Shown in pieces: positions 1 through 64,000 of a stretch of DNA of 64,000 nucleotides. Every line of letters starts with the position of its first letter. The stretch's first letter is position 1. Made by a program: the position numbers and the translations under genes. Under the pieces are notes generated by a model, which was not told the DNA's origin, ran no database searches, and saw nothing but the letters and a program-made list of their open reading frames with translations. This stretch comes from Nostoc sp. FACHB-973 (GTDB lineage Bacteria > Cyanobacteriota > Cyanobacteriia > Cyanobacteriales > Nostocaceae): positions 1 to 64,000 of the forward strand of contig NZ_JACJSJ010000027.1 of assembly GCF_014698115.1 (NCBI RefSeq), read 5' to 3'.

Positions 1-263
1 CCCCCCTTAATCCCCTCGATATATTGGGGGAAACAAGAAAAATCCGGTTCCCTCCCCTTTACAAGGGGAGGGTTAGGGTGGGGTGACGCGGTGAGTAACC
101 CTAAGTGAATGAACTCAATATCACCTCTTGACAAGGGTTTCACGTTAAGTTGACACCCATCCACAGCTGTGCTGCCCTACGAATTGTCTGTACTCGACGC
201 AATTGCAAACCGCTATACGCTTAATAATTTAAGTTCTAACTGCTCTCACACTCCCCACACTCC
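1..263. repeat. Repeat-rich leading segment without a gene
   Basis: No convincing coding region is visible here. At 51-71 there is a hairpin with perfect 9-base arms (CCTCCCCTT / AAGGGGAGG), followed by a GTTAGGGTGGGGTG tail; this is the same kind of element as the one near 3123-3192. At about 245-280 there are CACTCCC-type heptamers that run up to the 3' end of the next gene. Confidence 0.5.
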
Positions 264-659
264 CTACTCCCCCACTTCTACAACCAGTTCCTTAACGCGA
301 TCGCGTGGTAAGCCTAATTCTTGACTGAGAGTAGCTTGAAGTTGGCTCATATCGGTGACTGGAAATTCAAATACTATGGTTTTGAGAACTGAGTTACTCG
401 TTTTAACGTTCACCCGTGAAATTCCTTGTTGTGGAATCATTTGCACTTCGATCGCTACTACTCTTTTCATCATCTGCCGTGCCGATTGCGTATCGGCTAG
501 CAGATATTTTTTGGTGACGCGGGAGTGACTTAAAATCCGATCTCCAATAAAGCCGCTTCCCAACCAAAAAACTAGTCCAATCAACGGCAAGGACAACCAA
601 AACACAAAGCCCAGCGATCGCAACACTTGAAAACGTTGAAGTTGCTGCATGGAAGGCAT
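264..659 (-). CDS. Small single-pass membrane protein of unknown function
   Basis: A 131-residue protein I do not recognise. It has one hydrophobic segment at about residues 13-38, followed by a soluble domain rich in beta-forming residues that ends in an acidic tail (VVEVGE). That layout suggests a membrane-anchored protein with one extracytoplasmic or cytoplasmic domain. It is transcribed divergently from the response regulator at 753 with a 93-base gap, so the two probably share a regulatory region and this gene may be a target of, or accessory to, the two-component system. The first ATG was taken; a second ATG three codons later is equally plausible because neither has a clear Shine-Dalgarno sequence. 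Confidence 0.6.
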   Translation of the reverse strand: MPSMQQLQRFQVLRSLGFVFWLSLPLIGLVFWLGSGFIGDRILSHSRVTKKYLLADTQSARQMMKRVVAIEVQMIPQQGISRVNVKTSNSVLKTIVFEFPVTDMSQLQATLSQELGLPRDRVKELVVEVGE

Positions 660-752
660 GAGATAGAATACTTACTGTCAATTCTGTGTTATTATTTCAC
701 CTTAAATCTTAAGCCTATGAAGTAACCAAAGACAGCAAGCTAAGCAAATTGG

Positions 753-1427
753 ATGTTGATCTTACTAGTAGAAGATGACCCATCACAGTTAGAGCCACTG
801 CGAGCAGCATTGTTAAAAGCAGGGCATATAGTAGATGCGTTGACTGATGGTGACACAGCGCAGTGGTTTGTCTTTCGCAAAAACTATGATTTGCTGATTT
901 TAGATTGGATGTTGCCTAAAGTCAGCGGTGTAGAATTGTGTCAAGAATATCGACGGGCGGGTAAAGTGGCTCCCATCCTGATGCTGACGGCGAAAGACAC
1001 CGTTTCAGATAAAGTCAGAGGTTTAGATGCGGGAGCCGATGATTACTTAGTTAAGCCTGTGGATGTGGTGGAGTTATTAGCAAGGGTGCGGGCATTAGGA
1101 AGGCGATCGCCAATGTGGCAAGGAGATATACTTACCCTGGGCGACTTGCAACTTCATTTATCGAATTTGATACTTGAACGTGGTTCCTTAACAACTCAAC
1201 TTTCTAGCCGCGAGTTTCAATTAATGGAATATATGATGCGTCATCCCCGCCAAGTCTTATCTCATGGCCAAATTGAGCAAGCCCTTTGGAATTGGGGAGA
1301 AGAACCCGAAAGTAACGCAGTTACCACCTTAGTTCGCCGTTTACGCCAACGCCTACAAACTATTGGCGTCAAAGATTGGATAGAAACGGTGCATCGCATG
1401 GGGTATCGGTTAAATCCGCCAAATTAG
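753..1427 (+). CDS. OmpR-family response regulator (RppA-like)
   Basis: A 224-residue response regulator of standard OmpR length. Receiver domain residues 1-115 carry the acidic pair (VEDD, residues 7-9), the phospho-acceptor Asp51 (LILDWMLP), Thr79 and the invariant Lys101 (LVKP). Residues about 130-222 form a winged-helix DNA-binding domain ending in the typical HRMGYRLNPP. It is followed 191 bases downstream by its sensor kinase on the same strand, so it is the output of that kinase. The pair resembles RppA/RppB of cyanobacteria (redox or metal responsive in characterised cases), but the exact orthologue cannot be fixed from sequence reading alone. Confidence 0.9.
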   Translation: MLILLVEDDPSQLEPLRAALLKAGHIVDALTDGDTAQWFVFRKNYDLLILDWMLPKVSGVELCQEYRRAGKVAPILMLTAKDTVSDKVRGLDAGADDYLVKPVDVVELLARVRALGRRSPMWQGDILTLGDLQLHLSNLILERGSLTTQLSSREFQLMEYMMRHPRQVLSHGQIEQALWNWGEEPESNAVTTLVRRLRQRLQTIGVKDWIETVHRMGYRLNPPN

Positions 1428-1618
1428 TGGGGGGATGAGGGGGCAGGGGAGGCAGGGGGGGCAGGGGAGGCAGGGGAGGCAGGGGAGGCAGGGCGAGAAA
1501 TAACCAATGCCCAATGCCCAATGCCCAATGACCGATGCCCAATGACCGATGCCCAATGACCGATGCCCAATGACCAATGACTAATGACTAATGACTAATG
1601 ACTAATGACTAATGATGA
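1428..1618. repeat. Heptanucleotide tandem repeats between regulator and kinase genes
   Basis: A purine-rich run of GGGGAGGCA-type units at 1435-1495 is followed by at least fifteen head-to-tail heptamers. They drift gradually from CCCAATG through ACCGATG to ACTAATG (about 1500-1615). This is the short tandemly repeated repetitive (STRR) type known from heterocystous cyanobacteria. The array reaches directly to the ATG of the kinase gene at 1619. Confidence 0.9.
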
Positions 1619-2896
1619 ATGTTTGAACATAGCCGCCGTAATCTTGCTCACTGGTTTGCCCTGTCGATGGGTGGAATTTTGTTTGCGTTTGCTGGGGTGG
1701 GCTACTGTCTGAGTGTGGAAGAACAGTTGCGGGTTTTTGATGACGAACTATTTTCACAAAGTAAAGCTTTTGCTGCCAAAACTGAATACTCGCTTTATCA
1801 AAGTCAATGGCAAAATCAGCGCAGCCAACAAATTCCTCTAGAAAATGGTGCATCGTTGAATGGTGGACTAGTATACGCTCGGTGGTATAACTCTCAGAAA
1901 CAACTGGTGCAGTTTATCGGTTCGTCTACTAATAAACAACTCACAGGTGAACCAGGATTTGAAACCCTGGAAACACCGCTAAATTCAGATTCTCCCACTA
2001 AAACAAGCTGGGTTCGCCAAGTCACACTTCCTGTTTTGTCAGATAAGGAGTTAATTGGCTATTTCCAAACGGCGGTTCCCATGAACTCTCTACGTAGTAG
2101 CCTGAACCAAGCCCGCTTGTTTCTCACTTTGGGGGTTCCTGTTACTTTTGGTGTAATTGGAATCACGGGTTGGTTTTTGGGCGGGTTGGCAATGCGGCCA
2201 AGTCTGCGGGCTTATCAGCAATTGCAGCGATTTACAGCTGATGCTTCTCATGAATTACGGGCACCCGTTGCTACGGTATTGAGTAATGCCCAGGTTGCTT
2301 TAATGCCACCGGAAGATTTATCTGAACAAAGATTGCGATTGCAAAATATTGCCGAAACTGCTAAGTCCATGACTACGCTGATTAATAATCTGCTTTTCCT
2401 GTCCCGTCATAATGGTTCGCTGACGGACACCATATTAAAACCCGTTGATTTGCGCGAAATCTTGAAATCCCTTGCCGAAGATTTCGCGGCTCAGGCTCCC
2501 GCCCAAAACCTCAATTTCAACGCCCAGTTTCCAGAACAACCAGTGATGTTAGAAGCTGATGCCAATTTGCTCAAGCAAGCCGTGATTAATCTACTGACTA
2601 ATGCTTTCAAATACACGCCAGCAGGCGGTAAGGTAGAATTAAATCTTTTTACCCAGTCCCACTGTGCGGTAATTCAAGTTAAAGACAACGGCATTGGCAT
2701 TCCCAGTGCTGATTTACCGCATATCTTCGATCGCTTTTATCGTGTAGATACCGTTCGCTCTCGGCAAACAGGCGGCTTTGGACTCGGACTGGCGATCGCT
2801 CAACAAATTGTGCAAGGATACAATGGGCAAATAACTGTCAAAAGTATAGTTGGTCAAGGTTCAACTTTTCAAATTAACCTTCCCCTGAAACTTTGA
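1619..2896 (+). CDS. Sensor histidine kinase (RppB-like)
   Basis: A 425-residue membrane sensor kinase. Transmembrane segments lie at about residues 11-32 and 168-191, with a sensor loop of roughly 135 residues between them that has no recognised domain. The HisKA dimerisation domain carries the phospho-acceptor His211 in the H box (DASHELRAPV). The HATPase_c domain shows the N box (NLLTNAFKYTP), G1 box (DNGIGIP), F box (FDRFYR) and G2 box (GGFGLGLAI). There is no separate HAMP domain. It is co-oriented with the response regulator at 753. No Shine-Dalgarno sequence precedes the start because heptamer repeats occupy the leader, so translation may depend on coupling or on a repeat-derived site. 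Confidence 0.9.
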   Translation: MFEHSRRNLAHWFALSMGGILFAFAGVGYCLSVEEQLRVFDDELFSQSKAFAAKTEYSLYQSQWQNQRSQQIPLENGASLNGGLVYARWYNSQKQLVQFIGSSTNKQLTGEPGFETLETPLNSDSPTKTSWVRQVTLPVLSDKELIGYFQTAVPMNSLRSSLNQARLFLTLGVPVTFGVIGITGWFLGGLAMRPSLRAYQQLQRFTADASHELRAPVATVLSNAQVALMPPEDLSEQRLRLQNIAETAKSMTTLINNLLFLSRHNGSLTDTILKPVDLREILKSLAEDFAAQAPAQNLNFNAQFPEQPVMLEADANLLKQAVINLLTNAFKYTPAGGKVELNLFTQSHCAVIQVKDNGIGIPSADLPHIFDRFYRVDTVRSRQTGGFGLGLAIAQQIVQGYNGQITVKSIVGQGSTFQINLPLKL

Positions 2897-3233
2897 TTCT
2901 AAAAAATATCAGCAACTAAAGTGTCTTGTTGTCGAACAGCTTTAATAGCTACAGATATTGCAAGTATTGACAATAAATAGAAAATATAAATAAGTTTAAA
3001 AACCACATCTTTCGTAAGGGCACAGCATTGCTGTGCCCCTACAGCACTGTTTTGCAACGCCCAATTTAGACTCAGCAATAGGTGATATCATGTCCGCCTA
3101 ATCACTTATTAAAACCCAAGAACCCCACCCCGCCAAAGCTGCGCTTTGTCTCCCCTCCCCGCTTGCGGGGAGGGGCTGGGGGTGGGGTGCAATGACTGTG
3201 GGAATCATAACTAATTATGCGGACATGATATGA
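2897..3233. repeat. Palindromic intergenic elements
   Basis: No gene is visible. There is a hairpin at 3018-3038 (GGGCACAGC / GCTGTGCCC) with a CCCTACAG tail. A GC-rich element at about 3123-3192 contains the perfect 11-base-arm palindrome CCCCTCCCCGC / GCGGGGAGGGG (3152-3175). It belongs to the same family as the element at 45-86. Confidence 0.8.
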
Positions 3234-3351
3234 TGCATCGACCTGCACCTTAGTTGCATCGACCTGCACCTTAGTTGCATCGACCTGCACCTTTGTTGCA
3301 TCGACCTGCACCTTAGTTGCATCGACCTGCACCTTTGTTGCATCGACTTGT
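3234..3351. repeat. 21-base tandem repeat, five full copies plus a partial one
   Basis: The unit TGCATCGACCTGCACCTTAG plus T starts at 3234, 3255, 3276, 3297 and 3318, with a decayed sixth start at 3339. Copies differ only at an A/T position near the unit end (CTTAGT or CTTTGT). Read on the minus strand in one frame it would encode a VQVDATK heptapeptide repeat, but the open frame has no plausible start signal or domain. I treat it as non-coding intergenic repeat DNA lying just past the diguanylate cyclase stop codon. Confidence 0.9.
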
Positions 3352-3371
3352 AAAAATTAACTTTCTCTAAG

Positions 3372-5162
3372 TTACGTCAAAAGAATACAATAGCGATCGC
3401 GCCCCTGTTGTTTGGCATTGTACAGTGCTTTGTCGGCTGAAGCGATGAGTGTATCTGGCTTGATGTCGCAAGTGGGTATGACACAAGCAATACCCAAACT
3501 AACTGTGACGATATTCTTGATATCAGACTTTGCATGGGGAATGGCGCGATCGTGAATTGCTTGCTGAATATTTTCTCCTACTGTGATTGCTCCTGCTAAG
3601 TCAGTATTGGGTAAGAGTACTGAAAATTCTTCTCCACCGTAACGCGCTACTAAATCAGCAGGACGATAAACTATCTGTTGTACTGTTTGCGCTATTGTGA
3701 TTAGACAATCATCGCCTCCAAGATGACCATAGCAGTCGTTGTAAGATTTGAATTTATCAACATCGAATAAAATCAGTGACAGGGGTTGTTGTTCTCTTGC
3801 AAGGCGTTTCCATTCTGCTTGCAGTCGTCCATCGAAGCAGCGACGGTTAGCCACCTGAGTCAAACCATCTAGATTTACCAGTTGTTCTAGTTTCTGATTT
3901 GCATCTTCTGCTTTTTCTTTAGCAATTACTAATTCTGCTGTTCTCTCCTGCACCCGTTGTTCCAAAGTTTCAAAAGATGTTTGTAACTGAAGTGCCATGT
4001 TGTTAAACGATGCTGCCAGTTGACCTATTTCGTCTTTTGAGCTAAGTTTGGCGCGGATATCTAAGTTACCTGCGGTAAACTGGAAAACTATATTCGTAAG
4101 GTAAATTATTGGCTTTGTTAGCAGTTGCCCAATGGCAAAAGCGATGATTGTCACTACTGAAGCGATAATTGCAAATAGCAACATTGTGTCACGAATTTGC
4201 TTTTCTACAGGTGCTAGGGCAACAGCAAGGGGCTGTGCGAACAACACAGACCAAGGTTTATATTTTAAATGAGCGATCGCAATCAGATTAACCTGATTAC
4301 CTGTTGCATCCAAAGATGTAATTAAATACGACTGTTTATTATCCAATGCTTGCTTAAGTTTTGACTCATTAGTTGCCAATTCTTGCACAGGATAATTAGG
4401 CAAATTCCCTTGCCGTTGCAGTTGATTTACAACGTCCAAAGGCAGAGGTACAATTGATTTAAAAAGCAGATTTGGTGCAGTGCTATGTGCCAGATAAATA
4501 TTATTTTCATCTAAAAGAATAGCAAAAGATTTTGCCCCAGCCCGTTCAGTTTCTCGAGTTACTAACTGCTGGACAACAGTAGCATTGTATGAAACACGCA
4601 ATACACCCAATATATCTCCCTTGGCATTGCGAACCGGACTGCTAAAAAACAGGGTAACAAGGTCAGGAATTATTGGCGATCGCTTCATACTAGAAACAAA
4701 GGATAACCCTGTTTGCAGTGGTTTTTGAAAATAATCTTGAACTGATTCATCTTTGCCAATGTTCGATGTATACGTATCCAATACATTTTTCCCGTTTAAG
4801 TCGAGCAAAGCATAAGAGAGAACATTGAGCATATCTTTGCGACTCAGACGAATTAATGTTTCTATCGCCAATTGCATTTCGGGGCTGTCATCTCGCTCTT
4901 TTGGATTTAGACTGAGGTAGCGTGCCGAACCTGGTAAAATCGCCTCTACACGCACGGCATTGAGATTTCCATCAATAAAGGCATCTATTCTGTTAGCGGT
5001 TTCGTTAGCTGCCGCAGATAGGGCTTGTCGGGCGTTTTCAGTTAGTGCTTTTTCAGTTGTCTGTTTGTTGATAAATGCCAATAACAGCAAAGGAATCAAA
5101 GCAACAATCAGAAACGAGGCGATCAACTTTCTACGGATGCCGCCCAAAAGATGATGCTGCAT
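3372..5162 (-). CDS. Membrane diguanylate cyclase with Cache-type sensor, HAMP and GGDEF domains
   Basis: A 596-residue protein that would make cyclic di-GMP from two GTP. Membrane segments at about residues 13-31 and 327-348 flank a roughly 295-residue extracytoplasmic sensor region that looks like a double Cache domain. A HAMP linker follows (about 349-400), then a coiled coil and the GGDEF domain (about 430-595). The active-site motif is GGEEF (509-513), a competent variant. An RxxD inhibitory site (Arg500, Asp503) sits five residues upstream, so product feedback inhibition is expected. The start lies 9 bases after the stop codon of the solute-binding lipoprotein at 5172, and co-transcription is very likely. 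The sensed ligand may therefore relate to whatever that lipoprotein binds (inference). Confidence 0.92.
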   Translation of the reverse strand: MQHHLLGGIRRKLIASFLIVALIPLLLLAFINKQTTEKALTENARQALSAAANETANRIDAFIDGNLNAVRVEAILPGSARYLSLNPKERDDSPEMQLAIETLIRLSRKDMLNVLSYALLDLNGKNVLDTYTSNIGKDESVQDYFQKPLQTGLSFVSSMKRSPIIPDLVTLFFSSPVRNAKGDILGVLRVSYNATVVQQLVTRETERAGAKSFAILLDENNIYLAHSTAPNLLFKSIVPLPLDVVNQLQRQGNLPNYPVQELATNESKLKQALDNKQSYLITSLDATGNQVNLIAIAHLKYKPWSVLFAQPLAVALAPVEKQIRDTMLLFAIIASVVTIIAFAIGQLLTKPIIYLTNIVFQFTAGNLDIRAKLSSKDEIGQLAASFNNMALQLQTSFETLEQRVQERTAELVIAKEKAEDANQKLEQLVNLDGLTQVANRRCFDGRLQAEWKRLAREQQPLSLILFDVDKFKSYNDCYGHLGGDDCLITIAQTVQQIVYRPADLVARYGGEEFSVLLPNTDLAGAITVGENIQQAIHDRAIPHAKSDIKNIVTVSLGIACVIPTCDIKPDTLIASADKALYNAKQQGRDRYCILLT

Positions 5163-5171
5163 GGCTTTAAA

Positions 5172-6152
5172 CTAAGAGGGAGGGTTCAAAAAGGAAGAAT
5201 TGAACAAACTTTTTAGCTCAGGAATGCGCGTCACGTTTCCCGAACGAATAAAAAAGTCTGCATATATCTTGGCAGTTTTGTAGATGGAGGTAGGGTTGCC
5301 AGATTGAAATAATTTTTGATTTTCAGCTAAATCAGTTAGGTTTACTCCCTCCAGAGAAAGTGTATTGCTGGGAATTTTTAACGCTTTGCTGACGATCGCG
5401 TTTCCTTCCTGAACATTTGCCCTCCAGTAGCTTGCGGCTTGCAACCATCCTCGCACAAATGCACGAACGTCTCCGGGGCGATCGCGGATTGTATCATTGC
5501 GAAAGATAATCATATCTAAAATCAAGCCAGGGGTTTGTTTACTGGTAAATAGGATGTGTCCCCCTAATTTAATCGCTTCAGAAAGATGGGGTTGCCAAGT
5601 GTGTCCGGCTTGAATAACATTATTTTTCAGGCCTTGAGGAATTTCTAAAGCCTCTAATTTAACCAATTTCACATCATCGCTGGTGAAGTTGGAACTTTTC
5701 AACATCTCAGTCACGAAAACTTCGCTAAAACCGCCTAGATTTGCACCTAGCTTTTTCCCTTGCAAGTCAGCGACACTTTTTATTTGTGGTTGGGCGACTA
5801 CTACATCTGCTCCTGTTGATTCATCTATAACCAGCACGCCTTGTATATCAGGATTTGTGGCACTCAAGATGATAAAACTTCCCAAGGACGCTGTAATACC
5901 ATCATACTTACCCGCACTGAAATTTGCTCTTTCCAATTGGGTGTATCGTTTATAAATTAGTTCAACATCTACACCTTGGGCTTTGAAGAATCCTTTTTCT
6001 TGAGCAATGATGCCTGGATACTCTCCAATAAAAGATGCAAATTGTACTTTCAAGAGAGGGCGTTTTAATTCGGTCGGTGATGAAGCATAACAAGCAAATA
6101 GTAAACAGGCGGTAATGAGGAAAATACTAACGTATCTGAATAGTTTAAACAT
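5172..6152 (-). CDS. SsuA/NMT1-type substrate-binding lipoprotein
   Basis: A 326-residue periplasmic solute-binding protein of the nitrate/sulfonate/taurine (NMT1/SsuA) type. The N-terminus is a lipoprotein signal with lipobox LFAC, so Cys21 would be lipidated. The body shows family landmarks: EKGFFKAQGVDVELIY near the start, ADLQGKKLGANLGG in the middle, and a C-terminal helical region. No permease or ATPase gene is adjacent. Instead the next gene, 9 bases downstream, is a Cache-GGDEF diguanylate cyclase. The protein may therefore deliver a ligand to a sensor rather than to a transporter, or it may supply an unlinked ABC transporter. The substrate cannot be named from sequence. Confidence 0.82.
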   Translation of the reverse strand: MFKLFRYVSIFLITACLLFACYASSPTELKRPLLKVQFASFIGEYPGIIAQEKGFFKAQGVDVELIYKRYTQLERANFSAGKYDGITASLGSFIILSATNPDIQGVLVIDESTGADVVVAQPQIKSVADLQGKKLGANLGGFSEVFVTEMLKSSNFTSDDVKLVKLEALEIPQGLKNNVIQAGHTWQPHLSEAIKLGGHILFTSKQTPGLILDMIIFRNDTIRDRPGDVRAFVRGWLQAASYWRANVQEGNAIVSKALKIPSNTLSLEGVNLTDLAENQKLFQSGNPTSIYKTAKIYADFFIRSGNVTRIPELKSLFNSSFLNPPS

Positions 6153-6257
6153 AGAATATTTGATATTTTTGAGTCACTTTTGATGAAATATCTAACTAAA
6201 TCAACTATGTATTCAAATTGACGGTTAAATTTTATTAAATATTGATTAGTATTGTAG

Positions 6258-6286
6258 GGTGCGTTAGAACTTCGTTCTAACGCACC
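6258..6286. repeat. Perfect 13-base-arm hairpin
   Basis: GGTGCGTTAGAAC and GTTCTAACGCACC are exact reverse complements separated by TTC. The flanks extend the symmetry (TAGGGT on the left, ACCCTA on the right with two mismatched bases). It lies in the upstream region of the lipoprotein gene at 5172-6152, 106 bases before its start codon, and has no T-run. Confidence 0.85.
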
Positions 6287-6347
6287 AAACCCTAAATATT
6301 TCGCCAGTGTATCAAAAATCGTATGTTCTCCTAAGAAAATGCAGTTT

Positions 6348-6461
6348 TATAGCGGTTCCCATTCACATGGGGTACAACATGATATCGCTAGGCGTAGGGG
6401 CACGGCACTGCCGTGCGTGCCCCTACAGGTGTACCTTATTAGGTCAGGAAACGCTATATTT
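6348..6461 (-). mobile_element. MITE-like palindromic element, copy A
   Basis: The reverse complement of this stretch matches 53959-54048 over most of its length: a TATAGCGTTTCC start, a GACCT box, a GTAGGGGCACGGCA / TGCCGTGCCCCTAC core palindrome, then CGCCTAG, GATAT and GTTGTACC and a TGAATGG end. Two related copies in opposite orientation, no coding capacity and strong internal symmetry indicate a miniature mobile repeat family. Confidence 0.75.
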
Positions 6462-6516
6462 CACCCTTGCCATAGGTGCGCCTTCGTTGGAGACTCAGAT
6501 TAAACAACCAGAAGCA

Positions 6517-6557
6517 GAAAATAAAATTCCCCCAGATCCAAAAAAATCTGAGGGGAA
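6517..6557 (-). terminator. Rho-independent terminator for the crtO-like gene
   Basis: Read on the minus strand, TTCCCCTCAGAT pairs with ATCTGGGGGAA (arms 6546-6557 and 6527-6537) around an A/T-rich loop, and a TTTTATTTT tract follows immediately. It lies 37 bases beyond the stop codon of the carotenoid ketolase gene and is correctly oriented to end its transcript. Confidence 0.8.
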
Positions 6558-6593
6558 GTAAGCGTGATAATACTATTTGATCTACATTGCGAT

Positions 6594-8288
6594 TTAAATA
6601 ATCCCAAATACTGACCCGACAGTAGACTTAATCGAATCCCGTGCATCCTTCAAAGTTTGGCTGATGGGATGCTTTGCCTGTAAAAATACACGCGCACAAT
6701 TGCGTCCCGGCATTCCGGAAATGGAACCGCCTGGATGAGTTCCTGCACCAGTCAGAAACAAGTTGTCAATTGGGGTTTTGTAGTTCGCTATTTCGGGCAA
6801 GGGACGGAAAAATACCATTTGATCTAAGGTCATGTCAACATGGTAATAATTCCCTTTGTATGCACCTAATCTTTCTCCGAGTTCTGCTGGACTTTCTACA
6901 CGACGGGCGATAGTTGCATTTTTCACGTTGGGTGCATAGTTCGCTAACTTATCAATCACCCTGTCTGCAACTTTGTTTTTCAATTCATCTGTCCAACCCG
7001 TACCCTTTAAACCTGTGCCTTCTGCACCAGCAATTTGATAAGGGGCGAAAAACTCAATCCACAGAGTATGTTTGCCTGATGGTGCTAATGTCGGGTCTAA
7101 GTAGCTAGGCATCACCACGTACATTGATGGGTCAGCATCGGGTATCTCTCCCAAGGTACATTTACTATGAGCCTGTTCTACATGAGCCACGGAATCTGCA
7201 ATTAAAATAGATCCAACAAGATATTCGTCTTTGTGCGCGTGGTAGGGAAACCGCAGTGGTTCGTTCAAAGCCAAATCAATCTTGAGGATAGTTTCGTTGT
7301 TGTTAACGATGCGGCGTTCTAATCTTTCCCATAACTCAGAATCGACTCCATCAACTTCGCTTTTATCAGTCATTTGTAAGAACAACCGCTTAGCATCGAT
7401 ATTAGAAATCACCCCGTGTTTGGCACGATATTCTGTACCACCCGCCACTCGCACACCTACAGCTTTGCCATCATCAATTAAAACTTTTTCCACATGCTGA
7501 TCTGTGAGAATAACGCCACCTTTACTTTTGACTAAATTCACCAAAGCTTGCACAAGTGCGCCAGTCCCGCCGCGGGGTCTCGCCATCCCTGGATTATGAC
7601 GCATTGCCATCATAATTGCACCAATGGCAAGGGTTTTTTGTGATGGCGGCGCACCAAGTTCCGATGCTAACCTTGCTAGTGGGGCTTTGAGAAATTCTGA
7701 ATCAAACCACTCATTAAGTAAATCTTCACCGCTGGTTAACATGTTGCGAATAAAGTCCAGCGTTTTGTTTGGGGAACCAATAACAGAAAATAAATCTTTC
7801 AGTTTTGTGATGTCATAGTTCCCAACGATGTCTATAATTGACTTCGGCGGTGCATTAAACATGGGAATCATTGCACCCAAAGCCCTTTGCCAGTAGTCGG
7901 TAAATTCTGCGTATTTTTTAGCATCGCGATCGCTATAACGAGCGATTTCTGCACAAGTCTTTTCTACTGACTTATGTCCTAAGAAATATTTTCCATCAGG
8001 ATGGGGACAGAAAACAACTGGATCGCACTCTAAATAATGCAAGCCATATTTCTCTAATTCTAATTCTTCAACAACTGGCCCTAAGTGAATAAACTCATGG
8101 TCAATAGCGCATAAGTTAAATTTAAATCCAGGAGCTTCTTGTGGTAAACATTCTTCAGTTGTTGCTGCACCGCCTGGAACGGAACGCTTTTCTAGTAATA
8201 GGACACTATAACCAGCTTTCAATAAATAAGCGGCACAAACTAGCCCATTGTGTCCAGCACCAATCAGCACAACATCATACTCTTGCAT
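6594..8288 (-). CDS. crtO: CrtO-type beta-carotene ketolase (FAD-dependent)
   Basis: A 564-residue FAD-dependent oxidoreductase of the phytoene-desaturase superfamily. The N-terminal dinucleotide-binding motif is GAGHNGLVCAAYLLKAGY, followed by LLLEKRSVPGGAATTEE. The C-terminal FAD-contact motif is LFLTGAGTHPGGSISGMPG. Length and these motifs fit the cyanobacterial CrtO family, which introduces 4-keto groups into beta-carotene to give echinenone or canthaxanthin at the membrane. An alternative is a related uncharacterised carotenoid oxidoreductase of the same superfamily. It is monocistronic by appearance, with its own terminator downstream and a 105-base gap upstream to the DUF2993 gene. Confidence 0.78.
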   Translation of the reverse strand: MQEYDVVLIGAGHNGLVCAAYLLKAGYSVLLLEKRSVPGGAATTEECLPQEAPGFKFNLCAIDHEFIHLGPVVEELELEKYGLHYLECDPVVFCPHPDGKYFLGHKSVEKTCAEIARYSDRDAKKYAEFTDYWQRALGAMIPMFNAPPKSIIDIVGNYDITKLKDLFSVIGSPNKTLDFIRNMLTSGEDLLNEWFDSEFLKAPLARLASELGAPPSQKTLAIGAIMMAMRHNPGMARPRGGTGALVQALVNLVKSKGGVILTDQHVEKVLIDDGKAVGVRVAGGTEYRAKHGVISNIDAKRLFLQMTDKSEVDGVDSELWERLERRIVNNNETILKIDLALNEPLRFPYHAHKDEYLVGSILIADSVAHVEQAHSKCTLGEIPDADPSMYVVMPSYLDPTLAPSGKHTLWIEFFAPYQIAGAEGTGLKGTGWTDELKNKVADRVIDKLANYAPNVKNATIARRVESPAELGERLGAYKGNYYHVDMTLDQMVFFRPLPEIANYKTPIDNLFLTGAGTHPGGSISGMPGRNCARVFLQAKHPISQTLKDARDSIKSTVGSVFGII

Positions 8289-8393
8289 AGTTGTTACTTT
8301 GAAATTAAGTAGCTTTATAAAGCTTAAAAAACTTTTGGAAAATTTAAATCACCCATGAGTAACAAAAATTATCTTTAATTAGTGCCAATACTA

Positions 8394-9149
8394 CTAAAGA
8401 GGTACTACATCTGATGATGGTATTTGCTTTACCTGAGCTTCTACCATAAGTATTAAATTACCAATTTCTACTTTTAAATCTTTGATACGAAACATCATAT
8501 CTTCCCATGTAAAATATGGTATGCTTATCAAATATTTGGCTTTCTGCATGAATGCTGTAATTATTTCTATTGAAACACCCTCTCCCTCAGTACAGTTAAA
8601 ACTCTCCAACATTGCGGGTTGTGAATGGGTACGTGGACGAGCGATCGCAGTATAAGCTAAAGGCCGAGTATTTCCCATTTCCTTTAACAATACCTTTCCT
8701 CTAAATTCTATTTTGCCAGCACCAGGTAAAAATACCTGAATTTGTTGCGGCTCAAAACTCACAATTTCGCCATCTACATTCAATTCAAAGTTTTGCATCT
8801 GCTTGCGAATAAACTCTGACGACAAAGCGCGGTTAATATCTGCTTCTGTCAGTGTCATCTTAGCAATGGCATTTACTGGCTGATTGAGTTTTATTTCACC
8901 AAAAAGAGCGCTTAAGGGATTGATGTCAATACCATCTGTTTGCAGCGTTATTTTCTCTACGCGAATGTCTTGTTGAATAACTAATCCTTCACCTGCTACC
9001 GAAACCCCGTCTGCTTGTCCCTGAACTATTTTCAACAGATCGGTTTGTATATCTATTTCTATTTCTTCTACTTCATCTAATTTTTCGGATATCCTTCTTT
9101 CCGCTTCCTGAGATAATAATTGTTCTTCCAATCTATGCTCATCGGGCAT
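8394..9149 (-). CDS. DUF2993-type protein
   Basis: A 251-residue protein with the features of the DUF2993 (LmeA-like) family common in cyanobacteria. It has an N-terminal charged helix (ERRISEKLDEVEEIEIDIQ) and alternating beta strands such as VNAIAKMTLTEADINRALSSE, with the family hallmark of a TEADINRAL-like helix after a strand. No signal peptide or membrane segment is visible, unlike actinobacterial members. Function is unknown; a lipid-binding role is known for LmeA but is only an analogy here. It lies upstream of crtO on the same strand. Confidence 0.75.
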   Translation of the reverse strand: MPDEHRLEEQLLSQEAERRISEKLDEVEEIEIDIQTDLLKIVQGQADGVSVAGEGLVIQQDIRVEKITLQTDGIDINPLSALFGEIKLNQPVNAIAKMTLTEADINRALSSEFIRKQMQNFELNVDGEIVSFEPQQIQVFLPGAGKIEFRGKVLLKEMGNTRPLAYTAIARPRTHSQPAMLESFNCTEGEGVSIEIITAFMQKAKYLISIPYFTWEDMMFRIKDLKVEIGNLILMVEAQVKQIPSSDVVPL

Positions 9150-9253
9150 AAATTATTAATCTCCTAGATGTCCTTTCAATTGTTACTGTAAATCCTGAAT
9201 GCTCAAGAGCGAATCTATATTGCGGGATATGCAAATCGGAGGATTGATTGAAG

Positions 9254-9286
9254 AAGAATACAGAATTCAGAATTCAGAATTCAGCC
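9254..9286. repeat. AGAATTC heptamer repeat supplying a stop codon
   Basis: Three to four head-to-tail AGAATTC units end at the 3' end of the minus-strand nucleosidase gene. The TGA stop of that gene (9281-9283) is formed by the last repeat unit read in reverse. Related units occur at about 16335-16360, 18698-18715, 44968-44985 and 61262-61290. Confidence 0.8.
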
Positions 9287-10051
9287 TGAAACAAGCAAAT
9301 TTGTCACTTTTTCTAACACTTTTAATGCTTTTAACGAACCTCGAATTAGCCGCGTAGCTGCTAGGGGTTGGCGAAGCATTGCCATCGCCAGGGGCAAAGG
9401 ACGGAGGGAACCATCAGAGTTGATTGCTGGTGTGAGGTCAGGAATATCGTGCTGACAATCGTCGCTGACTACTCGCAACATTGCCACTGCTACCCCAGCT
9501 GCATTGAAAAACTCTAGGGCAGTAAATCCTTCCATGTCAACAACATCAACCGCTAAAGTCTCACCCAGATGGCGTTTTTGAGCCGCAGACCAAATGACGC
9601 GATCGCTTGTTAATGCTTTGACTAAATTCACTGGGGAGTGGGGACTGGGGACTGGGGAGTGGGGATTGGGGACTGGGGAAGAAGAGTTTTTCTCCTCTGC
9701 TTCTTGCCTATGCCCCATGCTCAGGGCTGAGTGTAAGTGTGTTGTGAAAGGGCGATCGCATTCTTGCTGTTTTCCTTGATAAATGCAATCTTGGTACAGC
9801 ACAACATCACCAACACCGTAGCTGCTGCTCAAGCTGCCACATAAACCCACAACTAGCACTCTCGATTTTGCGGCGAGAAATTGTCTACTTTCTGCGGATT
9901 GTTGCAGGTATTGAAGTAAAGGCTTCATCCCAACAGGTATGGGTAATACCGTTGGGACGAAACCAGTAACGCTGCGTAATCCACGACACACAGCTTGATA
10001 TTCTGCTCCCTGAGGCACGAGAATTGTGTCGTGGGGTAAAAAGTTAGGCAC
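9281..10051 (-). CDS. hpnG: Hopanoid-associated nucleosidase/phosphorylase (HpnG-like)
   Basis: A 256-residue member of the purine nucleoside phosphorylase/MTA-SAH nucleosidase fold. Visible motifs are VLVVGLCGSLS (phosphate/ribose loop), VVDMEGFTALEF (the DMEG ribose-binding signature) and RVVSDD near the C-terminus (catalytic Asp region). In hopanoid producers HpnG removes adenine from adenosylhopane to give ribosylhopane. The presence of hpnA and hpnH about 4-5 kb downstream in the window supports that reading. The start codon overlaps the preceding ferritin-like gene by 8 bases, so they are translationally coupled. Oddly, residues about 125-141 are a proline/serine run (PVPNPHSPVPSPHSPV) encoded by CCCCAGT-type heptamers inserted in frame into a surface region. 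Confidence 0.75.
   Translation of the reverse strand: MPNFLPHDTILVPQGAEYQAVCRGLRSVTGFVPTVLPIPVGMKPLLQYLQQSAESRQFLAAKSRVLVVGLCGSLSSSYGVGDVVLYQDCIYQGKQQECDRPFTTHLHSALSMGHRQEAEEKNSSSPVPNPHSPVPSPHSPVNLVKALTSDRVIWSAAQKRHLGETLAVDVVDMEGFTALEFFNAAGVAVAMLRVVSDDCQHDIPDLTPAINSDGSLRPLPLAMAMLRQPLAATRLIRGSLKALKVLEKVTNLLVSG
9630..9683. repeat. In-frame CCCCAGT/CCCCACT heptamer array inside the hpnG-like gene
   Basis: Seven units of GGGGACT, GGGGAGT and GGGGATT type run without a frame break inside the nucleosidase coding region. Each set of three heptamers equals seven codons, so the array keeps frame and encodes a low-complexity Pro/Ser/His stretch. Confidence 0.9.
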
Positions 10052-10898
10052 TAGCGCTCTCGATATTTTGGAGTTTGCGTTTGGGTATTAACTGGAGGAT
10101 GTTCAGGGCGACATTGGCAAGTCTGGGTAATAATTGCGGTTGCAGCAATCGGGGATCGTACTTGCTCATCCGCCGCTGATTTTCCACTAGGCAAATCTCC
10201 AGAAATTTTTCTAGTGTGAGGTCTTTAGTAAAGATGTTAGTGCCGGTGGCAGCAAAACCAGTCTTACTGGGGTCATCATTGCCAAAGACGGCAATCAGAT
10301 TGCTGAGTGCCTTGCCGTACTGCCAGAGGGTTTTGGCACTCCGCAGGGGGATAAATCCCTGGCCGCGCTGAATTTGTGTATAGGTAAACCAGTTGACAAA
10401 AAACACGATATGGCGTGTCTCTTCGTCTATGATGGGATCAAAGATCGTAAAGATTGACTCTGGAAAAACATTAGCTTCACGGGCGATCGCAAATAGCCCA
10501 TAGGCGAAGAAAGTATCCAGGCATTCTTCAAAGCCAAAGCGCGTAAATACTGGCTCAATATGATGGGGAACTTCAATAGGGGGACGTTCTGGCATTTTAA
10601 TGCCGTAACGGTCGATTAATGTTTTCAACAGGCGGGCGTGGCGTGATTCTTCTTGACCTTGGAGAGCGATGGCAGCTTGTAAAACGGGATCGCTTACCGT
10701 TTGTGCGTAACCACTCACTATTACTCCAGCTTGTCGCTCTGTATCTAGAGCTTTCTCCCAAAAGGGAATGCTGCGTAGGAAATTCAAAGCTGCATCGTCC
10801 AAATCTGGCCAGGGAAGATACTCAGGCTCATATTCCCTGTAGCTTTCGGTAAAGCTCCGACAGAATAATTCCTTATGCTCGACAGAACCAAGTTTCAT
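10044..10898 (-). CDS. Ferritin-like di-iron protein
   Basis: A 284-residue, mainly alpha-helical protein with two ExxH-type iron ligand motifs typical of ferritin-like/di-iron carboxylate proteins: GQEESRHARLL at about residue 92 and DEETRHIVFF at about residue 172. Other acidic residues (ERQAG, REANVFPE) could complete the four-helix site. It may be an oxidase or oxygenase; the substrate is unknown. It overlaps hpnG by 8 bases, which suggests a shared role in hopanoid side-chain chemistry, but that is inference from context. It has no signal peptide. Confidence 0.8.
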   Translation of the reverse strand: MKLGSVEHKELFCRSFTESYREYEPEYLPWPDLDDAALNFLRSIPFWEKALDTERQAGVIVSGYAQTVSDPVLQAAIALQGQEESRHARLLKTLIDRYGIKMPERPPIEVPHHIEPVFTRFGFEECLDTFFAYGLFAIAREANVFPESIFTIFDPIIDEETRHIVFFVNWFTYTQIQRGQGFIPLRSAKTLWQYGKALSNLIAVFGNDDPSKTGFAATGTNIFTKDLTLEKFLEICLVENQRRMSKYDPRLLQPQLLPRLANVALNILQLIPKRKLQNIESASA

Positions 10899-11349
10899 TG
10901 CTAAAGTTCCATGCTACGTTAAAAATTTTGTCATATTTGAGTGACAATAATAAGTGATATTGCCATTTGGTGGTGAGCAAAACTTGTAAACAGAAGGTTA
11001 ATCAACAGCAGCTAAAAAGCCACCAATTGCTGACATTTACTCATTTTTGTCTGATGTCATCATCTTGATGACAAGCTCTTGAAATTTCGCTGTAAAATAC
11101 AATCATGCTACTGGGATTTAAAACAGAACTCAAAGTTAGAGCAATTTTCAGGTAATTAAAACATAGGGTAGGGGCGCTAAGCTTGGCGTCCCTACAAGAA
11201 ATTGTGGTTTAAATAGATGAAAAAGGCTGTAACAAGCAACAATGTCTACTGAAGCAAGAAAAAAATGTCAGCAACTCTTAGCATTTTTGGATCGGCGATT
11301 GCTGTAGCATGACTAAATAATTGTGTCACCTGCACGATAATTTTCCAAG
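10899..11349. other. Intergenic region between divergent operons
   Basis: No gene seen. It holds promoter space for the minus-strand ferritin/hpnG pair and the plus-strand RND gene. A palindromic repeat at 11164-11195 (GTAGGGGCGC / GGCGTCCCTAC) belongs to the GTAGGGG family found elsewhere in the window. The rest is unremarkable AT-rich sequence. Confidence 0.6.
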
Positions 11350-14067
11350 ATGGTAAAGCTTTCTAACTCAAAATCCGCACGAGAATTCTTCAATATCTCC
11401 AAATTAGCGATTAAATTTTCGTGGCTGACCGTGAGTTTTTGGATCGCCGTCACGGTGGCTGGTATCCTTGCTTTCAGTTCCCTCAAGTATGCATTGTTCC
11501 CAGATATTACCTTCCCAGTAGTGGTTGTAAATGCTACAGCCCCCCTAACATCTGCCCTAGATACAGAATCCAAGCTCACCAAACCCCTAGAAGAACGCCT
11601 GCGTTCCTTGAAAGGACTGGAGAACATCCGCTCATCTACCTATCCTGGTCAAACAGCCGTCGGTCTATCTTTTGCCGTTGGTACGAATCTAGAAACATCA
11701 ACCAAAGAAGTTGAAACCGCCCTCAAGCAGGTGACTCTTCCTCAGGAAGCGACTTCTAAAATTATTCCCTTGAACTTGAACGAGTCAGCCGCCATCAGCT
11801 ATGCCATTGAGAGTTCCAAGCTCAATCTCACAGATTTGACTAAGTTGGCGAAAGATGAGATTGTCAGTGCGATCGCTAAACTACCAGGAGTCCTGAAAGT
11901 TTCACTGCTGGGCGATGCAACTGCAACTCCTTTAGATCCATCAAAGCTCAGTGCAGCGGCTCTCAGCCAGCAAGGGTCTACATTAGTCCGGTTTAACGGG
12001 CAAGACGCACTTGCATTTCAGGTAATCAAACGCGGCAATGCTAACACCTTAGAAGTGGTGAGTCGAGTTGAAAAAGAAGTCCAAAGACTGCGCTCTCAAC
12101 TCAAAGATGTCAACCTCACCTTAGCCGCGACTCAAGCAAAATATATCCGCCAAGCCACCCAATCAACAATCGATGCTCTACTAGAAGCAATCTTGTTATC
12201 CATCGTCGTCATCTTTCCATTTTTGTGGAACTGGCGAGCCACCTTAATTTCCGCATTGGCGATTCCTGCGTCTCTTTTGGCGACATTTATCGTCATGGCG
12301 ATTTATGGCTTCAATTTAGAGACAATCACGCTGCTGGCTTTAGCTTTGGTGATTGGCAGTATTGTTGATGATGCGATCGTTGATGTAGAAAACATCATGC
12401 GACACGTCGATGATGGAGAAAATCCCCGCCAAGCAGCGCTTTTAGCGACAAATGAGATTGGATTGACAGTTACGGCAGCTACTTTGACAGCAGTAGCAGT
12501 TTTTCTGCCTATAGGTTTAATGGGTGGAGTAATCGGTCAGTTCTTCAAGCCCTTCGGTATCACTGTTTCAGCCGCAATGCTCGCTTCTATGCTAGTAGCC
12601 CGGACTTTATCTCCAGTTCTGGCTATCTACTGGCTAAAACCAAAACCCTCTACCTCCCCTCGCCGTGAAGCAAAAACCTGGGAAAAGTTTGCCCAATCTT
12701 ATAGAAACTTGCTCAGTTGGTCTTTAAATCACCGCAACATAGTTATAGGATTAGCTGTACTCAGCTTCATTGCAGGTATAGCACTAATTCCACTAATTCC
12801 CAAAGGATTTATCCCCAAATTAGATCGCGGCGAATTCAATATTGCTTATACGGCTCCTTTGCCAAAAATCCCTGATTTAGCACAAGTAAGGGAAGCAGGG
12901 GGAGCAGGGGGAGCAGGGGGAGAAAAATTAACTTCCTTATCCCAATCCCCACTCCCCACTCCCAACTCCCCATTCCCCATTCCCAATCCCTTAAATGATT
13001 CCCTTGAGGTTGCGAAGAAACTCGAAGCGGTGGTGAGAAAAGATCCAGCAGTGGAAACGGTATTTACCACCGTTGGTTCTCGTGAGGGTGAGCCGAACAA
13101 AGGCACCCTATATGTGAGGCTTAAAGAAGACCGGAAAATCACAACTGCCCAATTACAAGACCAGCTGCGCTCCTCCTTACCAATTCTTTCTGGCGTAACT
13201 ACCAGTGTTGAAGACATTCAATTTGTCGATACCGGCGGTCAAAAACCTCTGGAGGTAGCATTACAAGGTAACAATCTCCAATCTCTAAGCAAAGCTGTTA
13301 AGGCAATTAAAGAGAAGATTCAGAAAATACCAGGATTTGTCGATGTGACAGTTAAAGGTGAAACGAATTCACAGGGGACGGTTTTTCAAATTGAGCGTCT
13401 GAATAATCAGCGGGTGGCCTATATCAGTGCTAATCTCGGCAAAGATATTTCCTTGGGTGATGCTACTGACAAAGTGGTAGCTGAAGCCAAGGCGGTGTTA
13501 CCGTCTGATGTTTCCCTAGATTTGGGAGGAGACTCTGCCAAATTGAGCGAAGTTTTTGGCAGTTTTGGCAGTACTCTGGCTCTATCTGCCCTATGCATTA
13601 TTGTGGTACTAATTTTGCTATTCAAAAGCTGGGTAGATCCTCTGGTCATTGGTGTCTCTTTGCCTTTGGCACTGGTAGGGGCGATGTTGGCGCTACTGAT
13701 TACCAAGAGCGACTTTGGCATGATCTCACTGATTGGCTTCGTGTTTTTGTTGGGACTAGCAAACAAAAATGCCATTTTATTGGTAGATTACATCAATCAG
13801 CTACGCAGTGCTGGTGTAGACCGCACCGAAGCAATCCTCAATACTGGACTCGTGCGCCTCAGACCAATTATGATGACCACCGCTTCCACACTTTTAGGGA
13901 TGCTACCGATCGCCTTAGGTTTGGGTGCTGGCTCCGAATTGCGATCGCCGATGGCCGTAGCGATCGCTGGCGGACTTGTGACTTCAACTATCCTCAGCTT
14001 GATTGTTGTACCCGTGGTTTACACCATTTTGGATGATTGGTTTCCCCGAAGAAATTTTAGATTTTAG
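11350..14067 (+). CDS. RND efflux permease, shortened, with an in-frame repeat insertion
   Basis: A 905-residue inner-membrane RND-superfamily pump. The two homologous halves are visible: an N-terminal TM near residues 25-45 and a TM2-6 block from about residue 275 with GSIVDDAIVDVENIMRH (proton-relay Asp pair), then the second half from about 460 with a TM8-12 block ending in PVVYTILDDW. Typical members are about 1030 residues; here the first periplasmic loop is short by roughly 70 residues. Residues about 513-547 are a Gly/Ala run and then a Pro/Ser/Asn run encoded by STRR repeats. The last codons and the TAG stop are formed by TTTAGAT repeats. No adjacent membrane-fusion protein gene is present. 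It is co-oriented with hpnA/hpnH, so lipid export is possible but unproven. Confidence 0.85.
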   Translation: MVKLSNSKSAREFFNISKLAIKFSWLTVSFWIAVTVAGILAFSSLKYALFPDITFPVVVVNATAPLTSALDTESKLTKPLEERLRSLKGLENIRSSTYPGQTAVGLSFAVGTNLETSTKEVETALKQVTLPQEATSKIIPLNLNESAAISYAIESSKLNLTDLTKLAKDEIVSAIAKLPGVLKVSLLGDATATPLDPSKLSAAALSQQGSTLVRFNGQDALAFQVIKRGNANTLEVVSRVEKEVQRLRSQLKDVNLTLAATQAKYIRQATQSTIDALLEAILLSIVVIFPFLWNWRATLISALAIPASLLATFIVMAIYGFNLETITLLALALVIGSIVDDAIVDVENIMRHVDDGENPRQAALLATNEIGLTVTAATLTAVAVFLPIGLMGGVIGQFFKPFGITVSAAMLASMLVARTLSPVLAIYWLKPKPSTSPRREAKTWEKFAQSYRNLLSWSLNHRNIVIGLAVLSFIAGIALIPLIPKGFIPKLDRGEFNIAYTAPLPKIPDLAQVREAGGAGGAGGEKLTSLSQSPLPTPNSPFPIPNPLNDSLEVAKKLEAVVRKDPAVETVFTTVGSREGEPNKGTLYVRLKEDRKITTAQLQDQLRSSLPILSGVTTSVEDIQFVDTGGQKPLEVALQGNNLQSLSKAVKAIKEKIQKIPGFVDVTVKGETNSQGTVFQIERLNNQRVAYISANLGKDISLGDATDKVVAEAKAVLPSDVSLDLGGDSAKLSEVFGSFGSTLALSALCIIVVLILLFKSWVDPLVIGVSLPLALVGAMLALLITKSDFGMISLIGFVFLLGLANKNAILLVDYINQLRSAGVDRTEAILNTGLVRLRPIMMTTASTLLGMLPIALGLGAGSELRSPMAVAIAGGLVTSTILSLIVVPVVYTILDDWFPRRNFRF
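12889..12993. repeat. In-frame repeat insertion inside the RND gene
   Basis: A GGAGCAG(GG) run at 12897-12925 is followed by about six CCCCACT/CCCAACT/CCCCATT heptamers at about 12945-12992. Together they add about 35 low-complexity residues to the second periplasmic loop without breaking frame. Confidence 0.9.
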
Positions 14068-14088
14068 ATTTTAGATTTTAGATTTTTG
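14053..14088. repeat. TTTAGAT heptamer array
   Basis: Four to five TTTAGAT units start inside the last codons of the RND gene and supply its stop codon. An inversely oriented set of AAATCCA units follows at about 14128-14217, so the 90-base gap is bounded by complementary heptamer arrays. Similar arrays occur at about 18738-18768, 21268-21290, 22820-22860, 34668-34696, 61078-61110 and 61318-61350. Confidence 0.9.
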
Positions 14089-14175
14089 AATGGAAATGAC
14101 TGGTTACATTCAGAGATGTTGATAAATGCACAATCCCAAATCCAAATCAAAAATCCAAAATAGGGAAATTCCAAG

Positions 14176-15198
14176 TTGATAAATCCAAAATCCAAAATCC
14201 AAAATCCAAAATCAAAAAGGGTTTTTGTCACAGGGGGTACAGGTTTTATTGGTGCCCACTTGGTGCGATTGCTGCTGCAACAAGGATACACAGTTAAAGC
14301 ACTGGTACGCCCTAGCAGTAATCTGCAAAATCTACGCAGTGTGGAGGTGGAAATTGTCAAAGGCGATTTGAACGATGCAAATCTGTGGCAACAGATGAGC
14401 GATTGTCAATACCTGTTTCATGTGGCAGCCCATTATTCTCTATGGCAAGCAGACCGGGAGTTACTCCACCGTCATAATGTTTTGGGTACCCGCAATGTGC
14501 TAGCAGCAGCCCAAAAAGCGGGAATTGAACGCACCGTTTATACCAGTTCGGTGGCGGCCATTGGGGTGGGTAAATCTGGTGAAGTCGTTGATGAAACACA
14601 TCAGAGTCCCTTAGAAAAGTTGGTGGGTAACTACAAAAAGTCTAAATTTCTCGCCGAACAAGAAGCCATCCAAGCCGCTGCTAAAGGTCAGGAGGTCGTT
14701 ATAGTCAATCCCAGCAGCCCAATTGGATCATTGGATATCAAACCTACCCCTACAGGTGATATAATACTGCGGTTTTTACGGCGACAAATGCCCTTTTACT
14801 TGGATACTGGTTTGAATTTTATCGATGTGCGGGACGTGGCATGGGGGCATTTACTGGCCTTGCAGCGCGGTAAATCTGGCGATCGCTATATCTTGGGTCA
14901 CCAAAACCTCAGTCTCAAGCAACTACTCGAACAACTCGCCGAGATTACAGGCTTGAGGGCACCCCAACGAACTTTACCCCCTTGGTTACCCCTGAGTGTT
15001 GCTTGGGTTGATGAAAAAATTCTCGCACCACTGGGGAAATTGCCCTCAGTGCCCATAGATGGCGTTCGCATGGCGAAACAACCAATGTATTACAATGCTA
15101 CGAAGGCAGTGCGAGAGTTGGGTTTACCCCAATCACCCCTCAATGGCGCACTCCAGGATGCTGTGGATTGGTTTGTTGCTCAGGGTTACGTCAAATGA
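14176..15198 (+). CDS. hpnA: Hopanoid-associated sugar epimerase (HpnA)
   Basis: A 340-residue extended SDR. It has the NAD(P)-binding motif VFVTGGTGFIGAHLV, the GDLND acidic switch, and the active-site region TSSVAAIG with the YKKSK tyrosine/lysine pair (GNYKKSKFLAE). It matches the family called hopanoid-associated sugar epimerase, and the hpnH gene begins 105 bases downstream. The only start available is TTG at 14176; there is no ATG or GTG before the nucleotide-binding motif. The first 14 residues (INPKSKIQNPKSK) are encoded by AAATCCA heptamers, so the original start region appears to have been replaced by repeat DNA. Confidence 0.85.
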   Translation: MINPKSKIQNPKSKRVFVTGGTGFIGAHLVRLLLQQGYTVKALVRPSSNLQNLRSVEVEIVKGDLNDANLWQQMSDCQYLFHVAAHYSLWQADRELLHRHNVLGTRNVLAAAQKAGIERTVYTSSVAAIGVGKSGEVVDETHQSPLEKLVGNYKKSKFLAEQEAIQAAAKGQEVVIVNPSSPIGSLDIKPTPTGDIILRFLRRQMPFYLDTGLNFIDVRDVAWGHLLALQRGKSGDRYILGHQNLSLKQLLEQLAEITGLRAPQRTLPPWLPLSVAWVDEKILAPLGKLPSVPIDGVRMAKQPMYYNATKAVRELGLPQSPLNGALQDAVDWFVAQGYVK

Positions 15199-15230
15199 GA
15201 AATATAGCGATTCACATGATGCAATACGCA

Positions 15231-15258
15231 GTAGGGGCGCACAGCTGTGCGCCCCTAC
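15231..15258. repeat. Perfect 28-base palindrome between hpnA and hpnH
   Basis: GTAGGGGCGCACAG is followed directly by its exact reverse complement CTGTGCGCCCCTAC. An upstream AATATAGCGATTCACATGATG segment resembles the end of the MITE-like elements at 6348 and 53959. As RNA it would form a strong hairpin within the likely hpnA-hpnH transcript. Confidence 0.9.
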
Positions 15259-15303
15259 AATAACACTGGTGTTTTTATATCTTAAAGAGGAGCGATCGGA
15301 ATA

Positions 15304-16323
15304 ATGGCAGTTAATTTACAACAAGCTATAGATATCGGTAAATATCTCGTCACTCAACGTCTATTGGGGCGCAAACGCTTTCCTTTAGTATTAATGTTGG
15401 AACCTCTTTTTCGGTGTAACCTAGCGTGTACAGGTTGTGGTAAAATCCAACATCCAAAGGAAATATTAAAGCAAAACCTCACCCCAGAACAGTGCTTCGC
15501 CGCAGTGGAAGAGTGTGGCGCACCGGTTGTCTCAATTCCTGGGGGAGAACCTCTGCTACATCCCCAAATTGACGAGATTGTGCGGGGATTAATTGAGCGC
15601 AAAAAGTATATTTACTTGTGTACCAATGGTTTGTTGTTAGAAAAGAACCTGGATAAGTTTCAACCTTCCCCTTATCTGAGTTTTAGCGTACATCTAGATG
15701 GAATGCGGGAGTTGCACGATCGCTGTGTCGATCGCAAAGGTGTTTTTGATATTGCCGTCCAAGCCATTCGCGCCGCTAAAGCTAAAGGCTTTCGTGTCAC
15801 CACTAATACCACAATCTTTGAGGGAACTGACCCCAAAGATATGCAAGAGTTCTTTGATTTTCTGGAAACACTCAATACCGACGGGATGATGATTTCTCCT
15901 GGCTACAGCTACGAGTGGGCACCAGATCAAGATCATTTTCTCCACCGCGAACAAACACGCGCCCTGTTCCGAGAAATTCTGGCTCCCTTCAAAACTGGTG
16001 AAAAAAACTGGAACTTCAATCACAATCCCCTGTTCCTAGATTTTCTCACCGGAGAGAAAGACTATGAATGCACACCTTGGGGTAGCCCCAGTTATAGCGT
16101 TCTTGGTTGGCAAAAACCTTGCTATCTACTGAACGAGGGTTATTACTCCACCTTCCAGGAATTACTAGCCCAAACTGACTGGAGTCAATACGGCCAGAAG
16201 AGTGGTAATCCCAAGTGTGCCGATTGCATGGTTCACTGCGGCTACGAACCCACCGCTGCGATGGATGCGATGCAACCGCAAAACATGGCGCGTGCCATTG
16301 GTAGCGTGTTTGGTAGAAATTAA
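15304..16323 (+). CDS. hpnH: Adenosyl-hopene transferase, radical SAM (HpnH)
   Basis: A 339-residue radical-SAM enzyme. The [4Fe-4S] cluster motif CNLACTGC places Cys38, Cys42 and Cys45 at the usual position, followed by GGEPLLHP (SAM contact) and a C-terminal Cys set ([12 protein letters not shown]). HpnH joins the 5'-deoxyadenosyl group of SAM to diploptene to give adenosylhopane, the precursor of bacteriohopanepolyols, and HpnG then releases adenine. An AGAGGAG Shine-Dalgarno lies about 13 bases before the ATG. It is co-oriented with hpnA. Confidence 0.92.
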
Positions 16324-16429
16324 AAGAGAAGTCAGAAGTCAGAATTCAGAATTCAGAATGCAATGTCTAGTAGGGGCACGACACCAGTAAAATTATTCAA
16401 TGAACCGAAAGATTATGCTTGCTGTGCCC

Positions 16430-16600
16430 CTACAATTTGTCTTCACCCAAGCGTATTGTGTTAAACAGGCGTTTATCACCTGTGTAAAAATCTGCTTGAA
16501 ATCTTTGAGCTAATGCTAAATAATGAGCATCATAAGCAGCAGGGAGGTTCAATTGTTGGGCGATTTCCCAGGCTTGTTGATGAAATTGGCGATCGCCATA
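16430..16600 (-). pseudogene. C-terminal remnant of a PIN-domain (VapC-like) toxin gene
   Basis: The minus strand reads, in one frame to a TAG stop, YGDRQFHQQAWEIAQQLN followed by PAAYDAHYLALAQRF and ADFYTGDKRLFN. This is the typical C-terminal part of a PIN domain with the conserved AYDAHYLALA and (A)xxxxxDKRL motifs. The 5' part is absent: the reading frame breaks exactly where the MITE at 16598 begins. No antitoxin gene is seen nearby. Confidence 0.8.
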
Positions 16601-16780
16601 GGACTACTATTTGATTTCTGAAAAAATACGTAGTAGCGTGACAAGGCTAAAATGTTGCATTAAAAATCTCTGAAAAATTCAAACTTAAAAACATAATCCA
16701 ATTTTTCTATTGCACTATTTTAGCCTTGTCACGCTACTACAGTACCTAATTTTGTTCAAAAATCAAATAGGATTGCTATA
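16598..16780. mobile_element. MITE with long terminal inverted repeats inserted in the PIN gene
   Basis: Outer ends TAGGACTACTATTTGATTTC and (reverse-complemented) ATCCTATTTGATTTTTGAAC are related. Inside them, 16630-16653 and 16717-16740 are perfect 24-base inverted repeats beginning GTAGTAGCGTGACAAGG. No transposase is encoded, and the element is about 180 bases long. Its outer end recurs at 18508-18550 (TATAGGACTCATATTTGATT) and at about 18645-18680, indicating a dispersed family. Confidence 0.85.
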
Positions 16781-16811
16781 TAAAATTGAATGATTAACTT
16801 TAGAGCATACT

Positions 16812-17297
16812 ATGCTGACTGAACAAAACAAAGCGATCGTTCTCCAGTTCTACAAAGCCTTCGATGATCGCAAAATCGATCAAGCCTTACAACTTCTCGC
16901 TCCTAATTTTGTTGCTCATCTAGCAGGTATGTCTAAACCATTGGATGGAGAGGAATTCAAGCAGTTTGGGATGTCGTTTTACTTAGCCTTCAGCGAGGGT
17001 CAACATATTTTTAATGAGGTTGTGGTTGCAGGCGATAAAGTTGTGACGTGCGGAACATTTACAGCTATGCACCTTGGAGAATTTCAGGGTCTTCCGCCAA
17101 CGGGCAAGCAGATCAAATTGTCAATCATGCACATTGATCGAGTCGAAGACGGAAAAATCGTAGAGCATTGGGGGCAAGGTGATGCACTTGGGTTGATGCA
17201 GCAGCTGGGGATTGTCTTCCTACCAAGTCCGAAACTATTGCCACACATTTTAAGGGGTGTTGCATCCAAACTTTTTAAGAAATCTACGTCAAAATAA
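16812..17297 (+). CDS. SnoaL-like/ester cyclase family protein
   Basis: A 161-residue cytoplasmic protein of the NTF2-like SnoaL/ester-cyclase type. Family landmarks are NKAIVLQFYKAFDDRKID near the N-terminus, PTGKQIKLSIMHIDRVEDGKI, and EHWGQGDALGLMQQLG near the C-terminus. Such proteins are small alpha+beta barrels; members act as cyclases, isomerases or hydrolases, and the substrate here is unknown. It follows the MITE and has no co-oriented partner gene. A CCCCACT repeat array lies downstream at about 17325-17365. Confidence 0.8.
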   Translation: MLTEQNKAIVLQFYKAFDDRKIDQALQLLAPNFVAHLAGMSKPLDGEEFKQFGMSFYLAFSEGQHIFNEVVVAGDKVVTCGTFTAMHLGEFQGLPPTGKQIKLSIMHIDRVEDGKIVEHWGQGDALGLMQQLGIVFLPSPKLLPHILRGVASKLFKKSTSK

Positions 17298-17406
17298 ATA
17301 AGAGAGGGCAGAGGGAAAGAAATTCCTAGTCCCCACTCCCCACTCCCCATTCCCGACTCCCTCAATATATTTCATGATTTGAGAGGTTTCCGGCGTCAGT
17401 CCCAAA

Positions 17407-18249
17407 TCAACTAACTGCTACAGAGAGATTTGCCGCAGAGCCATTATTGAGGATAGGTTGGCGGGTTTTCAAATCAAATTTGAAGCCATGTGGCAAAATA
17501 TGAAGCTTAGCTCCACAAATCGCCAACGACTCATCCTTCAAAATTTCATCGGCATTGTTATATGTAGCCTCTGATTCATCGACAATCGTGACGGCACCTT
17601 CACCAATCACTTCAATTTGATTATCTGTCACAACCATTGCGGTATTCTCATCAATACCGAATCCCAAAACAGCAGGCTCTAGTATTAAAGCGGAGATTAA
17701 GCGTCCCAATCGTCCACGTTGAGAGAAATGTTGATCGATTACTACTCCGGGGAGAAATCCCATACCGGGACCCATTTCCACAGTTTCAATCCGAGGATGG
17801 GTCTGGGAGTCGCCTTCCACGATCATTTTATCTGGCATTACAGCCGCTCCGGCGCTGGTGCCTGCAATCACTGCGCCTTCAGCAAACCGTTTGTGAATCG
17901 CCACATCGATTTCAGTGTCCTTGAGGATGCTGGTGATGCGGGCCTGGTCTCCCCCAGTAAAAAATACTCCAGTTGCTTTATCAATAGCTTGCAATGCCGT
18001 AGATGAAGACGCATCATCACGAGTTTCTGTATCAATGATGCGGACATTCTCGGCTCCTAATCGCTCAAATACTCGAATATAATTTTCTCCCACTTCTCTC
18101 GGTAGTTCTGTCGCCGCTGTCATAATCACAATGTTCGCTTTTGTACCTCCAGCGCGGCGGACAAATTCCCGTAGAATTTGCGAATCTCCATCTTTGTCTT
18201 CGGCTCCGCCAATAATTACTAACTGTCTTTTAGGATTACTTTCTAACAT
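17407..18249 (-). CDS. cphB: Cyanophycinase
   Basis: A 280-residue serine peptidase of the S51/CphB family that cleaves cyanophycin into beta-Asp-Arg dipeptides in the cytoplasm. The nucleophile is Ser132 in GTSAGAAV. Other conserved segments are VIIGGAEDKDG, FFTGGDQARIT and VIDQHFSQRGRLGRL (catalytic His region). Length is normal for the family. It lies about 1.1 kb from, and divergent to, the CphA2-type synthetase, so this is a cyanophycin turnover locus. Confidence 0.93.
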   Translation of the reverse strand: MLESNPKRQLVIIGGAEDKDGDSQILREFVRRAGGTKANIVIMTAATELPREVGENYIRVFERLGAENVRIIDTETRDDASSSTALQAIDKATGVFFTGGDQARITSILKDTEIDVAIHKRFAEGAVIAGTSAGAAVMPDKMIVEGDSQTHPRIETVEMGPGMGFLPGVVIDQHFSQRGRLGRLISALILEPAVLGFGIDENTAMVVTDNQIEVIGEGAVTIVDESEATYNNADEILKDESLAICGAKLHILPHGFKFDLKTRQPILNNGSAANLSVAVS

Positions 18250-18783
18250 AATGACTCCTGATTTGATTTAGATAAATTTCAATAAACCATGACAATTAAA
18301 ATTATAATATCTTCCGTTTGGTAGATTACCTGCAAAAAGTAGTATGAAAATTAGCGATCGCAGTTCAGCCGAAAGATTTTTGACCAAATAAAAACTCCTA
18401 TGTCAACAGCCCCCAGATATATTTTCTAGAGGCATCAGTGATGATATTGGTAATTGGCGATCGCAGATTTTTCGTTTAACTTGAGTAATTAATACTAATT
18501 CTAGCTATAGGACTCATATTTGATTTTTGAACAAAACTCAGTACACCTTTATTCCTTCTTCCCAGTAAAGAGTCCCTTACCTCTACGAGTGATTCTCCAA
18601 ATCAAAGACGCTCGATGACTCGCTACCGCTTCGCTATCGGATTGCTATATAGGAATGGTATTTGATCTTTGAAAAACTCGAAAAAGCTGATTCGCTGCCA
18701 GAATTCAGAAATCAGAATTGAATTGATCCGTGGGATCAATCCAAAATCCAAAATCTAAAATCCAAAATTGTCTGACGAACTAT
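18250..18783. repeat. Intergenic region with MITE-end fragments and heptamers
   Basis: No gene visible. Two HIP1 sites lie at about 18354 and 18459. A segment at 18508-18550 matches the outer end of the MITE at 16598, and 18645-18680 carries another related end (GGATTGCTATATAGG, TATTTGATCTTTGAA). CGCTACCGCTTCGCTATCGG at about 18619 is a small palindromic repeat, and AAATCCA/AAATCTA heptamers occur at 18738-18768. Confidence 0.6.
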
Positions 18784-18987
18784 TTAATGAACCCGGCTTC
18801 TGTAAAGCAAGTTAGTTAAGAAAAAACGTGCTTGTTCTAGTGGGAGATGCCTGGGTTTACCTTGGTAGACAATTTGATACTCTTTGATGTCTGCCCCATC
18901 TCCATGCCCAGAAATCAGCTTGCGGTGAAAAGCTTCCTCAGCCAGTAATCTAACTTCATCTCTTAGAGCAGCTTGTGTGCCATTCAT
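18784..18987 (-). CDS. Small conserved-looking hypothetical protein
   Basis: A 67-residue soluble protein starting MNGTQAALRDEVRLLAEEAF. It shows an N-terminal amphipathic helix, a central GHGDGADIKEYQIVYQGKPR turn-rich part and a C-terminal helix (LEQARFFLTNLL). I do not recognise it. The ATG at 18985-18987 was chosen because GAGGAG lies about ten bases upstream; a further six codons from a TTG would remove that site. It lies between the cyanophycinase and CphA2-type genes on the minus strand, so a link to cyanophycin is possible but unsupported. Confidence 0.65.
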   Translation of the reverse strand: MNGTQAALRDEVRLLAEEAFHRKLISGHGDGADIKEYQIVYQGKPRHLPLEQARFFLTNLLYRSRVH

Positions 18988-19005
18988 ACTTTGCTGTCTC
19001 CTCAA

Positions 19006-19346
19006 TACCTATTGATTAATACCCTATATACGTTTATACAAATTATTGGTAATCTATCGTACCTTTCAATGGTTATATCTTTGATTATTCATTAGGATGA
19101 ATTAAATATAATTAGTTTTTTACTGATGCATGGTGATTTAATTATGTCTTGAGATAGTTGAAGATGCCCAGTAATATCGTTAGGGTAGGTTCGGTTCAAT
19201 TCAATGGCTTTGCCATAACTAGCCAAAATTAATTTCAGGAGTGCTGAGTATTGAGTGCTGAATACAATTAATTTTAATTTTTACTTAGCACTCGTTCCTC
19301 AGCACGCAGCACTGTTTCAGGGTGTTTAGCCAAAGGTTCGTAATCA
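19006..19346. other. Upstream region of the CphA2-type gene
   Basis: No gene visible. An inverted pair GTGCTGAGTATTGAGTGCTGA (19243-19262 region) and ACTCGTTCCTCAGCACGCAGCACT (about 19287-19312) could form a hairpin about 30 bases before the start codon. The remainder is AT-rich. Confidence 0.45.
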
Positions 19347-21257
19347 ATGGTTCAACAAAAAAGTAGTGATTTAGTCCGCATTAATGCTAGAAGAACGGAT
19401 GTATTCGATATTTTCAACTTCAAGCATTACATTGGAGCTAACCCTTATTTAGATAGAGGGGCACTAGTATTTGATTTTGCTTTAGTTGAGTTTAGAGAGC
19501 CTTTGCCTATTGAGGATTATATTTCAAAGATTGGCGATCGCTATCCCCACTTACGTGACCAAAGCTACGAATCCTATGCCCATCTCTTTGCCCAAGTAGC
19601 GTCACAAGTCGGAAAGCTGGACATGGATTTGCACCTCAAGCACTGGAGTGTGAAGCCATATCCAAAATACACGCGAATTAGCATCGAATCCCTTCATGAA
19701 CGCACAACCAGAGAAGTAGCCTACTTTGTTTGGGATTGGTTTGAAGCCATCACCCAAGACGAAGACTTCAACTTTGAGTCCCGGCTAGTAAAGCTGCAAA
19801 GTAGATTTCGCCCATCTGTCTACGGTGGCCCTACAGTCTACGCCTTATTGCGAACAGCCCACGAAAAAGGTATTCCCGCATTTTATCTGTGGGAAGAAGG
19901 ATTGATGCAATACGGTTTTGGTAAAAAACATGTCCGGGGGATAGCAACAACATTTAACCGTGATAGCCATCTAGATTCGGAATTTACTACCCGCAAAGAC
20001 GACTGTAAGGCATTTTTGAAAACCTTGGGTTTTCCAGTACCTGAAGGGGATATTGTCTTTTCCGAAAAGGAAGCTTTGGCAGCTGCTAGAGACATTGGCT
20101 ACCCAGTGGCAGTTAAGCCAGTGGTAGGTCACAAAGGAATTGGCGTTACAGCTGACGTGCAAGACTCAAAAGAACTGGAATCTGCTTATGCTAGGGCAGC
20201 AGCAGCGATTCCTGAAGACCAACTACCCCGAATAATTGTCGAGAAAAGCATTTCGGGATTCGATTTTCGCTTGTTGTGTGTCGATGGCAAATTCGTCGCT
20301 GCCACAGAACGCCGTCCTGCATCGGTTGTTGGTGATGGTGACTCAACCATCGCCGAATTAATTCGCCAAGAAAACCGTAAACCTGCACGCTTAGACTCAC
20401 CCACCTCTCCCATGAGTAAAATTCTGGTGGATGATGCGATGGAACTCTATCTAGACGAACAGCGTTTGTCATTGGACAGTGTGATTGAGAAAGGGCGCAC
20501 TGTCTACCTCCGTAAAGTCGCCAATCTTTCCGCTGGGGGTATAAGCATCAATGCAACGCACGCAGTTCATGATGACAATATTATCCTTGCCCAAGATATT
20601 GCCCAACACTTTCAGTTGACTTGTTTGGGTATTGATGTCATTACCAAAAGTCTCTCAGAATCTTGGAAATCGAGTAACTTCGCTATCTTGGAAATCAACG
20701 CGGCACCAGGAATTTTAATGCATCTGAAACCTTCTGATGGTGAAAGCGTTGATGTGCCTTCTCATATTTTAGAAACGTTTTTTGAGTCTGGTACAGATGC
20801 CAGGATACCGATTATTACCTTTAATAAAATCTCAGTTGAAGAACTGCAAACAACAATTGACCATATTCTTTTGCAACATCCCGACTGGATAATCGGTGCC
20901 GTTTGTCGTGATGCAGTTTTTGTGAATCGCTCAAAAAAAGTATTAAGCAAAGATTACAACAGCAACGTCCAAACTTTGCTACGTCATCCCAAACTTGATT
21001 TGTTAATTGCTGAGTATGCGGAAGACATATTAGAGCAAGACGGTATGTTTTACCACCGCAGTAATATTGTAGTTTTGGATAATCCCACCGAAACTGAGAT
21101 GATCTTGACGCGGGATGTTTTTGACGGTTCTACTGTGGTGATTAAAAAAGGCAACGATATTTCTATTCGTCGCAAAGGGTTAATTGAGGACTACACTTTG
21201 GGTGAAGATGAACCATTTACACGGGTTTATTTGAAAGAAACTGGAGCGATTTTGTAA
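19347..21257 (+). CDS. cphA2: CphA2-type cyanophycin synthetase (truncated form)
   Basis: A 636-residue protein with the N-terminal domain (1-160) and ATP-grasp domain (about 210-480) of cyanophycin synthetase, for example YPVAVKPVVGHKGIGV, VEKSISGFDFRLLCVDGK and EINAAPGILMHLKPSDG. It has only a short remainder of the C-terminal Mur-ligase-like region and lacks its GKT-type P-loop. Full CphA1 enzymes are near 870-900 residues. The shorter architecture fits CphA2, which polymerises beta-Asp-Arg dipeptides rather than free amino acids. With the neighbouring cyanophycinase it would recycle breakdown dipeptides into polymer. Confidence 0.88.
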   Translation: MVQQKSSDLVRINARRTDVFDIFNFKHYIGANPYLDRGALVFDFALVEFREPLPIEDYISKIGDRYPHLRDQSYESYAHLFAQVASQVGKLDMDLHLKHWSVKPYPKYTRISIESLHERTTREVAYFVWDWFEAITQDEDFNFESRLVKLQSRFRPSVYGGPTVYALLRTAHEKGIPAFYLWEEGLMQYGFGKKHVRGIATTFNRDSHLDSEFTTRKDDCKAFLKTLGFPVPEGDIVFSEKEALAAARDIGYPVAVKPVVGHKGIGVTADVQDSKELESAYARAAAAIPEDQLPRIIVEKSISGFDFRLLCVDGKFVAATERRPASVVGDGDSTIAELIRQENRKPARLDSPTSPMSKILVDDAMELYLDEQRLSLDSVIEKGRTVYLRKVANLSAGGISINATHAVHDDNIILAQDIAQHFQLTCLGIDVITKSLSESWKSSNFAILEINAAPGILMHLKPSDGESVDVPSHILETFFESGTDARIPIITFNKISVEELQTTIDHILLQHPDWIIGAVCRDAVFVNRSKKVLSKDYNSNVQTLLRHPKLDLLIAEYAEDILEQDGMFYHRSNIVVLDNPTETEMILTRDVFDGSTVVIKKGNDISIRRKGLIEDYTLGEDEPFTRVYLKETGAIL

Positions 21258-21440
21258 GTTAACACCAATTTTGGATTTTGGATTTTGGATTAAATATCTT
21301 AATTACAAAGCTTCCAATTTGGTATAAAGCGGATTAACGAAGATTTTTTTGCCGCGATCGTCGCCGAAAGTTGGTACCAGAATCCGAACGATTTTAGTAC
21401 CAAGTATAAAGCGATCGCGTTTTTTCTAATGGGTTCATTG

Positions 21441-22793
21441 TTACTTTCCTAGCTTTACACCTAGTAATTTTGCTGAACTAGTAGCCTTTGAAATGATTTC
21501 TGCTGATTCACTACTCAAAGTCGATCCCTTCTTTAACCCTGCTCCCACAATCATTTCGCCAACTTCGCTATTTTGAAGATGAAAAATAGAACGGATAGAC
21601 ACTAAGCTTTCTAGACAACCGGGAGTTCTCAGAAAAAAGCAACCACCGTAGTAACCACGAGTCCGACCTTCTAATTGTTGAATCGCAAACTGTGTATCGC
21701 TGTCTTGTGTTCCGGTAGCTGGACTAGGTGTAAGATGCGCCAAAGTCCAGAGCATGGAGGTATCGCTGTGGTGAGGTTTTTCAAATACTGAGTGGAAGTG
21801 TGTAATTTCGTCAAATTCAACTAAGTTACAGTCCACTTTTAATTCCAGTTTTCCCACTACCTCTTCGACAATGGAGCAAAGAGCATTTCGGGCGGCTTGA
21901 TGCTCATCCATTAAACTACTTTTATCAAAATCCTTACCCTTTTGGAAGGTTCCAGCAAGAATTTGCACTTTAAGTTTTGAGTCAGCAATAGAAATAAACC
22001 GCTCTGGTGTACAGCTTATAAGTTCCCAACTGTTACTTTTCATCAAAAATCCTTGAGGAAATGGAGTTTTGATGGTAGTTAGCCAGGAATTAAGCAAGTC
22101 AGCATTCACAGATACTGGGAAGCGTACTGATACTACTAAATGGTCAATATCTAATCTTTGGCGAATTTCCAATCCCTGGGTGACAACTTTATTGACCTCT
22201 TCGATTGTTTGCTGATCAATTAGAAAATGATTTTTCCTTTCGGATTGAGGTAAACTAATGTTGGGGAGACACTCCGTTAGAGAAACAGCGCGGTGGGCGA
22301 GTTCGCCGACTTGAGGCGATTGATGATTTGTACCCCTACTCTTGGGTAAGCTACCCGCAGCGGCCACCATAGGAGAAACAAGTACCGAATCTGCAAAGGT
22401 AACATTATCAGCAATAAATTCCTCAGTTTTGCCTACTTGAATTACGAAAACAAGAGATTCTCCTCTAATTTGTTCGGAAATTGGCAATGAATTTGTTACC
22501 CAATGCAATTTTTGATCTAGAAGAGATCTGCACTCAGAGCCGATAATACCTGAAGCCGTAAGAGCGCGATCCTCAAGCCACTTGTCTAGACATACCAACA
22601 GTTCGGCCAGATTCTTGGCGTTCCTGGAATAATTTCTCAATTCCTCAAGAGCGCCATGTGCTAATACCTTCAATTGGCCATTAATATGTATTACCTCAAG
22701 GGTTAACAACGGCAATACACATTGCACAGACTTTGTTCTAGTATGCCAAACCCACATTTTCAAGCATCCTTGAGAGTTAACAACAATATGCAT
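21441..22793 (-). CDS. Chorismate-binding enzyme (isochorismate/anthranilate synthase type)
   Basis: A 450-residue protein. Residues about 190-448 show the chorismate-utilising fold: DEHQAARNALCSIVEEVV, HLTPSPATGTQD, EGRTRGYYGGCFF, SIRSIF and GAGLKKGSTLSSESAEI. These correspond to the metal- and chorismate-contact motifs of the MenF/TrpE/PabB family. The N-terminal 170 residues match nothing I recognise and lack the TrpE N-terminal signature. It could make isochorismate, salicylate or another chorismate product. No amidotransferase or menaquinone gene is adjacent. The first ATG fits family length. Confidence 0.75.
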   Translation of the reverse strand: MHIVVNSQGCLKMWVWHTRTKSVQCVLPLLTLEVIHINGQLKVLAHGALEELRNYSRNAKNLAELLVCLDKWLEDRALTASGIIGSECRSLLDQKLHWVTNSLPISEQIRGESLVFVIQVGKTEEFIADNVTFADSVLVSPMVAAAGSLPKSRGTNHQSPQVGELAHRAVSLTECLPNISLPQSERKNHFLIDQQTIEEVNKVVTQGLEIRQRLDIDHLVVSVRFPVSVNADLLNSWLTTIKTPFPQGFLMKSNSWELISCTPERFISIADSKLKVQILAGTFQKGKDFDKSSLMDEHQAARNALCSIVEEVVGKLELKVDCNLVEFDEITHFHSVFEKPHHSDTSMLWTLAHLTPSPATGTQDSDTQFAIQQLEGRTRGYYGGCFFLRTPGCLESLVSIRSIFHLQNSEVGEMIVGAGLKKGSTLSSESAEIISKATSSAKLLGVKLGK

Positions 22794-22974
22794 TGTCCTG
22801 AAGACATTGCCTTCAACGAATTTTAGATTTTAAATTTTCCATTTTGAATTTAAGATTCAAAATTTAATATTCTAAAAGCCCTGATAGGAAGCAAATTTAT
22901 TTGTGGAACAAATCCCAAATCCCAAATCTACAATTATTTATTCTAGAAAGAGCATTGATTATGGGGTCATTCTA

Positions 22975-23128
22975 AGAGGATGTTTTAAAAGTGGTGGCTG
23001 AGGTATCCAAAATTTTAGATCCTCCTAAATCCTCCTTAAAAAAAAAGACTTTGAGAAGATTATTCCCTTCTTTTTCAGGCTTGCTCGTGGGGTTTTTGAT
23101 ACAACGGTAGACTTTCTAAACATCCTCT
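22975..23128. mobile_element. 154-base MITE-like element
   Basis: Its ends are perfect 11-base inverted repeats (AGAGGATGTTT at 22975-22985, AAACATCCTCT at 23118-23128). There is no coding capacity, and the interior is T-rich with short internal symmetry. Size and structure fit a non-autonomous transposon derivative. Confidence 0.7.
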
Positions 23129-23324
23129 CAAATCCAAAATCCAAAATTGATTAGCCTGACTTTGGTTGGTTGAGTACTAGTTTTGGGCTAAGTTGAGCCA
23201 ACCACTAACAATGAAATCCGAAAAATAGGTATTCAGTAATTGAGTATTCATGGGTGGGCAAGTTATGGAGCAATATATTTGAAGTGCAATATATTACACA
23301 ATCTTTATACCAAGTCCCTGTCTG

Positions 23325-23427
23325 ATACCATTTCACGAAAATCTTGATACATATAGATTTAACGCAGGGGCGCACAGCTGTGCGCCCCTACTGAGGTATC
23401 TGTATCAACTTTCAAGTGAAATGGTAT
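23325..23427. mobile_element. Foldback element with nested palindromes
   Basis: Outer perfect 12-base arms ATACCATTTCAC / GTGAAATGGTAT enclose an inner pair TTGATACA / TGTATCAA and a central palindrome AGGGGCGCACAG / CTGTGCGCCCCT. The whole 103 bases is nearly self-complementary. The core is the same as the palindrome between hpnA and hpnH. Confidence 0.85.
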
Positions 23428-23488
23428 GACTAGACAAGAAAGTTTTTTCCCTATGCTCGGTACTCAATACCTAATCCCCAATACCCAA

Positions 23489-24304
23489 CTAAGCCCAGTT
23501 ACTTACTACAACAATGTTGAACTTACTTTCACCAGACAAATCGTAGTCTAAAGAGCCGTAGTGTTGCAAAGCCCAGTCTTGCAAATCTTGAATTGCGCGG
23601 GCAAAAATATCATCCGGGATGTGCCAAGTATGGCGATAAATTTTGTTTTTATGAGCATCAATCAATTTCCCCACAGTTAGTTCAGATTGCCATTTTGCTG
23701 CAACAACTGTTTCTAAATTTGCTCCTTGTTCGCCCAACTCAACTAAAACCTCTTCTTCTGTTGCACCATAGCGGGGTAAAGGGTAAGCATAGCCAGCAAT
23801 GATATCTTGCCAACGTTGCTGAAAATCAAACCTACCCTGATTTACATCCTCACTAACTTTGCTGAAATTCATATTACCGTGGGTGTAGAGGTAAATTCCC
23901 CCCGGTTTGAGGACGCGACGAATTTCTGCTAGTGCTTGCTTCCAAGCAGAAACCAAGTGAAATACATGAACTGTCAACGCCACATCAAAAGATTTATCAG
24001 CAAATGGTAGAGAAGTTGCATCTCCCTTGATTGCTGTTAGTCGATGAGACACACCTTCTAGCTTTTGGTACAACTCAGCCAGCATTTTTTCTGAGATATC
24101 TACACCAGCGTAAGAATAGCCTCTTTTAGCTATTGGCACAGCAATTCTGCCAGTACCAATTCCAGTTTCAAAAAAGGTAGTTTCTTCTGTGGCTGAAACT
24201 ATATTCAAGATAGTGTCAGTAACTTCTTCAGAAACTCCAGGCGGTAACCCCCGCGTTGCATCGTAGATATCAGAAACTCGGTCAAATGAAACTGTAGTAG
24301 TCAT
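23489..24304 (-). CDS. Class I SAM-dependent methyltransferase
   Basis: A 271-residue methyltransferase. The SAM-binding motif I is FFETGIGTGRIAVPIAKRGY, followed by motif II acidic end AGVDISEKML, GDATSLPFADKSFDVAL and the UbiE-like motif AEIRRVLKPGGIYLYTHG. The acceptor is unknown. It heads the downstream end of a minus-strand group with the NUDIX, histidine phosphatase and second methyltransferase genes, with a 42-base gap to the NUDIX gene. Confidence 0.9.
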   Translation of the reverse strand: MTTTVSFDRVSDIYDATRGLPPGVSEEVTDTILNIVSATEETTFFETGIGTGRIAVPIAKRGYSYAGVDISEKMLAELYQKLEGVSHRLTAIKGDATSLPFADKSFDVALTVHVFHLVSAWKQALAEIRRVLKPGGIYLYTHGNMNFSKVSEDVNQGRFDFQQRWQDIIAGYAYPLPRYGATEEEVLVELGEQGANLETVVAAKWQSELTVGKLIDAHKNKIYRHTWHIPDDIFARAIQDLQDWALQHYGSLDYDLSGESKFNIVVVSNWA

Positions 24305-24346
24305 AATTTTTATCCTTTATTGAAGGTTTTTGATCAAGTCAATTTA

Positions 24347-24907
24347 CTAGAGAAATTGCACTTTACCAAGTTTTTTTAGAGCAAACAATAATGAACTAAT
24401 ATGGAAGGCTTGTAGAAGGATACCGTTATGAATATCTTTAACTAAATTTTCCAGCGGCAACAAAATTACATCAATTTGTTCTGTAATATCTAGCTTTAAA
24501 TCATCTACAAGTTCTACATTGGTTGCTAAGAAACAATAAATTAGATTATTATGAGTTGATGAATTGGGTGATATTATACCAGTCTCAACAAAATTGTTGC
24601 TTGTATACCCTGATTCTTCCAATAACTCACGTTTTGCAGCTTCCATTGGGGAAGAATCTTCTAAATCCATAGAACCGCCTGGTAATTCTAAAACTGTTTT
24701 TTGCACACCGTGGCGATATTGTTTGACTAAAACAACTTCCTGATTTTTGGTGATTGCAACAACATTTACCCAAGTTGGATATTCAAAAACATAAAAAGGC
24801 TCAACTATTTTTCCCTCAGGCATTTGACAAGTATCAGCCCGCAGTTTTAGCCATTTATCTTGCACCAAATATTTAGAACTTAATACAGTCCAATCAAACG
24901 AATCCAT
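24347..24907 (-). CDS. NUDIX hydrolase (ADP-ribose pyrophosphatase-like)
   Basis: A 186-residue NUDIX protein. The NUDIX box reads GGSMDLEDSSPMEAAKRELL followed by EESGY; it is one residue longer than the consensus between the glycine and REL parts but keeps the metal-binding REXXEE. The upstream strand VVAITKNQEVVLVKQYRHGV is typical of ADP-ribose pyrophosphatases. It lies 12 bases from the histidine phosphatase gene at 24920, so the two are probably co-transcribed. Confidence 0.88.
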   Translation of the reverse strand: MDSFDWTVLSSKYLVQDKWLKLRADTCQMPEGKIVEPFYVFEYPTWVNVVAITKNQEVVLVKQYRHGVQKTVLELPGGSMDLEDSSPMEAAKRELLEESGYTSNNFVETGIISPNSSTHNNLIYCFLATNVELVDDLKLDITEQIDVILLPLENLVKDIHNGILLQAFHISSLLFALKKLGKVQFL

Positions 24908-24919
24908 GTTATTTAATAG

Positions 24920-25495
24920 TTAGAGTTTATCACTGTTCAAAGTAATTATTTTTAATGAATTGAAATCAGGTAAAAGTAACACAATCGCCATTGGCTGTCC
25001 AAGCTGTCGCCAAAACTGAAATGGTTCTGTGCCAGTACAACCAGCAACAAATAGGGTCATGACGGTTCCGTGCGCCACAATCATCACATCACCATGTGGA
25101 GTTTTGGCAATAATATTTTCTACAGCTTCCAGAAAGCGTTGATGAGCTTGGGTTGCTGTTTCTAATCCCATGACTAGTTTATCCGGTGTGGCGAAAAATG
25201 CTTCTAAAGTTTCAAAAAACTTTTTTTCTTCTACAAAACCAAAATTGGTGCGGTCACATTCTTGTAATCCTTCAACAACTTCCACCGGCTGATTAAATTT
25301 TTGAGCAATAATCTGGGCTGTTTCTATAGCTTTTGGTTCGCTGCTGGCAGCTATGATTCCAGGCTGGAAGTCTGCTAATTTATCGGCTAATAAATGACAG
25401 CGTTGTCGCCCTTCTGATGACAAAGCCCACTCTCTAGCAGGTATAGATTCTATTTTTTCTGGAAGCGAATGTCTTACTAAAATTAATCTTTGCAA
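24920..25495 (-). CDS. Histidine phosphatase family protein
   Basis: A 191-residue phosphoglycerate-mutase-like protein. The N-terminal LVRHSLPEK carries the phosphorylated histidine in an RHS rather than RHG motif. SSEPKAIETAQIIAQKF and the C-terminal VAHGTVMTLF with the second catalytic histidine are present. It is probably a small-molecule phosphatase rather than a mutase because of its short length. The gene sits between the NUDIX hydrolase and an O-methyltransferase-like gene on the same strand. Confidence 0.85.
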   Translation of the reverse strand: MQRLILVRHSLPEKIESIPAREWALSSEGRQRCHLLADKLADFQPGIIAASSEPKAIETAQIIAQKFNQPVEVVEGLQECDRTNFGFVEEKKFFETLEAFFATPDKLVMGLETATQAHQRFLEAVENIIAKTPHGDVMIVAHGTVMTLFVAGCTGTEPFQFWRQLGQPMAIVLLLPDFNSLKIITLNSDKL

Positions 25496-25528
25496 GCTTT
25501 TTTCCTGAAAGTAAATTTTGTTTGTAAT

Positions 25529-26104
25529 TCAATAAATGCGTGTCGCTAGAATTACTGCATGTCTGGCAGTGACTCGAATTTCTGTAGCAATGATATGGGG
25601 ATCTTTCAACCAAAATTCCCGTACTCGATCTATGCGTCCTTGCCATTCTGGCGGCCAGTATTCTTCTGGTGTCAGGTCATCCAGTATAATCAAGCCTCCA
25701 ATTTTTAAAGCATTTATTAATATCTGAGGTTCAACAACTTTGGCGTTTCCGCCATCAGCAAATAACAAATCAAAAGGAGCATAGGAAAGTAAATCATGCC
25801 AATCGCCTTGAAGTACACGGACATTAGACTTATGTGCAAATAACTGTTGCACAAGTGTGGCGCGATCGCCATCGCTCTCTATGGTAATAAATGTATTATC
25901 TGCGTGTAATGCACTCACAATCCAAGCAGCACCAACTCCGCACCCAGTACCAATTTCCGCAATTTGACCTTGTGTGATATGGCTAGTGAGGACTTGCAAC
26001 AGACGCCCAACTTCTGGGAGTGAAGATTCAGAAAATTCGAGTTGTGCAGCCAGTACTTGAGCCTGTTGTACTAATGGCGGAATAGAAGCGACGCTATAAG
26101 TCAT
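25529..26104 (-). CDS. SAM-dependent O-methyltransferase-like protein
   Basis: A 191-residue methyltransferase. Motif I is IAEIGTGCGVGAAWIVSAL, followed by TIESDGDRA, LLFADGGNAKV (motif with the acidic metal-site region) and LIILDDLTPEEYWP. This pattern resembles the class I, COMT-like (catechol/caffeoyl-CoA) small-molecule O-methyltransferases. The substrate is unknown. It lies 5 bases from the small MBL-like fragment gene at 26110. Confidence 0.82.
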   Translation of the reverse strand: MTYSVASIPPLVQQAQVLAAQLEFSESSLPEVGRLLQVLTSHITQGQIAEIGTGCGVGAAWIVSALHADNTFITIESDGDRATLVQQLFAHKSNVRVLQGDWHDLLSYAPFDLLFADGGNAKVVEPQILINALKIGGLIILDDLTPEEYWPPEWQGRIDRVREFWLKDPHIIATEIRVTARHAVILATRIY

Positions 26105-26109
26105 GATTT

Positions 26110-26280
26110 CTACTCCTTCACCAAAACTTCTCGTAACATCACTCCCAAATCCTGCAATGCACGTTCACCATCTCCGACAAACGTCGTCCCGTGCATTGTT
26201 GCTAGGGTACGCGGCCTGAGTGCAGCTAATTCTTGGAGAATGCGATAGATATCCGAGGCAATTTCAGTAATAGTTGTCAT
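26110..26280 (-). pseudogene. Short fragment resembling the C-terminus of an MBL-fold hydrolase
   Basis: A 56-codon open frame starting ATG at 26278-26280 encodes [20 protein letters not shown] then [18 protein letters not shown]. The RPRTLAxMHGxxFxGDG motif is typical of the C-terminal end of a subgroup of metallo-beta-lactamase-fold hydrolases. The metal-binding HxHxDH part is absent. It is either a decayed remnant or a small stand-alone protein; its even spacing (5 bases to the methyltransferase, 11 bases after the HpxZ-like gene) suggests it is still transcribed. Upstream in-frame codons from 26355 overlap the preceding gene and are unlikely to be used. Confidence 0.55.
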
Positions 26281-26291
26281 AATTTTAAAAT

Positions 26292-26690
26292 TCACAAAGC
26301 TAACAAAGAAACATGTGCTGAAACTACTTTCCATCCTTCGGCGAACCTGTACCAAGTCTGGCTTTGTCGCCCAAAACGTTCTACACCACCGATAATGCGG
26401 CGAAACTCTAAAGTCACGGTTGCGGTATCTTTTCCAAAGGTGACAACTTTCAGATTCGAGATTTCTCGCTCTATTTTCGGATTTGGTCGAGAGGCGCGAA
26501 AGTTCCGAATTTCATCGCTACCATAGAGATTTTCTGTTACCCCGAACCGCACTACTTCGGGCGCATCCCAAAACAAGCTATCCATCACCTCTAAATTGTT
26601 ATTAGAAAGCGCTTCTTCATATTGAAGATATAAATCAGTCACTTCAGCTACAATGCCAGGGTCATTTACTGGGGTCATTGTTGTTACCAA
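26292..26690 (-). CDS. AtzH/HpxZ-like NTF2-fold protein
   Basis: A 132-residue NTF2-fold protein. Residues such as [39 protein letters not shown] and the FRASRP motif match the AtzH-like family (oxalurate catabolism protein HpxZ and relatives). These proteins accompany amidohydrolases in purine or triazine degradation in other bacteria, but no such partner is nearby, so function is uncertain. It belongs to the minus-strand group with the MFS transporter upstream (gap 14 bases to 26705). Confidence 0.8.
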
Positions 26691-26704
26691 TTTTTAGTTA
26701 TTGA

Positions 26705-27922
26705 CTAATTATGAACTTTTTGATGAACCAAATCACGGAAGGTGGAGACTTGCTGCATAAACAAAAGTGACCCGACAACACAAACACTAGCAGCAAGAGT
26801 GATACTATTGGCAGCACCGATGTAACTTGCCAGTGCGCCGCCAATGAGATTGCCTATGGGTATAGCACCTGTAGATGTCATGACGTAAAGTCCTGTGATT
26901 TGCCCGCGATTTTCATCAGTGACTAACAATTGCAGCAAAGTGCGTCCGGTAATTATCTGCAAAATAAATCCGAAACCAGCCGCCAAGAGTGAAAGCAACG
27001 AAAGCCATAACACATGAGATAAGGCAAAGATAATCAGACTCAATCCCAAAAAACCTATTCCGAATGCTAAGACTTTTCCTAATTCAGATACATTTCTCTG
27101 CTTACTTAAGTAGATACCACCAACCAAGGTTCCCAAGCTGGAAGCTGTCATTAAAAAGCCGAACGTATTAGATCCGCCCTGTAAAATTTCCTGAGCAAAA
27201 ATAGGCCCCAAAGCCAGGTAAAATCCCCAAACACAGCAAACTAGAAATGAACCAATCAACACCGATCTGATTGGCATAAATCCGAAAGCATAATTAAAAC
27301 TAGCTTTTAATTCTTCTAAAGGTTTGCGTTTGGAAATAATAGCTTTTTTGAGAGCTAGTCGAATCGCCAAAAGAGCAATAATTACGGCGATGTAACTAAT
27401 GCTATCGATGAGAAAACAAAGTCCTGCTCCCAGCACTGCAATCAATATACCTGCGATCACCGGCCCAAGCATAGTAGTAACGCTCACAAGGGATGAGTAG
27501 AGAGCAAAGGCATTACCGAGATTTTCCTTACCCACCGTTTCTGGTAGAAAGGCTTGGCGAGTTGGAATATCAAAGGCATTGATTGTCCCTAGTAGCACAC
27601 CAAGAAATCCAATCTGCCAAACGTTAATACTACCGCTCAAAGCCAGCCACGCCAAAGCCAAAGACCGAACCATGCCTAGAATTTGGGCAACTAGCAGAAT
27701 TTGCTGACGATTCCAGCGATCGGCGACAATACCACCTAGAGGAATCAAAACAAGTGTGGGAATTTGGCTGGCAAAGCCCACCAAACCAAGTAACCAAGCG
27801 GAATCTGTGAGCCGATATACCAGCCAGCTAGTAGCTACCTGTGTCATCGACGTACCAATCAGAGAAATTGCCTGGCCTATGTAGAACAGGCGAAAATTTC
27901 TGGAATGAAAAGCAATAAGCAT
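26705..27922 (-). CDS. MFS transporter (EntS/DUF894-like)
   Basis: A 405-residue, 12-TM major facilitator of the enterobactin-exporter-like group. It starts MLIAFHSRNFRLFYIGQAIS and has typical motifs such as GGIVADRWNRQQIL after TM2. The ATG at 27920-27922 was chosen: an open frame extends 60 codons further upstream, but those codons are entirely STRR heptamers (Gly/Glu and Pro/His-rich) and are not family sequence. It resembles the MFS gene at 40287. The substrate is unknown. Confidence 0.88.
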   Translation of the reverse strand: MLIAFHSRNFRLFYIGQAISLIGTSMTQVATSWLVYRLTDSAWLLGLVGFASQIPTLVLIPLGGIVADRWNRQQILLVAQILGMVRSLALAWLALSGSINVWQIGFLGVLLGTINAFDIPTRQAFLPETVGKENLGNAFALYSSLVSVTTMLGPVIAGILIAVLGAGLCFLIDSISYIAVIIALLAIRLALKKAIISKRKPLEELKASFNYAFGFMPIRSVLIGSFLVCCVWGFYLALGPIFAQEILQGGSNTFGFLMTASSLGTLVGGIYLSKQRNVSELGKVLAFGIGFLGLSLIIFALSHVLWLSLLSLLAAGFGFILQIITGRTLLQLLVTDENRGQITGLYVMTSTGAIPIGNLIGGALASYIGAANSITLAASVCVVGSLLFMQQVSTFRDLVHQKVHN

Positions 27923-28088
27923 AGGGATTGGGTACTGGGTAATGGGGACTGGGCATGGGGCATGGGGCATTGGAGGTGTGGGAGGTGTGGGAGGATGGGG
28001 AAGAAATCTTTCCCCCCCCACTCCCCCATCCCCCTCATCCCCCTCATCTCCCCCCACTCCCCACTCCCCACTCCCCACTCCCCACTTT
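27923..28088. repeat. Large heptamer repeat block
   Basis: GGGTACT/GGGGACT/GGGCATG units at 27925-27970, GGAGGTGTG units at 27972-27995, then an opposed pyrimidine-rich half with CATCCCCCT and CCCCACT units up to 28085. The two halves are partly complementary. The block separates the MFS and TauE/SafE genes and would include the MFS 5' leader. Confidence 0.9.
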
Positions 28089-28865
28089 CTAACCATGAAC
28101 AAAAAAGTAGATGGTCATGCTGAAGGCAACAACCATAACAAATCTGCGAATTAATTGGGGTTCAAGTTTACGCGCATAGTGAGCGCTTAAATAACCACCC
28201 AAAGAACCACCCACTGCCATTAAAATCGCTTGATGCCAAGCAATTACACCCGCAAAAATAAAGGGGATAATGGCAATTCCATTAATACAACTGCCTAAAA
28301 ATGTCTTAAAGGCATTTATGGTATGGATACTTTTAATACCTAAAAATGATAAAGTTGCCAGCATTAAAATTCCGAGACCTGCTCCGAAAAAACCGCCATA
28401 GATTGCGATCGCTAATTGAGCCAGCACTAAATTAAATAAAGGTACAGACTCTGGTGATGACTTCTGACTTTGAAGTTGCAACCAACCTCTTACGGAATCA
28501 CCAAAGGTAAATACTAATGTTGCCAGTAGTAATAAATAGGGAATTAGCTTTTTGAAGACATCTGACGATGTATATAATAAAGCCACAGAGCCAGTTATTC
28601 CACTGATGAAACTGATGCCACATAAAAGCAAGAAAACTTCTCGTTTGATGCCTAAATCTTTACGATAGGCTCCTGCACTAGCTAAAGATGCTACCCAAAT
28701 AGCAGTATTATTTGTGGCATTAGCTGCAATGGGCGGTACACCCGTAAATATGAGTGCTGGAAAAGTAATAAAGCTCCCACCACCTGCTACAGCATTCAGT
28801 CCCCCTGCAAAAAAAGCAGTACTGAACAAAAGTAAGCTATGGAGAAACGTTAAAGATGGCGGCAT
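28089..28865 (-). CDS. TauE/SafE-type membrane transporter
   Basis: A 258-residue protein with about eight hydrophobic segments. It carries the TauE/SafE family pattern: AGGLNAVAGGGSFITFPALI near the N-terminus and a second related repeat (FFGAGLGILMLATLSFLG) in the second half. Members export sulfite, sulfoacetate or related organic anions. Its position at the edge of the organosulfur-rich part of the window is consistent with that, but no substrate can be read off. Confidence 0.9.
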   Translation of the reverse strand: MPPSLTFLHSLLLFSTAFFAGGLNAVAGGGSFITFPALIFTGVPPIAANATNNTAIWVASLASAGAYRKDLGIKREVFLLLCGISFISGITGSVALLYTSSDVFKKLIPYLLLLATLVFTFGDSVRGWLQLQSQKSSPESVPLFNLVLAQLAIAIYGGFFGAGLGILMLATLSFLGIKSIHTINAFKTFLGSCINGIAIIPFIFAGVIAWHQAILMAVGGSLGGYLSAHYARKLEPQLIRRFVMVVAFSMTIYFFVHG

Positions 28866-28881
28866 TATTTTGAGTGATAAA

Positions 28882-29535
28882 CTACAAATTAGGAATTACA
28901 AGTCCTGGAATATCTTCTGGACAATGAGCTATCAAATCAGCACCATGAGTCTTTAATTCTTCCTCAGTTCCATAGCCGTAAGTGACACCAATTGCAGCAA
29001 GATGATTGCGCTTGGCTCCAATCATGTCGTGTTTGCGATCGCCAACCATTACCACACTACAATGTGAAAGATTTTCTGTGAGTAAAATGTGAGAAATTAA
29101 GTCAGCTTTTGCGCTCCTAGTCCCATCAAATTCGCTACCATAAATGCCATCAAAAAGCAACGCTAAAGAAAAATATTCAATAATTTGCGTAGCGTAAACA
29201 TGAGGTTTTGAAGTAGCAACAAAGGTTTTATAGCCAGCAAAACGAATCACTTTTAAAGTTTCTGTAATCAGCGGATAAAGCGAATTTTCAAATAATCCAA
29301 TCGTAGAAAAGCGACTCCGATAAAGTGAAACCGCCTTCTCAACTAACGCATAATCTGAAGTCTTGAGTAACTGCGAAAAACTATCTTTGAGCGGAGGACC
29401 AATACACCAATGCAATTGCTCAGCATCCGGTGGTTTGTAACCGAGTTCAGACAGGGCATACTGAATGCAGCGAGTGATACCAAGTTGAGGATCTGTCAAT
29501 GTTCCATCTAGATCGAAAAGGATAGCATCAAGCAT
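28882..29535 (-). CDS. HAD-family hydrolase (phosphoglycolate-phosphatase-like)
   Basis: A 217-residue HAD phosphatase. Motif I is FDLDGTLTDP (nucleophile and acid/base Asp), followed by a cap domain (about 17-85), motif II ATSKP, the motif III lysine region (SAKADLISH) and motif IV MVGDRKHDMIGAKRN. This is the Gph/PpaX-like layout. The stop codon lies 16 bases from the TauE/SafE start, so they may be co-transcribed. Confidence 0.88.
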   Translation of the reverse strand: MLDAILFDLDGTLTDPQLGITRCIQYALSELGYKPPDAEQLHWCIGPPLKDSFSQLLKTSDYALVEKAVSLYRSRFSTIGLFENSLYPLITETLKVIRFAGYKTFVATSKPHVYATQIIEYFSLALLFDGIYGSEFDGTRSAKADLISHILLTENLSHCSVVMVGDRKHDMIGAKRNHLAAIGVTYGYGTEEELKTHGADLIAHCPEDIPGLVIPNL

Positions 29536-29644
29536 ATTTCGTCATTAAAAAATTAAGATTAATCTAAGTTTATAAGTCTAGATATATAAGTTTTATTTAG
29601 ATAATTAGCCTTACATAAATCTTCTAATTCCCAATCCCCAGTCC

Positions 29645-30616
29645 CTATTTCCCAGTATTCCTAATTTTTCGTGATTGAAAAAAGCTTTCTCCACTAAGCA
29701 AAGCAATCCCAAATGTGACAACACCAATCCCCATAATTTGAATCAAGTTTAAGGTTTCACTAATAGTTGCCCAAGCTACTATTGCGGTCAATGCTGGACT
29801 GCTAGAGCCGATTATTGAAGCGGTAGTTGCACCAATCATCCGAATCCCTAAATTGTTCAAAATGTGTCCTACAAAGCTAACTAAACCCGAAAAGATACTA
29901 CCAATCCACAGAGGCGTCCAGTCAATTTGAGTAGTAGAAACTGGCCAGAACAATAAGCTAACACCGGAGAGTAACAGGGTGGAAGCAAAACTAATCCAAG
30001 TGAAGGGAACTGGATGGAATTTTTCTAAACATTTTTGGGCGATAACGTTATAGAACGCATAAACAATGCCAGCACTAATACTCGCTACAATCCCAACTAC
30101 AATGGTATGATTGCTGTGACTTCCAGAAGATTGGGGAATAACAAGAACGCAGCCCACCAGAATAATCCCCATCACCAACCAACGGAAAAATGTAGGGCGT
30201 TGGCCGAAAAACTTCCAAGATAGCAACGCTGTAAACACGGGATAGATGAAGAAAAGGGTCGTAGCAATTCCAGTAGTAATTAAGCCAATAGCAACGTAGA
30301 GTAAGGTAACGTAGACAAACATCAGTACTCCACAGATCAAGGCTTGAATCAGAATATTCCGGTATTGGCGAGTGAACAACTCTCGTAATTCTTTAAAGGC
30401 AGATGGATATAGCTTGAATGCCAGAGATGCCATGAGTGGAACTACGAGTAGCATTCGCATGAACATCAACAAGAATGAATTCTGCAAATCCGGTTTAACG
30501 TATCCACCGAGTAAAAAGAAACTTAGTACGAGATGTTCTGAAAACAAAACTCGCACAGTAACGTTGTGAAACGCCAAAACAAAGGAGGATAGAAGAACCG
30601 TCAGGATGCCTAACAC
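29645..30616 (-). CDS. DMT-superfamily (EamA) transporter
   Basis: A 323-residue membrane protein with ten hydrophobic segments arranged as two EamA repeats. The second repeat ends TASIIGSSSPALTAIVAWATI, as in typical EamA domains. Likely a metabolite exporter; substrate unknown. TTCCCAG/CCCCAGT-type heptamers occur just downstream at about 29628-29655. Confidence 0.87.
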   Translation of the reverse strand: MLGILTVLLSSFVLAFHNVTVRVLFSEHLVLSFFLLGGYVKPDLQNSFLLMFMRMLLVVPLMASLAFKLYPSAFKELRELFTRQYRNILIQALICGVLMFVYVTLLYVAIGLITTGIATTLFFIYPVFTALLSWKFFGQRPTFFRWLVMGIILVGCVLVIPQSSGSHSNHTIVVGIVASISAGIVYAFYNVIAQKCLEKFHPVPFTWISFASTLLLSGVSLLFWPVSTTQIDWTPLWIGSIFSGLVSFVGHILNNLGIRMIGATTASIIGSSSPALTAIVAWATISETLNLIQIMGIGVVTFGIALLSGESFFQSRKIRNTGK

Positions 30617-30690
30617 GCGAAAAAGGTTTTTTGAAACCCGATTGTATTGCTGAAATTACTGGACTGACATACCAGACGAGATTTGAGTTT

Positions 30691-31287
30691 TTACGACTCT
30701 GGTTTCGTCAATTGTAAGGACGGCCGCCCAGAAAATTCATCATACCATTGAGCAAGTTGGGGATAGTTATGTCGCCATTGTAATTCCGGCAAACGAATTT
30801 CTAATCCTAGTGCAGAGGCGAGGGTGATATGAGCGAGCTTAGGTGTTTGGTCGAGTTTTTCGGAAATCTTCTCGAAGTAGTCTAGAATTCGCAAAGCACG
30901 CGATCGCTCTAACTCGATCACTTTAGGTGATTGCTCACTTTCGTCCCGCAATATTCGCTCCCTTGCCCAAATACTAATACCATCGATAAATGCAGTTGTG
31001 ATGCCTTCAAGCTGCTGCGAAAATCCGTCAGAATCATCAGCAACAATTTTGATTTCAGGATTTAACCGATTGAGATAACTAACGATGATCCGCGTTTCAC
31101 TCAAGATGAATCCGTCATCAGTCGCCAGGGTTGGCACTTTACCCGTCGGATTGTAATTGAGTAATTCGCTATTGCGATCGCGTACCGTCACTTTTTGCAG
31201 TTCCACGCGATCGCTTAAATTTAGCTCAATGATTGCAACCCTAACTATGCGGGCGTATTGAGATCTTTCTGTGTAAAAGAGTTTCAT
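30691..31287 (-). CDS. Glutathione S-transferase family protein
   Basis: A 198-residue GST-like protein. The N-terminal thioredoxin-fold domain (MKLFYTERSQYARIVRVAI) contains the NPTGKVPTLATDDG cis-proline loop and SETRIIVSYL glutathione-contact segment. An all-helical C-terminal domain follows. The S/Y/C residue in the active-site position is probably Ser9. It lies just downstream of the NtaA-type monooxygenase gene (29-base gap), so it may work on a product of that pathway. Confidence 0.85.
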   Translation of the reverse strand: MKLFYTERSQYARIVRVAIIELNLSDRVELQKVTVRDRNSELLNYNPTGKVPTLATDDGFILSETRIIVSYLNRLNPEIKIVADDSDGFSQQLEGITTAFIDGISIWARERILRDESEQSPKVIELERSRALRILDYFEKISEKLDQTPKLAHITLASALGLEIRLPELQWRHNYPQLAQWYDEFSGRPSLQLTKPES

Positions 31288-31316
31288 AAAAAAGTGCGAT
31301 CGCTCTTTTAGTGAAA

Positions 31317-32690
31317 TTATCTGGAAGCACCCGCCAGTTCTGGGGATGCAACTTTACTGAACTGATTTACTGGACGAGGTAAACCAAGATTCTCCCGCAG
31401 GGTACGCCCTTCATATTCGGTACGGAATAAACCCCGGCGTTGCAGTTCTGGAATCACCAAATCTACAAATTCATCCAAACCACCAGGTAGCCAAGGTGGC
31501 ATAATATTAAATCCATCAGCACCATCGTTAACAAACCAGTCTTCCAGCTGATCGGCAATTTGCTCCGGCGTTCCCAGAATTGTCCGATGTCCCCGTGCCC
31601 CAGCAATCCACAAATACAGTTGCCTAATTGTTAAATTCTCTCTGCGGGCGAGGTCAGTTATCAGCTGCAAGCGACTTTTCCCACCATTGGTATCTGGTAA
31701 ATCTGGCAGTGGCCCGTCCAAGGGGTATTTCGATAAATCGTGTCCACCCACAAGTCCTGAGAGTAGTCCTAACCCAACCGACGGATGAATTAAATCTTGA
31801 AGTTCCTGGTACTTCTCTTTCGCTTCCTCCTCAGTTCTACCAATTACCGGAAATACACCTGGCATAATTTTCAGATGATCGGGCGATCGTCCATATTTAC
31901 TCAGTCTACCTTTGACACCAGAATAAAAGGTCTGGGCTTCGGCAAGAGTTTGCTGGGCAGTAAAAATTGCCTCTGCTGTCTGTGCCGCTAAATCTTGTCC
32001 AGCCTCAGAAGAACCAGCTTGCACAATCACCGGATACCCTTGAATGGGGCGGGCTACATTCAGCGGGCCGCGCACTGAGAAATGTTGACCCTTATGATTC
32101 GGAACGTGTAGCTTGTCAGGATCGAAGTAAATACCCGATTCTTTGTCCCGTAAAAAGGCATCATCTTCCCAACTGTCCCAAAGCTTGGAAGTAACTTCTA
32201 AAAATTCCCTCGCCCGTTCATAGCGCAGTGCATGTTCCAAATGCTCTTCTCGACTGAAGTTCTTAGCTGCGGCTTCAGCAGAGGAGGTGACAACATTCCA
32301 TCCAGCACGACCCCCGCTCAAGTAATCTAGCGAAGCAAACTTGCGCGCGAGGTGAAAGGGTTCGTCATAGGTAGTTGATGCCGTTGCCACCAAGCCGATA
32401 TGCTCGGTCACCACAGATAGTGCCGATAATAAAGTCAGCGGTTCAAAGTGGACACTGAATTGTCCCGAACGGCTAAAAGCTTCTCTTCCTTTTCCTTGAT
32501 CCCAAACTGCTAAACCGTCCGCCAGAAAGAGCATATCAAATTTACCCCGTTCGGCTGTCTGTGCGAGGCGCTTGTAATGCTGAAAATTCAGACCTCCGTC
32601 CGGCTGAGCATTGGGATGTCGCCAAGCTGCCACGTGATGACCTGAACCTGGTAGAAACGCACCTAGTTTAATTTGTTTTTTGTGGCTCAT
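31317..32690 (-). CDS. NtaA/DmoA-type FMN-dependent monooxygenase
   Basis: A 457-residue flavin-dependent monooxygenase of the bacterial luciferase-like superfamily, NtaA/SnaA/DmoA/SoxA-type group. Landmarks are FLPGSGHHVAAWRHP, GKFDMLFLADG, FEPLTLLSALSVVTEHIGL and the SGGRAGWNVVTS flavin-binding motif. The family oxidises organosulfur or aminopolycarboxylate compounds with reduced FMN supplied by a separate reductase. The ATG is 103 bases from the TauD gene upstream on the same strand, which supports an organosulfur substrate. Confidence 0.9.
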   Translation of the reverse strand: MSHKKQIKLGAFLPGSGHHVAAWRHPNAQPDGGLNFQHYKRLAQTAERGKFDMLFLADGLAVWDQGKGREAFSRSGQFSVHFEPLTLLSALSVVTEHIGLVATASTTYDEPFHLARKFASLDYLSGGRAGWNVVTSSAEAAAKNFSREEHLEHALRYERAREFLEVTSKLWDSWEDDAFLRDKESGIYFDPDKLHVPNHKGQHFSVRGPLNVARPIQGYPVIVQAGSSEAGQDLAAQTAEAIFTAQQTLAEAQTFYSGVKGRLSKYGRSPDHLKIMPGVFPVIGRTEEEAKEKYQELQDLIHPSVGLGLLSGLVGGHDLSKYPLDGPLPDLPDTNGGKSRLQLITDLARRENLTIRQLYLWIAGARGHRTILGTPEQIADQLEDWFVNDGADGFNIMPPWLPGGLDEFVDLVIPELQRRGLFRTEYEGRTLRENLGLPRPVNQFSKVASPELAGASR

Positions 32691-32754
32691 TTTTTATTTC
32701 TACGAAAATTTACTTATGCTTTTTCAACTTTGAGACTGGGGATTTCGATCAAGA

Positions 32755-32793
32755 AACTTCTTCCCAGTCCCCAGTCCCCAGTCCCCAATCCCC
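32755..32793. repeat. CCCCAGT heptamer array downstream of tauD
   Basis: Four to five units of TCCCCAG type between the monooxygenase start codon and the end of the tauD-like gene. Confidence 0.85.
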
Positions 32794-33708
32794 CTATACT
32801 GCAACTGCCTCGCGTCGGTTGTATGCAGAAGAGTCACCCTTGATGGCTTGACTTTGTTTACCATCAATGCCAACTGGAATATCGCCGACGATTGTCACTC
32901 GCTGAACGTGACGGGGTTGGTTGCCGTAATCAGCAACTGCGTAGTGTTGAGTAGCGCGGTTGTCCCAGAATGCCACATCACCAACTTGCCAACGCCAACG
33001 AACTGTATTTTCGGGACGGGTTACGTAAGCTTGTAACAGTCTTAAAATATCGTCGGATTCAGTGGTTGATAGACCACGGAACTGGCGAACAAAGCCACCA
33101 ATAAATAAGCCACGTTCACCAGATTCAGGATGAACGCGTACTACTGGGTGAAGCGTTTCATATACCGTCGAAGTGAAAACAGCCCGGTAAGCCTTCACGT
33201 CTTCAGGAAGGTCAAATCCAGTTGCATAGTCGTAGGCATTGCTATGTACTGCCCAGAGTTCATCTGCAATACTACGCAGATGGTTTGGTAAATCTTGATA
33301 TGCAGTCACAGAGTTTGCCCAGATAGTATCGCCTCCGGCTGGAGGAATGACCAGTGCCCGCAAGATGGAGCCAAGGGGAGGACGGTCTACAAATGTTACA
33401 TCAGTGTGCCAACTATTCGCACGGGAAGTAGTTTTGCCGTAATTCAAATCGAGGACTTCTGGATGGTCTGGAAGTGATGGAACGGTGGGGTGAGCTGTAG
33501 TGACTTCACCAAATCTGCGGGCGAAGGCTACCTGTCCGTTAGCATCGAGTTGCTGTTGATCGCGGAAGAAAATTACTTTGTATTGAACTAAGGCTTTACG
33601 GATATCACTGATAACTTCGTCGCTCAAGTTATTACTCAGATTAACGCCAATGATTTGGGCACCGATGCGTCCGGCAACTGGTTTGATGTCAAAGTATTGG
33701 GAACTCAT
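32794..33708 (-). CDS. TauD/TfdA-family dioxygenase
   Basis: A 304-residue Fe(II)/2-oxoglutarate dioxygenase. The 2-His-1-carboxylate triad is visible as SWHTDVTF (His and Asp) and RATQHYAV (distal His), with the 2-oxoglutarate-binding Arg in RHVQRVTI. Other family parts are GAQIIGVNLSNNLSDEVISD and FFRDQQQLD. Such enzymes oxygenate taurine, alkyl sulfate or sulfonate next to the heteroatom, releasing sulfite or sulfate plus aldehyde. It is the same strand as the flavin monooxygenase and GST genes. Confidence 0.92.
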   Translation of the reverse strand: MSSQYFDIKPVAGRIGAQIIGVNLSNNLSDEVISDIRKALVQYKVIFFRDQQQLDANGQVAFARRFGEVTTAHPTVPSLPDHPEVLDLNYGKTTSRANSWHTDVTFVDRPPLGSILRALVIPPAGGDTIWANSVTAYQDLPNHLRSIADELWAVHSNAYDYATGFDLPEDVKAYRAVFTSTVYETLHPVVRVHPESGERGLFIGGFVRQFRGLSTTESDDILRLLQAYVTRPENTVRWRWQVGDVAFWDNRATQHYAVADYGNQPRHVQRVTIVGDIPVGIDGKQSQAIKGDSSAYNRREAVAV

Positions 33709-33848
33709 GTGTTTGTTTCTCCTGAAAAGTTTGTCTTGAAATTGGGGTTTTCGAGGCTCTGCAATCCGCTCTTAATATTAATTAGATAAGACTTATGCAA
33801 GAACTCTCTGAAACTCTTATTTGTCTATGTCCTCCGCCTCCTAGCTTG

Positions 33849-34649
33849 TTAAACACCAGGAGTAGAACCGCCATCAACGATAATTTCTGTTCCTGTAATC
33901 GATGCAGCTAGATCGGATACCAAAAACAGCGCTAGGGCAGCAATTTCTTCTGGCTGGGCGATTCTTTTTAAAGGAATAGTCTGAATGCTTTCGGCCTTTG
34001 CTTGCTCGACGGTGATTCCACGGGCTTGGGCGTTCTGCTGGGCTAGACGTTCAGCACGTTCAGTAGCTGTAGCACCAGGCGATATGGCATTAATGCGAAT
34101 GTTGTACTCGGCTAACTCTTTAGAAATGCCCTTTGTGAAGTTGAGCAAAGCCGCATTGCTTGTACCACCAGCTAAAAAGCTAGGGCGAGGTGTACGTGCT
34201 GCACCGCCGACTATATTAACAATCCGTCCATCACCGCGACTTTTTTGATGGGGTACAACGGCTCTGACAAAGCGAATGTAGCCCAATAGTTTTAGATTCC
34301 AAGCATCCAAAAATAAATCATCACTTGAGTCAAGGAACGACCCCGCACGGGCTGAACCGGCGTTATTAATCAAAATATCAATCTGACCAAACTGTGCCAG
34401 AGTTGTTGACACAACTTTCTCAACATCCTCAGCCTGAGTCAGGTCGGCACTGATGGAGATGACTTTTGCTCCTGGGGTGGGTAGCGACTGAATCGCACTG
34501 ACCGCATTTTCTAGTCGTTCTGGGTTACGAGCTGCGATCGCCACATTCACACCCTCACTATACAAAGCTTTGGCGATCGCTAAGCCAATCCCCGCACTTC
34601 CTCCTGTCACAATCGCTGTTTTACCTGATAGTTTTAGTTCTAAGCTCAT
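33849..34649 (-). CDS. SDR-family protein with a replaced catalytic tetrad
   Basis: A 266-residue classical SDR by fold: cofactor motif TGGSAGIGLAIAKAL, NNAG in ILINNAGSARAG, and the C-terminal PEEIAALALFLVSD with TGTEIIVDGG. The usual Ser...Tyr-x-x-x-Lys is not present. Where YSASKAAL is expected the sequence reads GGTSNAALLNF, so both Tyr and Lys are replaced, and the Ser position is Gly. This occurs in an SDR subgroup, but a standard dehydrogenase activity should not be assumed. It is in the organosulfur region upstream of tauD. Confidence 0.85.
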   Translation of the reverse strand: MSLELKLSGKTAIVTGGSAGIGLAIAKALYSEGVNVAIAARNPERLENAVSAIQSLPTPGAKVISISADLTQAEDVEKVVSTTLAQFGQIDILINNAGSARAGSFLDSSDDLFLDAWNLKLLGYIRFVRAVVPHQKSRGDGRIVNIVGGAARTPRPSFLAGGTSNAALLNFTKGISKELAEYNIRINAISPGATATERAERLAQQNAQARGITVEQAKAESIQTIPLKRIAQPEEIAALALFLVSDLAASITGTEIIVDGGSTPGV

Positions 34650-34825
34650 AGCAAAGTCATACCATTTTGGATTTTAGATTTTAGATTTTGGATTGGGGAT
34701 AGTTTGGTGAATCTAGGTTAAGTAAATCAATCTGTCACAATCCTTTTTAAGGTTCAAAAATGTGATTTATTTTTTACAAATCCGCTATCCCGCAATACGC
34801 TTGCATTAAGCGTAAAAATATTCAT

Positions 34826-34852
34826 TATAGAGACGCGATTCATCGCGTCTGC
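34826..34852. repeat. AGACGCGATTCATCGCGTCT palindrome at a gene 3' end
   Basis: The near-perfect palindrome AGACGCGA TTCA TCGCGTCT contains the TGA stop codon and last codons of the minus-strand gene at 34840. The same palindrome occurs in intergenic DNA at about 46164-46186. Confidence 0.85.
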
Positions 34853-35226
34853 AAGACTTCAACAACCTCATCCCGAACCAATAATATTGCTGATTGAGAA
34901 CCTGTATTGTGGATATTCAAGATTGCTCGGCTTTCTTGGGATGTACAACCCAAAAGTATCTTGATTTCTGTATCCCGTTTTTGTAAGTCAACACTACAGA
35001 TGAGGGCGGTGACTGTTCTACTTGATAAGCTTCCTATCCAGACATCTATATCAGCTTTATCTCCAGATCGAGTATCTTCCAAGTATCCATAATCCAGAGG
35101 ATAAATAAAGGATGGATAACGTGGATGTGATGTGCCTTTTGGACGATCTATCTTGAGGTTACTAGCAGCTACAAGTTGGTCTAGTTTGAACCAAAATTCA
35201 GCATAATTCGTAATTTCTAATGACAC
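34840..35226 (-). CDS. Inorganic-pyrophosphatase-like small protein
   Basis: A 128-residue protein that reads like a compact soluble inorganic pyrophosphatase: IDRPKGTSHPRYP, FIYPLDYGYLEDTRSGDKAD and DIDVWIG match the active-site strand order ERPKGS.H.R, YPLDYGYL and the D..DV pair. It is much shorter than the usual 165-180 residues and lacks the C-terminal part. The last codons and stop come from a palindromic repeat, so it may have been trimmed at its 3' end. A catalytic role is uncertain. Confidence 0.7.
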   Translation of the reverse strand: MSLEITNYAEFWFKLDQLVAASNLKIDRPKGTSHPRYPSFIYPLDYGYLEDTRSGDKADIDVWIGSLSSRTVTALICSVDLQKRDTEIKILLGCTSQESRAILNIHNTGSQSAILLVRDEVVEVLQTR

Positions 35227-35340
35227 TCGTTCCCCTTTGGCGTCTACCTTTAGGAGAAGACTCGCTAACCTAATTCATAATTTTTACCCCACACCTGAAC
35301 TTAAGCGGCTCGAAACAATAAATTTAGGTGTATAAAAAGA

Positions 35341-35382
35341 CAACTAATTATGAATTACGAATTACGAATTACGAATTATTTC
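35341..35382. repeat. TTACGAA heptamer array
   Basis: Four to five units of the ATTACGA type between the pyrophosphatase-like and quinone-oxidoreductase-like genes. Related arrays lie at about 47383-47480, 47590-47615, 51232-51272, 59108-59130 and 59150-59165. Confidence 0.9.
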
Positions 35383-35389
35383 GTAATCC

Positions 35390-36337
35390 TCAATTGGAAA
35401 TGTGCAATACAGCCTTACCAGGGAAACTCCTGTCGAGTAGTTTTTGGGCTACGTCAGCTATTTCTGTCCAAGAAGCTTCTAAATCAATGTGAGGACGCAA
35501 CTGACCTGCTTCTACTAAATTCAAAAGGCGTTTTAGACCGACTGCTGCTGATTCAAATCTCAGTTCATCGAACAGACGTAAACCATACAGACTCACCCCA
35601 CCAGTCCCGAAAAATTGAGCAGCGTTGAATGTTACTTCAGCTCCCCCAGATACTCCATACAGCACAGTTTTTCCATCCTGAGCCAGTAAGCCAAGAGCTA
35701 TACCCAAAGTCTTGCCACCTACTGACTCTACAATTAGATGATAAGGGCCATATTCCTTTGCGGGTGAGAGGTCTTCACCAATCACCACCGATTGTGCCCC
35801 TGCTTCTCTCACCAGAGTCTCATAGCCAGCTTGGCGAATATGTGCCACGACTTGCGCCCCTGATAGTCGTGCCAATTGAATGGCAAAGTAACCAACACCT
35901 CCTGATGCACCTGTAACCAAAACAGGCTTACCTAAAAGTGAACCGCCTTTTAGCACGGCATGGTAGGCAGTTAAGCCTGCCACAGGCAATGTGGCAGCTT
36001 CAGCAAAGGATACCGATGGCGGTATTTCTGCTAGGGTGCTGGTGGGAACAGACACAAGTTCTGCCCAAGCACCGCTGCGGCGCAAGCCGACTACACGCGC
36101 TCCTTGGGGAGGCCCTGACCCATCAATGGCGGGAGTTTCTATGATACCAGCCAAGTCCCAACCAGGCTGCCAACCAGCCTCAGCAGTGGTTGAACGTTTG
36201 ACCTCTCCCCGATTCAAGGAAATCGCCGCTACCCGCACTAAAGCTTCGTCTGAAGCAGGCTGTGGTGCAGTCACTTCACTTAGTGCCAAACGCCCTGGCA
36301 CATTGGGGTCAACAATCACAGCACGTATTTTGCTCAT
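35390..36337 (-). CDS. NADPH:quinone-oxidoreductase-like MDR enzyme
   Basis: A 315-residue medium-chain dehydrogenase/reductase. It has the GroES-like N-terminal part (PASDEALVRVAAISLNRGEV), the cofactor motif VLVTGASGGVGYFAIQLARL and no catalytic or structural zinc cysteines, which fits the quinone oxidoreductase/zeta-crystallin group. It starts in a region with a dyad motif (36470-36503) that resembles one upstream of the ssuD-like gene at 62506. Confidence 0.88.
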   Translation of the reverse strand: MSKIRAVIVDPNVPGRLALSEVTAPQPASDEALVRVAAISLNRGEVKRSTTAEAGWQPGWDLAGIIETPAIDGSGPPQGARVVGLRRSGAWAELVSVPTSTLAEIPPSVSFAEAATLPVAGLTAYHAVLKGGSLLGKPVLVTGASGGVGYFAIQLARLSGAQVVAHIRQAGYETLVREAGAQSVVIGEDLSPAKEYGPYHLIVESVGGKTLGIALGLLAQDGKTVLYGVSGGAEVTFNAAQFFGTGGVSLYGLRLFDELRFESAAVGLKRLLNLVEAGQLRPHIDLEASWTEIADVAQKLLDRSFPGKAVLHISN

Positions 36338-36469
36338 AAGGTTGCCCTGGCTTAGAGATTAATTTGTAGATCATTGGTTCGCAATTTAGTGCTTGCAATA
36401 GATCAACTTGATAGATTATCTATTCTTTCTTTACTTTAAATTCCTGCAACTAGGTTAACGATATTTAAC

Positions 36470-36503
36470 AAACTACGGTAACTTGATAAGTTTAACGTAG
36501 TTT
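36470..36503. promoter_or_regulatory. Candidate operator dyad upstream of the MDR gene
   Basis: AAACTACGGTAACTT and AAGTTTAACGTAGTTT form an interrupted inverted repeat. The right half (TAACGTAGTTTATAGT, 36493-36508) matches TACCGTAGTTTATAGG at 62553-62568, upstream of the ssuD-like gene, at 14 of 16 positions. Shape and spacing fit a dimeric (for example LysR-type) regulator, but no regulator gene is in the window. Confidence 0.45.
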
Positions 36504-36640
36504 ATAGTACGTAAAAAGAAAATTATCACAGAAAACTAGAACAATCAAGCATCTTGGGAAAAGATTTGTTTCATCAGAAAAATGGGTAGAAACCCCGTCA
36601 TAAAGGACGGCTTTACATGGAATGTGGTAAAATGTGAGAT

Positions 36641-37828
36641 GTGGAGAAAGCCTACCGCTACCGTTTTTACCCAACTACCGAGCAAGAACAAATATTGCGT
36701 CGGACAGTTGGCTGTGTGCGGTTGGTGTTTAACAAAGCCTTGGCAGCGAGAACCGAAGCTTGGTATAAGAGACTTGAGCGAGTAGACTACGCTCAAACCT
36801 CCACCATGTTGACGCAGTGGAAGAAACTTGAAGACCTCCAATTTTTGAATGAGGTTAGCTGTGTCCCACTGCAACAAGGCTTGAGGCATCTGCAAACTGC
36901 TTTCACTAATTTCTTTGCTGGTAGGGCAAAATACCCCAACTTTAAGAAGAAACGCAGTGGCGGTAGTGCAGAGTTTACTAAGTCTGCTTTTAGGTGGAAG
37001 GATGGACAAGTCTACTTGGCAAAGTGTTCTCAAAGCTTGCCAATTAAATGGTCTAGACAACTTCCTGCTGGATGTGAGCCTAGTACCATCACCGTTAGAC
37101 TTGAACCTTCTGGACGCTGGTTTGTCAGTTTGCGAATTAATGATCCAACTGACAAAACTTTGCAGCCCGTTGATAGCGCTGTAGGGTTGGATGTTGGGGT
37201 AAGCAGTCTTGTTATCCTGAGTACAGGTGAGAAGATTGCTAACCCCAAAGTATTCAACAAGCACTATCAAAAATTGAGAAGGGCGCAAAAGTCTTTGAGT
37301 CGCGCCTCCAAAGCCTCTCGAAATCGAGATAAAGCAAAACTTAAAGTAGCTCGCATTCAAGCTAAAATTTCCGACGCAAGGATTGACCATGCCCATAAAC
37401 TGACAACTCGACTGATTCGTGAAAACCAAACGATAGTTGTCGAGGATTTGAAAGTTTTGAACATGGTCAAAAATCCCAAGCTTGCCCGTGCCATTAGTGA
37501 TGCTGCGTGGGGAGAATTGGTGAGGCAACTGGAGTACAAAGCTTTTTGGTATGGTCGAACCTTGGTGAAAATTGACCGATGGTTTCCCAGTTCTAAACGC
37601 TGTGGACATTGCGGTCACATTGTTGAAAAATTGCCGTTGAATATCAGAGAGTGGGACTGTCCCAACTGCGGAACACACCACGACCGAGACATCAATGCAG
37701 CTAAAAATATTTTGGCGGTGGGACACACCGTTACAGTCTGTGGAGCGAACGTAAGACCTGATAGGCATGAGTCTAAAGGGCAGTTGCGAAAATCCAGCAA
37801 TGGAAGGAAACAGAAACCCAACTCGTGA
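36641..37828 (+). CDS. tnpB: TnpB RNA-guided nuclease, canonical RuvC
   Basis: A 395-residue TnpB. The full canonical catalytic set is present: RuvC-I Asp184 (GLDVGV), RuvC-II Glu268 (VVEDL) and RuvC-III Asp350 (HDRDINAAKNI). A zinc ribbon of four cysteines (Cys321, 324, 340, 343) lies between the last two. TnpB proteins are RNA-guided DNA nucleases that help their transposon persist. The C-terminal Lys/Arg/Ser-rich tail is the part whose DNA normally overlaps the omega-RNA. It lies convergent to the haloperoxidase-like gene, with the element right end only 53 bases from that gene's stop. Confidence 0.93.
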   Translation: MEKAYRYRFYPTTEQEQILRRTVGCVRLVFNKALAARTEAWYKRLERVDYAQTSTMLTQWKKLEDLQFLNEVSCVPLQQGLRHLQTAFTNFFAGRAKYPNFKKKRSGGSAEFTKSAFRWKDGQVYLAKCSQSLPIKWSRQLPAGCEPSTITVRLEPSGRWFVSLRINDPTDKTLQPVDSAVGLDVGVSSLVILSTGEKIANPKVFNKHYQKLRRAQKSLSRASKASRNRDKAKLKVARIQAKISDARIDHAHKLTTRLIRENQTIVVEDLKVLNMVKNPKLARAISDAAWGELVRQLEYKAFWYGRTLVKIDRWFPSSKRCGHCGHIVEKLPLNIREWDCPNCGTHHDRDINAAKNILAVGHTVTVCGANVRPDRHESKGQLRKSSNGRKQKPNS

Positions 37829-37871
37829 GGTTTGGGAATCACCGTGGCTGTCTTCCCGGTGAGGATGTCAA
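37720..37871 (+). ncRNA. Candidate omega-RNA of TnpB element 1
   Basis: By family knowledge the omega-RNA overlaps the 3' part of tnpB and runs to the right end of the element. Here the segment ends with a hairpin and GAGGATGTCAA at 37871. The guide would be the flanking bases starting CAATATCTGCATCTATTG at 37872. The 5' boundary is a guess. Confidence 0.5.
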
Positions 37872-37924
37872 CAATATCTGCATCTATTGCTGTGCTGTAA
37901 TCTAGCCCCTGTGAAATGTTTTCC

Positions 37925-39757
37925 TCAAACTGTGACTTTCGTGCCGTCAAATTTAGTAAAGGTGAAGCCCTGGAATCGTTCGTTGTAGCCTAGTCTTTCA
38001 TCCCTAAGGAGGCTAATGGCAACTTCTTCTCCCAAAGCCAAGGCAGCTGAACCATCCGAACGCCAATGAATACCACCGTTACCGCGACCAATAGCATAGT
38101 TAGTTGCTAGTTTATTTAACTCACCGCCTACGGTCAGAGGTGACCCGCTGTAGGAAATTAGCTTGGTGGGGTCATTGGGGTCAGGTATGACTGGGTTGGG
38201 GATAACATAGTTTTCGTCAAAGAATGCTTTTAAAAGTGTGACATTGACAGCAGCAGTAACAGCAGCACCACCTGTATAGGAAGAATGGATTGGTGAACCT
38301 TCTGGATATGCTTGAGGTAACAAATAAGTACCGAACGTTCCGAAGGTCGAAGCTAAAGCTTGGGAATTTAAGACCTCAGAATTAATCGGATACTGGGTTT
38401 TATTGACTATATTGTTGTAAATTAGCCCACCATATGCCTCTGGACGCAGAATGCGGTGTACATAAAACTTCTGCCAGTATGATGCTCTAATCGCACGTGA
38501 ACTACCCAAGTTGAGCAAGGCTTGTAAATGTCCGACTGCAAAGGTGGCAGCAGAACCAGCTTGGGTCTTGGAATTAACGTAGGGATTGCCTGGATTTAAT
38601 GGTGCGCCGATACTACCAAGAATCAAGGAAGCTCCCAGGTAGGTAGGGCCACCGATATGAGCATACTCACCTAAATCACGAACCGTGACTATGTAACGGT
38701 TAATAGGATCGTAGTTAATTGCCTTGCCTGAACTCCCTCCATTCTGGACGGTCAGCCATTCATTGAAATCTATGAGAAAGTCATTGCCAGGAAGAGCAGT
38801 ACGAATTAGTGCTGAAACAGACTGGGTTCCCCAAACAATAGTCCGCAGCAGAAATTGTGAGATGTAAGGCCCTTCTAGTACCCCTGGTGGAGTAACATAT
38901 TTTGTACTATTACCAGACGAATCCTTGCGATCGACGTAGTTGACGCTACCACGAAATAAAGTTTGAGGAGTTACAAGGCCATTTTGTTTTGGGCCTCGGA
39001 ACGCCGAAAGCTTGTTCAGGTCTGCGACAGCTGCCAAAACTTTTGGGTCGTCTGTATTGTTTTGGAACTTGGAATAAGGTACATCACGTAGTAAGGCTTG
39101 CCAGTAGAGTTCAACAGCTTCAGCAGCCCTTCTTGCACTAGCTAGAGGTGGTGGTGGTGGAACTGCTATCTGGGCTGCATTGATGCCTTCCAAGCTAATT
39201 GCCAGAGGTCCTTGAGGATTGACGAGTTTTCTGGTGCCACCCAAGATGATATTTTCAAAATCATCTGGGTTTTGCGTTCTCAGTGCTTTGGTCAGAGAGT
39301 TGTAAGCTTCCAATTTGACCTCGCCCCGCGCATCGTGGGGTAGTCCCCTACTGTCGGAGCCGATTTTGTTGGGATATCGCTCCTCGTCACCGTTGGTAGG
39401 ATGCGGCGGAATGGGAATATTCCTTTCGAGTCTTGCTGCTTCAACACGTACTCGAAAAGCTTTATCAACAAACCTTTCATAGTTGAACCGTGACCTTCCA
39501 GAACGTCCGAAAGGATTTTCGGCTTGGGCAATGTCTCCTCCCTTTTTGGAGGACACAGTTGAACCTAAAATACCTCCAACAGCGCTGGCGACTGTAAATA
39601 AACCTACACGACCGAGAAATGAACGTCTACTACCACGACTAAATAAAAAGCGTCTGCCACCTGAACTACCTACATTGGGTTTCTTAGGCTGCTTTATTTC
39701 GCTCTGAGTTTGAGCATCCTGACCAGAATTTTGGTGAGAATTGGGATCTACTTGCAT
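37925..39757 (-). CDS. Vanadium-haloperoxidase-like protein, Tat-exported
   Basis: A 610-residue protein of the vanadium-dependent haloperoxidase/PAP2 superfamily. Residues 41-66 form a Tat signal (SRRSFLGR then a hydrophobic run), so it folds in the cytoplasm and is exported. Vanadate-pocket parts are visible: KFYVHRILRPEAYGG (Lys and Arg), PEGSPIHSSYTGG, and RGNGGIHWRSDG (Arg and the vanadate-linked His). The segment that in active enzymes reads PSYPSGHA is SSYTGGAA here, so the acid/base histidine appears to be missing. It may therefore be a weak haloperoxidase, a phosphatase or a divergent enzyme. Length is in the bromoperoxidase range. Confidence 0.85.
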   Translation of the reverse strand: MQVDPNSHQNSGQDAQTQSEIKQPKKPNVGSSGGRRFLFSRGSRRSFLGRVGLFTVASAVGGILGSTVSSKKGGDIAQAENPFGRSGRSRFNYERFVDKAFRVRVEAARLERNIPIPPHPTNGDEERYPNKIGSDSRGLPHDARGEVKLEAYNSLTKALRTQNPDDFENIILGGTRKLVNPQGPLAISLEGINAAQIAVPPPPPLASARRAAEAVELYWQALLRDVPYSKFQNNTDDPKVLAAVADLNKLSAFRGPKQNGLVTPQTLFRGSVNYVDRKDSSGNSTKYVTPPGVLEGPYISQFLLRTIVWGTQSVSALIRTALPGNDFLIDFNEWLTVQNGGSSGKAINYDPINRYIVTVRDLGEYAHIGGPTYLGASLILGSIGAPLNPGNPYVNSKTQAGSAATFAVGHLQALLNLGSSRAIRASYWQKFYVHRILRPEAYGGLIYNNIVNKTQYPINSEVLNSQALASTFGTFGTYLLPQAYPEGSPIHSSYTGGAAVTAAVNVTLLKAFFDENYVIPNPVIPDPNDPTKLISYSGSPLTVGGELNKLATNYAIGRGNGGIHWRSDGSAALALGEEVAISLLRDERLGYNERFQGFTFTKFDGTKVTV

Positions 39758-40286
39758 CTCAAGATATCTCCATTGGCAAAAAACAATACAAAAATCCAGT
39801 CATGAGCGAATCAATGAGTAACTTTAAGTCACACATTTGGAACACTCACCACTTGAAGAAGAGAGTAATCTTAGCGAATTTGTTATGAAACTTGGAGCTG
39901 CTCTACTGGAAAGTAATTTGCACTCTTAGTTATTACTCTGGGCATTTACTTATCCTATTCAAGGCTCGATCGCATAGCTGTTAGACTTTTACAGTTTTCA
40001 TCAACTCAATAGCATACTCTGTGGTTAAAGCATTGCTGCGATCGCATAGCTCAAACCACGATTCTTTTCCAGTTCGATAAAATACTGTAAGACTATCGAG
40101 TTACAGGTGTTTGCAGTTGTTAAATCAAACTTTCTCACAAACACCTGTGAAAATCAAGTAGTTTTTACAACAATTTAGGTATTACTCTTAGTTTTCTTTA
40201 AAAGCAAAGCTGTTTTTTAAGGCAAGAGGCAATTAACCTTTGCCTATTGCCTATTGCCTATTGCCTGTAGCTTTGGCTCGATATGA
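39758..40286. other. Intergenic region with a hairpin and a TTGCCTA array
   Basis: No gene visible. There is an inverted repeat ACAGGTGTTTG (40103-40113) / CAAACACCTGT (40138-40148) with a 24-base loop. TTGCCTA heptamers at about 40240-40268 lie before the MFS gene stop codon. Several HIP1-like sites occur at 39967-40045. Confidence 0.55.
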
Positions 40287-41591
40287 CTATGTAACTATGC
40301 CCATATCTACATAAATTGGATGTACTATTTTTTTGATGGTGCGTAGTTTTCTACTAAAGATATAGGCTCCTACGATACAACAAGCACCACCAAAGAATAA
40401 AGCATTGGTTACACCGATGCGATCGGCCAATCCTCCAAAGAATAAATTCCCAAAAGGTAGGACTCCTAAAAAACCAGTTGTAAATATACTAGTGACTCTA
40501 CCTCTTTTATTTTCATCAACAATAATTAGTTGGAGAAAGTTACTAATGGAAGCCAAAGTTAAAGTAGTATTCATGCCTATAAAAAACATAAACACTAGAC
40601 AAGCTTCCAAATTTTTGATGCGGGAAAATACGATTAATGATAAACCTAAAATTCCCGCAGAACGTGCCACAATATCTTCCAGCCCTATGGCTTGTTTTCG
40701 GGAAACCAGATAAAATCCTGAAATTATAGAGCCAAGTGCTGAAGCTGTCATCAAAAATCCCATAGTTTTAGCATCACCGCTCAAAACTTCTTTGGCAAAA
40801 ATAGGCATTAAATTTACGTGAGTCATTGCCATGAAACAAATGACAATTTGTAAAGCTAATACAGATTTTATAGGCAGAAAGTCATAGGCAAAAACAAAGC
40901 CTTCTTTCAGATTTTGCCAAATTTTGGTTTTTTGCTCTGATAAGTTTTTCACAACAGGCTTGACTTGGATGGTTAAGATAGCAGATAAGAAGGGCAAATA
41001 ACTAATACTATCTACTAAAAAGCATGAAGCGGCTCCGGAACTTGCAATTAGTAAACCCCCAATCATTGGACTGACAAATTTAGCAGTATTAATTAAGAAT
41101 GAATGGGAGGCCATTGCACTGTAAATATCAGCCTTTTTATCTACTAGTCTGGGAATAATTACCTGACGTGCTGGTAGATCAAAAGCTTTTACCGTTCCTT
41201 GGAGAGTGCCAATAATTATAATCCAGGCAACAGTGATGCGATCGCTAATAGTTAAAAATGTTAGTGTAGAAGATAAAATAATAGATGCTAGCTGAGTAGT
41301 TAGTAAGACATATCGTAAATTCCAACGATCTAATAATACTCCTACTACAGGTGTAATAATCAAGCCCATAGCTTGATTTGTGAATCCAGCTATACCTACT
41401 AAAATAGCTGAATTAGTTAATTGATAAACCAACCATACTAAAGCGATTTGTGTCATCCATGAGCCAAAAAACGATAAGCTCTCCCCGATAACAAAACAAG
41501 CAACATTCGGAGATTTAAGCGCCGATGGAAGTTCAAAAGACACAAATTTTAATTTGTCTTTTGGAAAATTTTCTCTATTACTTGGTAACAT
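40287..41591 (-). CDS. MFS transporter (EntS/DUF894-like)
   Basis: A 434-residue, 12-TM major facilitator related to the transporter at 26705: the same opening of the membrane part (FVIGESLSFFGSWMTQIALVW), loop VGVLLDRWNLRYVLL after TM2 and FDLPARQVIIPRLVDK. The substrate is unknown. It is transcribed toward the haloperoxidase-like gene. A gap of about 530 bases follows upstream to the divergent acetolactate decarboxylase gene. Confidence 0.88.
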   Translation of the reverse strand: MLPSNRENFPKDKLKFVSFELPSALKSPNVACFVIGESLSFFGSWMTQIALVWLVYQLTNSAILVGIAGFTNQAMGLIITPVVGVLLDRWNLRYVLLTTQLASIILSSTLTFLTISDRITVAWIIIIGTLQGTVKAFDLPARQVIIPRLVDKKADIYSAMASHSFLINTAKFVSPMIGGLLIASSGAASCFLVDSISYLPFLSAILTIQVKPVVKNLSEQKTKIWQNLKEGFVFAYDFLPIKSVLALQIVICFMAMTHVNLMPIFAKEVLSGDAKTMGFLMTASALGSIISGFYLVSRKQAIGLEDIVARSAGILGLSLIVFSRIKNLEACLVFMFFIGMNTTLTLASISNFLQLIIVDENKRGRVTSIFTTGFLGVLPFGNLFFGGLADRIGVTNALFFGGACCIVGAYIFSRKLRTIKKIVHPIYVDMGIVT

Positions 41592-42125
41592 CAGCTTTTC
41601 CCTATTTGAAAATGTTTGTAAGCATGTTTTTACCGAATTAATACGGGATTAATATGGGCATACGCTCAACCCAAGGTTAGGCGTTTAATTCTTTACTGAT
41701 TTCCCTAATTCCCCGACACCTTTATAGTCTTGGCAATAAAAAAAGACAGCAATTTTATCCTCTTGTTCTGAGAAGAGGAATCTGGAAGACTTATACAAAG
41801 TCCTCAGAATGTTTTTGATAAAGCTTCGCTAGGCTTGTACATCACAAGCCCCGAACAATAGTTAACTTTGCTTAATATTAGATTAGCAGAAAGTTTGCAT
41901 CCTTAGTATTTGTTCAAAAAAAAGCCACTAATACAATTAATGCACAGTGACTAAAAATCATATCATGTCTGTTGATGAACGACAATTATCTCAAGACGAG
42001 GGGATAAGGGGGATGAGGGGTATGAGGGGTATGAGGGAGATGAGGAGAATAACCAATGCCCCATGCCTTTGTTTGGTAAATTCTTCGTTGTCTCCTCATT
42101 GAGAACATTTATCTGTTTTATCTTT
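41592..42125. repeat. Intergenic region with ATGAGGG-type repeats
   Basis: No gene visible. Unique AT-rich sequence to about 41995, then GGGGTATGA/GGGAGATGA units (about 42000-42050) and a CCAATGCCCCATGCC run. The repeats lie upstream of the acetolactate decarboxylase start and create an open extension of its frame that is not family sequence. Confidence 0.6.
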
Positions 42126-42905
42126 ATGAAACTCAAGCGTTATTTCTGGATAGCTATTTTAAGCATCATTGCATTAATAGGTGTGATGATGCCAGGCAAA
42201 ACTCAGGCACATACATCAACAAATACCCTATTTCAAACATCTACAATTAGCGCTCTGGCAGCAGGAATTTATGAAGGAAATACTAATTTCCAGCAGTTAA
42301 AAAAATACGGTGATTTTGGTTTGGGTACAGTCAATTATCTTGATGGGGAAATGATTGGATTAAATGGGAAATTTTACCAGGTTAAAGCTGATGGAATTGC
42401 GTCCATCATTCCTGATTCCACGATTAGCCCTTTTGCGACCGTCACCTTTTTTAAACCAGAAAAATTAATTCATTTAGAAGGGCAGATGAATTATCAGCAA
42501 TTGCAGGAATCTTTAGACCAGCGCTTAGCCACTAAAAATTATCCTTATGCAATTCGTATTCAAGGTAATTTTCCTTATTTAAAATTTAGAAGCGTTCCCA
42601 AACAAACCCCGCCCTATCGTCCTTTGGTAGATGCGCTGAAAGGACAATCAGTTTTTGAATTAAGGAATGTGAATGGTATTTTAGTAGGATTTCGGACACC
42701 AAAATATATGCAAGGAGTAAATGTTAGCGGCTATCATTTTCATTTTTTAACTGCAAATCGAAAAACTGGAGGACATATTTTAGATGGGCAGTTTCAAAAT
42801 GCTAAAGTAGAGATTGATACTATATCCAATGTTGAGATGAATTTGCCCAAAACTGCTGAATTTGACCAAGCTGATTTGGGAGATGGCAGACCGAACGGTA
42901 AGTAA
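42126..42905 (+). CDS. budA: Acetolactate decarboxylase with an export signal
   Basis: A 259-residue alpha-acetolactate decarboxylase, which converts acetolactate to acetoin. Conserved parts are the N-terminal FQTSTISALAAGIYEG, the GDFGLGTVNYLDGEMI segment, ATVTFF and the zinc-binding GYHFHFLTANRKTGGHILD histidines. The start ATG at 42126 gives a clear Sec signal peptide (KLKRYFWIAI then a hydrophobic run ending GKTQA), so the enzyme is predicted to act outside the cytoplasm, which is unusual for BudA. An ATG 21 codons upstream lies in repeat-derived sequence. The VOC gene follows after 19 bases. Confidence 0.88.
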   Translation: MKLKRYFWIAILSIIALIGVMMPGKTQAHTSTNTLFQTSTISALAAGIYEGNTNFQQLKKYGDFGLGTVNYLDGEMIGLNGKFYQVKADGIASIIPDSTISPFATVTFFKPEKLIHLEGQMNYQQLQESLDQRLATKNYPYAIRIQGNFPYLKFRSVPKQTPPYRPLVDALKGQSVFELRNVNGILVGFRTPKYMQGVNVSGYHFHFLTANRKTGGHILDGQFQNAKVEIDTISNVEMNLPKTAEFDQADLGDGRPNGK

Positions 42906-42924
42906 ATATTTTTGGATCAAAGCT

Positions 42925-43326
42925 ATGTCACTATCAGAAACTATTGCCGAAGAAAAAGATACTCGTCCCCCTGTGGCAATTGGTCATGTGAGATTATATG
43001 TGAGTAATGTACTGGAAGCTAGCGAATTTTTCGTCAAAATAGGGCTGCGGTTAATTGCTCAATCAGAACAAGTAGCTGTTTTAGAATTACGGGGAGGAAC
43101 GCACTTAGTTTTGAGAACAACACCAGAGGCTATTCCTTTGGGAACCAAAGCGCCTTTTGATTTGATGGTAGATGATGTTTTTGCTACTAGAGATGTTTTT
43201 AGAGAGTGGGGACTGACTGTTTCTGAGGTGGAACCAGGCAGAATCCACAGTTCATTTACCTTGACTGGGCCAGACGGCTATATATTGACATTCAATTCCT
43301 CGCATACAGGTGGTAGAGAGGTTTAA
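42925..43326 (+). CDS. VOC-family (glyoxalase/bleomycin resistance-like) protein
   Basis: A 133-residue VOC-fold protein beginning MSLSETIAEEKDTRPPVAIG, with the beta-alpha-beta-beta-beta pattern: VRLYVSNVLEASEFFVKIGL, VLELRGGTHLVL and GPDGYILTFNSS. The ATG at 42925 was chosen because it follows the budA stop by 19 bases; upstream codons overlap budA in another frame. Metal ligands are not clear, so it may bind rather than convert a small molecule. Probably co-transcribed with budA. Confidence 0.8.
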   Translation: MSLSETIAEEKDTRPPVAIGHVRLYVSNVLEASEFFVKIGLRLIAQSEQVAVLELRGGTHLVLRTTPEAIPLGTKAPFDLMVDDVFATRDVFREWGLTVSEVEPGRIHSSFTLTGPDGYILTFNSSHTGGREV

Positions 43327-43462
43327 TGTGTGTGGGCATGGGGAAGAGGACACGGGGAAGGAAGAGGATGGGAGGACAAGGAGAAAGACTTGTTGCAAAT
43401 TCTCTCCTTGTCTCCCTCATCTCCCTCATCTCCCTCATCTTCCCCAGTCCCCAATCCCCAGA
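43327..43462. repeat. Heptamer and CTCATCTCC repeats between convergent genes
   Basis: GGGGAAG/GGAGGA units, then three CTCCCTCAT-type nonamers and CCCCAGT/CCCCAAT units, filling the gap between the two VOC genes. Confidence 0.85.
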
Positions 43463-44431
43463 CTAGCCAACGATTACCCAGTACATTCCATCTGGTGCAA
43501 TTAATCCAAAAGAAGGTTCGCCAAATTCGTTAGGAACAATGGGTGTAACGTTCGTAGCGTTACTGGCGATCGCGTGTTGATGAAAAGCCCCAATATCCTC
43601 AACTTGATAAGTGAAAAGGCTTATGCCCAACGAACCTGGTTGAGCGTATTCGCGGCGATCGCTCGTAGGATAAAGTGGGCTATAAACTTGAAAAACTCCG
43701 ACATTGGTCTTTGGTGAAGCGAAAACCGAAAGATAAAATTCTTGCCCTTCATCAAGCATCAAAATCTGCTTAGTTGATGGATTTTTATAGCCGGATAGCT
43801 TGGGGTTATTCTCTGACGGCACAAGTCCAAAAACTTCTGTGTAAAAAGAGGTGAGGCTGTGATCGGAAGTGATGAAACTTGAGTGAGTTCCCTCACTGAC
43901 TAATAACCCAGAACTGGTATTAATGGTACCGTAACCAGGACGGTCATAGTTATATCGCTGGAAAAATGCCTGTCGTGTCTCCTTGCCAATCACAAACATT
44001 TCCCGGACACCGACAAAGCGGTTATATAATCCTGTCCCCACATTGCCGATAAATTCGATGCCGCGCACTGGTTCAGTATAAATCCACTCTCCGCCGCTGG
44101 CTTTGTCGTCGGCAAAAGCATCGGCGATCGCGTAAATATCTTGAGTCAGAGAAGCAAACCAGCGGCTACCTTCAACCACTGGCAATGTATCACCTAGTCC
44201 TTCATTGCGCGGTTGTTTCCACCACATTACCCGCACTAATCCATGAGCCGATGAGTTGCCATTTTGCAGTCGCAGCGATGTTAAATCTGAGGGATGACCA
44301 TAGAGTAATTTTGCCTGTTCTGCGGAAAATTCTCCTCTCTTGACCTCTTGATAGCCGAATTCATTCCAATATTTCAGAGTAGCTTCAATATCCTTTGAGC
44401 CAACACAATTTTCAAAAATCCCACTAATCAT
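43463..44431 (-). CDS. Two-domain VOC-family protein
   Basis: A 322-residue protein made of two glyoxalase-like halves. The first starts ISGIFENCVGSKDIEATLKY with an EFGYQEVKRGEFS strand. The second starts near residue 190 (SFITSDHSLTSFYTEVFGL) and ends PNEFGEPSFGLIAPDGMYW. Such proteins include ring-cleaving dioxygenases and isomerases; ligands are not certain here. It is monocistronic on the minus strand. Confidence 0.8.
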   Translation of the reverse strand: MISGIFENCVGSKDIEATLKYWNEFGYQEVKRGEFSAEQAKLLYGHPSDLTSLRLQNGNSSAHGLVRVMWWKQPRNEGLGDTLPVVEGSRWFASLTQDIYAIADAFADDKASGGEWIYTEPVRGIEFIGNVGTGLYNRFVGVREMFVIGKETRQAFFQRYNYDRPGYGTINTSSGLLVSEGTHSSFITSDHSLTSFYTEVFGLVPSENNPKLSGYKNPSTKQILMLDEGQEFYLSVFASPKTNVGVFQVYSPLYPTSDRREYAQPGSLGISLFTYQVEDIGAFHQHAIASNATNVTPIVPNEFGEPSFGLIAPDGMYWVIVG

Positions 44432-45004
44432 TGTGATTTACCTGATAACTACAGAAAATTTACATTATTTAGGATAATTGTGGTGAGAAAATTGTGAAAA
44501 TTTGCAGCATCCAAATCCCTGGCTTCTTTGAGAAGTGGGGATCTAACTTTTTATTAATTATAACTATAGTTCAATGTGCTTCAGTTAAGGGTTGATTCTT
44601 TGTCAAAGTCAATTTTTTTAACGAACCGCAAAGGACGCAAAGGACGCAAAGGAAGAAAAGGAAGAAATGCTGAACTTAACTGTATTAAAGTATAGTTTCG
44701 ACTTTGGTTTGTAAATCGTGTTATTAAAAAAAATAAACTCACTAAATACTAAGAATAGACTTCTTGTTTGCGCCTATCCTTCGGGAACGGCTTCGCCGAA
44801 TGCGCCTTTGCGTGAGATAAAAATTTATTTATGCAAGAGACTCCATGAGCTGCGTTCACAAGGAACAATGAAAATTTCTTTTCCCTACTCCCCACTCCCC
44901 ACTCCCAACTCCCTATTTTCAAGGCAGGTCTAATATCTTGGTAGTTTGGTGAGCATATAGTTAGGGACTTCTGAATTCTGAGTTCTACTGTATTACCCAT
45001 TAGG
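44432..45004. repeat. Intergenic region with a dispersed TIR element
   Basis: No gene. The element at 44582-44682 (CAGTTAAG / CTTAACTG ends; tandem AAAGGACGC units) is listed separately. CTTCGGGAACGGCTTCGCCG at about 44780 is a small palindromic repeat. CCCCACT units occur at about 44887-44915 and TCTGAATTCTGAG at about 44970. Confidence 0.65.
44582..44682. repeat. Small inverted-end repeat, copy 1
   Basis: The ends are CAGTTAAG and CTTAACTG. The interior reads TTTTTTTAACGAACCGC, then AAAGGACGC units, then AAGAAATGCT. A second copy lies at 48839-48953 with the same ends and core but with a nested insertion CGCGCAGCGTCTCG. Confidence 0.8.
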
Positions 45005-46105
45005 TTAACTTTTGGCTGCAACTACTTGCTGATCGCGCCGTGCAACTTCTTTTCGTACTAAAGGAATGACATCACGGCCATAAGCGATCGCATCTTCCAA
45101 AGGATCGAAGCCCCGAATCAACAAGGTAGTTACACCTGCATCATAGTAATCAACTAAGGCTTCTGCAACTTGTTCTGGTGTACCTACTAACGCTGTGGTG
45201 TTACCGGCTGCACCTGTAGCTGCTGCGATCGGTGTCCATAGACGCTTATCGTAAACTTCGTTTTTGGCTGCGAAATCCAGCAGGCGTTGTGAACCTACTG
45301 CCTGGGGTCTAGCTGTGGGAGATGTTTTCGCCCCTCCTCGCAACTCTTGAATCTTTGCCAAAATGCTATGCGCCTTTTCCCAAGCTTCTTGTTCTGTAGC
45401 CCCAAGGATCGGTCGCAGGGACACGCTGAAACGAATAGAGCGATCGGGGGGTAAGGCAGCCCGAACTTCAGCAATGCGTTCTTTGACTGCGGCAATTGGT
45501 TCACCCCACAAGGCGTAAACATCACTGTGTTTTGCTCCCACTTTCACCGCTGGGCTGGATGCACCACCAAAGTAAAGCGGGATATAGGGTTTTTGTAGGG
45601 GCTTGATTGCAGAGAAAGCATCCTTGACGCGGTAGAATTCGCCTTCGTAATCAAAAGGAGTGTCACTTGTCCAGGTGCGACGAAGGATTTCTAAATATTC
45701 ATCAGTGCGGCGGTAGCGGTTATCATGATCTAACCAGTCACCATCTTTTTGTTGATCGGCATCGCTACCGCCGGTAATGATATGTATTGCTATGCGACCG
45801 TTGGTAAAATGGTCAAGGGTAGCTGCCTTGCGGGCTGCTAGAGTTGGTGCGACAAAACCCGGTCTGTGGGCAATTAAAAAGCCCAATCGCTCGGTTGCAA
45901 CTGCGGCAAAACTCGCAACAGTCAAACCATCAGGGCTACTAGAACTATAGCCAATTAATACTTTATCAAAGTCTGCTTCTTCATGGGCTTTAGCAAATTC
46001 CCGAACATAAGCTGGGTCGATAATGTCATCGCCCAGAGTACTTGTTGTACTATTTAATTCGGAAGCAGGTTTTGTCCGGATTAATCCAATAAACTCGACT
46101 GGCAT
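45005..46105 (-). CDS. LLM-class flavin monooxygenase (SsuD-like)
   Basis: A 366-residue FMNH2-dependent monooxygenase of the alkanesulfonate monooxygenase family: FDKVLIGYSSSSPDGL, LGFLIAHRPGFVAPTLAARK, the flavin loop GRIAIHIITGGSDADQQKDGD and YFGGASSPAVKVGAKHSDVY. It is shorter at the N-terminus and less similar to SsuD than the protein at 61358, so a different sulfonate or related substrate is likely. It lies 159 bases downstream of the Mrp-type gene on the same strand. Confidence 0.88.
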   Translation of the reverse strand: MPVEFIGLIRTKPASELNSTTSTLGDDIIDPAYVREFAKAHEEADFDKVLIGYSSSSPDGLTVASFAAVATERLGFLIAHRPGFVAPTLAARKAATLDHFTNGRIAIHIITGGSDADQQKDGDWLDHDNRYRRTDEYLEILRRTWTSDTPFDYEGEFYRVKDAFSAIKPLQKPYIPLYFGGASSPAVKVGAKHSDVYALWGEPIAAVKERIAEVRAALPPDRSIRFSVSLRPILGATEQEAWEKAHSILAKIQELRGGAKTSPTARPQAVGSQRLLDFAAKNEVYDKRLWTPIAAATGAAGNTTALVGTPEQVAEALVDYYDAGVTTLLIRGFDPLEDAIAYGRDVIPLVRKEVARRDQQVVAAKS

Positions 46106-46264
46106 AGTTTCTCCTGGGAATAGGAAGTGGGCATTAGTTAGGACTCATCATTTAAGACCATTTGTAGAGACGCGATTCATCGCGTCTTCATCCAAATATG
46201 TGTTGCAATCATTAATTGAATTGGTATTAGCGATCGCCATTATCAATCCTATTGACCAATTCCC

Positions 46265-47347
46265 TTAATATATTGCCATCTGGGCATTCAACACAGAGAA
46301 AAAAGTCGCATCCAAAGCTGTGGCGATTTGGACAAATACTCGGCTTGTTGTTGACTTAGAGTCAGCGAGTGTCAGCGGTTCTCCTGTATCACCTCCATTA
46401 CAAATGCGGGGATCGATGGGAACTTGTCCCAAAAGTGGTGCTTTGAGTTCATCTGCCAATTTTTGACCGCCACCAGTGCCGAAAATCGATGTTTTTTCAC
46501 CGCTACTACTGATGAAATAGCTCATATTCTCGATAATGCCGAGAACCGGAACCCCCACTTGGCGAAACATATGAATACTGCGGCGCACATCGGAAACAGC
46601 AACTTGTTGGGGAGTCGTTACTAATATGACTCCACAAATTGGGCTTTCTTGGACAATGGTGATTTGGGCATCACCAGTACCGGGAGGAAGGTCTATTAAT
46701 AAATAATCTAGTTCTCCCCACTCGACTTCGTGGATAAACTGGGTGATGATTTTGTGTAGGACTGGCCCACGCCATGCTAAAGGATGATCCGGTTCTGCTA
46801 ATAGTCCCACAGACATTACTTTAATGCCATAAGCCGACAAAGGTAAAAATCTCTGACCGTTGGGAGTATCAATAACTTGAACTTCAGATTTACCCAGTCC
46901 CAGCATTTGGGGAACATTAGGACCATAGACATCAGCATCCAATAGACCAACTTTAGCACCAGCTAATCTCAAAGCAACAGCTAGATTAACTGCGGTTGTA
47001 GATTTACCAACCCCCCCTTTTCCACTGGAGATTGCTAAGGTGGTTTTTACCTCCGGAATGGTGCATAGTTGAATGTAAGTTTTTTTGCACCAAGATAAAA
47101 GTGATAATACTGTTTTAATTTCTGCTTGTAATTGTTGCTGGTGAGAACCGATATAAAGCCGCAGGTAAACGTAGTCATCAACAACACGCAGATTTCGCAC
47201 CATTCCTAAAGTAACGATGTTGTTTTTCAGGGTGGGTTCGATGATTTGCTTAAGAAGTTGAATAACTTCTTGCTGACGGGCGATGATCTGGGGATCGGGA
47301 GGAGAAGTTTCTACTTGTTGATGTAATGATATGGAATTGTGTACCAT
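46265..47347 (-). CDS. Mrp/NBP35-type Fe-S cluster carrier ATPase
   Basis: A 360-residue ApbC/Mrp family P-loop ATPase. It has an N-terminal MIP18-like domain (about 20-95), the deviant Walker A SSGKGGVGKSTTAVN with two lysines, DADVYGPNVPQMLG, DYLLIDLPPGTGDAQ (Walker B) and GIIENMSYFI. Family members carry and deliver [4Fe-4S] clusters. The usual C-terminal CxxC is not evident (ISSSGEKTSIFG instead). The ATG at 47345-47347 was preferred to an upstream TTG. It sits in the same-strand group as the 8-Cys ferredoxin and AprA-like flavoprotein and could mature that ferredoxin. Confidence 0.88.
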   Translation of the reverse strand: MVHNSISLHQQVETSPPDPQIIARQQEVIQLLKQIIEPTLKNNIVTLGMVRNLRVVDDYVYLRLYIGSHQQQLQAEIKTVLSLLSWCKKTYIQLCTIPEVKTTLAISSGKGGVGKSTTAVNLAVALRLAGAKVGLLDADVYGPNVPQMLGLGKSEVQVIDTPNGQRFLPLSAYGIKVMSVGLLAEPDHPLAWRGPVLHKIITQFIHEVEWGELDYLLIDLPPGTGDAQITIVQESPICGVILVTTPQQVAVSDVRRSIHMFRQVGVPVLGIIENMSYFISSSGEKTSIFGTGGGQKLADELKAPLLGQVPIDPRICNGGDTGEPLTLADSKSTTSRVFVQIATALDATFFSVLNAQMAIY

Positions 47348-47382
47348 AATTAATTTTGATCGCAATGAGTTTTGTTCTTGAA

Positions 47383-47637
47383 TCTTGCCATAATAATTCG
47401 TAATTCGTAATGGGCTTCTCTACGAGACGCTACCGCGAACGCCCCGCTACGCTAACGTAATTCGTAATTATTACCCCTTAGCTAAAGTTAGCTGCTCTGA
47501 ATAATGATAATTGTTGATTTTTTAATTCATAAATTAAAGGGCTTGTAGCCTTAAAAAATTAATTATTAATTACAAATTAATAAATTTTTAATTACGAATT
47601 ACGAATTACGAATTATTTTTTCAATTGCTCGTTGCGC
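47383..47637. repeat. TAATTCG heptamers with a nested palindromic insertion
   Basis: ATTCGTAATT units at 47393-47413 are interrupted by GGGCTTCTCTACGAGACGC and CGCGAACGCCCCGCTACGCT (47414-47458), then resume at 47457-47472. Further units lie at 47590-47615. The nested piece resembles repeats at 48898-48920 and 59128-59150. Confidence 0.8.
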
Positions 47638-48555
47638 TTAAATAGACACATCGCGATCGGGGTCATCCAGTGCTTGTTTTAGGGCATTCAGAGCATCGTA
47701 ATTACCCAAATTACCAAGGGCGATCGCTGCTTCTTTTCGCACATCAGAATATTCATCTGTTAACGCTTCAATTAATTCAGGTAACAAGTTTTCATCTGGG
47801 GTTTTTTGTAATACTTGAATGGCAAACTTTCGCACTTGCCAATGTTCATCTTTGAGAGCAATTTTCAAAGCCGGAATTGCTTCGGCATTAGCGTGAATCG
47901 CCAGAGATTTTGCCGCATTTCTTCGCACCTGCCAATCATCATCAGAAGTCAGTGCTTGAGTGAGTAATCCTACAGCTTCTTTATCTGCTAAATGACCTAA
48001 AGTTAAAGTGGCTGCACGACGCACATTGTTATCTGGATCGTCTATTAAAGACAAAACTGGTGGACATATTTGCACCTGGTTTAAATAACGAACAGTTGTT
48101 ACAGCAGCTTCCCGCAGTTGGCTATTTTCTGATTCAAAAAAGGACAACACCGCAGGTAGAGATTGGACATCATGAATCTTGCGTAACAAAATTAGCACGT
48201 TAAGATTGAGATTGATATCTTCTTGGTGTAAGGCATCTAGTAACAGCAGCAGATGATCTGGGGTAACTAATTCACCTAAAGCTGATAGTGCCTCACTGCG
48301 AATTTCGGCATCGGGAGAAGTGAGAGATTTTAGTAAAGCCGGAACAGCAGCGGGATTGGCAATTTCCCAGAGTGCAGATACCGCAATTTTTTGTACTGCT
48401 GGGTTTTCGTCTTGGAGGGCGAGAATTAACGCCTCAACTGCTGCATCTTCTCCCAAGTGTTGTAAAGATTTTACCGCAACCAAGCGATCGCTGACTTCTG
48501 GCGATCGCAACATTTCCAACCATTGATTTAATTCCGAATCTGTATCCACAGTCAT
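47638..48555 (-). CDS. HEAT-repeat protein
   Basis: A 305-residue all-helical protein built of about nine HEAT/PBS-lyase-type repeats (for example VPALLKSLTSPDAEIRSEAL and NVRRAATLTLGHLADKEAV), regularly spaced by about 31 residues. Such scaffolds bind partner proteins or, in cyanobacteria, phycobilin-related clients. No catalytic residues are visible. It follows the ferredoxin gene by 9 bases and is probably in the same transcript, which suggests it serves that complex as a scaffold or chaperone. Confidence 0.88.
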   Translation of the reverse strand: MTVDTDSELNQWLEMLRSPEVSDRLVAVKSLQHLGEDAAVEALILALQDENPAVQKIAVSALWEIANPAAVPALLKSLTSPDAEIRSEALSALGELVTPDHLLLLLDALHQEDINLNLNVLILLRKIHDVQSLPAVLSFFESENSQLREAAVTTVRYLNQVQICPPVLSLIDDPDNNVRRAATLTLGHLADKEAVGLLTQALTSDDDWQVRRNAAKSLAIHANAEAIPALKIALKDEHWQVRKFAIQVLQKTPDENLLPELIEALTDEYSDVRKEAAIALGNLGNYDALNALKQALDDPDRDVSI

Positions 48556-48564
48556 TGGGAAACC

Positions 48565-48792
48565 TCAGCGCAACAAAAAGGGAATTTGTACAGTGATTGC
48601 ATTGGTGGGACATTCTTTTTCACAAGGGAGACAAAACCAGCATTCGTCATATTTCATATAGGCTTTGCCTGTCTCTGGGTTTTTTGCTAATACATCCAAG
48701 GGACAAACTTCAATGCAAGCAACACATTTTTCTAAACATTTAGATTCATCGACGATTACCGGGACATCTACTCTTTGGGTGATTAAAGCCAT
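48565..48792 (-). CDS. 8-Cys dicluster ferredoxin (AprB-like)
   Basis: A 75-residue protein with two [4Fe-4S] motifs: C19-x3-C23-x2-C26-x3-C30P and C51-x2-C54-x2-C57-x3-C61P. The tail after the second motif (TNAITVQIP) and the KAYMKYDECWFC segment recall the beta subunit of adenylylsulfate reductase. The AprA-like flavoprotein at 49451 is on the same strand, with a GNAT gene and one inserted repeat between them. The two probably form an electron-transfer pair. Confidence 0.88.
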   Translation of the reverse strand: MALITQRVDVPVIVDESKCLEKCVACIEVCPLDVLAKNPETGKAYMKYDECWFCLPCEKECPTNAITVQIPFLLR

Positions 48793-48838
48793 ATTTTTAC
48801 TTGATTGTTTAAATTGTTAACTATGGATGAATACGATT

Positions 48839-48953
48839 CAGTTAAGGCTACAACTCTTGGTCAAATTAAATTTTTTTAACGAACCGCTAAGGACGCATTC
48901 GCGCAGCGTCTCGTCAGAGAAGGACGCAAAGAGAAGAAAGAAATGCTTAACTG
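48839..48953. repeat. Small inverted-end repeat, copy 2
   Basis: Same ends (CAGTTAAG / CTTAACTG) and core as 44582-44682, with a nested 27-base insertion ATTCGCGCAGCGTCTCG... between the GGACGC units. It separates the ferredoxin gene from the GNAT gene. Confidence 0.8.
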
Positions 48954-48974
48954 AATTGTATTGGACTATGAATT

Positions 48975-49433
48975 TTACAATGTTTTAGCAAAAGTCATTG
49001 ATTGTTTGATATTTCTATAGCCAATTTTTTCATAAAACAAATGAGCCTCTTTTCGTTTGATATTAGAATTGAGCCTTATGCCATCACATCCAAGTAAACT
49101 AGCCCATTGTTCAATCTGCTGCATTAAAAATCTGCCAATTCCATGATTTCGATAATCTTTATCTACAACTAAACCAAGAATCATCGCTTGTTTTGGCATC
49201 ACTATTAAGTCATAGATGTGTGCGTGTACCCAACCAATTACATAATCATTTTCTACAGTTGCAACATAGACAATGTGAGAATTATTATTTTCGATTTGCA
49301 GAAGACGCTGTTCTATTTGTGTTTTCGTAGCAGGATAGTTAAGCTGCTCAGAAAGAATAGCTATTTGTTCTGCATCCTGAATTTTTGATTGCCTAATTTT
49401 AACTTGCACATCAGTAGAAACTTTATTAGTCAT
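48975..49433 (-). CDS. GNAT N-acetyltransferase
   Basis: A 152-residue GNAT protein. Motif A is ILGLVVDKDYRNHGIGRFLM (acetyl-CoA pyrophosphate loop RNHGIG), followed by HLFYEKIGYRNIKQ, the typical C-terminal strand. The substrate is unknown. It lies 17 bases downstream of the AprA-like gene, so it is probably cotranscribed with it. Confidence 0.9.
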   Translation of the reverse strand: MTNKVSTDVQVKIRQSKIQDAEQIAILSEQLNYPATKTQIEQRLLQIENNNSHIVYVATVENDYVIGWVHAHIYDLIVMPKQAMILGLVVDKDYRNHGIGRFLMQQIEQWASLLGCDGIRLNSNIKRKEAHLFYEKIGYRNIKQSMTFAKTL

Positions 49434-49450
49434 AATCCTATGCAGAGCTT

Positions 49451-51163
49451 TTATCGGACTGCTACATCGTAAAACTCTTTTTGTAAATCTATGTCAATAA
49501 TATAAGGCTCCACTGGACGCTTAAAAAGTACCATTTCTCCTGTGTCATGCTTTTTCAAATTGACGTGACAAAACCATTCTTCATTATTTTTATCTGGAAA
49601 ATCCAAACGATAATGATATAAACCCCAGCGGCTTTCCCGGCGATATAAAGATGCGCGTGCTGCCATTTCTGCACAATCACGAATAAAATACACTTCCATG
49701 CAGCGCATTAGTTCGTGAGGATCTCGCGCTCCCATTTGCGCTAGTGTTTCTTCATAGCGGAGAAAGTTATGCAAGCCAATTTCCATTTTGTTAGCAGATT
49801 TGGGCGGTTGTAAATAATCATTCACCAGTCGGCGTAACTTATATTCTACCTGGGTGTGAGGAATGCCATTTGGCTGATTTAAAGGTGCATAAATTCTAGA
49901 TTTTTCTGCTTCTAAAAAATCAAACTCCGGCTCTAAATGCTCCAAATTTTGAATATATTCAATTGCATTTTCTCCCGCCAATCTTCCAAACACAAATGCA
50001 CCAATCATATAATTATGGGGGACGCTGGCCATGTCTCCGGCTGCATAAAGTCCTGGTACTGTGGTTTCTGCTTTTTCGTTCACCCAAACACCAGATGCAC
50101 TATGTCCACTACATAACCCGATTTCGGAAATGTTCATTTCAACTGCATGGGTGCGGTAGTCTTCACCTCTACCCTGATGAAAACGTTCTCTACTAGGACG
50201 CTCATTTGCCCATAAAATAGATTCAATTTCGGAAATTGTATCGTCATCCAAATGGTTCATTTTCATTTGAATGGGGCCTTTACCAGAGTTTAATTCTTTC
50301 CAAATTTCTAGCATCATTTGACCACTCCAGTAATCACAATTAATGAAGCGGTGTCCTTCGGCGTTGGCTGTATATGCTCCAAATGGCCCAGCAACATAAG
50401 CGCAGGCGGGGCCGTTGTAATCTTTAATTAGGGGGTTGATTTGGAAGCATTCGATGTTGCTCAGTTCTGCGCCTGCATGGTACGCCATTGAGTAGCCATC
50501 GCCAGCATTGGTAGGGTTTTCGTAAGTACCGTAGAGATAGCCTGATGCAGGTAGTCCCAAGCGTCCGCAGGCTCCTGTGCTGAGGATGACGGCTTTTGCT
50601 TGGATGACGACGAAATCGCCGCCGCGCACGTCAAACCCAACTGCACCGATCGCTCTACCATCTTTTACTAAGACTCTCGTGGCCATCACCCGGTTAGTCA
50701 CCTTGACTTTATGGCGCTTGACTTGTCGGGTGAGAATTTGCTTAAGATCTTTACCTTCTGGCATGGGCAACACATATTTACCTACCCGATGCACTTGTTT
50801 GAGGTCATAATTACCTTGGGGATCTTTTTGGAACTTAACGCCCCAGCTTTCCAACTCTTGAATAGTTTCGTAACCCAGCTTTCCGGTTTGGTAGACAGCT
50901 TTTTGGTGGACAATGCCATCATTGGCAATGGTGACTTCACGCACGTACTGTTCTGGGGTGGAATGTCCGGGGATGACGGCTGTGTTTACCCCATCCATTC
51001 CCATTGCGATCGCACCACTGCGACGAATATTCGCTTTTTCCAAAATTAAGACTTGGCGATCGCTATTAGCCTGTTTAGCTTTAATTGCAGCCATTGTCCC
51101 CGCCGTACCGCCCCCAATGACTAGGACATCCGTTTTTATCCACTGTGTATTTACGTTTGTCAT
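49451..51163 (-). CDS. AprA-like FAD flavoprotein (fumarate reductase/SDH family)
   Basis: A 570-residue flavoprotein of the fumarate reductase/succinate dehydrogenase/adenylylsulfate reductase alpha superfamily. The FAD motif is VLVIGGGTAGTMAAIKAKQA, followed by LILEKANIRRSGAI, AVILSTGACGRLG, and TTVPGLYAAGDMASVPHNYM with GAFVFGRLAGENA near the C-terminal half. The C-terminal helical part contains RWGLYHYRLDFP. It lacks a signal peptide and is soluble. The neighbouring 8-Cys ferredoxin, SsuA-like lipoprotein and SsuD-like monooxygenase suggest an oxidoreductase acting on a sulfur compound. It is a relative of AprA but unlikely to be a true APS reductase. Confidence 0.85.
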   Translation of the reverse strand: MTNVNTQWIKTDVLVIGGGTAGTMAAIKAKQANSDRQVLILEKANIRRSGAIAMGMDGVNTAVIPGHSTPEQYVREVTIANDGIVHQKAVYQTGKLGYETIQELESWGVKFQKDPQGNYDLKQVHRVGKYVLPMPEGKDLKQILTRQVKRHKVKVTNRVMATRVLVKDGRAIGAVGFDVRGGDFVVIQAKAVILSTGACGRLGLPASGYLYGTYENPTNAGDGYSMAYHAGAELSNIECFQINPLIKDYNGPACAYVAGPFGAYTANAEGHRFINCDYWSGQMMLEIWKELNSGKGPIQMKMNHLDDDTISEIESILWANERPSRERFHQGRGEDYRTHAVEMNISEIGLCSGHSASGVWVNEKAETTVPGLYAAGDMASVPHNYMIGAFVFGRLAGENAIEYIQNLEHLEPEFDFLEAEKSRIYAPLNQPNGIPHTQVEYKLRRLVNDYLQPPKSANKMEIGLHNFLRYEETLAQMGARDPHELMRCMEVYFIRDCAEMAARASLYRRESRWGLYHYRLDFPDKNNEEWFCHVNLKKHDTGEMVLFKRPVEPYIIDIDLQKEFYDVAVR

Positions 51164-51269
51164 TTGTCATTTGTCCTTTATCATTTGTTTTATAGCCAAT
51201 AGCTAATGACGACTTTCGCAAAATTAGTAATTAATTACGAATTACGAATTACAAATTACGAATTACAAA

Positions 51270-52343
51270 TTATTTCTTCCCTTGCAAAACTATTTCTTTA
51301 ACTTTAATTTCTTTGGGGATCAATTTGATTTTATAAAAAGTATCTGCAACCTCTTGTTGTTTACTAATCACTTCATCCGTGAGCGGAAGTACATCATACT
51401 CGCGCCGCTTTTCAGCTATCTCCAACACAGAAGCATCTATTCCCAATGCTGGGGAAAGGAGTTTAGCAACATCACTGGGATTACTTTTCGCCCAATCACT
51501 AACTTTCTTAACCTCATCCACAACTGTTTTCAAAGCATCCGGCTTGGTGTCAACAAAAGATTTAGCCGCGAGATAATAACCACGATTGGGAGCTAATCCC
51601 GTTCCATCTGTTAAAGTGCGTGCGCCTGTTGCTGCTTCTGCTGCGGCTAAGTACGGGTCCCAAATTGCCCAAGCCTCGACGTTCTTACTTTCAAAGGCAG
51701 CGCGAGCATCGGCTGGTGGCAGAGTTTTTGGCTGAATATCGCTGTATTTTAGTCCTGCCTTTTCTAAAGCTCTGACTAATAAATAGTTAGCATTAGAACC
51801 TTTAGCAAAAGCAACTCTTTTACCTTTGAGTTCAGCTACACTTTTAATAGGTGAATCTTTAGGAACCAGGATAGCTTCAGCCTTAGGACTCCAAGGATCG
51901 TAGGCAACATAAACTAAAGGAATTCCCCCCGCTTGGGCAAATATTGGTGGTGATTCCCCAGTATAGCCAAAGTCAATGCTACCTGCGTTTAATGCTTCCA
52001 ACATCGGAGGTCCAGCAGGAAATTCTGACCAAGTTACCGAAGCACCGGAGGCTGCAAAGGCTTTCTCTAAATCCCCTCTTGCTTTAAGCGCATAAAGGAT
52101 AGTTGATGCTTTCTGGTAACCAATACGAACTACAGTGCTGCTAGTTGTCTGGGTTGTTTGGGTCGTTCCAGTGTTGCTTGTGGTTGGAGAACAACCAAAA
52201 ACAGCCAATGCTAAACCAAGTCCGACTGTAAACATTAAGGAAAAGGTGTAAATCCTTTGCTGTTTTAATCTCTTGAGGAAGGCTATGTTTCTGCCCGCCG
52301 CAGACATGGCAATGCTCAGCAACCGAGTTGGAAAGAACTTCAT
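51270..52343 (-). CDS. ssuA: SsuA-like aliphatic sulfonate-binding lipoprotein
   Basis: A 357-residue ABC-transporter solute-binding protein of the SsuA family: RIGYQKASTILYALKARGDL, ALNAGSIDFGYTGESPPIFAQ, LKGKRVAFAKGSNANYLLVRAL and AWAIWDPYLAAAE. The signal peptide ends in lipobox AVFGC, so Cys51 would be lipidated. The ATG at 52341-52343 was chosen because GGAGG (complement of 52350-52354) lies 6 bases upstream. Codons further upstream are encoded by the left end of a TnpB element. It probably works with the SsuBC transporter at 59356-61075. Confidence 0.9.
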   Translation of the reverse strand: MKFFPTRLLSIAMSAAGRNIAFLKRLKQQRIYTFSLMFTVGLGLALAVFGCSPTTSNTGTTQTTQTTSSTVVRIGYQKASTILYALKARGDLEKAFAASGASVTWSEFPAGPPMLEALNAGSIDFGYTGESPPIFAQAGGIPLVYVAYDPWSPKAEAILVPKDSPIKSVAELKGKRVAFAKGSNANYLLVRALEKAGLKYSDIQPKTLPPADARAAFESKNVEAWAIWDPYLAAAEAATGARTLTDGTGLAPNRGYYLAAKSFVDTKPDALKTVVDEVKKVSDWAKSNPSDVAKLLSPALGIDASVLEIAEKRREYDVLPLTDEVISKQQEVADTFYKIKLIPKEIKVKEIVLQGKK

Positions 52344-52349
52344 CGGAAA

Positions 52350-52354
52350 CCTCC
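52350..52354 (-). promoter_or_regulatory. Shine-Dalgarno site fixing the ssuA-like start
   Basis: GGAGG on the minus strand, 6 bases before the ATG at 52343. It abuts the left-end hairpin of TnpB element 2, so the ssuA-like gene keeps its ribosome binding site but has lost its original upstream DNA. Confidence 0.75.
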
Positions 52355-52544
52355 GAGAAACCCCGACCCTTTTAGGGCGGGGAGGGATAGGAGGGCGAGT
52401 GAGGAGTTCCACCCCCGAACGAAACCAATAAGCGTAGCTCTTGGAAGTGAAGGGGTGGGCGAAGAACGAGCGATAGAACCGTGCATAGTAACAAGGGTTG
52501 AAATAAGTAGGACTTGCTGTTAAATAGATTAAATAGCGAAAACA

Positions 52545-53792
52545 ATGTTTATGTACTCGACTCAGAAAAATCAATTACGCAATCTGAGCAAAGCTGAATT
52601 CTCGGCTTTGAGAGAGTTGTGCAGGCTGAGTAAGAACCTCTATAATGTTGGTCTTTACACTGTCCGCCAGTACTTTTTCGAGGAACGTAAGCACTTGCGC
52701 TACGAATCTGCTTACCATCTGTGCAAAAAGAACGAGAACTATCAACTTCTCAATACTGACATCGCACAGCAAACGCTCAAGGTAGTAGATCGCACCTTTA
52801 ACAGCTTCTACAGCTTGATTAAAGCGGTTAAGTCTGGAGTGTTTCAGCAGAAAGTGAGATTGCCTCACTACTTGCCCAAAGACGGGTATTTCGTGCTGAT
52901 AATTCCCAGAATTCAAGTCAAAGATGGGAAGTTTAAAGTACCGATGTCCAATGCCTTTAAGCGGCAATTTGGTGAGGTGACGATCGACTTTCCCTCTCGA
53001 CTCAGTTCTGAAACTATCAAGGAAGTTAGGATTCACCCCAAATATGATGCTCGATTTTTTGAGGTTGAGTACATATCTAAAAGTGAAACCGAACCTGTAG
53101 AAACCTTTCCAGGAAATGCGATGGCGATGGATTTGGGATTGGACAATCTGGCTACTTGTGTCGATACCAATGGGGCATCCTTTATTGTGGATGGACGCAA
53201 ACTTAAATCTATTAACCAGTGGTTTAACAAGGAAAATGCTAGATTGCAATCGATTAAAGATCGACAAAAAATCCAGAAGCTTACCGAACGTCAAGCAAGG
53301 CTTTATATCGCCCGCACCAATCGAATTCGAGATTACCTGAACAAGACGGCTAGGCTGATAATCGACCATTGCATCAAACATCAAATCGGTTGTTTGATAG
53401 TTGGATACAACCCTGGTATCAAGCAAGAGATTAATATTGGTAGCCACAACAATCAAAACTTTGTGCAAATACCCTTTCACAACTTGAGAAATAAACTCAA
53501 GTCTTTGTGCCAACGGTACGGATTGATTTACAAAGAACAGGAGGAAAGTTACACGTCTAAATCCAGCTATTTGGATAGTGACGAACTGCCCATCTACAAT
53601 GCCAATAAACCAGCTACTTACCAGTTTTCTGGTAAGAGGATTAAGCGGGGTTTGTATCGGAGTAAAGAGGGACATTTAATTAATGCTGACGCTCAAGGTG
53701 CGGCAAATATTGGACTTAAAAGTAAGCAGAATGGTTTTACCGGACTGTCTAGAGGCTGTTTGGCACAGCCGTTACGAATCAAAATCTGTTAA
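52545..53792 (+). CDS. tnpB: TnpB with rearranged RuvC-II site
   Basis: A 415-residue TnpB-family protein. RuvC-I Asp196 (AMDLGLDN) and RuvC-III Asp382 (NADAQGAANI) are present. The usual RuvC-II Glu is absent: the position reads LIVGYNPGIKQ (Gly287). A Glu pair (Glu333/334) in EQEESYTSKSSYLD further along is the probable replacement. Zinc-ribbon cysteines are missing. Members of this lineage have been described as having a shifted catalytic glutamate. The start is at 52545; a Met two codons on is possible. Confidence 0.88.
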   Translation: MFMYSTQKNQLRNLSKAEFSALRELCRLSKNLYNVGLYTVRQYFFEERKHLRYESAYHLCKKNENYQLLNTDIAQQTLKVVDRTFNSFYSLIKAVKSGVFQQKVRLPHYLPKDGYFVLIIPRIQVKDGKFKVPMSNAFKRQFGEVTIDFPSRLSSETIKEVRIHPKYDARFFEVEYISKSETEPVETFPGNAMAMDLGLDNLATCVDTNGASFIVDGRKLKSINQWFNKENARLQSIKDRQKIQKLTERQARLYIARTNRIRDYLNKTARLIIDHCIKHQIGCLIVGYNPGIKQEINIGSHNNQNFVQIPFHNLRNKLKSLCQRYGLIYKEQEESYTSKSSYLDSDELPIYNANKPATYQFSGKRIKRGLYRSKEGHLINADAQGAANIGLKSKQNGFTGLSRGCLAQPLRIKIC

Positions 53793-53842
53793 ACCTTTTG
53801 GTTCTCAAGAATCCTCATTCGTTTTACGGCGAGGAGTGTCAA
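53720..53842 (+). ncRNA. Candidate omega-RNA of TnpB element 2
   Basis: The 3' part of the tnpB transcript through the right-end hairpin to GTGTCAA at 53842. The guide would begin CAACGTCTTGACTCTACTTT at 53843. The 5' boundary is not visible. Confidence 0.45.
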
Positions 53843-53958
53843 CAACGTCTTGACTCTACTTTTAGGGATAAATATTCAACTTCCACCAAAGCATAAAAGG
53901 AACTGGGGATTGGGTAATGAGTAGAAAGGTTGCAATTGCTAGTCTCTACAAGGATTTT

Positions 53959-54048
53959 GATATAGCGTTTCCCGACCTAGTAGGGGCACGGCACTGCCGT
54001 GCCCCTACGCCTAGTGATATAACGTTGTACCGCATCTGAATGGCAGCA
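53959..54048 (+). mobile_element. MITE-like palindromic element, copy B
   Basis: TATAGCGTTTCCCGACCTAG, the perfect core GTAGGGGCACGGCA / TGCCGTGCCCCTAC, then GCCTAGTGATATAACGTTG and a TGAATGGCAGC end. It is the inverted counterpart of copy A at 6348-6461, which carries an extra GTACACCT-type piece. Confidence 0.75.
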
Positions 54049-54162
54049 GCTCATGCACAATCGTTTTCATACATAAAATCAGCAATGCCAGAATTCTCTT
54101 ATTAAAGCATACTACGGTAAATGCAGCATATTTTCGTAATATGCAATCACGTTTGGGTTTTA

Positions 54163-54352
54163 CGCGCACCTTGTAGCAGCTTCCGCCAAGGCTTTTGTAA
54201 CTTCTGCCTTGACGTTTCCGTGTTCCGCGCACCCTGTAGCAGCTTCCGCCTTGACGTTTCCGTATTCCGCGCATCCTGTAACAGCTTCCGCCAAGGCTTT
54301 TGTAACTTTTGCCTTGACGTTTCCGTGTTCCGCGCACCCTGTAGCAGCTTCT
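54163..54352. repeat. Tandem repeat with 63/42/63-base spacing (21-base modules)
   Basis: Units start at 54163, 54226, 54268 and 54331 with CGCGCACCCTGTAGCAGCTT. The first and third are 63 bases. The second is 42 bases and lacks the 21-base module AAGGCTTTTGTAACTTCTGC. The last copy is partial. Open frames exist on both strands but have no start signal or family resemblance. Confidence 0.9.
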
Positions 54353-54575
54353 CCTTTGAGGATAGCTACGAGTATCTGATGGCTGGAGGTACTTGCAAAA
54401 GCGATCGCAATCTATCTCTATCAGAGTTTTGGTAATTTGTTATAATTTTTAGGTATGATCGCTTAGTTTTTAATGAAAGCATCTCAAGTTTGCAGGAACA
54501 TCAACTTTTTTTTCGCGGGACGACTGTCTGGCCGTCTTTAAAAGATTTAAGTTTCCCCTCAAGAAGCAATATATT

Positions 54576-55775
54576 ATGTCACAGTTAGAACAAGCGCTGC
54601 CAGACACCTTTATAACCAAAAGCTTAGAAACGATCCCGAATATTTTCCACCAGGTTGAAACTTTGGCCAAGGACTTTGCTACCCGTGCAGGGGCACACGA
54701 CAAAGACGCTTCCTTTCCTTTTGAGAATTTTACAGCTTTGCATGAGGCAGGACTGCTCAGCCTCACCATCCCCCGCGAACTAGGTGGTCAGGATTTGGGG
54801 CTAGAGAGTATCTGCCGAGTAATTGAAGGCATAGCGCATGGTGATGCTTCCACCGCCCTAGTACTGACAATGCACTATCTCCAACATGCCCATGCAGCTC
54901 GTAGTCGTCGCTGGCCTCCAGAAGTATACAAGCGGGTGTGTCGTGAATCAATCGAAGGCATTGCGCTGCTGAATGCTGCCCGTGTGGAACCAGAGTTAGG
55001 CACCCCAGCCAGAGGTGGATTGCCTGCTACTATTGCCGAACGGACAACAGAGGGTTGGCGTTTAACAGGTCACAAACAGTACACCACAGGTAGTCCCATC
55101 CTCAGCTACTTTGTTGTTTGGGCACGGACAACAGAAGATGAACCACAAGTTGGGAATTTTCTGGTTCGTCGGGATCTTCCTGGTTTGCGAATTGTCGAAA
55201 CCTGGGATCACTTGGGGATGAGAGCAACCGGCAGCCATGACCTGATATTAGACAATGTATTAATTCCCCCAGAATACGCCGTTGATATCCGCCCCATCTC
55301 TGCTGCGCCTTCTTTTGACCCGTTGATTTCCACTTGGGGCAGCTTGACAGTGAGTGCCTTATATCTCGGTGTTGCTACTGCTGCGCGAGATTGGCTGATA
55401 AAATATCTCTGGGAGCGATCGCCATCTAATTTAGGAGAGCCACTAGCAACTCTACCACGCTTTCAAACCGCCGTCGGTGAGATGGAAGCACTGCTATTTG
55501 CAAACCGGAGACTCATTTATAGTTTGGCTCAAGATATCGACAAGGGCGAGTATGAACCTAACGTAGGATTACAGGCACAAAGTGTTAAATATCTGACTAC
55601 AACTAACTCGATTCGTGCCGTAGAGATTGCCTTGGAATTAACTGGAAATCCTGGTCTGTTGAAAAAGAATCCTTTAGAAAGACACTACCGTGACGTTCTG
55701 TGCAGCCGTATCCACACACCGCAAAATGACGTTATTTGCCAATCTTTAGGAAAATCGGCGTTGAAAGTTAAGTGA
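54576..55775 (+). CDS. Acyl-CoA dehydrogenase-like flavoprotein (SfnB/DszC-like)
   Basis: A 399-residue acyl-CoA dehydrogenase fold protein: LHEAGLLSLTIPRELGGQDL, GWRLTGHKQYTTGSPILSYF, MRATGSHDLILDNVLIPPEY and the C-terminal helical region ending PQNDVICQSLGK. The catalytic glutamate of true dehydrogenases is not evident. In organosulfur regions such proteins (SfnB, DszC, related monooxygenases) oxygenate sulfur compounds with reduced flavin. Here it lies downstream of the 63/42 repeat, in the same region as ssu genes. Confidence 0.85.
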   Translation: MSQLEQALPDTFITKSLETIPNIFHQVETLAKDFATRAGAHDKDASFPFENFTALHEAGLLSLTIPRELGGQDLGLESICRVIEGIAHGDASTALVLTMHYLQHAHAARSRRWPPEVYKRVCRESIEGIALLNAARVEPELGTPARGGLPATIAERTTEGWRLTGHKQYTTGSPILSYFVVWARTTEDEPQVGNFLVRRDLPGLRIVETWDHLGMRATGSHDLILDNVLIPPEYAVDIRPISAAPSFDPLISTWGSLTVSALYLGVATAARDWLIKYLWERSPSNLGEPLATLPRFQTAVGEMEALLFANRRLIYSLAQDIDKGEYEPNVGLQAQSVKYLTTTNSIRAVEIALELTGNPGLLKKNPLERHYRDVLCSRIHTPQNDVICQSLGKSALKVK

Positions 55776-55845
55776 TTGGGGGCTAAAGCGATTTTTGTTT
55801 TTTTTACCGTGATGTCAGAAAAAGGTTTGACTGAAAAACTGCTAT

Positions 55846-56799
55846 ATGCAAGACAAAATCATTGAGCGGATTCTCGCTGCTGCCGATACTCCAGACCTTC
55901 TTGATATTTTGACGAATCGGTTGAGCTTGTCAGACTTACAATCTCTGCTACTCGAAGTCTATCGCCGACGCGCAGCTTCCCTCACACCCAGCGACATCTT
56001 AAAACAGTATGAAAACAATCGCTTTGTAGTACCGTCGCAAGTAGATCCCCAACAACAACTTGAATTCGATCGCCTCGCTTATTCCGTTCTTCCACCAGGG
56101 TTTGAGGCGCTAGAACTTTCGCCAGTTTCTCCACTGGGAACAAACTCAGTCGTAGCAACAGTTAACCAAAACAAGGTACTGTCTACCATTCGCAATACTG
56201 AAGTGACTGCGGATATAACAAACGTTATGGCGTTAGAGTGTGCAAAGCGGAGACGAACTTCTGCTAAACATACACGCACCGATGAAATTATAAAATTGTG
56301 TGCCAGTCAGCGTGTGCTACGCACTCAGCAAGTAAATAGGCCAAATTTATTCCAACATTTTCGTTTACTCGGTCTTTGTACGGCAGGACGTGATACAGGT
56401 TCTTATGGTTTTGAAATTGATGCCCTCATAGAACATTTGGAATTCTATTTCCGGCTGTTTGAAGCAGCTAACCGTGGTGGGTTTGGCATCGCAAATGTGC
56501 GTGTCTCCCTAACAGCGTTTGATAAAATTCGCTACAATGCGCTTCAAACCTGCGTACTCGAAAAACTAGCCACCCAATATCCACAAGTTACCTTCGCCTT
56601 CGATCAAGAGCGTGAGACTGGTCGTGGCTATTATGATAGTGCTGGATTCCATATCTATGGTCGTGACTCATCAGGAACAGAATATTTCCTTGTAGATGGT
56701 GGGTTTACCAATTGGACTCAACAATTACTGAATAACAAAAAAGAACGATTGCTCATCAGTGGGATTGGAAGTGAAAGGTTTGTCCTCTGCTTTAGATAA
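55846..56799 (+). CDS. Uncharacterised protein with a possible aaRS-like core
   Basis: A 317-residue soluble protein I cannot assign. Residues 1-45 look like a short helical domain. From about residue 75 the order of strands and motifs (SPLGTNSVVATVNQNKVLST, ECAKRRRTSAK, QHFRLLGLCTAGRDTGSYGF, then FDQERETGRGYYDSAGFHIY and GGFTNWTQQLL) loosely recalls the catalytic core of class II aminoacyl-tRNA synthetases or their paralogues. This is a weak impression. It follows the acyl-CoA-dehydrogenase-like gene by 70 bases and is probably co-transcribed with it. Confidence 0.6.
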   Translation: MQDKIIERILAAADTPDLLDILTNRLSLSDLQSLLLEVYRRRAASLTPSDILKQYENNRFVVPSQVDPQQQLEFDRLAYSVLPPGFEALELSPVSPLGTNSVVATVNQNKVLSTIRNTEVTADITNVMALECAKRRRTSAKHTRTDEIIKLCASQRVLRTQQVNRPNLFQHFRLLGLCTAGRDTGSYGFEIDALIEHLEFYFRLFEAANRGGFGIANVRVSLTAFDKIRYNALQTCVLEKLATQYPQVTFAFDQERETGRGYYDSAGFHIYGRDSSGTEYFLVDGGFTNWTQQLLNNKKERLLISGIGSERFVLCFR

Positions 56800-56818
56800 C
56801 AAGGTCAGATGCATTTAG

Positions 56819-57769
56819 TTAATATCCTGCTTGCTTGTCTACGACATTCCGTAAGGGTTGACCAGTTTGGTAGCGTTGAAGATTGTCAATAAATAATTCT
56901 GCTATGCGTTCTTTTAGCCGTGGCGAAAGGGCTGAGCAATGAGGTGTGATAAACGCGTTCGGTAGCGACCATAAAGGACTTTCTGGTGGTAGAGGTTCTG
57001 TTGCAACAGTATCTAATCCAGCACCAGCAATCCATCCCTCACGTAGTGCGGTGAGTAATGCAGCTTCATCCACTATTGCACCACGAGCGATATTAATAAG
57101 GTAAGCAGAGGGACGCATGGAGCGCAATGCTGCTTCATCAATTAAGCCTTTAGTTTCTGGAGTTAATGGTGTAGCAATAACTACATAGTCTGCTGCGGGG
57201 AGGAGCGATCGCCATTCATCAGCACCGACAATTTTATCAAAATTGGGTAAAGGTTCGGGATGGCGGCGACTACCCCAAACTTCGACTCCAAAAGCTTTAG
57301 CGCGAGATGCGATCGCTTGACCTATATTTCCAGTGCCAATAATTAATAAAGTCGCATCTGCCAACTCTTCGAGAAACACACCTCTTACCCAAGTGTGTTC
57401 ATCCTGCAAAACTTGCAATTTCCGCAGATTCTTGGCGTGATAAAGCATGAATGCCAGTACGAATTCCGAAATTGGAATCGCGTGAACTCCTGCGGCATTT
57501 GTAAGAATAATATCTCTTTTTAAATAAGTTGGCGTCAGGATATGATTCACACCAGCACTCGGTGACTGTTGCCAACGCAGCGCCGGTGCTGCCGCCAGTA
57601 CTTTGTCAAGGGTAGAGGTCTTGAGGTAGAATCCGTTGACATAAACTTCAGCATCACTAGCATCACCATCGAGGTTGCCTTCACTATCCACCTCTACAAA
57701 CTCTACATCAGATGGTAATAACGGCTTAATCTCAGCAATCAAATGATCGGGTAAAATTAGTTTCACCAT
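56819..57769 (-). CDS. D-2-hydroxyacid dehydrogenase, paralogue 1
   Basis: A 316-residue NAD(P)-dependent D-2-hydroxyacid dehydrogenase. The cofactor motif is LLIIGTGNIGQAIASRAKAFG. The catalytic triad is in place: Arg in INIARGAIVDE, Glu in TVATEPLPPES and His in FITPHCSALSP. The substrate could be glyoxylate, hydroxypyruvate or a sulfolactate-type acid; its place in the sulfonate island makes the last worth noting. It is convergent with the gene at 55846 and followed upstream by a tandem paralogue (about 60-65% alike by eye). Confidence 0.9.
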   Translation of the reverse strand: MVKLILPDHLIAEIKPLLPSDVEFVEVDSEGNLDGDASDAEVYVNGFYLKTSTLDKVLAAAPALRWQQSPSAGVNHILTPTYLKRDIILTNAAGVHAIPISEFVLAFMLYHAKNLRKLQVLQDEHTWVRGVFLEELADATLLIIGTGNIGQAIASRAKAFGVEVWGSRRHPEPLPNFDKIVGADEWRSLLPAADYVVIATPLTPETKGLIDEAALRSMRPSAYLINIARGAIVDEAALLTALREGWIAGAGLDTVATEPLPPESPLWSLPNAFITPHCSALSPRLKERIAELFIDNLQRYQTGQPLRNVVDKQAGY

Positions 57770-57789
57770 ATTTCCTACTCCCTGATTTC

Positions 57790-57893
57790 AAAGGGACTGG
57801 GGATTAGGGAGTGGGGAGTGGTGAGTTAGGAGTTCAGAATTATTCTCCTTGTCCCCTTATCTCCCCTACTCTCTACTCCCTACTCCCCACTCC
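57790..57893. repeat. CCCCACT/ACTCCCT heptamer block
   Basis: GGGGACT-type and opposed CTCCCTA/CTCCCCA units fill the gap between the two dehydrogenase genes. Confidence 0.85.
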
Positions 57894-58862
57894 CTAGTAC
57901 CCTGCTTCCTTATCTACTACATTTCGTAACGGTTCGCCAGCTTGGTAGCGTTTAAGATTGTCGATAAATAGAGCTATTGAACGCTGTTTACTTTTTGGTG
58001 AATGACCGGAAGTATGGGGTGTGATAAAGATGTTTGGAAGTGACCACAAAGGACTTTCTGGTGGTAGGGGTTCGGTGTTAACTGTGTCTAATGCTGCACC
58101 TGCAATCCAACCTTCCGTAAGTGCTTTGATTAATGCTGATTCATCGATGACGCCGCCACGAGCAATATTAATTAAGTATGCATGGGGAGGGAGCGATGCC
58201 TTCGGCGGGCTACGCCAACGCAATACAGATTCATCAATAAATTCTTTGGTTTCGTGTGTCAGTGGTGTTGCAATTACTACATAGTCTGCTGTGGGGAGGA
58301 GCGATCGCCATTCATCGGCACTCACTACTTTATCAAAATTTGGTAGTTCTTGGGGATGACGGCGACTGCCAATAATTTTCAAGCCATACGGTTTAGCACG
58401 GGCGGCAATTTCTTGACCGATGCCACCAGCACCAATAATTAGCAAAGTTGCATCTGTTAACTCTTTGATGGCGAAGCCTCTTTTCCAGTGACGTTCTGCT
58501 TGTAAACTATATAATTCTGGCAGATGCTTCGCATGAGCAAGTATGTAAGTAATCACAAATTCGGCAATGGGAATTCCATGTACTCCCGCCCCATTTGTGA
58601 GAAGAATATCTCTTTTCAAATAAGTTGGTGTCAGAATGTGATTCACCCCTGCATTGGGGGCATGATGCCAACGCAGTGCAGGTGCAGCTTCGAGTATTTT
58701 ATGCAGTATAGGACTTCTAGATAAAAACCAACTGAAATAAACTTCAGCATCGCTAGCATCGCCATCTAAATTACCATCAATATCTACTCGGACAATTTCT
58801 GTATTGGGTGGTAGATGTGGCTCAATGTCAGCAACGAGATCGAGCGGCAAAATCAGCTTCAT
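57894..58862 (-). CDS. D-2-hydroxyacid dehydrogenase, paralogue 2, with a repeat insertion
   Basis: A 322-residue tandem paralogue of the gene at 56819. The cofactor motif is LLIIGAGGIGQEIAARAKPYG. The triad Arg (INIARGGVIDE), Glu (TVNTEPLPPES) and His (FITPHTSGHSP) is kept. Between the helix after the NAD domain and HAYLINIARG it carries seven extra residues (WRSPPKASLPP where paralogue 1 has SMRPS). These are encoded by a GCGATGCCTTCGGCGGGCTA-type palindromic repeat inserted in frame near 58185-58221. The insertion is close to the active-site Arg, so activity may be altered. Confidence 0.88.
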   Translation of the reverse strand: MKLILPLDLVADIEPHLPPNTEIVRVDIDGNLDGDASDAEVYFSWFLSRSPILHKILEAAPALRWHHAPNAGVNHILTPTYLKRDILLTNGAGVHGIPIAEFVITYILAHAKHLPELYSLQAERHWKRGFAIKELTDATLLIIGAGGIGQEIAARAKPYGLKIIGSRRHPQELPNFDKVVSADEWRSLLPTADYVVIATPLTHETKEFIDESVLRWRSPPKASLPPHAYLINIARGGVIDESALIKALTEGWIAGAALDTVNTEPLPPESPLWSLPNIFITPHTSGHSPKSKQRSIALFIDNLKRYQAGEPLRNVVDKEAGY

Positions 58863-59355
58863 TGTAGATTACCTCTTCTTTTTTTTACAGGGCTATCTTT
58901 GGAAATGGCCTCTGTTTGATCAAAAAAATTACTGCATTTTTTCTTGGCAAAAATTATGATTATGATATTTATAGATAAATAATAGATATTTATTGCTTAT
59001 TTTTTATAAAAATATATATGTAAATTTAACAAATTCTGTGGGTTTAAGTCCCCCGCTTCTATCAAGCAGCAAGTTTTGCGGTGGGGTTAAAATATCCATT
59101 GCAAAACTTAATTACGAATTACGAATTACGTTAGCGAAGCGGGGCGTAGCCCATTACGAATTATTTAATAATTATTATATTTTAGTTTATCTAGATCGTG
59201 AATATAGAAAAAATCACGCAGAGGCGCAGAGGGGAGAGTTCGCAGGAATTTGGATTGGTGTAGTTACTTTTTAATAGATAGTTTTAATCTCGAAGTAGCC
59301 TATTTACCGCAGCTACCTCAAGTTGAATATCGCTTGACTAAAAAAAGCTTAAATC
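58863..59355. repeat. Intergenic region with ATTACGA repeats
   Basis: No gene. TTACGAA units at 59108-59165 are interrupted by GTTAGCGAAGCGGGGCGTAG, the same nested palindrome seen at 47430-47455. A CGCAGAGGCGCAGAGG run lies at about 59215-59232. Confidence 0.65.
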
Positions 59356-60126
59356 TCAACTACTCAGCTGTAATAACTGGTTGCTTGGCTGAGTATTTTC
59401 ATTGTTCATTACTCGTTCTAAAACTGCTTCTCTAATATTGATAAACTGTTCATGACTTCTATCTCGTGGGCGTGCAAGTCTCACAGGTAAATCTAAAGTA
59501 ATCTGCCCTGCTTCAATCAGAATCACTCGGTCTGCCAATGCTACTGCTTCTTCTACATCATGAGTAACTAAAAATGCAGTAAACTTGCGCTCTAGCCACA
59601 AATTCTCAATCAAATGCTGCATCTCTAGGCGAGTGAGAGCATCCAATGCTCCCAAAGGTTCATCTAACAATAACAAACGTGGTTGACTCACTAATGCTCT
59701 TGCTAATGAAACCCGTTGGCGCTGTCCACCAGATAATACGTGAGGCCATTCCTCAGCTCTATCCTCAAGTCCAACTTTCTCGAGTGCCCACTTGGCTCTT
59801 TCACGCCAATTTCCTTGCAAGCCTAACCCCACATTCTCAATCACCCGCTTCCACGGTAGTAAACGGGGGTCTTGAAACATTACTGTTACAGACCGGCTGA
59901 GTTTACGTAGTGGTTCTCCATCTAGTAAGATTCCGCCTGAACTCGGTTTATCCAATGCTGACACCAGACGCAATAAAGTACTCTTACCGCAACCACTACG
60001 TCCTACAATGGCAACAAACTCACCTGGTGCAACTTCTAAATTCAACGAATTTAAAACATTTTTTCTGCCAAAATCCTTCGTCAGATCCAAAATACTTAAT
60101 TGTGTACCTTGTACATTTGAACTCAC
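59356..60126 (-). CDS. ssuB: Sulfonate ABC transporter ATP-binding protein (SsuB)
   Basis: A 256-residue ABC ATPase of the SsuB/NrtD/TauB family. Walker A is [11 protein letters not shown], the Q loop is [10 protein letters not shown], the signature is [15 protein letters not shown], Walker B is [12 protein letters not shown] and the H loop is LVTHDVEEA. It energises import of aliphatic sulfonates with the permease at 60251. The 124-base gap to ssuC is unusual; the usual ssu operon order is kept but the binding-protein gene is displaced to 51270. Confidence 0.93.
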
Positions 60127-60250
60127 TCGAAAAACCTCCCTTATTTACAATTGATGATTGTTATTGCAACCCAATCCATATCGGATATACAATTTTTGTC
60201 ATTAATCCCAAGTCAAATGAATAATTTTCAGGTTTTACTGAAACTAAAAA

Positions 60251-61075
60251 CTATGCCCTTTGGTAATTAGGATTCCAAGCCAAAAACTTTCTTTCTAATG
60301 TTCTGGCAGTGGCATCTGCTAATTTGCCTAACAAAGCATAAATAACAATACTCAATACCACAACATCTGTTTGCATAAATTCACGAGCATTCATCGCCAT
60401 ATAGCCAAGCCCAGAATCTGCTGCAATGGTTTCTGCAACAATTAGTGTTAGCCACATAATACCCAAGGAAAAACGGACACCAACAAGAATCGAAGATAAA
60501 GCTCCAGGAAAAATTATTTGCCACAAAAGTTGGGGTGTTTTCAATCCGTATACTTTTCCCATTTCAATCAGTCCTGGATCTACACTACGAATCCCATGAA
60601 ATGTATTGAGATATAGCGGAAAAAATACTCCCATAGATACTAGAAATAATCTAGCTTGGTCGCCAATACCAAACCAGAGAATTACTAGTGGAATTAATGC
60701 CAAATTAGGGATAGTACGGAGCATTTGCAGGGAACTATCCAATAACCTTTCGGCTATACGGGAAAAGCCATTGAGCAATCCCAAACCGAACCCAATGCTA
60801 CCACCAACTATGAAACCAGATATGGCACGCCCAGCACTAATTCCTATGTGTTGAAACAGTTCTCCAGTTGAGGCTAATCTAATTGCTGTGGCAATTACAC
60901 CACTAGGAGCTGGTAAAATTCTGCTTGAAAGTAGACCAGTTCTAGAAGAAAATTCCCAAAGTACTAGCACGAGAACAGGTACAATCCAAGGAACTATTTT
61001 GTCAAATTGTGGGTTTTGTAGCAGCCCATTTAGGGATATGTTACTACTTTTGCTGTGTTTGAGGGTGATAGTCAT
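60251..61075 (-). CDS. ssuC: Sulfonate ABC transporter permease (SsuC)
   Basis: A 274-residue permease with about six TM segments. It has the EAA-loop region (GLKTPQLLWQIIFPGALSSI) and ends in the typical SsuC tail (AIVIYALLGKLADATARTLE-like, REFMQTDVVVLSIVIYALL). It pairs with SsuB and forms the inner-membrane channel. Confidence 0.92.
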   Translation of the reverse strand: MTITLKHSKSSNISLNGLLQNPQFDKIVPWIVPVLVLVLWEFSSRTGLLSSRILPAPSGVIATAIRLASTGELFQHIGISAGRAISGFIVGGSIGFGLGLLNGFSRIAERLLDSSLQMLRTIPNLALIPLVILWFGIGDQARLFLVSMGVFFPLYLNTFHGIRSVDPGLIEMGKVYGLKTPQLLWQIIFPGALSSILVGVRFSLGIMWLTLIVAETIAADSGLGYMAMNAREFMQTDVVVLSIVIYALLGKLADATARTLERKFLAWNPNYQRA

Positions 61076-61357
61076 AAAATTTTGGATTTTGGATTTTAGA
61101 TTTTAGATTCTCCACAAAGATAAATCTAAAGAAGTTAGGATTTTAGGCTATTTGCAAGGAGAAATCTAGAAGGATGAAATTATTAGATTTTCCGGGATAA
61201 TTCAGCACTAACAATTCAAAAGAATGTAACCAATCCAGTATGGTTGGTATATTCTTGAATGACTCTGAATTCTGACTCCTGAATTCTGAGAACTTTAGAT
61301 TTGAAATTTTGTATTTGTAATCCAAAATCCCAAATCTAAAATCTAAAATTTCCATAC

Positions 61358-62506
61358 TTATGAGGCAGCTGTTAGTTGTTTAGCAAATTTTTCATTGGCG
61401 GTTGTTTCGCCAAAATGACTCACGACTTGTGGTATTGGAGGTGCAGATTGGTTCTGCAAAGGTAGGCGTGGGAATAATAATTCAGCGGTGCGATATGCTT
61501 CTTCTAAGTGCGGATATCCAGAAAAAACAAAAGTTTCTATTCCTAGTTCTTGATATTCCAGCATCCTGGCGGTAACGGTGTCGGGATCTCCAACTAAAGC
61601 AGTACCAGCACCACCCCGCACTAATCCAATTCCTGTCCAGAGGTTGGGGCTAATTTCTAGGGTTTGCCGAGAGCCATTATGTAGTTGACTCATGCGCCGC
61701 TGTCCTTCAGAATCAGAACTAGCAAGGTCTTTTTGAGCTGTGGCGATCGCTTCTTCATCCACATACTTAATTAACTCATTGGCTGCATCCCAAGCCGCAG
61801 ACTCGGTTTCTCGCACAATTACATGCAAACGAATACCAAAACGTACTGTTCTGCCTTGTTCTGCTGCCAGTCGCCGAACTTCAGCAATTTTTTGTGCAAC
61901 TTGTTGCGGAGGTTCTCCCCAAGTCAGATACACATCTATATGTTTGGCAGCAACTCGCTTGGCAGCAGCAGATGAACCACCAAACCACAAAGGTGGATAG
62001 GGTTTTTGAACTGGCGGGAATAGGAGTTTACCACCTTTGATGTCTAGGTAGTTTCCTTTAAAATCAACTGTTTCACCGCTGACGATACCCCGCCAAACAT
62101 GCAAGAATTCATCGGTTAAATCATAGCGATCGTCATGACTCAGATGCAAGCCATCCCCAGCAAGATGCACCGGATCTCCACCTGTCACCACATTAATCAA
62201 CAATCTTCCCTTAGAAATCCGGTCAAATGTTGCTGCCATCCGTGCCGCAGCGCCAGGAGAAGTGATTCCAGGACGAATTGCCACGAGAAATTTCATTTGC
62301 TTGGTAACAGATATGAAAGCCGCAGCAGTAATCCAAGCATCTTCACAAGAACGCCCTGTAGGTAACAATGCTCCTGTGTAACCTAAACTATCTACAGCTT
62401 GGGCAATTTGCTGCAAATAATCAGGTGTAGCAACACGAGAGCCAATATCTGTGCCTAAATAGCGTCCGTCACGAGATCCAGTAGGAATAAACCAAAGAAT
62501 TTGCAT
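61358..62506 (-). CDS. ssuD: FMNH2-dependent alkanesulfonate monooxygenase (SsuD)
   Basis: A 382-residue SsuD of normal length. Family segments: [76 protein letters not shown] and the sulfonate-loop region [18 protein letters not shown]. It desulfonates C1-C14 alkanesulfonates to aldehyde and sulfite with FMNH2 from a reductase, which is not in this window. It precedes ssuC and ssuB on the minus strand, with TTTAGAT-type repeats in the 282-base gap. Confidence 0.95.
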
Positions 62507-63266
62507 GTTTATCAGGGTATCAGGTTCAGAATTTACGTTTTTCCGATCGAATTACCGTAGTTTATAGGTGAAATTCTACCCGATATTACGTAAAAATCAA
62601 CCCTAATTTAACCATTGGTAAAAAATATTTGTTTGCCGACTAGCTTTTTAGTGAGCAGTTACAACTAGATAACTTTGTTAGCGTGTATTATTTTGCCATT
62701 TTTGTGGTCAGGATGGCTGTATTGTAAAACACAACTTTCTACTCATAAAACCATAATATGAAGAAGCACAGGGAGTCGGGAGTGGGGAGTAGGGAGTGGG
62801 GGAGATGAGGGAGATGGCGGAAATAACCAATGCCCAATGCCCAATGCCCAACTTAGCACTCTTCATAATATTTTTCGATCGCAGCGAAGTACTGGGTCTT
62901 GCATTGTACCAAGCTCTATGCAAAGATATTTCTAAATAAAATCCGGTAATTCTATCGATTTATCGGATTTAGTTAATAATTGATGTTGTCAAAATATAGC
63001 TGATTACCAGTCACCAATTTTCTTTCCATCGTCTTACTATCCTTTCAAGCGGCAAAATTAATAATTTACTGCGACTTTTGGATTGTACATTCAACTGCTT
63101 AGTTGTGGTTTCAATATCCGAGATTTGTAATTTTCTCATTAATGAAACCTTTACTGAGTAAAGTATCTAATGGTTGATCGCAAACATTGCATCAAGGAAT
63201 TATGGTGGTTTTTTGTGCAATTGAGAGCTAGTGTATTCGTTTTTCAGGTTGAGGAGTTAAAGAGTC
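62507..63266. other. Intergenic region between ssuD and the porin gene
   Basis: No gene. At 62551-62568 ATTACCGTAGTTTATAGG repeats the half-site found upstream of the MDR gene (36493-36508). CCCCACT/GGGGAGT and CCAATGC units lie at about 62768-62852. The rest is AT-rich with several possible promoter-like tracts for the porin gene. Confidence 0.55.
62551..62568 (-). promoter_or_regulatory. Candidate operator half-site upstream of ssuD
   Basis: CCTATAAACTACGGTAAT on the minus strand, about 45 bases before the ssuD ATG. It matches 14 of 16 positions of the MDR-gene site. Possible sulfur-responsive regulator site; unproven. Confidence 0.4.
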
Positions 63267-64000
63267 ATGTCCAATTTTCGCTGGAATTATAGATCCATAC
63301 TGTTCCTGGTTTCGTTACTAGATATTTTAGCTGTCCTGGTTTTTCATCCGGCCAAAAGTCAGGCCGAACTGCCTAAACAAGTAGAAGTAAACAAACCTCC
63401 AGAAGCAGCTGTCAATCAGACAGTTGAAACTTCAATTACTGAAATAGAAGCGAACAAACCTCCAGAAGCAGGTGTCAATCAGACAGTTGAAACTTCAGTT
63501 GCGGAAGTAGAAGCAAACAAACTTCCAGAAGCAGTTGTTAACCAGACAGTTGAAACTTCAATTCCAGGGCTAACTAGAAAAAAAACTAAAAAGCCAGAAC
63601 GAGTAACGCCTGTTTCGGAATTGTCTGGTGTTGCACCATCGACACCACCGACTAGGAAAAAACCTACTAATAATTCTGCCGAACAAGTGACATCCGTCTC
63701 GCAACTGGCAGATGTGAAGCCCACAGATTGGGCATTTCAAGCACTACAGTCTTTGGTGGAACGCTATGGTGTAATTGCTGGATATACAGATGGTACATTC
63801 AAAGGCAATCGTGCCCTAACGCGCTATGAATTTGCCGCTGGCTTGAATGCAGCTTTAGATCGCCTCAATGAACTCATAGCGACTTCAACGACAGATTTAG
63901 TCAGACGGGAAGATTTGGATGCCATCAAAAAACTACAAGAACAATTTTCTCCAGAACTTGCCCAATTGGGGGGACGCTTAGATAGCTTGGAAACGCGGAC
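63267..64000 (+). CDS. SLH-domain iron-uptake porin, 5' part only
   Basis: The open frame starts at ATG 63267 behind a GAGGAG site (63251-63256) and runs off the window end (at least 244 codons). Residues 1-33 are a Sec signal peptide (FLVSLLDILAVLVFHPAKSQ then AELP). A low-complexity part with three 21-residue repeats of the (V/A)NKPPEAxVNQTVETS type follows (residues about 39-101). Then comes an SLH domain (WAFQALQSLVERYGVIAGY, LTRYEFAAGLNAAL) and the start of a coiled coil. This is the layout of cyanobacterial iron-uptake (OprB-type) porins, which sit in the outer membrane with the SLH domain in the periplasm. Confidence 0.85.
   Translation, partial: MSNFRWNYRSILFLVSLLDILAVLVFHPAKSQAELPKQVEVNKPPEAAVNQTVETSITEIEANKPPEAGVNQTVETSVAEVEANKLPEAVVNQTVETSIPGLTRKKTKKPERVTPVSELSGVAPSTPPTRKKPTNNSAEQVTSVSQLADVKPTDWAFQALQSLVERYGVIAGYTDGTFKGNRALTRYEFAAGLNAALDRLNELIATSTTDLVRREDLDAIKKLQEQFSPELAQLGGRLDSLETR

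Follow-up and report, generated by a model that had tools for sequence, protein, structure and literature searches.

A conserved AprAB-type flavoprotein-ferredoxin pair with HEAT-repeat and putative Fe-S carrier partners in Nostoc sp. FACHB-973, likely linked to organic sulfur

The window analysed here, a 64,000-nucleotide stretch of DNA from Nostoc sp. FACHB-973, carries a set of seven genes on the minus strand, and every gene of this one-strand set described in the initial annotation was confirmed in its place. From the SsuA-like gene onward, these encode an SsuA-family sulfonate-binding lipoprotein assigned to uptake (51270..52343), an AprA/PAPSR-like flavoprotein that would be the catalytic alpha subunit (49451..51163), a GNAT acetyltransferase inserted between the alpha and beta subunit genes (48975..49433; PF00583), an AprB-like 2[4Fe-4S] ferredoxin as putative beta subunit (48565..48792), a HEAT-repeat partner protein (47638..48555; PF13646), an Mrp/ApbC-type NTPase with an FSCA domain as putative Fe-S carrier (46265..47365) and an SsuD-related LLM flavin monooxygenase (45005..46105). 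The successive intergenic gaps are 106, 17, 182, 9, 272 and 159 nt.

The SsuA-like gene has an ATG start after GGAGG, and a lipobox-like LAVFGC was read by eye in its product. This protein passed the curated cut-offs of the SsuA family models (TIGR01728, 255.1 bits, cut-off 163.5; PRK11553, 312 bits, cut-off 299) and its best PDB match was the aliphatic sulphonate-binding protein 2x26 (E 1.3e-75). An SsuB-like ATPase (59356..60126, minus strand; PRK11247, 354.8 bits, under the cut-off of 395) and an SsuC permease (60251..61075, minus strand; PRK11365, 353.6 bits, cut-off 347) are its possible partners. The monooxygenase at 45005-46105, annotated initially as SsuD-like, is a relative of SsuD rather than SsuD itself because it scored 241-246 bits (245.7 for PRK00719), far under the SsuD-model cut-offs of 510 (PRK00719) and 518; a true SsuD lies elsewhere in the window (61358-62506). 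Enzymes of this LLM type were present at 1 of 20 and 1 of 30 cyanobacterial loci (first and independent sets, respectively), with locus L207 having the gene in the same position, and GNAT genes were present at 4 of 20 and 7 of 30. Neither belongs to the core of the locus and both are lineage-specific accessories.

The flavoprotein is named in the NCBI database as a fumarate reductase/succinate dehydrogenase flavoprotein subunit. Its best PDB match was the alpha subunit of PAPS reductase (8a8o_A, E 8.2e-72), followed by AprA. The two models that describe this flavoprotein family are NF006131, against which it scored 1013.7 bits (cut-off 587), and PRK13800; scores against other sdhA/frdA models did not exceed 168.5 bits, far under their cut-offs, and the nadB model gave 118.2 bits (cut-off 452.75). 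A phylogenetic tree, reconstructed with a sample of 17 of the 113 flavoproteins, placed these 17 and three AprA/PAPSR sequences on one side of a branch with support of 100/97 and eight sequences on the other, the host's own SdhA and NadB (both above model cut-offs) falling on the opposite side from the family. The flavoprotein therefore joins AprA/PAPSR and not fumarate reductase or L-aspartate oxidase, with the family as sister to AprA/PAPSR rather than nested within it. With the TcuA sequence of C. metallidurans CH34 included, the family fork had support of 82/98 and was drawn open, with long branches meeting; a tree without TcuA, AprA and four cyanobacterial paralogues of unassigned family gave 100/100 for the AprA/PAPSR-side grouping, in which PAPSR was left. 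A C-terminal motif, E[ST]RW..Y..R.D.P, is common to the family and the AprA/PAPSR side. The SdhA motifs FHPT and ANRLGG, whose region we take to hold the dicarboxylate site of SdhA, were not kept in the alignment.

All 113 flavoproteins have N60, the equivalent of AprA Asn74, and H354, the equivalent of the conserved PAPSR histidine. AprA was aligned as two sequence pieces with His398 outside the alignment, so the histidine equivalence runs via PAPSR; AprA His398 is presumably the counterpart of both. At the position of A. fulgidus AprA Arg265, which we take to be the sulfate-binding arginine of the active site, all 113 sequences have leucine (Leu245) and PAPSR keeps the arginine. This substitution indicates that APS is probably not the substrate.

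Every one of the 112 ferredoxin sequences, that of the window among them, has the eight cysteines and Trp52, and Trp52 aligns with the CWxC of AprB and of the PAPSR beta subunit. A role in electron transfer has been proposed for the tryptophan of such beta subunits (PMC10322725). The ferredoxin matched 3gyx_B, 8a8o_C and 1jnr_B, although FwdF polyferredoxins matched better; it is not an SdhB-type partner. The tree, the PDB matches and the invariant cysteines all uphold the initial pairing of an AprA-like flavoprotein with an eight-cysteine AprB-like ferredoxin, and the two are predicted to form an APS-reductase-type (AprAB) pair.

A gene-neighbourhood search across cyanobacteria and proteobacteria showed that flavoprotein and ferredoxin recur together, at 80 of 80 named non-cyanobacterial loci and at 19 of 20 and 29 of 30 loci in the first and independent cyanobacterial sets. 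HEAT genes were found at 78/80 (both misses, L072 and L124, end at contig ends), 19/20 and 29/30 loci, and Mrp genes at 19/20 and 26/30 cyanobacterial loci. The named non-cyanobacterial loci also had DUF971 (64/80), a 470-aa binding protein (61/80) and GntR (77/80). In 92 of 93 non-cyanobacterial loci, no more than 212 nt separate the flavoprotein gene from the ferredoxin gene that follows it; the sole exception is Tsukamurella, where the ferredoxin gene lies about 3 kb upstream. With HEAT near in nearly all loci, this indicates that the association is not due to chance. The core of flavoprotein, ferredoxin and HEAT protein occurs in cyanobacteria, alpha-, beta- and gammaproteobacteria, Acidithiobacillus and one actinobacterium, and family members are also present in Thiobacillus. 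Candidate electron-supply genes adjoin a minority of the 80 non-cyanobacterial loci (FdxA 14, a GltD/NfnA-like flavoprotein 7 and FNR 3), of which the FNR and FdxA products could also carry electrons away.

The HEAT protein matched positions 609-887 of the 898-position model PRK13800, the first part of which corresponds to the flavoprotein, and the two are fused in Tsukamurella. The window protein has 305 aa, compared with 318 aa in its closest relative, and ends about 13 residues earlier. The Mrp gene has a TTG start and its product has both a ParA NTPase domain (PF10609, 317 bits) and an FSCA domain (PF01883, 34 bits, cut-off 23.5); a paralogue in the same genome is 53% identical, so the window Mrp is a second copy. 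Both of these proteins lack the cluster-bridging CxxC motif of Mrp, which 10 of the 19 Mrps encoded in cyanobacterial modules have; four of the 19 genes are on the opposite strand. Most proteobacterial loci have DUF971 instead of Mrp, which is the cyanobacterial addition, and 68 of 72 proteobacterial DUF971 proteins have a CxCxxC motif. The occurrence of DUF971 in the place of Mrp fits a role in cluster assembly, but the missing CxxC of the window Mrp and the Mrp genes on the opposite strand count against it; HEAT with Mrp or DUF971 may load the ferredoxin clusters.

Sulfur genes adjoined the pair at 18 of 20 loci of the first cyanobacterial set, a count that is partly circular because the reference proteins were drawn from six of these loci. 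The count was repeated with the reference proteins fixed on an independent set of 30 loci, all in genomes new to the analysis, and gave 23 of 30 compared with 1 of 20 random loci (one control for both cyanobacterial sets, drawn from six of the genomes behind the first). Several of the seven loci lacking a sulfur neighbour were short contigs. TauE and YeiH each occurred at 5 of 20 cyanobacterial loci, and MetY with MetX at 4 of 20 and 2 of 30, sited between the subunit genes. Outside the cyanobacteria, the link consists mainly of the SsuA/TauA-related 470-aa transporter binding protein, which scores under the SsuA cut-off and is missing from 19 of 80 loci. Any of seven other sulfur families was found at only 10 of 80 as a raw count; SsuA, TauD and the DmoA type occurred at four loci each, while TauE, YeiH, SfnB and the SsuD-like LLM enzyme were found at none of the 80. 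The link of the pair to sulfur genes assumed in the initial annotation is thus clear in cyanobacteria and thinner elsewhere. No sat or cysC/D/N (ATP sulfurylase, APS kinase) was among the annotated names within approximately 8-9 kb at 16 family loci, for which the PLSDB gene tables are incomplete.

The reading that we favour, at slightly better than even confidence, is an assimilatory organosulfur reductase of AprAB type, fed by sulfonate uptake and equipped with dedicated Fe-S helpers. This confidence was lowered because other sulfur genes were so few outside the cyanobacteria. The substrate class, reductive direction, product and helper role proposed here derive from sequence comparison and gene context. 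A sulfonate-family ABC transporter (of SsuA type here, with the 470-aa SsuA/TauA relative elsewhere) would import a sulfonate or a comparable compound of oxidised sulfur. The electrons would come from photosynthetic ferredoxin in cyanobacteria and from NADPH via FNR/FdxA-type partners in some proteobacteria, and would pass through the eight-cysteine ferredoxin and the invariant tryptophan beside its second cluster to the alpha-subunit FAD. This subunit would then act on the imported substrate, the simplest reaction being a reductive S-X cleavage to sulfite, which ferredoxin-sulfite reductase could channel into cysteine or, through MetX/MetY, homocysteine. MetY would equally accept sulfide or a thiol, which counts against this reading. 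Any excess would leave by TauE/YeiH exporters. HEAT would act with Mrp in cyanobacteria, or with DUF971 at most proteobacterial loci, as a module devoted to assembling or targeting the two-cluster subunit. The system may thus serve sulfur gain from organic sulfur in cyanobacteria and probably in many soil bacteria. A more speculative and rather doubtful version is a reductive cleavage of the sulfonate C-S bond with ferredoxin electrons by an arginine-less AprAB-type enzyme in aerobic bacteria, with HEAT as a client adaptor like MMS19, itself a HEAT protein, and Mrp/DUF971 as a split HCF101, together a bacterial counterpart of the machinery for eukaryotic cytosolic Fe-S insertion.

Other readings were weighed against the reductase. 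That the pair feeds electrons to oxygenases (SsuD-like, DmoA-like, TauD, SfnB-like), a role suggested for AsfAB in the use of aromatic sulfonates, is unlikely but survives best: the window has oxygenase genes, as do some cyanobacterial loci, and AsfAB has been described as a reductase/ferredoxin pair that P. putida S-313 needs to desulfonate aromatic compounds, with genes for a LysR regulator and a binding protein adjoining asfAB (AsfRABC; PMC4267179). However, 73 of 80 named loci have no DmoA type, TauD, SsuD-like LLM or SfnB at 35% identity or more, and mere carriage is disfavoured since the invariant asparagine and histidine shared with AprA/PAPSR would not be needed. AsfRAB has been reported on C. 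metallidurans CHR2 (PMC2864759), and the CH34 record, unannotated and assumed to be CHR2, would be expected to hold it; the best match to the flavoprotein there was 28% (residues 6-387), an indirect comparison, made with the record as a whole. AsfAB as the family assignment was dropped on the same indirect grounds, only 28% matches being found across this megaplasmid record. The protein behind the 28% match (L021) is related to fumarate reductase/NadB and stayed under cut-off in all 25 models listed, and a pair in L017 that resembled AsfAB by eye was identified by family scan as TcuA/TcuB, above cut-off. No AsfAB relative was recognised by sequence in this indirect comparison.

It appears improbable that the pair works oxidatively, as a dehydrogenase of AprAB-like type that would draw electrons from sulfite, or from the carbon moiety of the compound taken up, and pass them to ferredoxin. 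AprAB of sulfur oxidisers runs in reverse, and the Acidithiobacillus and Thiobacillus members would suit such a role, but the placement of MetX/MetY and uptake systems beside the cyanobacterial pair points to sulfur gain, and neither Qmo nor AprM was named among the annotated neighbours at 16 loci with incomplete gene tables. An assimilatory APS/PAPS reductase is slightly less probable still: the Methanothermococcus enzyme is the nearest solved relative and shares the two-subunit layout, asparagine and histidine, yet the arginine that it keeps is leucine throughout the family, the neighbouring transporters are of sulfonate type, whereas the AprA-like pair of Ilyobacter sits between cysC and cysD, and CysH and ferredoxin-sulfite reductase are encoded elsewhere in the host genome. 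An ordinary fumarate reductase, succinate dehydrogenase or L-aspartate oxidase, suggested by the product name and superfamily membership, is scarcely credible given the tree position of the host SdhA and NadB, the loss of the SdhA motifs and the cyanobacterial sulfur neighbourhood.

The organosulfur reductase reading would have several implications. Many annotations would be corrected (at least 589 relatives were confirmed in a scan of one genome per species), the name 'fumarate reductase' having masked a conserved AprAB-like operon that cyanobacteria share with rhizobia, pseudomonads, Burkholderiales and an actinobacterium. All known aerobic routes to sulfonate sulfur use oxygenases, to our knowledge, and the operon would be a second, reductive route; the exchange of Mrp and DUF971 and the HEAT fusion would give a handle on the roles of DUF971 and bacterial HEAT partners. 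In soils, organic sulfur occurs chiefly as sulfate esters and sulfonates (PMC4267179). No published description of the flavoprotein/ferredoxin/HEAT system was found in the open-access literature searched, nor did a term search of sulfur-source transcriptome and proteome papers return a passage on the flavoprotein. The undescribed sulfonate-linked oxidoreductase suggested initially is likely: both halves of the refuting condition set for it turned out the other way, through the AprA/PAPSR placement and the cyanobacterial sulfur link, with less behind the latter outside cyanobacteria.

Among known systems, SsuEADCB and TauABCD have the class of transporter found at these loci; both are oxygenolytic and, as far as we know, lack an AprAB-like pair, HEAT or Mrp. 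HCF101, an FSCA-ParA-DUF971 Fe-S scaffold, comprises the parts seen in the cyanobacterial FSCA-ParA Mrp and the proteobacterial DUF971, but here these are separate proteins, one or the other being used, and there is no plastid client. AsfRABC is alike in combining a reductase, a ferredoxin and a binding protein for sulfonate sulfur and in being active under sulfate limitation (PMC4267179). The isethionate reductase IsrBHDK of Rhodobacter capsulatus resembles the system envisaged here in that it has been proposed to split reductively the C-S bond of a sulfonate imported by SsuCAB, with release of sulfite, but is nitrogenase-like, used anaerobically and composed of proteins unrelated to this family (PMC11423573). 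The closest likeness is to dissimilatory AprAB and the PAPS reductase of Methanothermococcus thermolithotrophicus (8a8o), which have an FAD alpha subunit and a small 2[4Fe-4S] beta subunit with eight cysteines, a bridging tryptophan and the asparagine, PAPSR also having the conserved histidine; the family differs in its invariant leucine for Arg265 and in the sulfonate-type transporters, HEAT and Mrp/DUF971 that adjoin it.

All seven genes placed on one strand by the initial annotation were found on the minus strand, transcribed in the order SsuA-family lipoprotein (51270-52343), 570-aa flavoprotein (49451-51163), GNAT enzyme (48975-49433), 75-aa ferredoxin (48565-48792), HEAT-repeat protein (47638-48555), Mrp-type NTPase (46265-47365) and SsuD-related LLM monooxygenase (45005-46105). 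The host, a cyanobacterium, has a genome of 9.5 Mb, and named relatives of the flavoprotein come from Nostoc, Fischerella and further cyanobacteria. Organosulfur genes are plentiful in the remaining window. A true SsuD (61358-62506), SsuC (60251-61075) and an SsuB-like ATPase (59356-60126) form one minus-strand set, separated by two tandem D-2-hydroxyacid dehydrogenases from an SfnB-like acyl-CoA dehydrogenase (54576-55775, plus strand; 125 bits to SfnB, below cut-off). A second block (28089-33708, minus strand) encodes a TauE/SafE exporter, an EamA transporter, a glutathione S-transferase-like protein, a DmoA-type monooxygenase and a TauD-like dioxygenase. Directly upstream of the SsuA-like gene lies a TnpB/OrfB-like transposon ORF (52545-53792, plus strand; translation read by eye), whose insertion may have separated this gene from the ssu genes further up. 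Three more SsuA-like genes cluster outside the window, at 75-80 kb of host contig C184, so the organosulfur island may extend past the window.

Against NF006131, which carries the NCBI name fumarate reductase/succinate dehydrogenase flavoprotein subunit, the flavoprotein reached 1013.7 bits (cut-off 587). PRK13800, a longer model that at its C-terminal end also covers the window's HEAT protein, gave 927.4 bits. AprA and AprA-like models gave 206.6-321.8 bits, and no other listed model for fumarate reductase, succinate dehydrogenase or aspartate oxidase exceeded 168.5 bits. The best solved relative was the alpha subunit of Methanothermococcus PAPS reductase (PAPSR). The phylogeny proposed as a check agreed with the claimed AprA relationship: a 28-row tree placed 17 family members with three AprA/PAPSR rows on one side of a 100/97 branch, opposite E. 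coli SdhA, host SdhA and NadB, a fumarate reductase/NadB relative from CH34 and four flavoproteins of the host that could be assigned to no family. In the ferredoxin, all eight cysteines and the Trp that follows Cys51 were invariant in 112 of 112 sequences; this Trp lines up with its counterpart in AprB and PAPSR beta, for which a role in electron transfer has been proposed (PMC10322725). The four unassigned host flavoproteins, of the fumarate-reductase superfamily (contigs C262, C220, C184 at 65944-67437, and C24), exceeded the cut-off of no NCBIfam model, and one sits 2 kb past the window end.

Asn60 (equivalent to A. fulgidus AprA Asn74) and His354 (equivalent to the PAPSR His) were invariant in 113 of 113 flavoproteins, all of which have Leu245 at the position of AprA Arg265, an Arg that PAPSR keeps. 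We take these three positions to be active-site residues with functional roles in AprA. With Asn and His invariant and Arg265 replaced, the FAD-sulfur chemistry may be conserved, but neither APS nor PAPS is likely to be the substrate. No ATP-sulfurylase or APS-kinase was named among the neighbours in 16 annotated family loci (gene tables incomplete). In Ilyobacter, by contrast, cysC and cysD flank an AprA-like pair (7977-9971 of its locus) whose flavoprotein clusters with the PAPS reductase of the methanogen. Together with Leu245, these neighbourhoods argue that the window's pair is probably not an APS reductase. Identity with AsfAB, the aromatic-sulfonate reductase/ferredoxin pair, is also improbable: asfRAB is reported in CH34 (PMC2864759), and the CH34 record expected to carry it held no match above 28 %, AsfA itself not being identified there. 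A fumarate reductase or aspartate oxidase was excluded by the model scores, the tree and the host SdhA and NadB identities; the SdhA motifs FHPT and ANRLGG are not kept in the flavoprotein.

Sampling across the cyanobacterial phylum found the flavoprotein in 17 of 386 genomes, and sampling within the order in 47 of 388; the cyanobacterial loci follow two layouts. In type I, an SsuA/TauA-like ABC transporter is followed by a long LysR gene in divergent orientation and then by flavoprotein-ferredoxin-HEAT-Mrp, often with YeiH or TauE exporters. This regulator (6664-8676 in locus L010, and relatives) is unusually long at ~670 aa, with LysR domain matches confined to the N-terminal ~280 residues. 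Type II, the window's layout, runs SsuA-flavoprotein-variable insert-ferredoxin-HEAT, and Mrp usually comes after these genes. The window has a GNAT gene as its insert; other loci have HAD, methyltransferase, GNAT or VOC genes, or MetY and MetX (4/20 and 2/30 loci; identified in locus L049 by TIGR01326, 718.5 bits, cut-off 495.1, and PRK00175, 409 bits, cut-off 331), with TauD in some. One further genome (locus L207) has the window's arrangement, SfnB-like and SsuD-like genes included. The claimed association with sulfur was borne out in this phylum. Scored against reference proteins chosen in advance, 23 of 30 independent cyanobacterial loci contained one or more genes for sulfonate, sulfite or methionine sulfur, compared with 1 of 20 randomly drawn 20-kb loci from six genomes of cyanobacteria (13/30 versus 0/20 with binding proteins left uncounted). 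One locus (L041) adjoins a sulfatase and a formylglycine-generating-enzyme relative.

The operon is widespread and mis-named. A plasmid collection yielded 54 records at E<=1e-40, 53 with at least 57 % identity and one (Ilyobacter) with 29.6 %; the 13 annotated non-cyanobacterial plasmids all carried the ferredoxin and 12 a separate HEAT gene, which in the thirteenth (Tsukamurella) is fused to the flavoprotein. A one-genome-per-species scan gave at least 589 confirmed relatives, of which the best 80, each bearing an organism name, were mapped; these lean proteobacterial because an Acidithiobacillus sequence was the query's first row. Among these 80, the ferredoxin was present in all, HEAT in 78 (both misses at contig ends), GntR in 77, DUF971 in 64 and, in 61, a 470-aa binding protein related to SsuA/TauA. 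Here the sulfur link is thinner: this binding protein aside, members of the seven sulfur families sought occurred in 10 of the 80, the random control covering cyanobacterial loci only. The binding proteins best matched SsuA_fam (122-137 bits, below the cut-off of 163.5), and the best PDB match of the Cupriavidus protein was the aliphatic sulphonate-binding protein 2x26. One locus (L041) adjoins a sulfatase and a formylglycine-generating-enzyme relative.

HEAT was near-universal in the loci mapped. In the two cyanobacterial sets Mrp was present at 19/20 and 26/30 loci, on the strand of the operon at 15 and 24 of them. Mrp and DUF971 were mutually exclusive among the mapped loci (Mrp at >=35 % identity in 0/80, the best 80 of at least 589; DUF971 in 0/20). 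In HCF101, Mrp-type and DUF971 parts are joined in one protein (PMC7980591), and its CxCxxC is resembled in 68 of 72 DUF971 proteins. This exchange, the HCF101 parallel and the motif support a putative dedicated Fe-S step by HEAT with Mrp or DUF971, as had been guessed; against it, CxxC was absent from the window Mrp, as from the genome's other Mrp, and present in 10 of 19 cyanobacterial module Mrps. The window Mrp has an FSCA domain, contrary to a statement that cyanobacterial ParA proteins are without one (PMC7980591), and the window HEAT protein ends ~13 codons short of its closest relative (305 versus 318 aa).

Operon partners among the best 80 of at least 589 relatives included FdxA (14/80), a GltD/NfnA-like flavoprotein (7/80; best model PRK06567, below cut-off) and FNR (3/80), neighbours through which the pair would receive NADPH-driven electrons. 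Operons that combine FdxA with a fused GltD-like/NfnA-like flavoprotein (1153 aa, at 10574-14035, in locus L060; similar loci are L063, L065, L070, L083, L087, L135 and L139) come from Acidithiobacillus, Thiobacillus, Hydrogenophilales and Burkholderiales. On the simplest account, imported sulfonate would be reduced by the pair with release of sulfite; CysH and ferredoxin-sulfite reductase are encoded elsewhere in the host genome, so released sulfite would be usable. The undescribed sulfonate- or sulfite-linked oxidoreductase initially proposed is most likely an assimilatory organosulfur reductase of the AprAB type, of predicted substrate and direction and with putative Fe-S helpers dedicated to it. 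A functional precedent for reductive sulfite release, by unrelated proteins, is the isethionate reductase IsrBHDK (PMC11423573).
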